Below, piece by piece: positions 1 through 64,000 of a DNA stretch of 64,000 bases. The notes beneath the pieces were generated by a model. It had not been told where the DNA came from and ran no database searches. It worked only from the letters and a program-made list of their open reading frames with translations. Position 1 is the first letter of the stretch. Each line of letters begins with the position of its first letter. The stretch is from Chrysoperla carnea. Lineage: Eukaryota > Arthropoda > Insecta > Neuroptera > Chrysopidae. The stretch covers positions 96,457,435-96,521,434 of the forward strand of contig NC_058338.1 of assembly GCF_905475395.1 (NCBI RefSeq). Reading direction: 5' to 3'. The position numbers and the translations under genes were made by a program.

Positions 1-243
1 ACATTAAGCTGAGCGTTCCATCTTCTGCGCTCTCTATTGCAAAAACGATTTTACGTACAAAAAAAGTTTTAGACAATATTTGGCCTCTTCATCTATTATA
101 ATAAATGTAAATACGATTGTAGGCAAAAGAAACGAGATCAAAAAACTGATTTACGCGACCTTTGACATTGTACATCTAAGGACGCGCACGCGTAACATTT
201 GTACAATATGAAAATAAAGGTGTGTACAAAAATCCTATTCACT
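1..243. repeat. Right arm of a long foldback (inverted-repeat) element
   Basis: This stretch matches the right arm of the foldback element at about 34864-35655 nearly base for base (copy at 35386-35621). The left arm would lie beyond the window edge. No coding capacity is seen. It is also the first shared block of the gene A / gene B duplication. Confidence 0.75.
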
Positions 244-264
244 TTACAAAAAATGTTTGCGTAT

Positions 265-680
265 ATAAGTTATATATCCTAGTTCACCTATATTATTAAT
301 TAGTATACTTATATAAAATATGTCAAGGACGTTATAAACAAATATGCAATGACGTATTTTATACACATCATTTATAAACAGCTTTCTAAAAACATCCCTA
401 TTAAAAACTGCATTCCAATCTATACGATACTTTCTAAAAACATACCAAAATTTAGTATATAAGCCATCGTTAAATTGATAACGATTGTCTTTTTCATTAC
501 ACAAGTTTGGCTTCTTGCACGCTTGATTGTAGCGAACTAGTGATAGAATTATAAGTTGTATAATTGTTATTGAATTTAAATTAAAATAAGTTTTAACATT
601 GTATTGTTGTTAAATTAAATAAAGTACCTATATTTTTTTATACATTCGAAATCTAAAATATAATTTATATATTTATAAAT
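265..680. other. Gene A intron segment absent from gene B
   Basis: This AT-rich piece has no counterpart in the gene B duplicate, where similarity jumps from about 36250 to the sequence matching 681 onward. The 86-codon minus-strand ORF in it has no recognisable domain and I do not call it a gene. Nothing else is seen. Confidence 0.4.
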
Positions 681-960
681 AACAACTCTCGAATTTAAAG
701 TATTCGTCTAATGTTTACCAGTTATGAGTTAGAGAGAGATTTTAATTGAACCGGAAAACTTAGATTGAATTCAATACCCGTATAAAATGTACGCCTTTGA
801 AATTAATCAACTTATTTTTCGAGCTTCACGCATAAATATTGTTAAAAAAGACAATTAACAATTTTTTGAGATTTTAAATCTGAATCTATTTTTGATACCA
901 GATTGATGCAGTTTTTGCTAGCGCAATAAGTGAATGAAATATGAGCGTTTCTGATATTAC

Positions 961-2970
961 CGGTATGAACAAATTGATGGTTATTTAAGTAATCCAATGT
1001 TTTAAATTTTTTATTACAAATACCACAAGAATAATTCCTCTCTTCCACATGCGTACGTTTTTTATGTTTAGCTAAATAAATTTTACTTTTGAATTTATTT
1101 TTACAAATTTCACATTCAAAGTTTCTTTCGTTTAAATGTGTTACAGAATGTTTACGAAAGTTGCTACCATCTGTAAATTTGCTATCTAAAAATAAAACAT
1201 GAAATTTAAATTAATATATAGAAAAAAAAGTTTCTGTAAATATTATCACGATCTTTTAATCGAAAATTGGGTATTTGCATGGAATTTATTTTTCGAATTT
1301 CTTAACAAAATATGAAAAAAACCGTAAGCGAGATGACAAAAAGTGAAATTAAAATTAAAATCGGCCAAGAAATAAATACGGATGATATAAGCATTTTAAG
1401 TCAGTGTATCTATCAGCCATTTGCTGTAACATAGCTACTCCATGTTAAATTCTGTTTTATGCTAGAATGAGATAAAAACAAAACTTTGATGGTTTTTTTA
1501 TTGGTTGTTTTAAGTTATTCGAAAAAAAATATTCTCATCTGTTTGTTACATGAATAAGTTTTTAATAAAGCAAAATAAAAAAAAAATCATGAAAATACCC
1601 AATTACAGATTTAATCGAGGAAATAAACCCGAAAAATAATCTAACCAAGGAAGCGACTCCTCGTCATTTGATTTTTATGGAAGTCGGTGGAAAATGTTTG
1701 TCTGAGTCCATAAGGTGGGACAGAAGTACTCCACTTCCAGACACCACATTCTCTTTATTTAAAATTAAAAAAAAAAAACAACTATTGGATTTCATATTTT
1801 GGACAATTTTTAGCTATTTTTTATTCCTTACATTTTTTATCTAACCTCACCGTTTGCGAAATAAGAGCATTTGAAAAACAAAAATGTAGATCTCAATGAA
1901 ACTTATAGACAGCATAACGAAAAATTACATTTTTCTAAGCAATTGCTTACTATGACTCATCGCGCGAGAGGTCACCAAAGTTGCGTACTCTCGAGCAAAG
2001 CATATTTAAAAGCAGCTTATGCGCCTCTAAAACATTATTACTGAGTTAATCGATGAGTCACATCCGTTGGTAAAGACCAACACCTTGTTTTTAAATGAAT
2101 GAACAAAAATATTTACCACATTGAGTACAATGATAAGGTTTTTCTCCAGTATGTCTTCGTACGTGAATTGTATAATCATAAACATTTGAAAAAGATTTCC
2201 CACAATGCGGACATAAATGAAATTTATCTGCATGAGTCTAACAAAGAAAATAAATAAATAATACAAAGTTATTGTTAAGTTATAAAACCTTTAACAACAT
2301 CAACATCAATTTTTATTAAATCATTACCAACCTTTTGATGTTCATTACACAATTCTAAACTTTGAAATCTCTGACCACACTTTTCGCACGTTACATGTTC
2401 ATTTAAATGCTCTTTTAAAATATTTTTGCATCCAAAATCTTGTTTACATATTTTACAACGATTTATTTCCGGTGAATGTTTTCTTACATCATCTAGTGAA
2501 TGAAAATTCTCATCACAGTACATACATTTCATTATGATTGAATGCGTTAGTTTCAAATGTTTATATAATTTTGTTTTTAAATGAAATCTCATTTCACATT
2601 CTTCACATTTATATTTTTTAATTTTATTGTGCTTCTCTGTAACATTATCATTTATTGCATCATTTGTATCGTTAATTTCTATTTCTTTGTCATGAATGAA
2701 TTCATCTTTAACAGAAATGAATTCTTTTTTAATAGTGTCACTTGTAGTTGCTTCTTCTGAATTATAAAAATTAAAAGAATTATCTTCATTTTTAAAATCA
2801 TCATCTTCATCTATTGCAACTTCTAATTTTATGTGGTGTTGTGCGTTTGTAATAATTTCTTCTAATAATTTTAGGGTTGATAAATATTGGATTTTTAATT
2901 TATAAGATTGTTTCAAATAGTTTGAACATTCAAGACAGATATTTTTGGGTAACAAATCATCAGCAGATAT
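961..2970 (-). CDS. ZAD-C2H2 zinc-finger gene A, exons 4 to 2 (partial gene)
   Basis: Likely a sequence-specific DNA-binding nuclear regulator of the ZAD-C2H2 family. Exon 2 is 2970-2332 (639 nt, phase 0): it starts after a TATAG acceptor, supplies the second ZAD cysteine pair (ICLEC), an acidic linker and C2H2 fingers (KYKCEEC, NRCKIC, VTCEKC). Exon 3 is 2237-2117 (121 nt) with a finger and a TGEKP linker. Exon 4 is 1185-961 (225 nt) with two further fingers, ending at a GTAATATC donor. Exon 1 is at 20780-20625, beyond a 16.4-kb Polinton lying in intron 1. The terminal exon, present in genes B to E, must lie left of the window. Exon 4 has one extra Lys codon compared with gene B, lengthening a His-His spacing from three to four residues. 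Splice positions are inferred from five paralogues and are consistent in phase. Confidence 0.85.
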
Positions 2971-3654
2971 CTATAAAATTATACAAAACAAGTGAAAACA
3001 AACAATTGACTAAATTAATTGTTGAAATAGTCTGTATAGAAAGTGTTGAATATCAGTGCTTGCATTATTTTTTTTTTTATAAATTAGAAGAGTTTAAAAA
3101 CCAACACAATAGGGAATAATCATGAAATTTAAATTTGGTTCAAATATTTTTTCCGTAACTTTTTTTACTTAAAATTAATTAATAAAAGTACAAATTCACT
3201 GACGCCATAGTATGTGGCTTATCAGACTTGTTGACATACTGTATGGTATTAATTATTTATATTTTGTATGATATTACCATGGATATATACTATAATTACT
3301 ACATCCGTGGATATTACACCTGTAGTAAACAGTACATTGAACTGTCACCAACTGACAGCTCACATATCAATACGTCATAAACAGAGAGCGCCAAAAGGAT
3401 TTCGTTTAAACATCTCAAAATTATGATCTATTTTAAATATTTTTTTACACTAAATTACAGCATTTTTAACTGTATTTATATTTTTTACTATGTTATAAAG
3501 GTGTAAACAATGAATTAAAAATATTAAAAAAATGCATGAATATTCATGAATATTATGTTTACATTTATTTGGTTTTCTACAATTTTTTTTTGTTTTTCGA
3601 GAATGTTTCACACAACTACCAGTTGAAGCAAAATTTTCAACTCTCACACTATAC
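2971..3654. other. Gene A intron 1, left part before the Polinton
   Basis: Bases 2971-3394 match gene B intron 1 (38522-38941) closely. Bases 3395-3654 are missing from gene B but resemble dispersed repeat sequence seen near 43560-43700 in the opposite orientation, so gene B has probably lost them. The short ORFs here are not credible genes. Confidence 0.6.
3649..3654. other. Left target-site duplication of the Polinton (CTATAC)
   Basis: The hexamer abutting the left terminal repeat is ctatac; the one abutting the right terminal repeat (20066-20071) is ctctac, five of six bases identical. A 6-bp target duplication is the known Polinton/Maverick signature. Confidence 0.7.
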
Positions 3655-4626
3655 AGTAGAATAGTCATGCCGGTTCAGCCCACTTTGATGGTAGACAAAA
3701 AGGGCAAACCTACTGAGAAGGAAACCTTGGATGGTACACGAAAGTGGGCGTGGCTGACAGGGCGTTAGTGTGTTTCTTGGCGGAAGTGGGGCTTAAAGAG
3801 GTGGGCGTGGCTGACAGGGTTTTAGTGTGTTTCTTGGCGGAAGTGGGGCTTAAAAGGGGCGGGAATTGGACGTTAGATGAGATAATTGGGCGGTAAATTT
3901 AAATATGGCGCCTGGGCGTGTTTGTACGTTTAAGGGGCGTTAACATTTGACCTCGATACTATGACGTCATCCTTATGCAAGTATGAACATGTCTGATTTA
4001 AATATGGCGCCTGGACGTGTTTGCTTGTTTAAGGGGCGTTAACATTTGACTTCGATACTATGACGTCATCCTTATGCAAGTATGAACATGTCTGAATTCC
4101 AAGAAAAAATAATTATTTTGTATATTATTATGGTAGTCTGATTAGTCAGCAATTCTCAAGAATATGTTGAAATAGATAACATTTGACCTTGAAAAATATG
4201 ATGTCATCATCCTGTTACAAGTTCAAACTTGTTTGAATCGCCTTTGATCTTAAAATAATTTTACACGTGTTATGAGATTAGATAATAATTTGCAAGTATG
4301 AACATGTCTGAATTCCAAGAAAAAATAATTAGTTTGAATATTATTATGAGAGTCTGATTAATCAGCAATTCTCAAGAATATGTTGAAATAGATAACATCT
4401 AACCTTGAAAAATATGATATCATCATCCTGTTACAAGTTCAAACTTGTTTGAATCGCCTTTGATCTTAGAATAATAATTTTACACGTGTTATGAGATTAG
4501 ATAATAATTTGCAAGTATGAACATGTCTGAATTCCAAGAAAAAATAATTAGTTTGAATATTATTATGGGAGTCTGATTAGTCGGCAATTCTCAAGAATAT
4601 GTTGAAATAGATAACATTTGACCTTG
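3655..4626. repeat. Polinton left terminal inverted repeat, with internal tandem modules
   Basis: It matches the right end in inverse orientation. It has three kinds of tandem module: about 58 bp with GTGGGCGTGGCTGACAGGG (two copies, about 3742-3855), about 100 bp with the TGACGTCA palindrome (about 3898-4095, palindromes at 3962-3969 and 4061-4068), and about 217 bp units with CACGTG (4075-4291, 4292-4510, partial to 4626). The right end carries different module numbers, so the two repeats differ in length. Confidence 0.85.
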
Positions 4627-4840
4627 TGCAGATAAGATTTGTTGTTACGACTATATTTATATGTAATACGATGTAATGTAAGGTTTTATTTAATAAAAAT
4701 CTTATAAATATTTTTTGTATATATTAATGATTAAAATTTACATTAAAAAAAATATACAGAAAAAAAATTATTATTATGAATCTGAAAAAAAAGCGACTTA
4801 CATATAAAAAATTGTTATTCACATAAAGTATTGGGTGACA
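4627..4840. other. AT-rich spacer between terminal repeat and ATPase gene
   Basis: This is the 3' side of the minus-strand ATPase gene. Poly(A/T) runs only; no gene is seen. Confidence 0.4.
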
Positions 4841-5848
4841 CTACAGTTCAATAAATTCATAAAATCCATTCCTATAACGACCAGCATTCATAGAGAAATT
4901 TTTCATTATTACAACAAATCCATTTATTGAACTCCAACAATGTCGACATAAATCATGAAATTTTTGAAAATTCATATCAGAGCCAACATGATCGTAGAAT
5001 ATGTGTTTTAGATTCATTTCGTCCGTTTTGAATAACACCAAGCAATTAACATTGTCCCTTATGTTATGCTTTGGAACACGTGCGTAGCTCTGACATAGGT
5101 AGAAACAATCAATTTTTCGATGACGGCCCATACTAAAGTATTCTCTAATTCTCTGTTGTGAATGACAGCTCACATCATCAAAAATGAAAAGACTTTTTTC
5201 TCGAGCTTCATTCGGACTAAGAATTTCACTGGTATCACTAAATGGAAAATAGCCAACCCCCTCCACCAATTTTAAAGTCTCTTCTAGTAATTGATATTTC
5301 GGTTGGTAAAGAGATTTACTGTACACATAAATGTTTTCAAAGCGTAAACCGTTTTCATCATAAATTAAATTCAACATAACATTGGTTTTACCACAACCAC
5401 TAGGGCCACATATTATTGTTCGTAGTGAATCTGAAAATAGAGGACCATGATATGTTTGCGTGTCTGTATTTTCTGGTACAGTAGAACCTCGATAACTTAA
5501 ACCTCGGTAACATAAAAACCTCTGTTACTTCAAAAAATACTATGTTCCCTTCCCATCAGAGCCCAAAACCTCTATAACTTAAAATACGCAACCTCTATAA
5601 CTTAAATAAATAATCTCTGTACAGGCCCTCAGTAACTACATTGAAACATGTACATACCTCTATATTAACTAGGGTACATAGAAGCATGTACATACCTCTA
5701 TATTAACCTTTACCTAACATAGACCCTTGATAACTTAAAACCTCTATAACTTAAAATATTTTGTGTTTCCCTTGGACTTTAACTTATCGAGGTTCTACTG
5801 TATTAAATTTTCAACACTCAGAGCGGGTTGTTGTTTATGAAAACGCAT
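4841..5848 (-). pseudogene. ATP: Polinton FtsK/HerA-type DNA-packaging ATPase, interrupted by a MITE
   Basis: The known role of this family is ATP-driven packaging of DNA into the capsid. Walker A (GPSGCGKTN) is encoded at about 5380-5405 and Walker B (SLFIFDD) lies within 5150-5200. The C-terminal part continues uninterrupted to a stop at 4841. The likely ATG is at 5848-5846, but about 24 codons later a 322-bp MITE with its duplicated TA (5479-5802) splits the gene. Removing the MITE and one TA leaves the frame open on both sides, giving roughly 227 codons, normal for Polinton ATPases. An ATG just after Walker A (5377) would give a protein without the nucleotide-binding loop. So the domain is intact but the 5' end is disrupted. 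The fold call is firm; loss of function is inferred. Confidence 0.88.
5479..5800. mobile_element. Pogo/Tigger-like MITE inside the ATPase gene
   Basis: Terminal inverted repeats CAGTAGAACCTCGATAACTT (left) and the complement at the right end (5781-5800) are flanked by TA on both sides (5477-5478, 5801-5802), as expected of the Tc1/mariner-pogo group. The interior is built of repeated CCTCTATAACTTAAA-like units and has no ORF. Confidence 0.85.
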
Positions 5849-5918
5849 TTTTAATGTAACTAGGACTAAAATTTCAATACAACCAATTTTATAAACATTT
5901 AAATATATGTGAACTTAA

Positions 5919-6692
5919 TTGTTTAAAACATTTAGTAGTATGTCATATCAGAAGCACAAAGGAAGAGGTATTGTTAACACACTTATAAATAAATTACCGT
6001 TTGAGTTACACATACCAACTTATCGATATTGTGGACCTGGAACTAAGCTGACAGAACGATTAGCGCGTGGTGATAAACCAAAAAACGCATTGGATCAGGC
6101 TTGTATGGTACATGATATAGCATATTCAATAAGTAAAGACTTAAAGGAGCGCCATCTAGCAGATAAACAATTAGCTGAAGTCGGTTGGAAACGTGCCAAA
6201 GCATCAACAAGTGGTGAAAAAGCATCCGCTTTATTCGTTATAGGCGCCATGAAGGCAAAAACTTCACTTGGTATGGGATTAAAAAAGAAAAAGACGAAAA
6301 AGTCAAAGAAAACTATAAGCTTTACAGCATCAGTGCGAAAGGCACGAAATGCATTGAAAAAATCACAACCAACGGACTTAAAAGCAGCAGTAAAAATTGC
6401 AAAAGCAGCCGTGCGAGGTCAACGTATTAAAGCACCCACACGTGTAATACCAGTTCCAAAGTCTGGTGGTGTACTTCCATTAATTCCCATATTCGCAGGA
6501 CTCTCTGCTTTAGGTGCTTTGGCTGATGGAGCGTCGGGTATTGCTAAAGCCGTTACAAATTATAAAAGTGCTCGTGATCAACTTAATGAGAGTCAAAGGA
6601 ACAACAAAACAATGGAAGCTATAGCAATGGGTAAAGGCTTGTATTTAAGACCATACAACAAAGGCATGGGATTATATTTAGCAAAAAACTAA
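5919..6692 (+). CDS. Polinton PLA2-domain protein (257 aa)
   Basis: A phospholipase-A2-like domain lies at residues about 35-75: a YRYCGPGT calcium-loop-like segment followed by DQACMVHDIAY, with the catalytic His-Asp pair and paired Cys. Similar domains occur in capsid-associated proteins of parvoviruses and adintoviruses, where they act on endosomal membranes; that role here is inferred. A Lys-rich stretch (residues about 120-135) follows, then a hydrophobic Ala/Gly segment (about 187-210), and a GLYLRPYN...GLYL tail. A second ATG eight codons in (MSYQKH) could also start it. The last codons before the stop are GCA AAA AAC TAA, placing a canonical A AAA AAC slippery site at 6683-6689, immediately ahead of the protease frame. 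Confidence 0.85.
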   Translation: MFKTFSSMSYQKHKGRGIVNTLINKLPFELHIPTYRYCGPGTKLTERLARGDKPKNALDQACMVHDIAYSISKDLKERHLADKQLAEVGWKRAKASTSGEKASALFVIGAMKAKTSLGMGLKKKKTKKSKKTISFTASVRKARNALKKSQPTDLKAAVKIAKAAVRGQRIKAPTRVIPVPKSGGVLPLIPIFAGLSALGALADGASGIAKAVTNYKSARDQLNESQRNNKTMEAIAMGKGLYLRPYNKGMGLYLAKN

Positions 6693-6740
6693 TTGAAACG
6701 CTACCACGTAGAGCACTTTACGATACGGAGCTACGTGCGT
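6683..6740 (+). promoter_or_regulatory. Predicted -1 ribosomal frameshift signal (A AAA AAC plus hairpin)
   Basis: The heptamer AAAAAAC at 6683-6689 is in the register X XXY YYZ relative to the PLA2 frame, one codon before its stop. A hairpin can form at 6698-6740: ACGC (6698-6701) with GCGT, then ACGTAG (6706-6711) with CTACGT (6731-6736), with a four-base bulge. The spacer from heptamer to stem is 8 nt, the usual distance. A -1 slip enters the protease frame exactly. The motif and pairing are seen; frameshifting itself is inferred. Confidence 0.6.
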
Positions 6741-7051
6741 ATGCTAAACAATTTAAAATTCCGTATTTTCGTGGTGTTTTTATGCGTGACACCCTACCCA
6801 AAAGACCATATAAATATGAAACAGGAATTATCAACCATGATGTATCTAAAAATAGTGGCACACACTGGACGGCATATAAAAAGTATAATCGAAATGTTAT
6901 CTATTATGATAGTTTTGGAAATTTGAGACCGCCAGCGGAAGTCATTAAATATTTTAACGGATGTGACATTCAATATAATTTTGATAGGCAACAACAGTTT
7001 AATACTCCGATTTGTGGACATCTATGTATACAATTTTTATTAAATAAATAA
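6689..7051 (+). CDS. PRO: Polinton adenain-like cysteine protease
   Basis: This is the maturation protease of the capsid genes. Catalytic residues are visible: His in GTHWTAY, Asp/Asn region YYDSFGN, and Cys in ICGHLC near the C-terminus. The frame is open from 6635 to the stop at 7049-7051, but the first ATG is at 6782 and would remove the conserved N-terminal segment (LPRRALYD...FKIPYFRGVF). There is no ATG between the preceding stop (6632-6634) and 6782. The most economical reading is entry by -1 frameshift from the PLA2 ORF at 6683-6689; loss of an original ATG, or start at 6782, are alternatives. The reading frame from 6689 gives about 120 residues, a usual Polinton protease size. Confidence 0.82.
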   Translation, partial: LIETLPRRALYDTELRAYAKQFKIPYFRGVFMRDTLPKRPYKYETGIINHDVSKNSGTHWTAYKKYNRNVIYYDSFGNLRPPAEVIKYFNGCDIQYNFDRQQQFNTPICGHLCIQFLLNK

Positions 7052-7088
7052 ACCAGCAAGTCTTGTATACACATCATTCAAAATCAAG

Positions 7089-7766
7089 ATGTCATACATG
7101 CTTACTTTTACAGGGGATAGCTCTTTTTTAACAACAGACTATTCTCCAGCAATTGAATTGGATAAAAATGAAAATTATGAAATGGGTTTAGTAGATTTAC
7201 AAGCGTACAATTCCATACCTAATATATTCAGCCAAAATAACATGTTTTATTATGATGATAAAGTCGTAGAAATACCTCCAGGATCTTATGAAGTTGAAGA
7301 TATTGAACGTTATTTAAAAGAAGCTGTAGGTGATGAGGTGACACTACAAATAAATGCTAATACAAATACATTAAAATGTGAAATAAAGTGTACTGTGATA
7401 ATAAACTGTGAACCATCAGATTCTGTTTGTCGCATGTTGGGATTTAATAAACGAAAACTAGATGCAAATAAAAGACATGAAAGTGACAATACAGTTAATA
7501 TTTTACCTGTAGAAACAATTTATGTTCAATGTAATATTACAAATGGATCATATCATAACAACGAAATCAGTCACACATTGTTTCATTTTTCATCAAATCT
7601 ACCACCAGGCTATAAAATTGTGATACATCCTATGAATGTTATTTATTTACCAATCAACTGTCAAACTATAAGCAACATTACGCTCATGTTAGTGGACCAA
7701 ACAGGTAAATTAGTTAACTTTCGAGGTGAAAACATTACAATTGGATTACACTTGAAAAAGATATAA
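7089..7766 (+). CDS. PY: Polinton minor capsid (penton-like) protein, 225 aa
   Basis: This matches the single-jelly-roll minor capsid family of Polintons by its N-terminal segment (ELDKNENYEMGLVDLQAYNSIPNI, quoted here only in part: MGLVDLQAYNSIPNI) and its C-terminal VDQTGKLVNFRGENITIGLH segment. The composition is beta-rich without membrane segments. It would form the capsid vertices. The start follows the protease stop by 37 nt. Its stop overlaps the next start in a TAATG junction (7764-7768). Confidence 0.85.
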   Translation: MSYMLTFTGDSSFLTTDYSPAIELDKNENYEMGLVDLQAYNSIPNIFSQNNMFYYDDKVVEIPPGSYEVEDIERYLKEAVGDEVTLQINANTNTLKCEIKCTVIINCEPSDSVCRMLGFNKRKLDANKRHESDNTVNILPVETIYVQCNITNGSYHNNEISHTLFHFSSNLPPGYKIVIHPMNVIYLPINCQTISNITLMLVDQTGKLVNFRGENITIGLHLKKI

Positions 7767-8056
7767 TGGGTTTTGTATTTAATCATCCTACACGTTATGC
7801 TGGAGGCAGTGTTTCTACAAACCGTCCGATAAAACAACCTCAATCGAGCAACAATAGAATAAAAAATCACAAACAGTTATCATACGAAAATAGAAAATTT
7901 CTTCAATCAAGTTGGCTTAAAACTAAAACGGCCAATTGTTGGGTAAAATTTAGTTGTTGGCTTAAAATAAAGAAATCAGTTATACGAATAAAATTCAATT
8001 GTATTAAGAAGAAGAAGAAGAATGGCAGAAATATTAGAAGTGACCAATGTACCTGA
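7766..8056 (+). CDS. Small basic Polinton ORF between minor and major capsid genes
   Basis: The ATG shares its A with the stop codon of the minor capsid gene (TAATG). The N-terminus (MGFVFNHPTRYAGGSVSTN) and the FLQS segment recall a short conserved ORF that often lies in this position in Polinton-like elements; its function is unknown to me. The 96-residue product is Lys/Arg-rich, and its C-terminal third, including a poly-Lys run from GAAGAAG repeats, looks degenerate. The last 35 nt overlap the major capsid start in another frame. Confidence 0.55.
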   Translation: MGFVFNHPTRYAGGSVSTNRPIKQPQSSNNRIKNHKQLSYENRKFLQSSWLKTKTANCWVKFSCWLKIKKSVIRIKFNCIKKKKKNGRNIRSDQCT

Positions 8057-9218
8057 GTACGATAATGTTATTTCAGGACTAGAGTATCACAACCACCAAG
8101 CTTATAATTCATCGAAATTTGAGCGAAGCGATGAGAGTAGAATTTGCATTCAATCACAAGACTTGTACACATTACCAAGTGAAAGTGTTTTAAATATCGA
8201 AGGTCAAGTGACTGATGATGATGCTACAAATGCAGCCAGCTTCATATCGAATGCTATATCATTTATGTTTCATGAAATTCGTTATGAAATTGGTGGTAAG
8301 GTAATTGATGTGATTAATAACGCAGGCATCGTTAGCACTATAAAAAACTATCTATCCCTAAACGAAAATCAAAGTAAAGCTTTAGAGAATGCTGGCTTTG
8401 GTGAAAATTTTAAAAAGGATGTTGCTGGTTACTTCAATGTTCGTATTCCATTGAAAATGTATATGGGTTTTTTTGAAGATTATCCTAAAATTCTCGTAAA
8501 CATGAAACAAGAAATCGTTATTGTTCGTGCAAATGATGATATTAATTGTTTTACCTCAACTGTCGCAACAAGCAAACCTAAAATTAAAATCAACAAATTA
8601 GAATGGTGTGTTCTATACGTTAAAGTGTCTGATAAAATGCGAGTCAAATTATACGACTTAGTCAATCAAAATGATGATTTGAGGTTATGGTTTCGATCAA
8701 TGGAATGTCTACTTATACCAGAACTACCATTAACTGATAGGCATGTGTGGAGTGTTAAAACTAGTGTAGAATGTCCTAACTACGCTGTTATCTGTTTCCA
8801 AACAAATCGTGACCGCAACATTTTAAAAGATTCCAGTCAGTTTGACTATTGTAACATAACAAATTTGAAAGTCTATTTAAATGGTGAAGCCTACCCATAT
8901 GTGAATTTGAATCTAAATTACACAAACAATCAAACAGCGTTACTGTATGAAATGTATTGTAATTTTCAAAAATCGTACTATAAACGCTCTATAACAGAAC
9001 CATTGCTAGATAAAGAAACGTTTATAAATAAATCATCTCTATTTGTCATTGACTGTTCTAAGCACCCAGAGTCACTTAAATCTACAACAGTGGACTTGCG
9101 CGTTGAGTTTGAAGCTAGTGTTAATTTCCCAGCTAAAACGCGTGCGTATTGTATAGTGTTCCATGATCGATTATTTAAATACAATCCACTTACGAATATT
9201 GTGAATAGAGTAGTTTAA
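8022..9218 (+). CDS. PX: Polinton double-jelly-roll major capsid protein, 398 aa
   Basis: The sequence has the pattern of the insect Polinton double-jelly-roll-like family: N-terminal VTNVPEYDN, ISFMFHEIRYEIGGKVID, YMGFFEDYPKILVN, CFQTNRDRN, NLKVYLNGEAYPYVNLN and the terminal FPAKTRAYCIVFHDRLF. No stop or frameshift interrupts it and the length is usual for this family. The product would form the hexagonal capsomers. The stop is followed after one base by the next ATG (TAAAATGG). Confidence 0.9.
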   Translation: MAEILEVTNVPEYDNVISGLEYHNHQAYNSSKFERSDESRICIQSQDLYTLPSESVLNIEGQVTDDDATNAASFISNAISFMFHEIRYEIGGKVIDVINNAGIVSTIKNYLSLNENQSKALENAGFGENFKKDVAGYFNVRIPLKMYMGFFEDYPKILVNMKQEIVIVRANDDINCFTSTVATSKPKIKINKLEWCVLYVKVSDKMRVKLYDLVNQNDDLRLWFRSMECLLIPELPLTDRHVWSVKTSVECPNYAVICFQTNRDRNILKDSSQFDYCNITNLKVYLNGEAYPYVNLNLNYTNNQTALLYEMYCNFQKSYYKRSITEPLLDKETFINKSSLFVIDCSKHPESLKSTTVDLRVEFEASVNFPAKTRAYCIVFHDRLFKYNPLTNIVNRVV

Positions 9219-9219
9219 A

Positions 9220-9649
9220 ATGGCGTACATAGTGGACGTACAGGGTTTCAAAGTAAACAATGAATTCATCGTTAAAGAACTTAGTTTTGTGGATACAAAT
9301 GGTAACCACTTTGGACATTATGTATTCAAACCGCCATTTCCATTTAACACATTAAGTGATTCGGATAAGAGAAAAGCAATTTGGCTCTCAAATAATTACC
9401 ATGGCTTATACTGGAATCAAGGAGCCACCGATTATTGCGAGTTATCAACCATTTTAACACACATTGCTAATCATAATTAGCAATATATACTGCAAAGTTA
9501 TATACTGCAAAGTTGAAGAAAAGAAAATTTGGATTAAAAAATTAATTCGAAATTCAACAAGGGCAGTCCACATTGAAAATTTGGATGGTGGAAAACCGCT
9601 CCATAAGAATGACAGTGTATCAAAAGCTCTATGCATCTATCAACATTAA
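9220..9649 (+). pseudogene. Conserved Polinton ORF after the capsid gene, frameshifted
   Basis: The N-terminal 86 codons (MAYIVDVQGFKVNNEFIVKE ... NYHGLYWNQG) belong to a family I recognise next to capsid genes in insect Polintons; its function is not known to me. A stop falls at 9478-9480, but coding-like sequence continues in the +1 frame to 9649 (KIWIKKLIRNSTRAVHIENL). Just after the stop a 15-bp unit (atactgcaaagttat) is present twice in tandem at about 9486-9516. I read this as one gene broken by an indel near 9464-9480, with its C-terminus lost. Confidence 0.6.
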
Positions 9650-10362
9650 CATTGTACCACAAATATTATTATGTATTTATTACATTATTTTTTAATAGAT
9701 CTTTATGCGGAGGTGCTTGTTGATTATTATAACAATAAATAATATTAAAAAATAAAATGATTGTCCTTATTCATATTTTGTATTTTGTTTTAATCTAAAA
9801 TTGTAATTTTTTTTAAATAAAAAATTTTTTTATCTAATCTGTAGTACAAGTAGATTTATTATTATTCCTTATAAAGAGCATATTATATGGGTTGATTGAT
9901 GATGCTTGTTAGGTTATTAAGCACTGTTTATCAACTGTATTCGCTTCGTGCGTGATTTTCGTTTCCATGACAACGATACACTACTTTAATTATAGAATTG
10001 TATGGATGCATATATAATTATATGGATTGCATTGAAAACTTACATTTAAAATTTAATATTCTTGTTTCACAAATTTAAATAAATAATTATGATAATTTAC
10101 ATTTGAAAAATAATATTTGTACAATTTGATTTCTTATTTTCACAATTTTTAATGCATTAAGTTTAATTAATTAGTGTTTTTCAATCATTTTAATTTGACA
10201 GTTTCTATATCATTAACATGTAAAGAATTGCAAATTAGTCATAACAGCCCCCTTTATCTCCAAATTTTTTCACTTAAAGCGCTGGCATCGATTTTATTAT
10301 CCCTACCATGACTACGCACACAACGAATAGGTCATTTAATTTGCAAGCATTCATGTGATAAC
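9650..10362. other. Non-coding gap in the Polinton
   Basis: AT-rich sequence with several AATAAA-like motifs (around 9735-9760). No ORF or repeat is seen. It probably holds the 3' end of the capsid transcription unit and the promoter of the next gene. Confidence 0.4.
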
Positions 10363-11340
10363 ATGCTTCAGACAACGAAACAGCTAGCTAAGTTGAGTGA
10401 TATTATACAGAAAAAGTATAACGCGCTCAAACCTGGTGAACAAACAACGGCCATTTCATTAGAAAAAACATTTAAGCCCATCACTGATCCGTTGAATAAG
10501 CTAGTAGAAAAACAAGAGAATAAAAATGATTATACTCGAATTAATATAAAACGCAAGATGGAAGATGATACCTTTGAAGACAATAAAGATGAACTATTAA
10601 ATTATACGCCAATGAAGGCTCGAAAATTATTTGAAGGTACTCCAGTAGTGACAAAACAAAAAAATCTATCAGACACCTACGAGGATGAGGCATTACACAC
10701 TCCTGATGTTGTATTTAGGGAGATTATAAAATCACCAGAGAATAATCATCATGCACTTCAACATTTTACAAAGACTTATGGAGATGTGGCCGGTAAATAC
10801 ATTTATTTTATATTATCGAATAAAGATGATAAGCTTATCGATAATATTTACGGATTACGTTATGATAATGCTGCTGATAGATTATATGTAGGTAATTCAG
10901 TTGTTCACATTTCGCATAACGATATACAAGTCAACGAAAAATGGTACGACGGGACATCAGGCTTATATGAGCTTTTAGTAAAACAGATACCAAAAAATTA
11001 TTCAGAGCAAGACATGCGTAACTATTTAGAAATTTTAACATCAACAAACGCTAATAGACGGAATTATGACTCTCAGGGTCAAATTCAAGGAACTAGAAGT
11101 TTAAAGTATAAAAATATCATTAAGAAACATCTATACCCATTGGCTCCTGCTTCTGGTAGCGGTCTAACATTATCACGAGTAACTAATAATCCCATAGATT
11201 ATGTGTACTGGAATACAATCGACGAACTTTGTGACAGATTACGGCTATTATGCGTATCACGTGACGCGGGAAATTTCAGCCATCAAAATGAAATCAATAG
11301 TTTGATACAAGAGTTAAAAGAGGAAAATATAATATACTGA
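10363..11340 (+). CDS. Conserved Polinton protein, DUF8207-like, 325 aa
   Basis: The first about 110 residues are polar and charged. A conserved globular region follows at about 140-250: IYGLRYDNAADRLYVGNS, WYDGTSGLYELL, NANRR and SLKYKNIIK, a pattern I associate with DUF8207 proteins common in insect Polintons. The C-terminus (RLRLLCVSRDAGNFSHQNEI) is also family-like. The molecular role is unknown. The gene is intact, begins after a 700-bp gap, and ends one base before a palindrome-rich repeat array. Confidence 0.75.
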   Translation: MLQTTKQLAKLSDIIQKKYNALKPGEQTTAISLEKTFKPITDPLNKLVEKQENKNDYTRINIKRKMEDDTFEDNKDELLNYTPMKARKLFEGTPVVTKQKNLSDTYEDEALHTPDVVFREIIKSPENNHHALQHFTKTYGDVAGKYIYFILSNKDDKLIDNIYGLRYDNAADRLYVGNSVVHISHNDIQVNEKWYDGTSGLYELLVKQIPKNYSEQDMRNYLEILTSTNANRRNYDSQGQIQGTRSLKYKNIIKKHLYPLAPASGSGLTLSRVTNNPIDYVYWNTIDELCDRLRLLCVSRDAGNFSHQNEINSLIQELKEENIIY

Positions 11341-12205
11341 AAACCGGATCTGTTTCTAAACAGACCAGTATTAAACCGGTCAAAACCAGTATTAAACAGA
11401 CCTGTTTCTAAACAGACCTGTTTCTAAACAGACCAGTATTAAACAGGTCAAAACCAGTATTAAACAGACCTGTTTCTAAACAGACCAGTATTAAACAGGT
11501 CAAAACCAGTTAGTACAAGATCCGAATTAGGGTCGACCTTCACCCATCTGTTTACCGAATGAAAGTTATTTTTTATGAAATGTAAAATATTAACAAATAT
11601 TCCTGTAACGGGTTGCCTTAAAAAATATGGTCCAGACCATTTTTAATATAAATATCAAAACTTGGAAAGCTTGTAAACATTATTTTTGACCAATATTTTG
11701 TGGCCAATCATATGCCACCGTAATTGTAACAAAATTATCTTTATTTAGATATGCGAGTCAATGAATTAACAGATGCACGTAATTACTATTTCCAACTTGT
11801 ATAAATGCGATAATAGTGAACGAAAAAAGGCAAACAACATAGCTGCTGCATATTCTTTATGGCTTTTACTTTCGAGTAGATCAAAATTCGTAAGATATGC
11901 AAGTCAGTGAAAAATTTCTAAAAATTTTAATCTTGATATTTTCACTAAAAGTAGTCTGGACCACATTTTTATAGGCAACCCATTGCAGGGATATTTGTTA
12001 ACATTTTATATTTCATAAAAAATAACTTTCATCCGGTAAACAGATGGGTGAAGGTCGATCCTAATTGGGATCTTAGACTAAGTATTAAACAGACCTGTTT
12101 CTAAAGAGACCAGTATTAAAACAGGTCAAAATCAGTATTAAACAGACCTGTTTAGATACAGACCAGTATTAAACCGAGCTGTTTCTAAACAGACCTGTTT
12201 AGATT
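11341..12205. repeat. Palindromic tandem array (CTGTTTCTAAACAG units), split by a MITE
   Basis: The left part (11341-11507) and right part (12081-12205) share units of about 52 bp made of two alternating modules: the palindrome CTGTTTCTAAACAG and CCAGTATTAAACAGGTC-like boxes. The array falls between two plus-strand genes and is non-coding. A 570-bp MITE sits inside it with a 3-bp target duplication. Confidence 0.75.
11511..12080. mobile_element. MITE with about 110-bp inverted repeats inside the array
   Basis: The left end TAGTACAAGATCCGAATTAG and the right end (complement of TAGTCTAAGATCCCAATTAG) continue as inverted repeats for about 110 bp. AGT flanks both sides (11508-11510 and 12081-12083), and removing the element plus one AGT restores the array motif ccagtattaaac. 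No ORF. Confidence 0.75.
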
Positions 12206-12261
12206 TTATATTTATTATAAGTAATTATTAAAATTACATCATTAACCATTGAGAACTCAAT

Positions 12262-12681
12262 ATGAACGGTATAGATAAATTTGGACGTCCTCTCTTCAAA
12301 AATTATCAAGATTCATATACATCACATAATGAATCAATACTTCGATATAATGGCGGAAATAATTGCTTCGATGCAAAACAAAGACGAATTGTGAATGTCG
12401 GGAAACCTATAAATAAGCAAGATGTTGTGAACTTGGAAAGTCTTACAGAAAAGTGTTTGTCATTAGATGATGATGATAAAGAATCATACTTTGACGCAAA
12501 AAATAAAAAAATAAGTAATGTAGCAAGTCCAGAATTTTCCACTGATGCTGTAGATTTATACACCCTTACCAATCATGTTAGTGATAAAATCAATAACACT
12601 ACTGAAATATTTAACGAGAGTCTGAAAAAATTAAATGGTTATTTTCAAATATCAATACGTAATACACTACTACTAATATGA
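12262..12681 (+). CDS. Fibre-like repeat protein of the Polinton, 139 aa
   Basis: Two imperfect repeats of about 45 residues are seen: CFDAKQRRIVNVGKPINKQDVVNLESL and YFDAKNKKISNVASPEFSTDAVDLYTL (FDAK..K/RI.NV..P....DAV.L..L). Such FDAK/NV-P/DAVNL units resemble fibre or trimerisation repeats of viral attachment proteins; the function here is inferred only. The N-terminus reads MNGIDKFGRPLF. The stop overlaps the next ATG as ATGA (12678-12681). Confidence 0.6.
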   Translation: MNGIDKFGRPLFKNYQDSYTSHNESILRYNGGNNCFDAKQRRIVNVGKPINKQDVVNLESLTEKCLSLDDDDKESYFDAKNKKISNVASPEFSTDAVDLYTLTNHVSDKINNTTEIFNESLKKLNGYFQISIRNTLLLI

Positions 12682-12914
12682 GGGTTTACTTATTTAGATT
12701 TCCGATCTCTGGAGTGATACATTATTTAAATATTAAACCGAAATACTGTGAGGTCTTCAAAAACGATACTATTATAGATAAAAATAAACTTAATACATTA
12801 AAATCAAACGATTATTTAACGTTTGGTATTTCTAAAAGTTTCATGACTACAAACCCCGATTCCATGTTACTACATGTTGACATTGGTATAAAATATAAAT
12901 TAATAGATGGATAA
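12678..12914 (+). CDS. Small ORF of unknown function, 78 aa
   Basis: It starts in an ATGA overlap with the fibre-like gene and its last 8 nt overlap the integrase start, a packing unlikely by chance. No domain is recognised; the product is mixed polar/hydrophobic (RVYLFRFPISGVIHYLNIKP). It could be the remnant C-terminal part of the upstream protein after an indel. Confidence 0.45.
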   Translation: MRVYLFRFPISGVIHYLNIKPKYCEVFKNDTIIDKNKLNTLKSNDYLTFGISKSFMTTNPDSMLLHVDIGIKYKLIDG

Positions 12915-13829
12915 AAGACGAATTGTTGTGAATGAGCTACATAAACCAGCTCGACGTAATTATCCAAGAAGAAATAAATCATTAAGGGACTCAATGATTT
13001 ATTTCAAGCTGATTTGGTAGAAATGATCCCGTATGCAAGACAAAATACCAACTTTAAGTATATTTTGGTGGTCATCGATTGCTTCTCCAAATATAGCTGG
13101 GCTATTCCACTAAAGTCCAAGAATGCGGTGGATGACACTAATGTCATGGAACAGATTATAAAAGATCGTACACCGAAAAACCTTCAAACTGATAATGGTA
13201 CTGAATTTTACAATGAAAAATTAAAGAGATTGATGAAAGAGTACAACATAAACCATTATTCTGTGTATTCAACTAAAAAGGCGTGTATTGTGGAAAGATT
13301 TATACGCACACTGAAATCGATGATGTACAAACATTTCAGTTTGTATGGTAATTACAAATGGATAAAAGTATTACCGGAATTGATTAAACAGTACAATAAT
13401 TCATACCATCGGACAATCAGGATGAAACCATCACAAGTCAATACACGAAACGAAAAACGGGTTTTAAATGATTCGTACAATCATATTAAGATGGTGGGTC
13501 CAAAACAAAAATTTACAGTTGGTGATCATGTAAGGATAAGTAAATTTAGAACGACGTTTGCTCGTGGTTTTCATCCATCATGGACACCAGAAATATTCAC
13601 CGGTCGCGAGGTGAAACTTACAAATCCAAGAACATATTTATTGAAGGATTACAACAACGAAGATATAAAGGGTGGTTTCTATGCCGAAGAATTACAAAAA
13701 GTTCATGATCCAAACATTTATTTAGTGGAAAAGGTCTTAGCTAAACGTGGATCCAAAGTTAAAGTTCGGTGGTTAGGGTTCGACTCTTTACACGATTCAT
13801 ATATTGATAAAAAAAGTCTCCTTTTATAG
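12907..13829 (+). pseudogene. INT: Polinton retroviral-type integrase, frameshifted near its N-terminus
   Basis: This is the DDE recombinase that inserts the element. The core has Asp in VVIDCFSKYSWAIPL, Asp in LQTDNGTEF and Glu in CIVERFIRTLK, spaced as in rve integrases. A C-terminal chromodomain-like segment follows (YLVEKVLAKRGSKVKVRWLG). The likely ATG at 12907 opens an N-terminal basic segment (HKPARRNYPRRNKS) that runs out of frame at about 12985-12990; the frame of the core resumes at once (ctc aat gat at 12990). A one-base deletion explains this. From 13014 on the frame is open to the stop at 13829. Core residues are intact, so loss of function rests on the frameshift alone. Confidence 0.88.
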
Positions 13830-14067
13830 TGGAACGTTTTTGAGAACATACTTGTAACAAAAAAAATTTGTCATAGTGAACCGCTTTTGTGAACATATTT
13901 GTGTTTTAAAAAAGGAAATGTATTTTTAATATGATAAAAAATAAAAGATAAGAAAGTAAAACTATTTATTGTAAAATTTTATCTATAACATATAAAAACA
14001 GAGTTGTATTATAATAATATTTAAAAAATATATATTTATAAATTATCGAAATACATTATTATAATTA
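13830..14067. other. Convergent 3' junction, no gene
   Basis: This is where the plus-strand block (integrase) and the minus-strand block (acidic protein, polymerase) meet tail to tail. It holds AATAAA-like sequences on both strands and no ORF. Confidence 0.4.
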
Positions 14068-14517
14068 TTATTCTGAAAAGTGTCCATTGTCATCATCATC
14101 ATCATCATCATCATCTTCACCATCATCTTTCTTCATAAGATAATTTTCAATCATTTCTTTCACTTGAACATAGTCGGATAACTCGTCTGATGTAAATACA
14201 CTGTAGTAAGATTGTTCAAAAATGGATAGTCCTACAATTCCATCTGTTTGTCCAGAGTGGATATTTTTTAAAATCCAGTTCCAAATTTGACTGTCTTCAT
14301 TGTCTGACGATGGGGAAAATTTCACTTCTAAGCCCATTTGTTCTACCTTATCAATAAGGAAGTTTAAAGTTTCCGGTCGACCACATTTAATTGTCATATT
14401 AACCAATGTTTTAAAATACTTTGTTAACACATTGTTTATAGTACTTAAACTACAATTTTCTTTAATCATATTAACAATACAGTTGTTATCAATATTATGA
14501 TTACCAAAGTTTTGCAT
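14068..14517 (-). CDS. Acidic Polinton protein of unknown function, 149 aa
   Basis: Not recognised. The product is largely helical-looking and polar, with a C-terminal run of nine Asp residues encoded by an (ATC)n tract (about 14090-14117) followed by NGHFSE. It sits downstream of the polymerase on the same strand. Acidic tails are common in viral DNA- or histone-binding proteins, but I assign no function. It is uninterrupted. Confidence 0.5.
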   Translation of the reverse strand: MQNFGNHNIDNNCIVNMIKENCSLSTINNVLTKYFKTLVNMTIKCGRPETLNFLIDKVEQMGLEVKFSPSSDNEDSQIWNWILKNIHSGQTDGIVGLSIFEQSYYSVFTSDELSDYVQVKEMIENYLMKKDDGEDDDDDDDDDNGHFSE

Positions 14518-14748
14518 TTTGTATGTTTAAACTAACACTAAATTGTTTTCTACAATAATTCTACCTAACTATCAATTTTTTGACCCCCCACCACTACTCT
14601 ATCAATTGTTTTACTACTTTTAAATTGTTCATGCACACTACTCTATCAATTGTTTTGTAGTTACCACTTTGAGTTGAACCCATGGTTTTGTTTCACATGA
14701 ATTGTGAGTAATGTATCGTTTTTGATCGTATGGTGATAAGCCCACTTT

Positions 14749-17700
14749 CTACTGTTTGATGGTATGTAAGCGATGTCGCTTGGATTGGATGCTTTGCTGA
14801 ATACGGTAAAAGTTACGGTTCTCAAGCAAACACCGTTTATAGTCCTCAAAAGTAAGTTTTCGGATAGCTGACTTCTTGATACCCTTGAATCGTTTAGTCT
14901 CTTTTTTATTTTGCACCCGAATAGCATACATTTTGCTACGTAATCCGACAAATTCTATCATAACATAACCATTATTTTCATCGGACATTATACCCTTGAC
15001 TTTCTTATTACGTAGTGGTATACCATAGACGTTGTCGGGTGTATAGTCAGCAGTATCAAAACGATCAATAACCTGCTTCATGACCTCATAGACATCAATA
15101 TTGCGTATTTTATATATCAGACTGTCGGTGTCGGTATACAAGAGCTGTACATTTTCTTGGCCATATCGAATGTACATATATTTGTAATGGAAAACTAGTG
15201 GATTTATTTTCGAATTGTCCAAAACAACGAACCCTAGGTAAATCGCTATTTTGAAAAATATACAGGTCTTCTTCATCTCCACAATACTGACGTCATTGTC
15301 GAGCACCATCATACTATGAAAATTGGGTTTGGCAATTAATTTCTTCACACCATATTTTCCATCCCAATTTTTTCGTATGTACACAACCCGATGTTTCCTC
15401 AAATTCTCCATGGTCTTACCGAAGATGGCATTAATCATGAGTTTGTATAGAGACTTTTCAAACTCATTTGAGGCGTTCTTGCGCATTTCGGTATTGAACT
15501 CAATATATGGTTTCAACCATGCAGATTGATCGAATTGTAACACACGGTGGTATTTTGTTACCTTAACACCGAGTTGTGTATACAGTTTTAAATTCCTGTA
15601 GTGTACGACATAGTTGGTCTTATTGTAAAGGGTTGACAGCAGATATTTTTGTTTTGATCCAGGTGATTTCGTTGTCTCCGGACATGGCGGTAAATCGCTA
15701 AAGTAATCATGTAGATGTTGGGGTATTTCAAGGTCTACTTCTAAAATGTACCCGACTGGTGAATCATCTGCAACATCCTCGATGTTTGGTGTGTCGACCC
15801 ACTTAAAATTTCTGGTTGGAAGATATCCACACATTGCTGCACCATATAGGTTCACCACATCATAATACATAAGGTAGACATCTTCTTGAGTTTTATCATA
15901 CCCCTCTTCCATGTACTTATTGTTTGCCTTAGCATAGCGATTAGAACATTGACTTACACCGCCTCTGATTCCTTTCTCGATAAACAACAAGTCATCAATA
16001 TCCGTGAACAATTCCAATTTGATATTGGTGTATTTCAACATGGCGCTCCACGTATAGCCAGGAAGTGTGTAATAGTGAGTGGGATCGAGGCCATAGCTAT
16101 GAATACAAGTGTTACGAAAATTTTCAAAAATATCCGCAAGTAGTAACACATTAGTTTTCATATGCAGGTCTGAATAATCACCTAGTGTATGTAAATTGAA
16201 TGTGTTCCATACCTGTATAGCATGGTTATAATCCTCCTCCGTTATGTGTTCATCTGTTAACACACTGTAGAACGCCTCCTTTGGTGGTAATTTTGTCTCT
16301 TGGAGACGTTCCCAGCTACTCATGTATTCATATGGAAATACACCTTTTCTCGTTAGCAATTGAAAATGTTCATCATTACTGACCTATAAAAAATTAGAAA
16401 ACAAATTACAGCCCTGTATTAAAAATTATTTATTTTTTATCATTTACCTCTTTATGTAAAATGGATTTTTTATCATTATCTAAATATGAGGCCAGATTTT
16501 CTAACTTGTCTGCGAGAAATCGGAAGGAATCGATGAATCTTAGTTGAATGTCCGAGACGTGCTTTATGAAACTGATGTATTTCTCTTTGTTTATGGGCAA
16601 CACGTCAACTTGACCGTCGATTTCCGCCAGCAGAGTTTCAATAATAAAATGTGAATCGTATCCACTTAAGTTGTGCATCACAACAGGTATCATCCTTGAA
16701 TCTTGATAATGCAGATTACAAAATTGGTGTGCTGCTCCACGGTAGATACCTAAAATAGATTGATATAAAATTAGATGAAATTAAAAAAAAAATAAATAAC
16801 TTGCATTACCTGTGCGATGTGAATGGTCGCGAACACGAATGGAATTGGATACGAAATCTTTACCATAAATGTGACACTTCTCTGCTGACATAAAATTCAG
16901 TTCTTGTTCGACGGTGAGCGGACACATTGGTTCAACGTGTTTTATTTTTTGCTCTAATGAGTACGCTACTTGTTCCAGTTCACGAACAAACCACTTGACA
17001 CAATCAGCACCACGGTATGCCTTGTAGAATGATTGGTTGGGATCATGAGTACAATGTACATAATACCCCACACTGTAGGGTATATGTTTTTGAATATTTT
17101 GTGTATAAGACTCATGATCCGTTTCCATGTGTTCATGGTCCTGAGGTACCAATAGTGCCTCAAAGTCTGCGTACACCATATACTCAACACGTTCCTTGGT
17201 GTTGAAATCTTTGAAATCAACGAACCGCTCGTCATCAGTTTCAGGCATTCGTACCCGCACCGCTTCTTTTTCACCACAATTTACTGAATGTTGCCGGAGT
17301 TTATCGTCGGTTGAAAAATAGTTGAGACATCGATCGCATAAATAAATTTTATGCTCGCGTTTTGTTACACCCGATTGACTCAACTTTGCTAAATTTTTTA
17401 TCCAGCAAAAGTGGTAACTATTCCCATTCTCTATAGCCAATAGATGAATTTTCTGCCCCGCACTGTTCGAGCTAACGCGTACCGGAAAAATTTCTAAACC
17501 ACGTAGAAACGTATCTTTGTAGCCGTACACGTTAATCGATAAATGCAGGTTCATCTTTTCAAATTTATTAATTTGATCTAGAGACATGGGAAACTCTAAT
17601 CCATCATATTTCAAATAATGACTATAGTGCGGGTACTTAGTTAAACGTTGAGGATGCTTTTCAACCGGAAATAATGCAGACATTATCGACCATAAAAAGC

Positions 17701-18545
17701 AATGTTGGTCTTTATTCTGGACATTAATCACAGCCAATTTATTTCTGATGACTGGTGGTAGTATACAAAATGTTCCAGCCGTGATCGGAGAGTACTTATT
17801 CATGTGGACTCGAAAATTTATGATCATGTCAAGAGCCCAACCGCTATCGCGTTCCTGAAATTCTTCCAATTTTTTCAACAAATAGTTTTTGACATGATCA
17901 GTGTACCACTCCTGCATGTCCGTGGTCAGATACATTTCCTCGGCCGACGTTATAAAAGTTTTCAAATCCTCCTCTTTGGTGCTGGGCTTAATGAAATTGC
18001 CTGTGAACATAATATACACCTGAAATAAAATTCAAGATCTCATAAGACTATTTAAATTATAAATCTTAAATTTTACTTACCTTGAGGGGATGCTTCACTA
18101 GCTCACGCCGAACGTGTCGTCGGAACATTGGAAATGCCCGTTTGAAAAACACTATTGGATCTTTATAATCCAAATTTGTAATCATACCAGTCTTCACTCT
18201 GCCCAGGTGGTGGGTTGCAATTGTCTCCCAGATTAGATGTCGATTTTGTTTTTTGGTGACACCACCACCTTGCTTAACTAAATCTAATCGCAGTCGGTGA
18301 AGTTGCCGCTGGTATGATTTACAAAGTCCCATATAAGCTTCAAGACGCAGAGGATTTTCTTTCTTTAACATCAACATCTTTTTCAATAAGCGGATGTTCT
18401 GCTTATTAAGTACCATCCATCGCTCAGCTTCCTCCGCCGTCTTGATGAGCCTCAACGCTCTCTCCACTTTCTTCATCATATCCATGCTACCACCTTGAGG
18501 TACCACGTTTAGCATCTGCATAACATTTTGTTCGTAGGTGTCCAT
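14749..18545 (-). CDS. POLB: Protein-primed family B DNA polymerase, four exons, premature stop
   Basis: This polymerase replicates the element. Exons: 18545-18081 (465 nt), 18019-16810 (1210), 16749-16448 (302) and 16383-14749 (1635). Introns of 61, 60 and 64 nt have GT-AG ends (GTAAGT, GTAATG, GTAAAT donors) and phases 0, 1, 0. The joined length is 3612 nt in one frame (1203 aa plus stop), typical for Polinton polymerases. Visible motifs: a Cys/His segment CDRCLNYFSTDDKLRQHS, ExoI YADFEAL, ExoII HNLSGYDSHF, ExoIII KTNVLLLADIF, motif A YYDVVNLYG, motif B KLMINAIFGK and motif C YTDTDSL. The ExoIII Asp appears as Asn (codon 16150-16152). The TAG at 14749-14751 looks premature: family-like sequence (KVGLSPYDQKRYI) continues in the same frame to about 14641. 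Exon 1 has no recognised domain. Confidence 0.92.
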
Positions 18546-18603
18546 CTTTCGAAAAAATTATATTTAAGTTACACAATAATATTTAAAAAATTTATACACT
18601 TAC
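18546..18603 (-). other. Predicted 5'UTR intron of the polymerase gene
   Basis: On the minus strand a GTAAGTG donor at 18603-18597 and a TTTTTTCGAAAG acceptor abutting the ATG (18545) bound a 58-nt AT-rich segment. Its size matches the three coding introns. It is inferred from splice-site sequence only. Confidence 0.5.
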
Positions 18604-18952
18604 CGTTATATTTTCAAATACTAAACAAAATATACGTTACCGAACGTTCAACACTAAAGTTAACATATAAATGAGAAATATTTGTTTTTTTTATAAAATA
18701 TATAGACCAAGTTTAGAATAATAAATATATAGACTAAGTTTAGAATAATAAATATATAGGTATCAAAAACAAAAAAAAAATAATAATAAAAATAAAAATA
18801 AGGTAAAAAATATATGGAGTGCAGAAAATACTAACTGAACCAAAGATGAATTTCAAAAGAGATACTTCAAAAGCTACGTACATCACTTTTTATAGCTTTA
18901 TCCCCCCCCCCCCTAAAAAAGTCGTAATTTGATATTTTTATAGTCGTAATTC
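18604..18952. other. Upstream region of the polymerase gene
   Basis: AT-rich, with a repeated tatagacyaagtttagaataataaa unit (about 18705-18760) and a C11 run near 18902. No ORF. It lies between the right terminal repeat and the polymerase and probably holds its transcription start. Confidence 0.4.
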
Positions 18953-20065
18953 AAACTAATTATTTTTTCCTGGAATTCAGACATGTTCATACTTGCATAA
19001 GGATGGCATCATAGTATCAAGGTCAAATGAATTATTTGAGAATTGCTGACTAATCAGACTACCATAATAATATACAAACTACTTATTTTTCTTGGAATTC
19101 AGACATGTTCATACTTGCAAATTATTATTTAATCTCATAACACGTGTAAAATTATTTTAAGATCAAAGGCGGTTCAAACAAGTTTGAACTTGTAACAGGA
19201 TGATGACATCATATTTTTCAAGGTCAAATGTTATCTATTTCAACATATTCTTGAGAATTGCAGACTAATCAAACTCTCATAATAATATTCAAACTAATTA
19301 TTTTTTCTTGGAATTCAGACATGTTCATACTTGGTAATTATTATCTAATCTCATAACACGTGTAAAATTATTTTAAGATCAAAGGCGATTCAAACAAGTT
19401 TGGACTCGTAACAGGATGATGATATCATATTTTTCAAGGTTAGATGTTATCTATTTCAACATATTCTTGAGAATTGTTGACTAATCAGACTACCATAATA
19501 ATATACAAACTAATTATTTTTTCTTGGAATTCAGACATGTTCATATAAGGATGACGTCATAGTATCGAAGTCAAATGTTAACGCCCCTTAAACATGCTAA
19601 CACGCCCAGGCGCCATATTTAAATCAGACATGTTCATACTTGCATAAGGATGACGTCATAGTATCGAGGTCAAATGTTAACGACCCTTAAACATGCAAAC
19701 ACGCCCAGGCGCCATATTTAAATCAGACATGTTCATACTTGCATAAGGATGACGTCATAGTATCGAGGTCAAATGTTAACGCCCCTTAAACGTACAAACA
19801 CGCCCAGGCGCCATATTTAAATTTACCGCCCAATTACCTCATCTAACGTCCAATTCCCGCCCCCTTTAAGCCCCACTTCCGCCAAGTAACACACTAACAC
19901 CCTGTCAGCCACGCCCACCACTTTCAGCACCACTTCCGCCAAGAAACACACTAACGCCCTGTCAGGCACGCCCACTTTCGTGTATCATCCAAGGTTTCCT
20001 TCTCGGTAGGTTTGCCCTTTTTGTCTACCATCAAAGTGGGCTGAAACCGGCATGACTATTCTACT
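18953..20065. repeat. Polinton right terminal inverted repeat
   Basis: This is the inverse of 3655-4626, ending ...CATGACTATTCTACT. TGACGTCA palindromes lie at 19552-19559, 19651-19658 and 19750-19757, in about 100-bp modules with gcgccatatttaaat. CACGTG-bearing about 217-bp modules lie inside. It has one more CRE-type module than the left end. It sits just upstream of the polymerase gene. Confidence 0.85.
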
Positions 20066-20071
20066 CTCTAC
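20066..20071. other. Right target-site duplication of the Polinton (CTCTAC)
   Basis: This matches the left hexamer ctatac at five of six positions. Confidence 0.7.
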
Positions 20072-20090
20072 GTTTAATAGTTTTGAAGAA

Positions 20091-20530
20091 AATGGACATC
20101 AAAATTTTGTTATAATTTTCGCCCTCACAAATAAACAATAAGGTTTACGAAAAAATGTTTCAAACTGCAGTTGTTTATTTTGATATAAGGAACATTTTTT
20201 TACATTTATACTTTTGTTATATCTCTAACGGTTTACAAGATGGGTCGTTCAGATCCAAGACCCAATTGACCTATGTTGCTCATTTATGAACTTAGCCATA
20301 CTTTTTACGTTCCGAGCACTTTATAAAAACTTCAGCTTGATACCTCATTTTGTTTTTGAGTTATAGTGTCCACAGACAGACAGACAGCCGGAAATGGACT
20401 AATTAGATGATTTATGAACATCTATAACAAAATTTGGTTGGTACCATCAATACTTTTAAGCGTTACAAACTTGGGACTAAACTTAGTATACCTTAATATA
20501 TATTTACATATATAAAGGGTATACATACTA
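20091..20530. repeat. Dispersed repeat family R1 (GGTTTACAAGATGGGT type), copy 1
   Basis: It begins near gacatcaaaattttg, contains ggtttacaagatgggtc, a short GACA tract (cagacagacagac) and the end acttgggactaaacttag. Other copies: 38941-39330, 42421-42900, 45250-45430, 49545-49940 (inverse) and 61195-61620. No ORF. The class is not determined. Confidence 0.7.
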
Positions 20531-20624
20531 ATCATATTAAATTTGAAAACTAACGTCGTTGAATTTATTATCGTTTTATCTTGGTGAAATGTAAACAAAG
20601 TAAATTAGTATATTTGTAACTTAC

Positions 20625-20780
20625 ATGTACTGAAGCACATTCTTCTAACATTTCCCTGTACGTTTTTATTAAATTTGGAATTAATGTAATTTCAAAAATT
20701 GAAATCATATCTTTGTTTTTCCCCAAACAAATTCTACAAACAGTTTCAAAATCATTCCATCCAATATGTTTTGTTTCCAT
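20625..20780 (-). CDS. ZAD-C2H2 gene A, exon 1 (first half of the ZAD domain)
   Basis: The ATG at 20780 opens METKHIGWNDFETVCRICLG, carrying the first ZAD Cys pair (CRIC). The exon ends after ASVH at a GTAAGT donor, 156 nt, phase 0, exactly as in genes B, C and D. The second Cys pair is in exon 2 at 2970, so intron 1 is about 17.7 kb, of which 16.4 kb is Polinton. ZAD is a zinc-coordinated protein-interaction (dimerisation) domain. Confidence 0.85.
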
Positions 20781-20864
20781 AATTATAAACAAAATTTTCT
20801 TTATTAAGCAGATCTCCCGCTAATACAAAATGATTGATACTGACAATTTTTAATATATTAATAT

Positions 20865-22147
20865 CGCTACTGTAGGGCGATTCACAAACATTCATATTTA
20901 TCGTTTTCGTGATAATTATCGCCAAAAGCATTAAAAGTTTTGATATTTAAAGTTTCTTTGATATAAATTTTTTGATCTTTATAGCAATGGCTTACACAGA
21001 AGCTGCAGCGGACCTCTTCGATTTCCATAATAAGAGTCGGGGTACAATTTAATTGATAATGACGAAGATGATGGTATAATATAACAACCCTCATGATGTG
21101 GCAGTGTCAGTTCAAAATCGTTTGATTATGGAAGAGATGTAGGATAGTTTATATTTAAAATATTTTTTAATATAATAAATATTCATATTTTTTCAACTTT
21201 TGTTTTTTTTATCAACCCACAACAAATAAGATTACTTCAGTTTTGATAATTATAGAATACTTACAGATACATCGAGCTACAAACTCAAATTGCCCTAAAT
21301 GTTAAAAGTTTTCTGATGTCCAAGTTTAATTCGTGTTTAATAAATTGTATTTCATTTTCAAAATATTCTTACTTTAATGAATTGAAATTTATTAAATGTC
21401 GTGGATTATCATTGTTCAAAAATGGTTCCACAGAATATGTAGGATAGCATTATGGAAGTAGTTACAGGTTTTAAGATAAATTAAGGACACAAATGCGACT
21501 AACAAATTTATTGTTCTGTTAATGAGAAAGAGCATCACGGACTTGTCCCTATACACAATACATAGTATTTTGACCGCCTGTCAAATCAGTTTTATTGTTA
21601 AAAGTCCTTAGAACCTAAACAAACAATAACAAACATATTTTTCGTAATTGGGATTTAAAAACTACAAGGTCTTGAACTCTATAAATGGTATATTTTTAAC
21701 CGTAACGGGTAGAAGAAAAATTCAAATACAATTTTGTTTTTCAAAAGCAAATTGAAAAAAACTAATAATTTTTACGAAAAAATGTTTCAAATAACAGTTG
21801 TTTGCTGTTATAAGCACAAACTTTATTTTGTATTTGAAATATTTTCCATCCGTTACGGTTTAAATGAGTGAAGATAGAATTAGATTTCTAAACTTTCTGA
21901 TTTTCAAATGCCGATTGCGAAAAATTCTTTAGTGTTCGTTATTGAAGGTCAAGACCATAAGTTTTGATACCTTTGAAAGCACCCATATTAAGTTTTAATC
22001 TAATTGAAAGATATAAATAATCTATTCGTAAAATTAGGTTTTTGGAATGACGATGATAATACCGGTATTTAGGTTACAACTAAATTAAAAAAATTCTTCA
22101 TTTTATTTCAAAACTTTAATAATAAAAATATGTACATTTCAATATAT
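20865..22147. other. Spacer upstream of gene A, no gene
   Basis: Similarity to the gene B duplicate stops at about 20864. The rest is AT-rich unique sequence. A small inverted repeat lies at about 21698-21868 (accgtaacgggt ... atccgttacggt). The 70-codon ORF at 20882-21094 has no support. Confidence 0.4.
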
Positions 22148-22652
22148 TGTCGTAATCGGAGTTTTCCAGTTATTTAATAGAATTTGGATACGTCACTTGT
22201 TTTAAGGCAATTTCGTTGTCACCAGGGTAATAGCTTATGGTACTATTCCAAGACCTTGGCTTAGTTAAGAATTAATAATTAATTGTTAACTAAGGAGAAT
22301 TCGTTAACGTTGGTTAGCCACTGTTCAATTAATTAAAACACACGATTTAAAAGTGATTAAAATATTTAATTATTTATTAAGTATAACTATTACAACATGA
22401 GATTCTTCTTTAAAATCTAACAAGTTTGTTTGAAGAACTAACGAGATTCTTTGAAGAACTAACGATATTCTTAAGTTATAACGAGTTAGTTTGAAGAACT
22501 AACGAGATTCTAATTAAATAGGTGTTAGGCATTCCCTTTTATACTGTTTTTGTCCCTGAGAAGGGTTGACCTAATTACACATGCGTTAATTAATTAGGGC
22601 ATGCGTATCGCATATCTAATACTTAAATTAAGCCTTTTTCTGTGTCACTACA
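22148..22652 (-). repeat. Gypsy 3' LTR (505 bp)
   Basis: On the minus strand it starts TGTAGTGACACAG and ends GGTTAC-like ...CGATTACGACA. It is preceded by a polypurine tract. Its last 78 bp match 30776-30853 with few changes, defining the LTR end. Confidence 0.8.
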
Positions 22653-22664
22653 TTTTCCCCCCTT
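22653..22664 (-). other. Polypurine tract of the Gypsy element
   Basis: AAGGGGGGAAAA on the minus strand, directly before the LTR start TGTAGTG; the expected plus-strand primer site. Confidence 0.75.
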
Positions 22665-23461
22665 AATAAAAAGGATTGTTAATTAAAGAGAATTGAAAAA
22701 AATACATTTATTAAAATACATTCTCTTTAATTAAGATTGCTAGACAAGAATTTGTCAATAATTAGTTTACGATTGAATGTAACATATTATATATCAAAAT
22801 TAGTCGAACAGACCATGATGTAAATATTGTGTGCATAATTAAAATGTGAACAACAATAATAAGTAATAAAAAGGATTGTTATTTAATTGATACAATTCTT
22901 TTTTTAATGCAATTAGTTAGGAGATGAGTAACACCTTTTTAGAATTCCTGTTTTGTTTATAATAAAATCGGAGTCTTCATTGTTCTGACATAATACCGCG
23001 TATATCTAACTGGTTTAGATAAAACATAGATCCATTTATTCATCGTAACTTGCTGCCATATTTCTGCATTCGCCTGTATTGTGTTTGTTTTACACGTTTT
23101 TGGAATTTTCGTGGTTAATAAGTCGAATAAAGCTGATTCACAATTTTCTTCAATTTTTAATTTTGAAAGTTGAACTCTCTCGCAAATGTATGTATTGGGT
23201 TTATATTCGTTACAATTATTTATATCGTTCATTAGTGCATATTGTGTTTTACTTCTAGTCATAAGCATATAATTAAAGTCATTTTGTATGTAGGTTAAAA
23301 CCTCAGGATTTTCCTTGTATGGACTAGGTAATGGTATTATTTTATAAAGATTATATTGATTGATAGAAGTAATTGGTATTTTAATAATAAATATCTGGAT
23401 GACCGAGCTTTGCTCGGTTATTCGCCAATAGATGTCAGCAAGAGTCATATTTTTCACTTTA

Positions 23462-23650
23462 GACTACTCAAACGCCTCCTTTTTGTTATGTTATAATTTG
23501 CATTGTATTTCATTAACTACGTTATACACCAATAGATGTCTGATGAATTTTTTTCACTTTAGACTACTCAAACTCCTCCTTTTTGTTATGTTATAATTTG
23601 CATTGTATTTCATTAACTACGTTATACACCAATAGATGTCTGATGAATTT
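23462..23650. repeat. Two tandem about 95-bp repeats
   Basis: The unit from tttttcactttagactactc to caccaatagatgtctgatgaattt occurs twice with nearly identical sequence (first copy partial at its edge). It is internal to the Helitron-like insert. Confidence 0.7.
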
Positions 23651-23774
23651 TTCATGAAAAGACGGATAAAACGACATTTCTGATAAATCAAACCTAGCTA
23701 GATCGACTTATCGCCCCAAAAAACCCCTACATACTCATTTTCATGAAAATCTTTGGAGCCATTTCCAAGATCGT

Positions 23775-23776
<2 letters not shown>

Positions 23777-23861
<85 letters not shown>
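23777..23861. repeat. (TA)n microsatellite
   Basis: About 40 uninterrupted TA units, inside the Helitron-like insert. Confidence 0.95.
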
Positions 23862-23871
<10 letters not shown>

Positions 23872-24724
23872 CAAGAATTGCTCGTTTAAATATATAAGAT
23901 AATTAATTTGTTATCAGTCATCACCGTTTTTGTTTTCAATAATTTACAATAATATTCTAAGTTTTCCCAGGAAGGTTCAATGGGTAAGTTATATTTAATT
24001 GAATTTTGTAATTCTTGTTGCAAAGTATGTGGAGGTATTACATTGTAATCAATTATCCCGTGTCTAGATAGTGAAAGAGATAATCTATACTTATCTAATT
24101 CTTTTTGAATTATATCATTTATTTGTTTTATTAGAAGTAAATGATCAACTAATTTTATTTGTAATGTATTAATATTTATTTCGTTTTTTGAATTTATCAT
24201 ATATTCATTAAAGATTTTTACATTTACATTTAATTTTTCTTCTACGGCATCTAAAGTAGAAATTGTTTTGTTAATATTTTTTATTGTGTCGGATATTATT
24301 CTAATTTGACTTTGCATAAGTACGTGGGTTTGTTTTTGGTCATTAATTAAGCTTTCGATTTTATCTTTATAAAAAGTGGCGTCTTCTGCATCAGGTATAC
24401 CGAAGAGCCATTTGATTGGATAACTAATTCCATCTATTAAGCCTCTTTTTTTTTCTATTATGATGTGCTGATACATCATCTAATTGACTAGTTAATTCTT
24501 TTAATTGATTATTAATAATAGCAAGTGTTAATCTACATGTACAAGCTTCTTTATCTTTTACTAGAGTACAGAATGATAAAGATTGACTAAAATAATTGAA
24601 GGATAAATCCAACATATTTTGTAAATGTGTTAAATTATGAAAGTGAATTAGACTTATATATTGATTTGTAATTTTTGCGTCTCCGAGGTCGACGTAAAAT
24701 AATCCAGATGTTTTCTCGATGGGA

Positions 24725-27700
24725 TTAATTCGATAATTCTCCACCTGTATCCATGCTCTCGTGATCGCTATTATTAATATTATTATTATCCACATCTGAA
24801 ACATAAGGTTTCAGCATATTATAATGATAAGTTTTTAATTTATTTTTAATTTTTATCGTGGCTGTGTGGTTTTCAGCATGATCCTGTATTAGTTCGTAAG
24901 GACCAGTATAAGAAGGTTCTAACTTTCGGTTATGTTGAACTCTTCGAAGTTTGTTTTCTAATAAACCGTATTTAACGTTTTCAAAGTTTTTCTCTTTAGT
25001 TTTTCTATCATAATAGCATTTATTTATTTCTTTAGATTTCATTAAATTATCTTTTGCAGTTTTTCTAATTTGTTTTGCTCTATTTAGAATGTCTTGAGCT
25101 AAATTATGATAAGTTGGTTTTTCTCTAGGTTTTTCTATTAGTCTAGGGATCTGTGGCTCTTTACCAAATACGAGAGTATATGGTTTCTCTTGTGTACTCC
25201 TATTTATATGGGTATTATGGCTATGTATGGCCAAATAAATGAGCTCGTCCCAATCATTACCATTTTCTAAAATATATGCTCTTAAAAAGGTTTTTATTGT
25301 CAAATGAGATCTTTCGATCGAGCCGTTGCTTTGGGGATGGTAAGGTGTTGAGGTTTTATGTTTTATGGACAAAATATTTGTTATTTCTTTGAAAAGTTTA
25401 TTTAAAAATTATGTTCCTTGATCTGTCAATATAGTATTAGGGAATCCAAAGATAGTGCAATATTTCAATAGATGAATAGCACAGATTTCTGCATTTGCTT
25501 CAGGTATTGGGTATATATTAATTATTTCAGGAAATTGTTCTCGTGAAGGATGAATCAAATCTCCCGTAATTAAAATGATTTCTAAATTATCTGGCATAAT
25601 ATATTCTAATATACCTTCGAAAGTGTCTTGCTTTATATTTCGAGAAACGTTTGGTATATTTACCATTTCTATTTTATTTATTTGGTTAATTGTCAATACT
25701 TGACTTAAGTTGGTCAAAGATTGAAATAAATTTTCATATGTGATGTTTTCAGAAGGTTTTTCTCTTAATATTATAATGAATAAGTTTTCATTATTCGTTG
25801 AGTTTAATTTAAAAACATCATTTATTTTTGGTTTTTGTACATTCTTTAAACTAGTATTAGTTTGTATATAGAATGAATACGTATTGTTCATAGATAAATC
25901 TGTAGAATATGGTATTACTAGATTTTCTATATCTTCAAAAGTTTTATTAATTTTTTTGAATTGTTTAGGGTCTAAATTTCTTTGGTGGAAATCTTTAAAA
26001 GTATTAAAATTTTTTGGTAAAATTGCATTTATTATTGGTCTAGACTAGATAAAGCGTCAGCATTTGTTAATGTTTTACCGGCTTTATACACAATTTTATA
26101 ATTGTATTCTAGTAATTTTAATCTCCATCTTACGAGTCGAGATGACGGATCTTTACAATACATCAAGTATTGTAATGGGCGATGATCAGAAACTATGGTA
26201 AATTCTTTGTTTCCGAAATAAAATGTTTAACCGATTGTACAATAGCGAGTAATTCTTTTTCGGTTGTACTATAATTGCATTCGGCATTATTTAATGTTTT
26301 TGAAAAATAAGCAATTGGTTTATCTTTTGTCAATGGACCTTGTGAGAGAATACTTCCAATTGCTTCATTCGATGCATCCGTTGTTAAGATGAATGGTTCA
26401 TCGAAGTTTGGATATTGTAAAACAGGTTCTGTAGTTAGAGCTGTTTTTAAATTATTAAAAGCTTCTAAGCATTTTTCATTAAATTCAAAAGGTACACCAT
26501 TTTTTAATAACCTTGTTAATGGTTTAGCTATTTGTGCGTAATTTTTAATAAATCTACGATAATAGCCAGTTAAACCTAAAAATGATTTAATTTCTTTTGT
26601 ATTTCTCGGCGGTTTTCTGTTCATAATCGCTTCAACTTTATTTGGATTAGGTTTTACACCGTCTTGAGTAATAATATGACCTAGATATTGCGCTTCTTTT
26701 TTCAAGAATTCGCATTTGTCGGGTTGTAATTTTAAATTATGTTTACGTAGTTCTTTAAATATTCTTATGAGTTTATCATTATGATCTTTTAAGTTTTTCC
26801 CAAATATTACTACATCATTTAAGTATACAAAACAATCATGACCTAAATTATTTACAAGCACAGTGTTCATTAATCTTTGAAATGTGCTAGGGGCGTTCCG
26901 GAGCCCAAATGTCGTTCTATTATATTCAAAATGACCACGGGGAGTCGAGAAGGCGATCTTTGGTTTGTCTTCTTCCTCCATTAAAATTTGATGAAATCCT
27001 GAAGCCAAATCGAGAATACTGAAGTACACTGAGTTACCTAATTGGTCTAAAATTTCTTCTATATTAGGTATTGGAAAAGAATCCGGTACAGTTACTTCAT
27101 TTAACTTACGGAACTCTGATACGATTCTCCATCTTTGTTCATTTGAATTTTCTAAACGCTTTTTTGATACGACCCATAAAGGCGAAGACCACCCACTGGT
27201 AGAAGGGCGTATTATATTTTGTTCAAGCATCTTTGTGATTTGTTTGTTTACCTCTTCTTGATGAATTTTAGGATATCTATAATTTTTTGTAGCAATAGGG
27301 GTTGGATCATTAAGTATTATTTTATGTTTTAACGTAGGGGTACTAGTAAGTACATCTCCAGGTAAAAAGAATATGTCATTGAAATATTTCACAAATATTT
27401 AATATTTCTTCCCTTTCTTCACTATTTAAATGGTCAATTCTAATATTTTGTTTGAGTATGTCTAGCCTCTCCATTTTATTCTTTATGGTAATAAATACTT
27501 TTTGAATTGGGCACGTTTTTAAATTTAAGTGTGATAATTTAATGTTTTTATCTGAAGTATTTATAACGGGATATGTCTGAGTATCCTTTGTTATGACAAT
27601 ATTTTTTGGTATAATTATGTTTGAAGGCACTTGAGTTTGCTCTTCATCTGTAAGAACGGAATTTTTATTATTGTTTGTAATAAATTTAATGGGTACATAA

Positions 27701-28074
27701 GTAAGTGTTTGCGGTTTTAAGTCAAGTGTTTTATTAAAATTTATGGTATTATTACCATAATTTATTTCGGCATTAAAATGACTTAAGAAATCATCCCCAA
27801 TTATGCCATCATAAGGGACATTAAAATCTTTGTTTATTAAATTGAAAGTAAAGTTAAACTCTTCACCCTCTTTACTAAGATTTATTTCAGCTGTACCTAA
27901 AGTGTTTATAGTACCGTTAATTCCAGACAGAGTTAATTTGTTTATTTTGTTTAAATTAACTAAATTTTCTATCAAGTGTCTCGTTTTTAATATTGAAGTT
28001 GACGCGCCTGTGTCTATTAATAATTTTAAAGTACCTATGCTAGATTGGTTACAATTAAAAGTTAATTTTTTATC
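24725..28074 (-). pseudogene. pol: Gypsy pol (protease, RT, RNase H, integrase), multiply broken
   Basis: Protease: LIDTGAST active site at about 28001-28020, in the -1 frame relative to gag. RT: 27392-26193, with the LPGD start, palm motifs and the YxDD box reading YLND (Asn codon 26817-26819). RNase H: TTDASNEAIGS and KELLAIV, then a frameshift near 26215; the frame resumes with SDHRPLQYLM. Integrase: 25891-25409 ends at a TAA immediately after LTDQGT, and the C-terminal part follows in frame at 25372-24725 (TPYHPQSNGSIERSH). The zinc-binding HHCC region and the first core Asp are not visible, suggesting an internal deletion. Another frameshift lies between protease and RT near 27385. The family assignment is firm; the element cannot encode a working Pol. 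Confidence 0.88.
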
Positions 28075-29091
28075 TTTTACTCCATGTGAAAGGTAGATGT
28101 GGTCGGCTTCATTTCGAAATCCGCAGATGCGACCGGTATCTGGGATAGATTGGAGTTTAAATTTTGTGTATTTGTTTGAGCTATTCTTGGATTTGGTAAA
28201 TTTTGACTAGCTCTTTTCTTTTTAAAACATTCTTCTTCTAAATGCCCTTTCTTTCTACAGAAATTGCAATATTTTGAATTATATTTATTACCTGTGCCTT
28301 GAACATGATTACCAATGTTATTATGATTATTGTTATTATAATTATTAAAATTATTATGATTGCTTTTTCTACAATCCTTAGTGAAGTGAGTTTTTGTTTT
28401 GCAGTTCTTACAATATTTAGATTGTTGATTCATATTTAATCTTTTAAGTCGCGATTCGGCTAATAAGTACGCTTCTTCTTCACAAGGTAAAGACATAGCC
28501 TCAATTATTGATGTGAAGTTTTTATGTCTGAGTATTTGACTTATTTCAGGTATACAATGATGTGTAAATCTACGCAAAGCAATGCGTTGAATTACTCTTA
28601 CTTCACTTGCGTATGTGTGCGAAGTCGCTTGCGATTCCGTTGCGATTAAACATTTATTTGTAATGTCATCTAGCCGCAAATAAAAATCTTTTATTGATTC
28701 AGATGATTTTTGTTTTATGGTTTCTAATTGTTCCATAAGATATGAATATGATTCAACAGGACTATAAATTAATAATAATTTATCGCGTAATTCTTTATAC
28801 GTGTGAATCGACGTCATATTAATTTTGGTTTTCACTTCACTGCTTATTTTTGAAAAAATTAACATTGTTATTGGTAATCTTTGTTCATTTTATTGGTAAT
28901 TTCTAATGCGTTATTTGCATTTTGTAAAAAAGAATTTAATTCTTTGGGGTCACCGTTAAATGGTGTTATCATTTGAGCTAAAAATGATAATGGTATTAAT
29001 TCGTTTGAATTTCTATTTCTGCTTTGATTATTATTCATACCGTAATCATTATTATTAATATTATCATTAATATTATCATTATTATTATTAT

Positions 29092-30275
29092 AAATTTGAA
29101 ATTAACGAATTCATGCTTGCCAAGGAGGGAGAGAGGATACAGGATTTACACCCCAGAGCCTCCCATCTCCTTGAGAGACATAAATCTTCACAAGTCAGCT
29201 ACGTCTTTTGAAGAAAGTTCACTGACTTGTGGCCGTGTAGTCTGTACGTCCATCAGTCCACGCGACGTCCGTTGGTCCATCTGTTTTCCGAGTCGGTGGT
29301 ACGTAAGTCTGTCTAATGTCCTGGTCAAGCAGGCTCCGTCCCTGCACCGCAGCGATGTGGAACCTACTAAAAGAAAGAAAAAAAATAGAGAAAAAGAAAC
29401 TTCAAGGGCTGTTACTTGAAGACAGTCTGATGCGATCTCAATATACGAAAGGTGCCTATAATGACAGCCTTCTGCATAGAAGAGATAAGGTGACGAAGAT
29501 GAGACCTGCAGACCGGAATTTGAGATAGATTCGTCTCGAGAGTGGGACGAATTCCGCCTAGGCAACCGATAATGAGGACAACCATTTTGACTGAGTAGCC
29601 AGAGTGTAGTTGTCGTAGTTCCTGTAAGAGATCAAGATATTTAGTCCGTTTTTGCTCCTCCTTCGTGACTATGTTCGTTTCTGCAGGCGCAGAGATCTCG
29701 ATGACGTACATAGTCTTAGATGAGATATCCTGGAGCACTATATCAGGCTTACTAGCAGAGTGCTGCCCACTGAAATATAAAGAGGCTGGAACGCTTACTG
29801 CCTATAGCGCCCAACGAGTGGTAAGCGAGGACGGTGCAACACGATTCGGGTGGGTATACGTGTTTCTTTCTTACTCTTCTGCTCATGCTCAACTGTCATA
29901 TATCTGTACAATCATACAACTTTATAGTCAGTCACTTTCAAACCAGATTGTTGTACGAGAAAGACATGTATACCCGCGTCATTTTCTTTCTCTGTCTCCT
30001 CGCTGCCAGCAGGCTAGAAAGCGTTCCAGCCTCTCTATATTTCAGTGGTGCTGCCTGGTAGTTGGGAACGAGAAATTCCAGAAGATAATGCATTTCTCGT
30101 TCTTGACGACGGACTCAATCTCGCCTGGAGCATATGGTAGGACTAGCGTAGGGTCCACTTCATACTTGTGTCTCAAGAAGTAGTACAGCACGCGTAGGGC
30201 AGCGTTATGGCGATATATGTAGGTGTTCGTGGCATAAGAAGGGCATGCCGAGATGAGGTGCATCAGCGTCTCCGG
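29092..30275 (-). mobile_element. 5'-truncated LINE fragment with a PD-(D/E)XK-type C-terminal domain
   Basis: The minus strand encodes two blocks typical of the region after the reverse transcriptase of R2-like non-LTR elements: a Cys/His segment (ETLMHLISACPSY...YRHN) at about 30270-30070, and an endonuclease-like block (KPDIVLQDI ... YVIEIS, EKRTKYLDLL-like, then VVLIIGCLGG) at about 29750-29412. The blocks are separated only by a hAT-like MITE. Its edges fall in a poly(ATT) context and attatcattattattat is present on both sides, a possible target duplication. The reverse transcriptase core is missing. Confidence 0.7.
29768..30047. mobile_element. hAT-like MITE, 280 bp, with an 8-bp target duplication
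   Basis: Inverted ends CACTGAAATATAAAGAGGCT and the complement of CACTGAAATATAGAGAGGCT extend about 29 bp. GTGCTGCC lies on both sides (29760-29767 and 30048-30055). The LINE reading frame resumes exactly across the duplication. An 8-bp duplication suits the hAT superfamily. Confidence 0.85.
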
Positions 30276-30300
30276 ATTATCATTTTTATTATTATTATTA

Positions 30301-30332
<32 letters not shown>

Positions 30333-30452
30333 CCCTATAATATTACTTCCATTATTTGAAACTGAATCATCGCTAGTGATTGATCCGTTATGTTCTGAAT
30401 TTACATCAGGAATAGGGTTTAATGAACTGTCGATAATACCATTGACCGACAT

Positions 30453-30775
30453 TTTTGCAGTTTAGTTAAATTACTTTAAATTAGCTTTAACTTTTAGAAA
30501 TAAAATTTTGACAATATGACTTACGGTTTTTGGCGTTCGTGTAGTTCTTTGACGTAGATTTTCTCCGTTTGTGGTGTTGAATTTGTGATGAATTTCCTTT
30601 TCCACTTGTACCAATGACTCTGGAGTTGATATTGTTGGCAAGCTAGAGGTGATTATTTTCCATTTGTACTTGTTATTCCATCCAATATTTCCAATTGGCT
30701 AGAGGTGTGAAATTTCCACTTGAATTTCTTTACCAATTTGTTGAGAAAATCCCACCGCTGTCACCAATTTTTCTA
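30453..30775 (-). other. Gypsy leader with a candidate primer binding site
   Basis: On the minus strand, 8 nt after the LTR end, TTGGTGACAGCGGTGGGATT (about 30750-30768) has the TGG start and layout of a tRNA primer site. The rest is untranslated leader. The tRNA identity is not established. Confidence 0.5.
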
Positions 30776-30853
30776 TGTCGTAACCGGAGTTTTCCAGTTA
30801 TTTAATAGAATTTGGATACGTCACTTGTTTTAAGGCAATTTCGCTGTCACCAG
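30776..30853 (-). repeat. Gypsy 5' LTR remnant (78 bp)
   Basis: It matches the end of the 3' LTR (22148-22225) with about two differences, then stops matching at 30854. The 5' part of this LTR, with the promoter, is missing. Confidence 0.75.
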
Positions 30854-31547
30854 ATTATAATAAAATATTTAATTTTTATAAAAATATTAACATTTTATTA
30901 AATCGGCTTTATGGCAATATTCACAAAAATACACTTGTTCTTCCAAAATTTCACAGCCTGCATCAAGAAAAGGATGCTTTACTGTTATCTATCTTTTGTT
31001 GAAGTCCTGCTTTTAAAACTTTGAGCACCCTGTATACACTAGTAGAGTTTTCTTTTTTATTGAGTAAAAAATAATAGAGGGCGCTAGGCTGTATTACTAG
31101 TAGAGTATTTTTGGCGCACAACCATTGCGCCATCTCATAGTTTACTTTTTAAATAGTGGTTCAACGAAAACTCACAAAAATATGACAATGTAATGGAAGC
31201 AGACTAATGTAAATTTTACAATAAATAAATATATTCTTTAGAATATCAGTAAAAAAAATTAATGAGAGGCCTCCAAGAAGTTCAATTAGATATTTTTGTA
31301 AAAACAGTATTTCGAAAGTTACCTTACCAAGCTGTGTAAAATTTTCATAAGTTCATAAAGAGATTGATCAAAATAGTACCAAAAATAAAGCAAATTTTTA
31401 TAAAGTTATTGTTGAGGTAAGTAAACAATCTTACAATATAATTAACCTAAAAATTTTATGTTGATTAGATTTGACAACACGGCAAGCATTTAATTAAAAA
31501 ACTTAATTGAAAAGAGTAAGATAATATAAAGAGAAGGAGTCCACCAT
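30854..31547. other. Spacer, no gene
   Basis: AT-rich sequence with no ORF of interest and no clear repeat boundary. Confidence 0.35.
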
Positions 31548-31946
31548 CAGTGTTCCCAACTTAGTGGTTTTACTACTAAAATTAGTAGTTTTTATATTTT
31601 GTTAGTTCGATTATTAACTTTTTAGTGGTTAGTGGTTTAATTTATGATTTGTTTGAGTAAAATATTGTTTGCTATAGAGTAAAAATGTGTACTCTATTGT
31701 TTTTCTATTTTATATAAAGAACTGTTTTCATACATATTAATTGAATTTTTATTAACCTAAAGTTAATTGAACAACATCATAAAAATCGAAATAGAATTTC
31801 AGAAATATAAGTTTTAAATTTTCAATTATTTGCTTCATAATAAATTAAAAGTTTTGAATTTTTATTATGGCAGAAGTCTTAGTGGTTTTCTAGTGGTTTT
31901 CTATCGTCTGTCTAGTGGGCTTGGAAATTAATTGTTGGTAACACTG
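31548..31946. mobile_element. hAT-type MITE, 399 bp, with a perfect 8-bp target duplication
   Basis: The left end is CAGTGTTCCCAACTTAGTGG and the right end ...GTTGGTAACACTG, its imperfect complement. TCCACCAT flanks both sides (31540-31547 and 31947-31954). CAGTGTT-type ends and an 8-bp duplication are hAT features. The interior is AT-rich with repeated tagtggtt. Confidence 0.85.
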
Positions 31947-32309
31947 TCCACCATACTAACTTAGTGCCAACTAAAATTTAATGGTACAAATTTTTATCGC
32001 CAGCTGACGGAACTTATCTGCTTTGAATTTTAATATTTTTATTGGTCTTAAAAATGGTAAGTACAAGTATTGCTATCTGGTAGTCGAAATTGTAAATTAC
32101 TAAATTCGGGTCTTCTTCTGACTTGAATTAGTACGAATTATTATCGCCAGTTGGCGAGTTGGAACTCCCAGTTATCAATAATACAAAATTGGCAATTAAA
32201 AAAATTAATATTAAATTCATAAGCGCGTATTCTAATATTCGAATATATATACAATAATAATAATAATACTATATTCGAATTTTTTCATCAATAAATTAAA
32301 GAGATTCAT

Positions 32310-32515
32310 TGGTTAGTTGATGAAAACACAATGTATATCGAGATGATTGATAATTGTGAATTAACAGAAATACAAAAATACGGACCGTATTATCTTTGTG
32401 GTTGGGCACTATTTGTTTAGTCCTCGGATCCAATACCTTTTTCAACTGCAAGCTCTGACTGCACAAATGCAATATATCCTAGTGAGGTTTGTTTCCATAG
32501 ATATCAATAATTTTT
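32310..32515 (+). pseudogene. Remnant of the same transposase-like sequence as 52426-53060
   Basis: The stretch from aattaaagagattcattgg to gcaatatatcctagtgagg matches the complement of about 52800-53035. No open frame remains. Confidence 0.4.
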
Positions 32516-33004
32516 CTTTATTAAGCAGATCCTTCCGCTTACCCGCTAATAGATAATATAGATGTAAGAATAAAATTTTATCCCTATTTAGATTAAATTA
32601 ATTATTCGAAAACAAAAGTGGATGATTATATTATTAAAAACTGTTTTACATGTAACAGCTGCACCTTGCACTTTATTGGATTTTAACGCTAAGATGTCAG
32701 TGCCACGAGTAAAAAAAAATTTGAACCATTCTCGTTACAATCAGCTGATTATTTCAATCATTTAAGAGGCAGGAAATATATTCTTTATTGTACATTTTAA
32801 TGTGCTGTGCAATTTTTGGTGTTCTAACAATAGTTCTTTTTTCTATCGCTAGATAGGTTTTTATCTCTAGAACGGAGTCTTTCCTAGCATTAAAATCCAA
32901 TAAAAATATTTAGGGTGAAATTTTTTTTTTAAATTGTGTGAATTGTAATTTATTGATTCGAAATAGTTCATATAAAAATTTTATTTGTTTAATAAAAATT
33001 GAAA

Positions 33005-36000
33005 TTATTTGGACAATTCGAAATGTGTTTTCATATGACCGTTAAGTACATGTTTATGACTAAAAGTTTTCCCACAATAAGTACAGATAAATGGTTTTTC
33101 TCCTGTGTGAATCCGCAAATGTAATTTTAGATTATATTTTTTATAAAATGCTTTATTGCAGTAAGTACAAACAAAATTACGTTCACCTAAAAATGACAAA
33201 ACAAACTTTATGATATTCAATAATTCAAAATAAAATTATTTCACTCTCTTTTCTTCACCTATGTTTAAAGTATGGAGGGTAGAGCAAAGTTTACTTTGAT
33301 CCCCATCTTAGATTAGGTTTGGTTATATTGGCTGTCCACGAAGGACACACTTAGAGCCCATTGTGATACCATATATGTGTTTTACCACCTTTCCGCTGAT
33401 AATTTCCTTTATCAGCTCCTCAACTTCAGAGGCACCTCCTTCATGCATGTACCATGCACTACACCAGCCCATCACGACTATTAATTAAATTGATTTTGTT
33501 ACGACGGCGGGAATCGAACCCGCTACCCTAAGCATACCGCGGACAGCATTGGTTACGCCTTAACCAACTGAGCTAATAGGACGATCCCACTGTAAGTAGA
33601 AGAGAGAAGAACGATTACGAATCGTGTATTACAAAATTTAAACATCTGTATAAATCGTAAATATTCGCCAGCACAAGGCGAGTTGTGTTTTGCTCTCTCG
33701 AAGACATTATTATTCTAAAATACACACTTTTGCTACAACAGCGCTATCCTTATTTAACGTTTTTTGTGGACACTTTTTGATTCTACCCTCCATAATTTTC
33801 AACCGATGAATACCAACATAACCGTGAAGATATCCTTAGAACCATAAAAAACAAAACTAGGAAAATTCAGAAAATTCCTAGAAGTTGATATACAGGATAT
33901 TTTTTTAAGTTGACATGTGCTTGAAAATCGAAAAATGTTGGGTTTATAGGCGCACATCTTACGCAGATATTAAACTTGACCAACAAATTTTATCATCAAA
34001 CATTCAGACTCAACTATTAGCTGTACTAAATGTGTAAAAGTAAAATTTTATTCAACACTCAACAGATAATAGTTGAAAAGAATAATCAAAACTAGCATGA
34101 ATAATAAATATAGTATAGTTGAATCATAGATGTATAACATATAGATAGAAGATCTATATGGCGTAAAATAAAATTTATGACGTAAAGCAGCGCCTCAGAG
34201 TGAATCCCTGAGAACTAAATAAAACCATTCAACGCATGCTATATGTTCATTAGGACATATTTGGTAGCGCTAGTCTCAATCTCAAATGTATCTCAAATTC
34301 CATTCAAATTTCAGACCAATTTCAATACATGGGATAATCTGTCTAGAATTATCAATACTAGCATGAATGACGTCTATCATTTTAAAAACTAATTACTCAT
34401 AGACTTATATTAATACATCCCTGGTGGAAAAAATATTTGAAGAAAGAATTAGAAGTTCTGAAAAAGTCTTAGGAACTTTGAATTTCTCAACGTTTTCGGA
34501 CTAGTCTAATTCAGAGTTATTCAGAGTTCTTAATACTTTTTTAAAGTTTCTAAGACTTTTTCAGAGTTTTCTAAGACTTGTTAAGACTTATTATTTTTTC
34601 AAATATTTTTTCCACCAGGGATGTCATAGAATTTATATTAATTCATATTTATTTAAATTATAGAAAAAAAGTGACAGTCCACAATATCGAAAAATGTTCT
34701 GTAAATGGAAACTTATGTGTATGTGTTGGAGTTAATTAATTTTATAATGTCTGTAATTTAAATAAATATCAATATAAAATCTATGACATGTATTAATATA
34801 AGTCTATCAGTAATTAGTTTTTAAAATGATAGAAGTCATTCATGCTAGTATTGATTCTTATAGGGTTACTCCAATCATCTGAGGGATTCATCTTGGAATC
34901 TAACGAAATAAGCTGAATTTTTGTACAAACCTTTATTTTGATAGTACAAATGTTGTCTGAAAAGTCACATATGATTACGCGTACGCGTCCTTAGATATTC
35001 AAGATCAAAAGTCGCGAAAATCGTTTTTTTTGTGAATATCTCGTTTCTTTTGCCTTCAATCGTACTAACATTTACTATATATGTTGCAGAGGATAAAATT
35101 TTCTACAAATTTTGTCTGAAACTTTTTTTTGTACGTTGAACCGTTTTTGATGGAGCGCTCAGCTTAACGTACCTCAGTGCTGGTTCAATATTTATAAATA
35201 TAAGATATTAAATAATTATATAGTAGTATTCAACGAATATAATTAATGAAAAAAATCGCATAAGAAACTGGGATTCACGATTGACCTTGTCTATTATACG
35301 GTTTTTTTACTTAATTATTGATTAAATACTTCTTAAATAATTATTTAACACCTTATATTTATAACTCTTGATCCAGCACTGATGTACATTAAGCTGAGCG
35401 TTCCATCTTCTGCGCTCTCTATTGCAAAAACGATTTTACGTACAAAAAAAGTTTTAGACAAAATTTGGCCTCTTCATCTATTATAATAAATGTAAATACG
35501 ATTGTAGGCAAAAGAAACGAGATCAAAAAACTGATTTACGCGACCTTTGACAATGTTTATCTAAGGACGGGCACGCGTAACATTTGTACACTGTGAAAAT
35601 AAAGGTGTGTACAAAAATCCAGCTTATTCCGTTAGATTCCGAGGTTGACCACTTTTTTTGACTAAGATGTTCGGATTAGGTATTTTCTTTGAAAATTCAC
35701 TACTGGAATTGCCAACAGAGTGAGAACCACCTCTCGAAGTAGATTGACAAGGATAGTAAATATCGGGGCCTGGTCATAATACGCATGTCTTAATATACAA
35801 CATAATATCCTGGCGCGTATTTAAAATAAGATTATACCACTTTTAAATAAAGTTAAAACAGTATATTTTGAACAAATTACCATTTTACCATTAAAAAAAA
35901 TTTTTTTCATAGAATTTAAACAAAATTATTTAACAATATTGCTCGTTTGAACGTTAAAATAAAATAAATTTTATTTATTTATTTTAAGCACATGTGAATG

Positions 36001-39000
36001 TGAAATATAAACACATCATTGAAGCAGCTGATTCCGGTCATACGATCATGCACATTGAATACCAGGCCTCCAAAATGGTGTTTCTCCGTCAGCTGTTTGT
36101 TAATCTACTCTGTGATGCCAAAATACATATACTTGGTATACACTGGGATCATCTATTTAAAATATATGATCTAAGGATATTTTTGCTATTAATTACTGTC
36201 TAAACTATTCACTTTACAAAAAAATGTTTTAAACCAAAAATGTTTGCGTATATTTGTAAATAACAACTTTCGAATTTAAAGTATTCGTCTAATGTTTACC
36301 AGTTATGAGTTAGAGAGAGATTTTAATTGAACCGGAAAACTTAGATTAAATTCAATACCCGTATAAGATGTATGCCTTTGAAATTAATCAACTTATTTTT
36401 CGAGCTTCACGCATAAATAATGTTAAAAAAGCCTGTATTTAACAATTTTTTAAAATTTTAAATCTGAATCTATTTTTGATACCAGATTGATGCAGTTTTT
36501 AGCTAGCGCAATAAGTGAAGGAAATATGAGCGTTTCTGATATTACCGGTATGAACAAATTGATGGTCATTTAAGTATTTCAATGTTTTAAATTTTTTATT
36601 ACAAATATCACAAGAATAATTCCTCTCTTCCACATGCGTACGTTTATGTTTAGCTAAATGATTTTTACTTTTGTATTTATTTTTACAAATTTCACATTCA
36701 AAGTTTCTTTCGTTTAAATGTGTTACAGAATGTTTACGTAAGCTACTACCATCTGTAAATTTGCTATCTAAAAATAAAACATGAAATTTAAATAAATATA
36801 TAGAAAAAAAAGTTTCTGTAAATATTATCACGATCTTTTAATCGAAAATTGGGTATTTGCATGGAATTTATTTTTCGAATTTCTTAACAAAATATGAAAA
36901 AAACCGTAAGCGAGATGACAAAAAGTGAAATTAAAATTGAAATCGGCCAAGAAATAAATACGGATGATATAAGCATTTTAAGTCAGTTAAGCCATTTGCT
37001 GTAGCATAGCTACTCCATGTTAAATTCTGTTTTATGCTAGAATGAGATAAAAACAAAACTTTGATGGTTTTTTATTGGTTGTTTTAAGTTATTCGAGAAA
37101 AAATTTTCTCATCAAAGCAAAAAAAAAATCATGAAAATACCCAATTACAGATTTAATCGAGGAAATAAACCCGAAAAATAATCTAACCAAGGAAGCGACT
37201 CCTCGTCATTTGATTTTTATGGAAGTCGGTGGAAAATGTTTGTCTGAGTCCATAAGGTGGGACAGAAGTACCCTGACACCACATTCTCTTTATTTAAAAT
37301 TTAAAAAAAAAACAACTATTTGATTTCATATTTTGGACAATTTTTAGCTATTTTTTATTCCTGACATTTTTTATCTAACCTCACCGTTTGCGAAATAAGA
37401 GCATTTGAAAAACAAAAATGCAGATCTCAATGAAACTTATAGACAGCATAACGAAAAATTACATTTTTCTAAGCAATTGCTTACTATGACTCATTGTTCT
37501 CGCGCCAGAGATCACCAAGGTTGCGCACTCTCGAGCAAAGCGCATACAGAGGCTATTTAAAAGCAGCTTACGCGCCTCTAAAACATTAATACTGAGTTAA
37601 TCGATGAGTCACATCCGTTGGTAAAGACCAACACCTTGTTTTTAAATGAATGAACAAAAATATTTACCACATTGAGTACAATGATAAGGTTTTTCTCCAG
37701 TATGTCTTCGTACGTGAATTGTATAATCATAAACATTTGAAAAAGATTTCCCACAATGCGGACATAAATGAAATTTATCTGCATGAGTCTAACAAAGAAA
37801 ATAAATAATTAATACAAAGTTATTGTTAAGTTATAAAACCTTTAACAACATCAACATCAACTTTTATTAAATCATTACCAACCTTTTGATGTTCATTACA
37901 CAATTCTAAACTTTGAAATCTCTGACCACACTTTTCGCACGTTACATGTTCATTTAAATGCTCTTTTAAAATATTTTTGCATCCAAAATCTTGTTTACAT
38001 ATTTTACAACGATTTATTTCCGGTGAATGTTTTCTTACATCATCTAGTGAATGAAAATTCTCATCACAGTACATACATTTCATTACGATTGAATGCGTTA
38101 GTTTCAAATGTTTATATAATTTTGTTTTTAAATGAAATCTCATTTCACATTCTTCACATTTATATTTTTTAATTTTATTGTGCTTCTCTGTAACATTATC
38201 ATTTATTGCATCATTTGTATCGTTAATTTCTATTTCTTTGTCATGAATGAATTCATCTTTAACAGAAATGAATTCTTTTTTAATAGTGTCACTTGTAGTT
38301 GCTTCTTCTGAATTATAAAAATTAAAAGAATTATCTTCATTTTTAAAATCATCATCTTCATCTATTGCAACTTCTAATTTTATGTTGTGTTGTGCGTTTG
38401 TAATAATTTCTTCTAATAATTTTACGGTTGATAAATATTGGATTTTTAATTTATAAGATTGTTTCAAATAGTTTGAACATTCAAGACAGATATTTTTGGG
38501 TAACAAATCATCAGCAGATATCTATAAAATTATACAAAACAAGTGAAAACAAACAATTGACTAAATTAATTGTTGAAATAGTCTGTATAGAAAGTGTTGA
38601 ATATCAGTGCTTGCATTATTTTTTTTTTTTTATAAATTAGAAGAGTTTAAAAACCAACACAATAGGGAATAATCATGAAATTTAAATTTGGTTCAAATAT
38701 TTTTTTCCGTAACTTTTTTTACTTAAAATTAATTAATAAAAGTACAAATTCACTGACGTCATAGTATGTGGCTTATCAGACTTGTTGACATACTGTATGG
38801 TATTAATTATTTATATTTTGTATGGTATTACCATGGATATATACTATAATTACTACATCCGTGGATATTACACCTATAGTAAACAGTACATTGAACTGTC
38901 ACCAACTGACAGCTCACATATCAATACGTCATCAACAGAGAGGACATCAAAATTTTGTTTTAATTTTCGCCCTCACAAATAAACAATAAGGTTTACGAAA

Positions 39001-39540
39001 AAATGTTTCAAACAACAGTTGTTTATTTTGTTATAAGGAACATTTTTTTACATTTATACTTTTGTTGACCTATGTTGCTCATTTATGAACTTAGTCATAC
39101 TTTTTACGTTCTGAACACTTTATAAAAACTGGAGCTTGATATCTCATTTTGTTTTTGTGTTATAGTGTCCACAGACAGACAGACAGCCGGAAATGGACTA
39201 ATTAGATGATTTATGAACATCTATAACAAAATTTGGTTGGTACCATCAATACTTTTAAGTGTTACAAACTTGGGACTAAACTTAGTATACCTTAATATAT
39301 ATTTACATATATAAAGGGTATACATTATTATCGTTTTATCTTGGTGAAATGTAAACAAAGTAAATTAGTATATTTGTAACTTACATGTACTGAAGCAAAT
39401 TCTTCTAACATTTCCCTGTACGTTTTTATTAAATTTGGAATTAATGTAATTTCAAAAATTGAAATCATATCTTTGTTTTTCCCCAAACAAATTCTACAAA
39501 CAATTTCAAAATCATTCAATCCAATATGTTTTGTTTCCAT
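33005..39540 (-). CDS. ZAD-C2H2 zinc-finger gene B, five exons, complete
   Basis: Predicted nuclear DNA-binding regulator, about 439 aa. Exons: 39540-39385 (156 nt; [14 protein letters not shown]), 38521-37883 (639; ICLEC, acidic linker, fingers KYKCEEC, NRCKIC, VTCEKC), 37788-37668 (121), 36767-36546 (222) and 33186-33005 (182; ending HFELSK). Phases 0, 0, 1, 1 join in one frame. About ten C2H2 units, of which the second (MKCMYC) is atypical; TGEKP linkers occur near the end. The finger VTCEKC has its last His in exon 3 and YHCTQC spans exons 3 and 4. Exons 1 to 4 are nearly identical to gene A, with three amino-acid differences in the 213 codons of exon 2 allowing for the intron tail. Intron 1 is 863 bp, without the Polinton. 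Intron 4 (3.4 kb) holds a SINE, a MITE and a foldback element. Confidence 0.88.
33305..33588 (-). mobile_element. tRNA-derived SINE in the last intron of gene B
   Basis: The minus strand starts near 33588 with a tRNA-like head: A box TTAGCTCAGTTGGTTAAGG (about 33559-33577) and B box GGGTTCGATTCCC (about 33508-33521), correctly spaced for polymerase III. A non-tRNA body of about 200 bp follows. The head diverges from a functional tRNA and has a long tail, so a SINE rather than a tRNA gene. Confidence 0.75.
34419..34620. mobile_element. CCCTGGTGG palindromic MITE, copy 1
   Basis: Ends CCCTGGTGGAAAAAATATTT and its complement; AT flanks both sides as a 2-bp duplication. The interior is also largely self-complementary. 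No ORF. Other copies are at 39742, 48151 and 59341. Confidence 0.8.
34864..35655. repeat. Long foldback element (arms about 290 bp)
   Basis: The left arm (34864-35175) and right arm (35372-35655) are inverted copies: aataagctgaatttttgtac on the left pairs with gtacaaaaatccagcttatt on the right. The loop is about 200 bp. Related copies: 1-243 (right arm only) and 50893-51590. No ORF; the class is unknown. Confidence 0.75.
35656..36205. other. Gene B-specific intron segment
   Basis: Absent from the gene A duplicate. It holds a 69-codon plus-strand ORF (35994-36203; [17 protein letters not shown]) with no recognisable family; I do not call it a gene. Confidence 0.35.
38941..39330. repeat. Dispersed repeat family R1, copy 2
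   Basis: Duplicate of 20091-20530 with a short internal deletion (the ggtttacaagatgg part). Confidence 0.65.
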
Positions 39541-39741
39541 AATTATAAACAAAATTTTCTTTATTAAGCAGATCTCCCGCTTATACAAAATGATTGATAC
39601 TGACAATTTTTAATATATTAATATTGAAAAAATTATTATAAATCTTGTATAAGAACTCGTAATATTACGGATTTAAATATATTCTAATGGTCCGGCTTAT
39701 AGAGAATAGAGAAAAAACGAATTCATTCTTTTTTTGTTTCA

Positions 39742-39933
39742 CCCTGGTGGAAAAAATATTTGAAGAAAGAATAAGAAATTGTGAAAAAGTCTTAGGAACT
39801 TTGAATTTCTCAACGTTTTCGGACTAGTTTAATTCAGAGTTATTCAGAGTTCTTAATACTTTTTGTTAGTTTTTAAGACTTTTTCAGAGTTTCCTAAGAC
39901 TTATTATTTTTTCAAATATTTTTTCCACCAGGG
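39742..39933. mobile_element. CCCTGGTGG palindromic MITE, copy 2
   Basis: Same ends as copy 1; CA flanks both sides. Confidence 0.8.
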
Positions 39934-40220
39934 CAATTATTCTCATTTTATTAAAAATCACAACAAAAATAAACTAAAATTTATAAAATATATTCAATAT
40001 TAAATTAACATTCAAGAACAAATGTGGTTTACATTATTAAAATTTTTTATAATTAAATTGTGTCGATTCCATTAAGTTTACGAAAAATCATTTATGAAAA
40101 TATTAAATTTTTTCTTTCTAAATGGAATAGATTTGGCGTGTAAAAAATTTGAACAATGTTTCATAAATTATTTTTGTTCGAAATAAATCTTATAAGTTTC
40201 TTATTTGACAAAAATTGAAA

Positions 40221-43200
40221 TTATTTAGAGAATTCAAAATGCGTTTTCATATGACCGTTTAGTACATGTTTATGACTAAACGTTTTTCCACAATAACTAC
40301 AGATAAATGGTTTTTCTCCTGTGTGAATCCGTAAATGTAATTTTAGATTATAGCTTTTATAAAATGCTTTGTTGCAGTATGTGCAAACAAAATTTCTTTC
40401 ACCTAAAAATGAAAAAAAAATTGTACAAAACTTTAATAGGGTATTATACTATGTTTGCAAAAGTACTTCAAACTGTTGATTTTCCTAATTAAAAGCTACA
40501 AAAAAATATATTTCGGCACAATAAATACGCTTTCTTGCCATAAAATTAAATTAATTTTTAAACGTTTTTTATTCAAAAATGCTATTAGCCATTTTTTGGT
40601 GACGTAATATTGGTAAAAACAACATTCATGTATGTAATTATTATATGTATAAATAAAGATGATGTAACATAACCTAAATTACTATGAGAGCCATCAACAA
40701 ATTATTAATTTTTGCATATTATTTTTGCCTATATGATGTCACATCATGGCGGTTCGTTTTTTAGATCACGTGACTTGATATACAGATTTAAAAATGTGCT
40801 TTTATGACTCAAAATCAGAATATTTAAGTATATTAAGTAAATTTCATAACATTATACCCTATTGTAGTTGAATAAATCTACCGAATTTAGATAAAGAATT
40901 CGATAAATTTTTGCAAACGGCAAATTTTTTTTAAAATGGTTTCTTTAGTTGTAAAAAAATACGGAAAAGGAGTTTTCCGATTCCGGAACGATTCGCGCGA
41001 ACTTCTGCACGCAGTTTTATCTCAACATTGTTTTCTTTGTTGACGTTTTCTTGAATATGTCTATTTCTATTGATTGGAATTCCGAAATCGGAAAAATCTT
41101 TTCCGTATTTTTTTACAACAAAAGAAACCTTTTTAAAAAAATATTAGCCATTTGCAAAAACTTATCGAATTCTTTATCAAGATCCGATAGATTTATTCAA
41201 CTAATTGGGTATTTGCATGAAAATGATTTTGCACATAATATTAATTAAATAAAATTTTTGATATTTATAAAATACCTACATAAGATTGAATTTTAATTTT
41301 AACAAATGTTTTTAAATAAATAACTAAAAGTGATCCAATGAAAGTGAAACATGATGTGGTTGGTGCATTGACATTACATTCCATAGACTGAGTGTCAAAC
41401 GATTTTATGCGTGCCAACATCTGAGATAATTGCTTAGGTCAAATCCATTAAAGATTCGTAAAAAAAATGTAAAATGATACGTGAAAAGTATTTTTTTTAA
41501 GCCAAAAAGCGAAAAAGTTTGTGATATGCAAATTTAACATTCAATGCATGTTTTTTTGATAAATGATAGCTGACCTAAGAAATTACCTCAGATGTTGACA
41601 CGCTTCTCACTGTACGGAAAGATAGGCGATGCTAAGTCTATGTAATACTATAAAGTAAATGGCTTGATGTGCCGTTATTGTCCATATTATTAGCGCGTTA
41701 TTCGACTGCATGATAAGCGGCGAATGATGAAGTGTTGGAAATAATTTCAAGTTAGTTTATATTTACAATTAGTCTCTATAACCGATTTGCGCACTTATTT
41801 TGAATGGAATATACACATTGACGTTACATACGCAATGTGGAGTTACTCATTCGTTTAAATTTTAACAATTTTTTTTTATTATTAAAGAATAAAAATGAAA
41901 AATTTTGTTACCAAAAATTATTAAAATTTTTTAAAATGAATACAACTATTCTAGAATAAAACTGTTTAAAAAAATTACCTGTATGCACAAATTGATGTCC
42001 AGCTAAAGTTTTCGGAGTTTTAAATTTTTTATTACAAATCTCACAAGAATAATTATTCTCTTCAACATGAGTAAACTTATGTTTATTTAAATGAACTTGA
42101 GTTTTAAATTTATTCTTACAAATTTCACATTCAAAGTTTCTTTCCGTTAGATGCTTTACAGAATGTTTACGTAATCTTCCGCTGTCCGTAAATTTTGCAT
42201 CTAAAAAAATATAATTGAAAAATATAAATCTGAAAATAAATCAAATTTAATTTAAACAAGTGAAAAAAACAATTTTACGTCATGTAAGAGAAGATAGAAG
42301 ATGTTTTTGTTCACTTCCTAAGTGTACATAGAAATAATCAAACACATACATGTTTACTTCGATACAATACAATATAAGTATACATATTATATTTGTTCTA
42401 ACCTAATTTGTGCCTTCACGGGTAGAGTAGTAATGTTTACGAAAAAATGATTCAAACAAAAGTTGTTAATTTTTTTATAAAGAACGCTTTTTATATTTAA
42501 ACTACTATTCTGTCTCTAACGGTTTCCAAGAAGGGTCCTACGAATCCAAGACTCAATTGACCTATGTTGCTCATTTATGAAATTTAACTCACTTTTTACG
42601 CCCTGAACAAGCTATAAAATTTTTAGCTTGATATCCCTTTTCGTTTTTGAGTAATCGTGTTTATAGACGAAAAATCCATACACATAGATAGACCATTTTA
42701 AAATAGACATTTCAACAATTAAAATAAGCCCGAGGAGACTATGAAAATTATTTTTTACATTTAAACTTTTGTAAATCGCTAACGGTTTACAAGATGGGTT
42801 CTACGGACCCCATTGACCTACGTTGCTCTTTTACAAACTTTACTCATTTTCAATCCTACTTTTTACGCTCTAAGCACGCTATAAAAGTTTCAGCTTGATG
42901 TCTCTTTTCGTTTTAGACTTATTATTTCATTTATATATGAATTTGTGGCAAAAATATTAATGCAAGTTTTCTATTGGTTTTAGATTTTTAGAAAGTTTAT
43001 CCTTAAATTGCATTTTCTTCATAACGATCTTAATTCCTTACTTTTCTAATTTTATTAACTAAAAAACGAAAATATTTACCACATTGAGTACATTGATATG
43101 GTTTTTCTCCTGTATGATTTCGCACATGATAAATGTAATTCGTACTATCTGAAAATGATTTCCCACAATATGAACACAAATGAATTTTATCTGAATGGGT

Positions 43201-46200
43201 CTACAAAAAAAAAAAAATAAATAAAAAATACAAGAAAATTAGTTTTCAACTATGCAGTTCTCATCTTTGTAAAATTAAACTAAATATCCAAAAGGAAAAA
43301 TTTAAAGAAACTTTGAAATTTTCCACAGTTGTTTATTAGGTTGTAAACACTTCGAAAAAAAATCGACCTCCCTGGCGCGTACTTAGATTCCTTTTTTGGG
43401 GGGTAGTTGGAGGTTTTAATAAGTTTTTCTTACAAATTACGAAAAAACCATCAATCAAATTAAAAAAAATTCATTTAAAAAATGTTTTAGATGAAATATT
43501 TTTGCACATTTTATTTGAATTATTCTTTCGTAAAAATCACTGTTTATCGGTTGCGCCCCAACTTATGAAAAACTTTGGTGCCATTTTCTCCAAAACAATA
43601 AAAAAAAAGTGTGTTGAGTTTTTCAGGATAACTTCAACTAGTGGTTTTGTGAAACATTCTAGAAAAACAAAAACAAAATTACAGAAAATACTTTCAAAAA
43701 TTTCAAACATAAGTTATTTATTTTTTTATAAGAAATAACTTTCATATTTAAATTTTTGTTCTATCTCTAACGGTTTACCAGATGATTTTTTTTTCATTTG
43801 ATTGAATGAACAAAAAACCTTCGAAAATTTCGAAATTTTTGCAAGTATTTTTTGAATTATTATTATTTTTTCTGAAAAAATAAGTCAACACACTTTTTTT
43901 TATAGTTTTGGAGAAAATGGACACCAAATTTTTTTCATAAACAATAATGTTTAGGAAAGAATGATTCAAATAAAAGTTGTTAATTTTTATAATAAGGAAT
44001 AACTTTTGCATTTAAACTTTTGTTCTATCTCTAACGGTTTACAAGATGGCATATCTCTGTCAATTGGCATATCTCTGTCAATTTTGAAGCTAGAAAGTCG
44101 AAAAAAAAAATGTAAATGTGCACAAATACTTCAAGTAGAACTCTTAATTGAACTTGTTTTTATTTAATGCATAGTTTTTTGTAATTTGTAAAAAACTGAT
44201 TAAAACCTCCAATTACCTCCCGAAAAAAAAGTTAGGTACGCCTCTGAGGCTAATAAACAACTGTGGAAAATTTCAAAGATGCATTAATTTTTTCTTTATT
44301 ACCATGATATTCTATTTAATTTTTATTAGCCTATCTTCTAAGCAGACATTAAATAATTCGAATTTTTTCAAATAATAATACCTTTTGATGTTCATTACAT
44401 AATTCGATACTTTGAAATTTCAAGTCACACGTTTTACACTTTGTATGTATGTTAATATGTTCTTTTAACACATTTTTACATCCGAAATTTTCTTTACATA
44501 TTTTACAACGAAGAACTTCTGGTGAATGTTTTCTTACATCTTCTAAATTTTGAAATATTTTATCACAAGACATGCATTTCATATTTTTGGAATGAATTCG
44601 TTTCAAATGTTTATATAATTTTGTTTTTAAATGAAATTTAATTTCACATTCTTCACATTTATATTTTTTAATTTTATTGTATTTTTCTGTAACATTATCA
44701 TTTTTTTCATCATTTGTATCTTTAATTTCTACTTCTTTGGTAGGAATTTCGACTTTAACAGAAATGATTTCTTTTTTGATAACTTCACTTTGAGATATTT
44801 CGTCTGAATTATAAAAATTAAAGGAATAATCTTCATCTTTAAAATCATCATCTTCGTCAATTGAAACTTCTACTTTTATGTTCGGTTGTGCGTTCGCAAT
44901 TATTTCTTCTAGTAGTTTTTCAGTTGATAAATATTGAATTTTAAATTTATAAGATTGTTCCAAATAGTTTAAACATTCAATGCAGATATTTTTGGGCAAC
45001 AAATCATCAGAAGATATCTACGATATTAAACGTTAAAAAGTTCTGTTTCTGTTTCTTATATGTATTGTAAATAATCAATATTTAATTGAAATAAAAATAT
45101 TTAAAGTTAAAAATTAGGATACAAGCCATAGCCGTCGCCAAGGAGGGGCAGGTAGTGGCAGCTGCCCCCCCCCTTTAGAGATTCACAAAAATGGATCAAA
45201 GCATCAATTTGATTAAAAAAAGCCCATATTGCCCATTTACGAACTCAAACTCATTTTTTGGGTCTGAAGCACGACATAAAATATTTCAGATCGATATCTC
45301 TTTTCGTTTTTAAGTTATCGTGTTAACAGACAGACAAACGGAAATGAACTAATTAGGTTAATTTTATGAATACCTATACCAAAATTTTGTTTGTAGCATC
45401 AATATTTCTAAGCGTTACAAACTTGAGCCCCCACACGAAAACACAAAAAAAGTTCACGGTTCTCACCACTATAAATCCGGCTCCAGTGTCTGTGATCTCC
45501 CAAAATTTAACAACAGATCCACGCTGGTTTCAAGTAAATTAATGGTAAAATAGGCTTAATTTTAAAATTAAAACAAATCTTCACGTTTTAACTCGAATGT
45601 AGCTCCAATTCATACTTTTCCCACTCTCCATAAAGCAACTTGCCCCCTCTTTGTCATCGGATGGCAACGCTCTCGGTACAAACGGCAATCGAAAAAAAAA
45701 ATCGACCGGGAAAAATAAACCCCGAAAAAATGGAACTAAAATTTTATAGGCCTGGAGTATTGTTGTATTTACGAGTTGATTGGGCTGAGTTTGTTGAATA
45801 TAGAGGAGGTGGTTAGGTTCTAAAGTTTTTAGACCTTCCCTTCAAAAATGAGACACTATTACCGGGTCTATTTTTTCCTGAATCCCAAAATTAGACAAAG
45901 ACAATAATAGTAAATTTTGACGTTATTAAATTTTACATATTGTTAATGGTTGTTTGAATCAAAAAGTGCCCACAAAATAGCATTAAATAAAGGAGCTATA
46001 ATTCCGCTGGTGTAGTGGAGTGTAAGTGTATGTGTATAATGTATATGTACGAACTGTATGTATATATTAAGTGTTTTTATATGTTTGCATGGTCCCCTGG
46101 AACACCAATGCCATCTTAATTTAATGCAATTTTAGGATCACTTTTTTAACACAGAGATTGTGCTCCTTCCCTCCACCCTCAATAATATTGTTATTAGCGT

Positions 46201-46885
46201 TTTAAATAAGAAAATATACAGAATGTTCGATTTACATTTTGGCATATTAATATCACGAGTATGACAGAGTACATGCATTATTAGAAACTTAGAAACTCCC
46301 ACTCTCCAAGAGTCTTACAACTATCTCAACGCATATCGAAACTTCAACACATGTTTACAATACCTCTCACTTAGATGCATTGCTTAACGCATGTATTCTA
46401 TCATAATCGTGATATTTATATGCCTAGATGTAAATCGAACATTCTGTATAATAAGGTCATGAAACCTCCTATGCCGAGCTCTAGAGAGCTCGTGGCTGAA
46501 TTTACGGTGCCTATTTGGGCCGCTCGGGCCTATTTCAATTGATTGAAAACAAATGACAAAAATTGAAAACAAAAGGTAGCCTAATTCGCAGTACAAAGTA
46601 CGACTCGCCCAGAGAGGCTCCTTTTTTTTCTTTATACCCTCTGCACTCTAGTTTCACATACTTAATATATATGTTCTTGGTATTAACTTTATAAAATGTA
46701 AACAAAGTAAATTTTTATTTGCAACTTACATGTACTGAAGCACATTCTTCTAACATTTCTCTGTATGTTTTTACTAAATTTGGGAGTAATGAAATTTCAA
46801 ACATTGAAACCATTTTTTCTTTTTTGTTCAAACAAATTCTACAAACTATTTCCATTTCATTTAATCCTATAAATTTATTCTCCAT
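40221..46885 (-). CDS. ZAD-C2H2 zinc-finger gene C, five exons, complete
   Basis: Predicted nuclear DNA-binding regulator, about 438 aa. Exons: 46885-46730 (156 nt; [20 protein letters not shown]), 45017-44382 (636; ICIEC, acidic linker, fingers KYKCEEC, LRCKIC, KCKTC), 43200-43080 (121), 42200-41979 (222) and 40402-40221 (182; ending HFEFSK). All introns begin GT and end AG, with phases as in gene B. Exon 5 is nearly identical to that of gene B, whereas exons 1 and 2 are closer to gene D, so exchange between paralogues is possible. Introns hold MITEs and R1 repeats. Cys and His positions are intact in every exon read. Confidence 0.87.
40426..40864. mobile_element. MITE with AATAGGGTAT ends, copy 1
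   Basis: Starts aatagggtat and ends ataccctatt. It shares internal blocks (ctttcttgc, aaatgtgcttttatgactc, cagaatatttaagtat) with 48900-49413. No ORF. Confidence 0.65.
41387..41645. repeat. Inverted-repeat element with CATAGACTGAG ends, copy 1
   Basis: Begins catagactgagtgtc and ends gatgctaagtctatg. Shares internal blocks (ttacctcagatgttg, gaaaaagttt) with 55743-56128. Confidence 0.5.
42421..42900. repeat. Dispersed repeat family R1, copies 3 (two overlapping partial units)
   Basis: ggtttccaagaagggtcc and ggtttacaagatgggttc lie about 270 bp apart, each followed by the tgttgctc and agcttgat blocks of the family. Confidence 0.6.
45018..46216. other. Intron 1 of gene C, repeats only
   Basis: Contains a partial R1 copy (45250-45430) and otherwise unique AT-rich sequence with a C9 run near 45165. 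No ORF of interest. Confidence 0.4.
46217..46448. mobile_element. MITE with TACAGAATGTTCGATTTACA ends
   Basis: Inverted ends of about 40 bp (the second half includes atatcacga), flanked by TA on both sides. No ORF. Tc1/mariner-like by its TA target. Confidence 0.75.
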
Positions 46886-48150
46886 GCTTTTAAATAAATT
46901 GCTTCCATTAATAGGCACCACTTGTACATCTTAAATATTATTACTCTAGTAAGTTTTTTTCTGTCCTGCCGTTATCTTCCTTATTGCTTTATCTAATTCC
47001 ATGATTCACCCCTCATTTTCAAGCTTATTATGTCTAGCTTTGACGAAAAATATACGCTCTGTCTAAAAATGTACTGCCTAGAAAAAAAACACGCTAGACA
47101 AATAATTTGAACGAAAAAATATCATAAATTTTAAAATAATAAAATAAGTTTATTAGACAAACATGTTAGTTTTTACAGATGCTCTGATAATACTCTATCC
47201 ATATAATACTCAAAATATTATTAGGCACGCATGTCAGTTTTTGCAGATGCTCTCCTAATAATCTATAGGCATGTATATTTACTATTTTTAATACATATTC
47301 GCCTTTTGGATCACATTTGGAAAAAAAATTTGGATCTAAATTATAAAATCTCTGATAAAATCATTTTTTAAAGATTTTATTAATTACGAAAATAACTATT
47401 TCTTCAAAAGTTTATAAATTAATAGTAAATATAATCAATATCGATCTTTGCCTACGTTAAAATTATTTTGAAAAGTGCGCCATAATAATGCAGAAATCTG
47501 TCTTTCTTCTGTCGTCTTTATTTAGATCACATTTGGATCTAAATTATAAAATCTCTGATAAAATCATTTTTTAAAGATTTTATTAATTACGAAAATAACT
47601 ATTTCTTCAAAAGTTTATAAATTAATAGTAAATATAATCAATATCGATCTTTGCCTACGTTAAAATTATTTTGAAAAGTGCGCCATAATAATGCAGAAAT
47701 CTGTCTTTCTTTGTTTAATATACTATCCTACTCTAATTAGTTATATCACTTACTAACGCGGCGCCACCAATTTGACGCATTCGAGTGGAGACTTTTTCAT
47801 ACGCTGAGAAGATTCCCTAGACCTCTACATCACAGATTATAATTGTTAATTTAAAACAAATGTGCAACTCCTTGAGAAATTTTTACTATTTCTAGTTCTA
47901 AGAAGGTGCCTTGCTCTAGATGGCTCTACACGATTAAATGATTATCACGATTAAATGATCTATTAGTTTGGAGAATAATTTACCTATTTCAATGGTTGTT
48001 GGGGAAACAATATTTTATATATATTAAAATAAATAAACAATACGTCTTTCAAATTTTGCATGTCGTTAAAATTCGTTAAGTTTCTTTGTGAGTATTCTCA
48101 ATAGACCTTTTTCAATTATTTTTAAAATTAAAGTAAATGTCTCAATAAAT
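46886..48150. other. Spacer between genes C and D
   Basis: Mostly unique AT-rich sequence, with a direct tandem duplication of about 185 bp at 47331-47712 (period 203 bp). No gene is seen. Confidence 0.4.
47331..47712. repeat. Recent tandem duplication, period 203 bp
   Basis: The stretch from tggatctaaattataaaatc to gcagaaatctgtctttct occurs twice without visible differences. Confidence 0.85.
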
Positions 48151-48352
48151 CCCTGGTGGAAAAAATATTTGAAAAAATAATAAGTCTTAATAAGTCTTTG
48201 GAAACTCTGAAAAAGTTTTAGAAACTTTAAAAAAGTATTAAGAACTGTGAATAACTCTGAATTAGACTAGTCCGAAAACGTTGAGAAATTCAAAGTTCCT
48301 AAGACTTTTTCAGAATTTCTTATTCTTTCTTCAAATATTTTTTCCACCAGGG
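48151..48352. mobile_element. CCCTGGTGG palindromic MITE, copy 3
   Basis: Same ends; AT flanks both sides. The interior is in the opposite orientation to copies 1, 2 and 4. Confidence 0.8.
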
Positions 48353-48899
48353 ATAGGCTAATTTTTTCCCTATAACTGGGAAAAAAATAATGAAAATCAT
48401 TAAAATTTAAATTGGCGAAAATGATCTGGAAGCTCACGAAGTTATACGAATGGCCCTGTGACGTCAATTAGCAAGTATTACATATTTTCAAACACTGTTT
48501 TGATATAGTTTGCATTTTTGTTGATTGAATAACTGGTTTATTTTCAATTTTACACGTAAAATGTTAGACCAAAGTTATTTAAAATTAAATTTCCTACAAT
48601 TTTAGTTCTTATCAATTTTTTCTTAGGATTGACATTTTTCGATTCAGACCCGAAAAAATGTGGTCGTGAATTTTTGTTTGTTGCATAACTCGTTTCTTTT
48701 TAATTTTACACGAAAACTGGTAATGACCAAAGTTATTTGAAATTAATTTTTCTACAGTTTTGTATCTTATCAATTTTTTCTTAGGGCCGATATTGTTCGT
48801 TTTAGACCTGAAAAGAAGTGGTTGTGAATTTTTGTTTGTTGAATAACTTCTTTATTTTTAATTTCACGCGAAAAATAGTTATTACCAAAGTTGATAGGA

Positions 48900-49413
48900 A
48901 TAGGGTATTCCACTATTTTTGAAAAAGTACTTCAAAATGTTGATTTTGCTAATAAAAAACCACCAAGTTTATTTCGGAAAAATACACACGCTTTCTTGCA
49001 AAAAACTTAACTTAAATTTTAAACCTTTTTTAAACTGTCAAAAACGCGGGCATCTAATTTGATGACGTAATATGGGTATACGAAATAACACAAATAAGTT
49101 TGACAGATATATTCATAGACATCTGATTATAATAAATGTAAATACTTATTATCTATGTATATATTATACCCAGCTGTCTACACTGAACTAACTGATGGTC
49201 TATGACTCATACCGCTATGACATCACAGCAGGGCTTACCCACGTTTTAGGTTACGTGATATACAGTTTAAAAATTACGATTTTTAATTTTAATATTTTAA
49301 AAGAAAAATGTGCTTTTATGACTCGAAATCAGAATATTTAAGTATATTTTTACATAAATTTTAACTTTTTTCGAATTTAATGATTTATTTTTGACTAACG
49401 ATGATACCCTATT
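48900..49413. mobile_element. MITE with AATAGGGTAT ends, copy 2
   Basis: Starts aatagggtat and ends ataccctatt. Same internal blocks as 40426-40864. Confidence 0.65.
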
Positions 49414-49544
49414 AAATTTGTCAGTTGACAGTTAATATGTCAAACGCTGGACACATTTCCCATTATACATTGCAGGATTAGAATACCTCTTTTTATATTA
49501 CCTTAGCACAGCTTAAACTGGCCACGTGACCTATTTTTTATACC

Positions 49545-49940
49545 ATGTATATATCAAGGTATACTAAGTTTAGTCCCAAGTTTGTAATGCTTAAAAATAT
49601 TGATGCTGCGAACAAAATTTTGGTATAAGTTTTCATAAAATCGCCTAATTAGTCCATTTTCGGTTGTCCGTCCGTCCGCCTATGAACACAATAACTCAAA
49701 AACGAAAAAAGATATCAAACTGAAATTTTTACAGCGTACTCAGGACTTAAAAAATGAGGTCGAGTTCATAAATAGCAACATCGGTCAATTGGGTCATGGG
49801 TCCGTAGGACCCATCTTTCAAACCGTTAGAGATAGAACAAAAGTTTAAATACATAAAATGTTCCTTATAAAAAATACAAAAATTAAAAACTTTTGTGTGA
49901 AATTTTTTTTCGTAAACATCACTGTTTACCCGTGAGGGCG
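49545..49940. repeat. Dispersed repeat family R1, copy 5 (inverse)
   Basis: Runs from tcaaggtatactaag to cccgtgagggcg as the complement of the copy at 61195-61620. Confidence 0.7.
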
Positions 49941-50240
49941 CAATTTGTGTAGTATGTACATTATATGGAAATATCAGTTATGTATGTGTGACATGTATGT
50001 ATGTGTACTGTGATAGAGTAATCCACACTGTCTACTTATACATGGTATTTCAACAATTATCTTAGTCAATTGTTTGTTTTCACTTGTTTTATATGAAACC
50101 ATGCGTCCAATATAGGGAAGAAAGAGAAGAAAATGCTTTAATTTTTATGAATTTTCGTTCAATCATCGTTTGTTTTAAAAAATCGTTTTTTTTTTTGCCA
50201 GAAACAATATACACTTCTTATTTATTCTAAATAATTGTTA

Positions 50241-55234
<4,994 letters not shown>

Positions 55235-55742
55235 GTTTATAAATAAATTGCAAAAATCATTAAAGGCATAAATATTCTCCGGGATTTCACCAAATTAATT
55301 TAATAGTTTAGAACAAAACATGCTTTTATCTCCTCATTTTCCATTATCATTTGTCCATGAACATCCTTTTTTATCGATGATAAACTGGATATATTTGTAC
55401 GTTAATGTTTGACGTTTTAAACGTCATAATTTAGTCATGTGTAAACTGTAGCCATAACTAAGTCCCATAGACTTATACAATATATGTGACTATACAATAG
55501 AGCTGTAAAGTCACCGCCCAAACGGTTGATCGCAGTAGAGAGGCAGATAAAGTAGGTGCGGATAGTTGTAAAGGGAAACATCTGTCTCTCTTATACGTCT
55601 ACATCAGTTCTTCTAGTACGTCTACAATTTGTTTCTTATTACCTTTCTCCCTGCGGTCAAAAATTTATTTATTGCATTTTTTATGTCTATACAGCTCTAT
55701 GGTATTATCTCTATGGACTATACAAAGCTGAGACATGAAGTA

Positions 55743-56128
55743 CATAGACTGAGCATCGCCTATTTTTCTGCACAGTAAGAGTTGTGCCAACATATGAGGT
55801 AATTGTTTGGGTCAATTCGGGACATTTATCAAAAAACTACATATATCGAATATAGGGACATTTATCAAAAAAACATACATTGAATGTTAAATTTTCATAC
55901 CACAAAATGTTTTGAATAAAACATGTGATTTCACTGAACTTTTTCGCTTTTTGACTTAAAAAAATACTTATCACGTATCATTTCACATTTTTTTTACGAA
56001 TCTACAATGACAAGTGTGACAACAACACTTTGTTTGGCATTTCCACACCATCGCCATGATGGCTTTGACTCACCCAATTACCTCAGATGTTGGCACACTT
56101 TAAATCGTTTGACGCTCAGGCCATGTAC
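55743..56128. repeat. Inverted-repeat element with CATAGACTGAG ends, copy 2
   Basis: Starts catagactgagcatcgcc and ends gacgctcaggccatg, with TA on both sides. Shares internal blocks with 41387-41645. Confidence 0.55.
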
Positions 56129-56702
56129 TTAATGGCCGTGATAGCAGACGTGCCATAATTATTGTACATGTACCATAATTCATTCAATATTTTGTACAAT
56201 CTGCAATCCAAGGTGTAGGTACAATAATGTTTGAAAGTACGGTAATTTTGAATATTCAGCTATCTTATGAAGGAATAATGATTTATTAATATTCAAAGCC
56301 GTATAGATTTTGCCGGCATACATTTAGGTTATTCATTTTACAGAAAGGTAGCGTGCTAGTCGTTTTAGCTATAAATATTATGTCGGCTAAATATTTCAAA
56401 TTGTAACAAATACATTCCAACCATTGTCGAAAGCAATCATTTTTTCCACATGTATAGTAATTTTCGGATAATACTTCTATAAATATGTAGAAAAATTGAT
56501 TAACAATTTGTAATAATTACAAAATATACAATCATTTCACTGAAAGTACAATAATTCTACAGCCCTGGTACAATAGTAGGGAGGGAAAAGAAATAATTTA
56601 ATTTTTCTAATTATGTATTTTATTAAAAACTAAACATTCTATTGAAATGAAAAACGTTAAAATAAAACAAATGGTGTAAATTATTGAAATTTTGTCAGTT
56701 TA
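56129..56702. other. Spacer between genes D and E, no gene
   Basis: AT-rich unique sequence without ORFs of interest. Confidence 0.35.
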
Positions 56703-57069
56703 CAGTAGAACGCCGATTATCCGAACGCCGATTAACCGAATCACCAATTATCCGAATCAGCTTAATATAAAAAAATGAAACCAAGTATATGTATGTAATT
56801 TTTATGTTGTTGTAACAAGTTGGAACTCTTTGGAATCCAGATACATTTGAATTGTTATGGTTGAAAGCTAGGGGCAAGACACTACATAATTGGCGACGTT
56901 GGAACATTTTTTTTTTTTTTCAACTCAATAGAATTGAATCGCAGCAATACAGTTTGTTTCTCTTTACCAGTTTCTTCTTGTTCTTGTTCTTGTTTCCAAT
57001 TACCAGTCTATGTCCGATTATCCGAATCGTACCCGGTCCCAATTAATTCGGATAATCGGCGCTCTACTG
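56703..57069. mobile_element. Pogo/Tigger-like MITE, 367 bp
   Basis: Inverted ends CAGTAGAACGCCGATTATCC and the complement of CAGTAGAGCGCCGATTATCC, flanked by TA (56701-56702 and 57070-57071). Related in its ends to the MITE in the Polinton ATPase. No ORF. Confidence 0.85.
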
Positions 57070-57310
57070 TATTTATATTTTAAAATAATATAAATTTCTT
57101 AATAAGTAGGCCTTTGCATCATTATGCTTTTGTTTCAGACAATTGTCAAAAAACTATTAAACTAAAGAAAATCTAATATATTTTACCTGTATCAAACGCT
57201 TTTTGACAAAGATAGAAAATATGTGATATGTCTGTACTTGATTGACATCTGTACGAAACAAAAATAATCATTTTTTAAATGAAAAGCCCTATTGTTCTAA
57301 ATAACTGTTT

Positions 57311-64000
<6,690 letters not shown>

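What the first reader, a model, noticed from the sequence alone, without database searches (positions are those of the whole stretch)
6635..7051. Candidate -1 ribosomal frameshift coupling a PLA2-domain protein to the capsid protease
Seen: the PLA2 ORF ends gca AAA AAC taa, with A AAA AAC in the correct register; a -1 slip enters the adenain-like frame at 6689. That frame has no ATG from its upstream stop (6632) until 6782, which lies after conserved N-terminal protease sequence. A bulged hairpin (6698-6740) starts 8 nt after the heptamer. All three parts of a frameshift cassette are present. Established: A AAA AAC is a known efficient slippery site in animal retroviruses. Inferred: the element makes a small amount of PLA2-protease fusion, perhaps delivering protease into the particle. 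I know of no described frameshift at this Polinton junction.
Basis: partly seen in the sequence, partly recalled or inferred. Interest (0 to 1): 0.8.

Follow-up and report, generated by a model that had tools for sequence, protein, structure and literature searches.

The report
Polinton frameshift links lipase to protease
A virus-like insect transposon appears to make its capsid-maturing protease only when ribosomes slip back one base at the end of a phospholipase-like gene, the trick retroviruses use for Gag-Pro, and related elements seem to carry the same signal.

Summary
At 6681-6692 the PLA2-domain ORF reads GCA AAA AAC TAA. The -1 frame (6635-7051) encodes an adenain-fold protease with no ATG before 6782, inside its folded domain. 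(1) Of the 120 closest PLA2 homologues listed, 113 end in Lys-Asn plus 0-5 residues. The residue before always has an A-ending codon available, and the next codon is obligatorily T-initial in 103 of 113, against 4 of 174 internal Lys-Asn sites. A conserved A AAA AAY T slippery site would look like this in protein. (2) A candidate H-type pseudoknot (6700-6767) starts 10 nt after the heptamer; 1 of 20,000 shuffles scores as well. (3) A minority lineage carries the same two domains in one frame, some still with Lys-Asn at the junction. I conclude that -1 programmed ribosomal frameshifting, Gag-Pro style, makes a PLA2-protease fusion across this Polinton lineage. A 2024 preprint raised possible Hexon-Adenain frameshifts in adintoviruses; my ten paper searches showed none at the PLA2-protease junction. 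No relative's DNA was obtainable and nothing is tested at the bench.

The parts
3674..20045 (.). Polinton/Maverick-like element bounded by long terminal inverted repeats (arms about 3674-4626 and 18949-20045)
   Evidence: Inverted-repeat pairs 91-99% complementary, about 14.4-16.1 kb apart
5940..6692 (+). Zero frame: PLA2-domain protein, 250 aa
   Evidence: Pfam PF08398 Phospholip_A2_4, E 1.1e-14; translation
6683..6689 (+). Slippery heptamer A AAA AAC in zero-frame register
   Evidence: Sequence; counterpart inferred in 113 of 120 listed homologues from C-terminal Lys-Asn and its neighbours
6690..6692 (+). Zero-frame stop TAA directly after the heptamer
   Evidence: stop lies 0, 1, 2 or 5 codons after Lys-Asn in 32, 52, 21 and 8 of 113 homologues
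6700..6767 (+). Candidate H-type pseudoknot: stem 1 6700-6711 with 6731-6744 (bulges 6738, 6742), stem 2 6722-6730 with 6759-6767 (terminal G-U pairs), loop 1 10 nt, loop 2 0 nt, A/U-rich loop 3 14 nt
   Evidence: Score -30.05; 1 of 20,000 shuffles does as well, and two other loci in both strands of 64 kb once a TA microsatellite is left out
6689..7051 (+). -1 frame as entered after the slip: adenain-like cysteine protease
   Evidence: AlphaFold2 model of the -1 frame, mean pLDDT 89.5; best PDB match adenovirus 2 proteinase 1nln, E 1.4e-6; His, Gln and Cys of the expected active site invariant, Asp at least 90% conserved, in 30 aligned sequences
6782..6784 (+). First ATG of the -1 frame, inside the folded domain
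   Evidence: Codon list; a start here would lose helix 30-39 and most of strand 45-50 of the model

Best explanation
The PLA2 and protease ORFs form one -1 programmed ribosomal frameshift unit. Most ribosomes read AAA AAC TAA and release the PLA2 protein. A fraction pause at the downstream pseudoknot, the P- and A-site tRNAs slip from A AAA AAC to AAA AAA, and translation continues as ...Lys-Asn-Leu into the adenain-like protease. The output is a PLA2 protein plus a minor PLA2-protease fusion, in the way retroviruses make Gag and Gag-Pro. Shown: sequence, frames, predicted protease fold, conserved Lys-Asn-stop with codon constraints, and an unusually strong candidate pseudoknot. Inferred: that slippage occurs, at what rate, and that the fusion carries the protease into the particle.
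For: (a) 113 of the 120 listed PLA2 homologues have Lys-Asn followed by 0, 1, 2 or 5 residues and stop; elsewhere in the same proteins Lys-Asn occurs at 174 of 30,653 positions. 73 of 78 reduced representatives keep it. (b) The residue before Lys-Asn never lacks an A-ending codon (0 of 113, against 44 of 174 internal sites), and the next codon is obligatorily T-initial in 103 of 113 against 4 of 174. This fits A AAA AAY T, which in the -1 frame reads Lys-Lys-Leu or Lys-Lys-Phe. (c) Of 120 protease homologues listed, 37 have predicted starts at or upstream of this position; 11 of the 120 show Lys-Lys-Leu/Ile exactly three residues before the conserved Leu/Ile-Pro, all 11 among the 37. For one pair on contigs of the same length, both frames together force A AAA AAY T. 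(d) Four of the seven exceptions still end in lysine runs, which suggests A-rich sites. (e) No ATG, GTG or TTG in the window's -1 frame before 6782. (f) Pseudoknot 10 nt downstream. (g) In-frame PLA2-protease fusions in another lineage suggest that the fused product is used in nature. (h) A_AAA_AAC is among the most shift-prone heptamers for mammalian cytoplasmic ribosomes (PMC5009743, passage).
Against: No relative's nucleotide sequence could be read, so Asn codon choice (AAC or AAT) and pseudoknot conservation are untested. The 10-nt spacer is longer than the usual 5-9 nt (recalled). A competing nested fold exists in a 120-nt window. The pseudoknot was seen by eye before the scoring was written. 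26 of the 37 proteases that reach the site do not show the Lys-Lys-Leu/Ile spacing. Some clades have a Met in the -1 frame upstream of the site, and nine homologues of 147-148 aa have a different N-terminus. Of the closest 120, P0132, P0221 and (judged truncated) P0141 do not fit. Among 23 further PLA2-type proteins met in the fusion-aimed search only 15 end in Lys-Asn plus at most 5 residues; one of these has His before it (no A-ending codon) and one Gly after it; most of the other 8 are lysine-rich tails. In-frame fusions show that the frame relation is not universal.
Confidence: 0.82

Rival explanations
1. The protease is a separate protein made from its own start (an internal or non-AUG codon, or its own mRNA), and the overlap with PLA2 is incidental.
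For: Most listed proteases begin with Met in the database (115 of 120; whether the codon is ATG, GTG or TTG is not shown). Several clades have a Met upstream of the site in the -1 frame and nine have a distinct N-terminus.
Against: The window has no ATG, GTG or TTG in this frame before 6782. Predicted starts scatter: 37 at or upstream of the site, 45 between it and the core, 23 at the core's first residues, 15 deeper, as expected of gene callers forced to take whatever start codon is there. It does not explain why Lys-Asn and its codon neighbours are conserved at the end of PLA2.
Confidence: 0.09
2. Frame-breaking indel: the ancestral gene is an in-frame PLA2-protease fusion and this copy has lost or gained a base.
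For: In-frame fusions exist (P0243-P0248, P0251 Trichogramma, P0261 Temnothorax among 15).
Against: None of the 120 closest PLA2 homologues listed exceeds 306 aa, too short for the full fusion, and 113 share the same ending. A 94%-identical protein from another dataset ends identically (P0123).
Confidence: 0.03
3. Splicing joins the two frames in the mRNA.
For: The same element's PolB-like region has two GT..AG intron-like stretches, 16809-16750 and 16447-16384, so its transcripts may meet the spliceosome.
Against: 22 frame-compatible GT..AG pairs of 45-250 nt exist near the junction; in the ten best shown, donors match the consensus at 3-6 of 9 positions, against 7 and 7 for the PolB sites, and acceptors score 5-7 of 10 against 7 and 7. 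Splicing would not conserve Lys-Asn and its neighbours.
Confidence: 0.03
4. Transcriptional slippage on the A run makes mRNAs in the other frame.
For: A6 here; some relatives end in longer lysine runs.
Against: Six A's is short for RNA polymerase II slippage (recalled). The T after the site and the pseudoknot point to the ribosome.
Confidence: 0.03

Closest known systems
Retroviral Gag-Pro / Gag-Pol -1 frameshift (e.g. MMTV gag-pro)
   Same: A structural-type protein upstream, a maturation protease downstream in the -1 frame, an A-rich heptamer, a stop close after it (these recalled), a downstream H-type pseudoknot (PMC5009743, passage)
   Different: The host is a DNA element with an adenovirus-type cysteine protease; upstream is a PLA2-domain protein, not Gag; stem 1 is bulged and the spacer is 10 nt; no homology is claimed
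Candidate Penton and Hexon-Adenain (Hexain) frameshifts in adintoviruses (Buck et al. 2024 preprint, PMC11071296, section 16 read)
   Same: Polinton-like DNA viruses; adenain as possible downstream partner; -1 slippery site predicted by KnotInFrame
   Different: Different upstream gene; described there as hypothetical in a few sentences; no PLA2 junction and no conservation counts in the section read
Spodoptera frugiperda Mavericks with CAP (PLA2) and PRO ORFs (PMC5803895, passages)
   Same: Insect Mavericks encoding a PLA2-domain CAP and an adenain-like PRO
   Different: Treated as separate ORFs; the passages seen mention no frameshift between them
In-frame PLA2-protease fusion ORFs (P0243-P0248, P0251, P0261 and others)
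   Same: Same two domains in the same order, 5 of 15 with Lys-Asn at the junction
   Different: One uninterrupted frame, so a fixed fusion instead of a minor product

Membership tests
-1 programmed ribosomal frameshift signal | X XXY YYZ heptamer in zero-frame register | tested here: met
   A AAA AAC at 6683-6689
-1 programmed ribosomal frameshift signal | Zero-frame stop shortly after and long -1 ORF | tested here: met
   TAA at 6690; -1 frame open to 7048
-1 programmed ribosomal frameshift signal | Stimulatory structure a few nt downstream | tested here: inconclusive
   Pseudoknot predicted, 1 of 20,000 shuffles as good, but spacer 10 nt, and hairpin alone z -1.5 to -1.8
-1 programmed ribosomal frameshift signal | Site conserved in relatives | tested here: met
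   Protein level only: 113 of 120 listed, 15 of 23 in a more distant set; DNA not available
-1 programmed ribosomal frameshift signal | Measured -1 product | not testable with these tools
   Needs reporter, mass spectrometry or ribosome profiling
Polinton/Maverick element | Long TIRs and capsid, integrase, protease and packaging ATPase genes | tested here: met
   TIRs; DJR-like MCP PF21738, rve PF00665, Pox_A32-type ATPase piece PF04665; adenain fold
Polinton/Maverick element | Protein-primed DNA polymerase B | tested here: inconclusive
   Long minus-strand ORFs within 14749-18019, but no PolB Pfam hit to the two pieces scanned; the naming rests on recalled motifs
Adenain (adenovirus proteinase) family | Fold and His/Asp/Gln/Cys active-site order | tested here: met
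   1nln best match E 1.4e-6; H77, Q120, C127 invariant, D92 at least 90% (role assignment recalled); no Pfam, PHROG or PDB sequence hit

The most novel reading that the evidence does not exclude
A whole lineage of arthropod Polintons makes its capsid protease only as a minor PLA2-protease fusion through a conserved A AAA AAY T frameshift site with a pseudoknot: a Gag-Pro-like dosage and delivery system that arose independently in double-stranded DNA elements. Some sublineages use a permanent in-frame fusion or a poly-A slippage site instead.
Probability: 0.7. Interest if true: 0.85.

Novelty: new variant of a known kind. Interest (0 to 1): 0.74.

Why it matters
Whether Polintons make virions is still open, and how they would load and time their protease is, as far as I know, not settled. 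A conserved ratio-setting frameshift between a PLA2 virion-type protein and the protease predicts that both sit in one particle and that the protease enters as a minor fusion. That is directly testable in insect cells that carry transcribed elements. It would be a clear convergence between a DNA element and retroviruses, and it would tell annotators why the protease gene can seem to lack a start codon.

Tried and rejected
DNA of relatives: the search for related loci on viral contigs with PLA2, protease and MCP queries confirmed none. Genome contigs gave one locus, L001, whose matching ORF I read as an unrelated archaeal gene. tblastn against plasmids and phages found nothing. The genome search was unreachable twelve times. 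Rfam had one weak sub-threshold match, not at the junction. The PDB sequence search had no hit, so I used fold comparison. Splicing at the junction was scored and set aside. I first took PolB as broken and then saw two intron-like gaps instead. The hairpin alone was not convincing. Pairing PLA2 and protease homologues by equal contig length, done by eye, gave only two pairs that I trust (lengths 4005 and 13151), one of which was decoded.

Full report
What is there. It has long terminal inverted repeats, a double-jelly-roll major capsid gene, an integrase and an ATPase piece. The PLA2-domain gene (5940-6692) ends GCA AAA AAC TAA. The -1 frame is open from just after 6634 to 7048, with its first ATG at 6782.

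The downstream frame looks like a real protease. An AlphaFold2 model of the -1 frame with 29 homologues has mean pLDDT 89.5. Confidence is 64 and 61 for the first two blocks of ten residues and 86-98 in the later blocks. The best solved match is adenovirus 2 proteinase (1nln, E 1.4e-6). The His, Gln and Cys expected from adenain are invariant among 30 sequences and the Asp is at least 90% conserved (the assignment of roles is recalled). Starting at the first ATG (residue 50) would remove a helix and most of the first strand of the confident domain, so translation should enter upstream, that is, near the heptamer.

Conservation. The PLA2 search found 2,929 homologues, of which the best 120 are listed and were all examined. 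113 of 120 have Lys-Asn within the last 14 residues, followed by 0 (32), 1 (52), 2 (21) or 5 (8) residues. Internal Lys-Asn pairs in the same proteins serve as a control: 174 cases. The residue before Lys-Asn is one with no A-ending codon in 0 of 113 junctions against 44 of 174 internal sites. The next codon is obligatorily T-initial (Phe, Tyr, Cys, stop) in 103 of 113 against 4 of 174. A protein motif alone gives no reason for these codon-level biases. A heptamer A AAA AAY followed by T does, because the -1 frame then reads Lys-Lys-Leu (or Phe). After reduction to 78 representatives, 73 keep the arrangement. The seven exceptions are four lysine-run tails, one truncated protein (P0141, my judgement) and two that do not fit (P0132, P0221). 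In a second, more distant set of 23 PLA2-type proteins that came up in the fusion-aimed search, 15 end in Lys-Asn plus at most 5 residues. One of these has His before it and one Gly after it, against the rule; of the other 8, most have lysine-rich tails.

The other frame agrees in part. Of 120 listed protease homologues (416 found), 37 have predicted starts at or upstream of the site. Eleven show Lys-Lys-Leu/Ile exactly three residues before the conserved Leu/Ile-Pro, as in the window; 26 of the 37 do not. A looser pattern matched 19, of which I set aside 8 as not at the junction or weaker. For P0211 and P0012, which lie on contigs of the same length (13,151), the two reading frames together force CCA AAA AAY TGY. 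That they share a contig is inferred from the length only.

Stimulatory structure. The hairpin alone has z -1.5 to -1.8. I noticed that its loop pairs with downstream sequence and wrote a simple H-type pseudoknot scorer. The real site scores -30.05; 0 of 1,000 and 1 of 20,000 dinucleotide shuffles reach this. Of 127,230 start positions on both strands, with a TA microsatellite left out (it scores better), 17 reach -30.0. Nine of these are this site, and the others come from two other loci. It is the best of 2,620 positions in the element's plus-strand block. Caveats: the scorer was written after the pairing was seen, the spacer is 10 nt, a nested alternative exists in a 120-nt fold, and no relative's DNA was available to test covariation.

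In-frame relatives. A search with P0097, a fragment fused in frame, returned 73 proteins. 15 of them, P0097 included, join PLA2 C-terminal sequence to protease in one frame, two of them (P0265, P0266) damaged at the junction. Five keep Lys-Asn before the protease core (P0243, P0245, P0248, P0251, P0261); P0264 has it too but only a very short stretch upstream. Named sources include Trichogramma brassicae and Temnothorax americanus. In the alignment of 11 such proteins Lys-Lys-Asn-Phe is the consensus. Another group ends in Lys-Lys-Lys-Lys-Thr-type tails, suggesting poly-A slippage. I read these as alternative solutions for making the same fusion.

Mechanism. The best-supported account is -1 programmed ribosomal frameshifting that makes a minor PLA2-protease fusion. 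Sequence and frames are shown, fold and pseudoknot predicted, conservation shown at protein level. Slippage, its rate and the purpose are inferred. By analogy with Gag-Pro, the PLA2 protein would carry the protease into the particle at low dose. Parvoviral VP1 proteins have PLA2 domains, and the same was noted for Sf Maverick CAP (PMC5803895, passages).

Prior work. In the listings of ten paper searches and in the passages I opened I saw no report of a frameshift at this junction; several listed papers were not opened. The nearest is section 16 of PMC11071296 (read), which mentions possible slippery sites in adintovirus Penton genes and 'a similar relationship' for Hexon-Adenain. The adintovirus founding paper (PMC8502044) is not held, so its content is not checked. 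Passages of PMC8097293, PMC6431247, PMC4028283, PMC9952930, PMC8363768 and PMC12567637 were seen and mention none at this junction. A_AAA_AAC as a highly shift-prone heptamer is from PMC5009743 (passage).

Verdict. It is a known kind of signal in a new setting: new variant of a known kind.

Noticed in passing
16809-16750 and 16447-16384 (minus strand): Two GT..AG intron-like stretches of 60 and 64 nt lie between the long minus-strand PolB-like ORFs, one holding the in-frame stop and one where the frame changes; the polymerase may be spliced rather than broken.
   Followed up: partly
P0288, P0292, P0295, P0297, P0302, P0309: Related PLA2 proteins end in long lysine runs followed by Thr, suggesting a poly-A slippage site in place of A AAA AAC.
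   Followed up: partly
P0036, P0039, P0045, P0058, P0070, P0073, P0076, P0112, P0116: A group of nine proteases of 147-148 aa with a distinct N-terminus of about 27 residues; it may use another way of expression.
   Followed up: no
3674-4626 and 18949-20045: The terminal inverted repeats contain internal repeated units, giving many overlapping inverted-repeat pairs.
   Followed up: no
5633-5698 (minus) and 63260-63325 (plus): The only other non-microsatellite loci that score as well as the junction in the pseudoknot scan.
   Followed up: no
2275-2955, 37826-38506, 44349-45002, 53847-54485, 63630-63983 (minus): Similar-looking C2H2 zinc-finger gene pieces (the first and third scanned in Pfam, one with a sub-threshold ZAD hit), with a retroelement (reverse transcriptase at 26193-27392 minus) between copies.
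   Followed up: no
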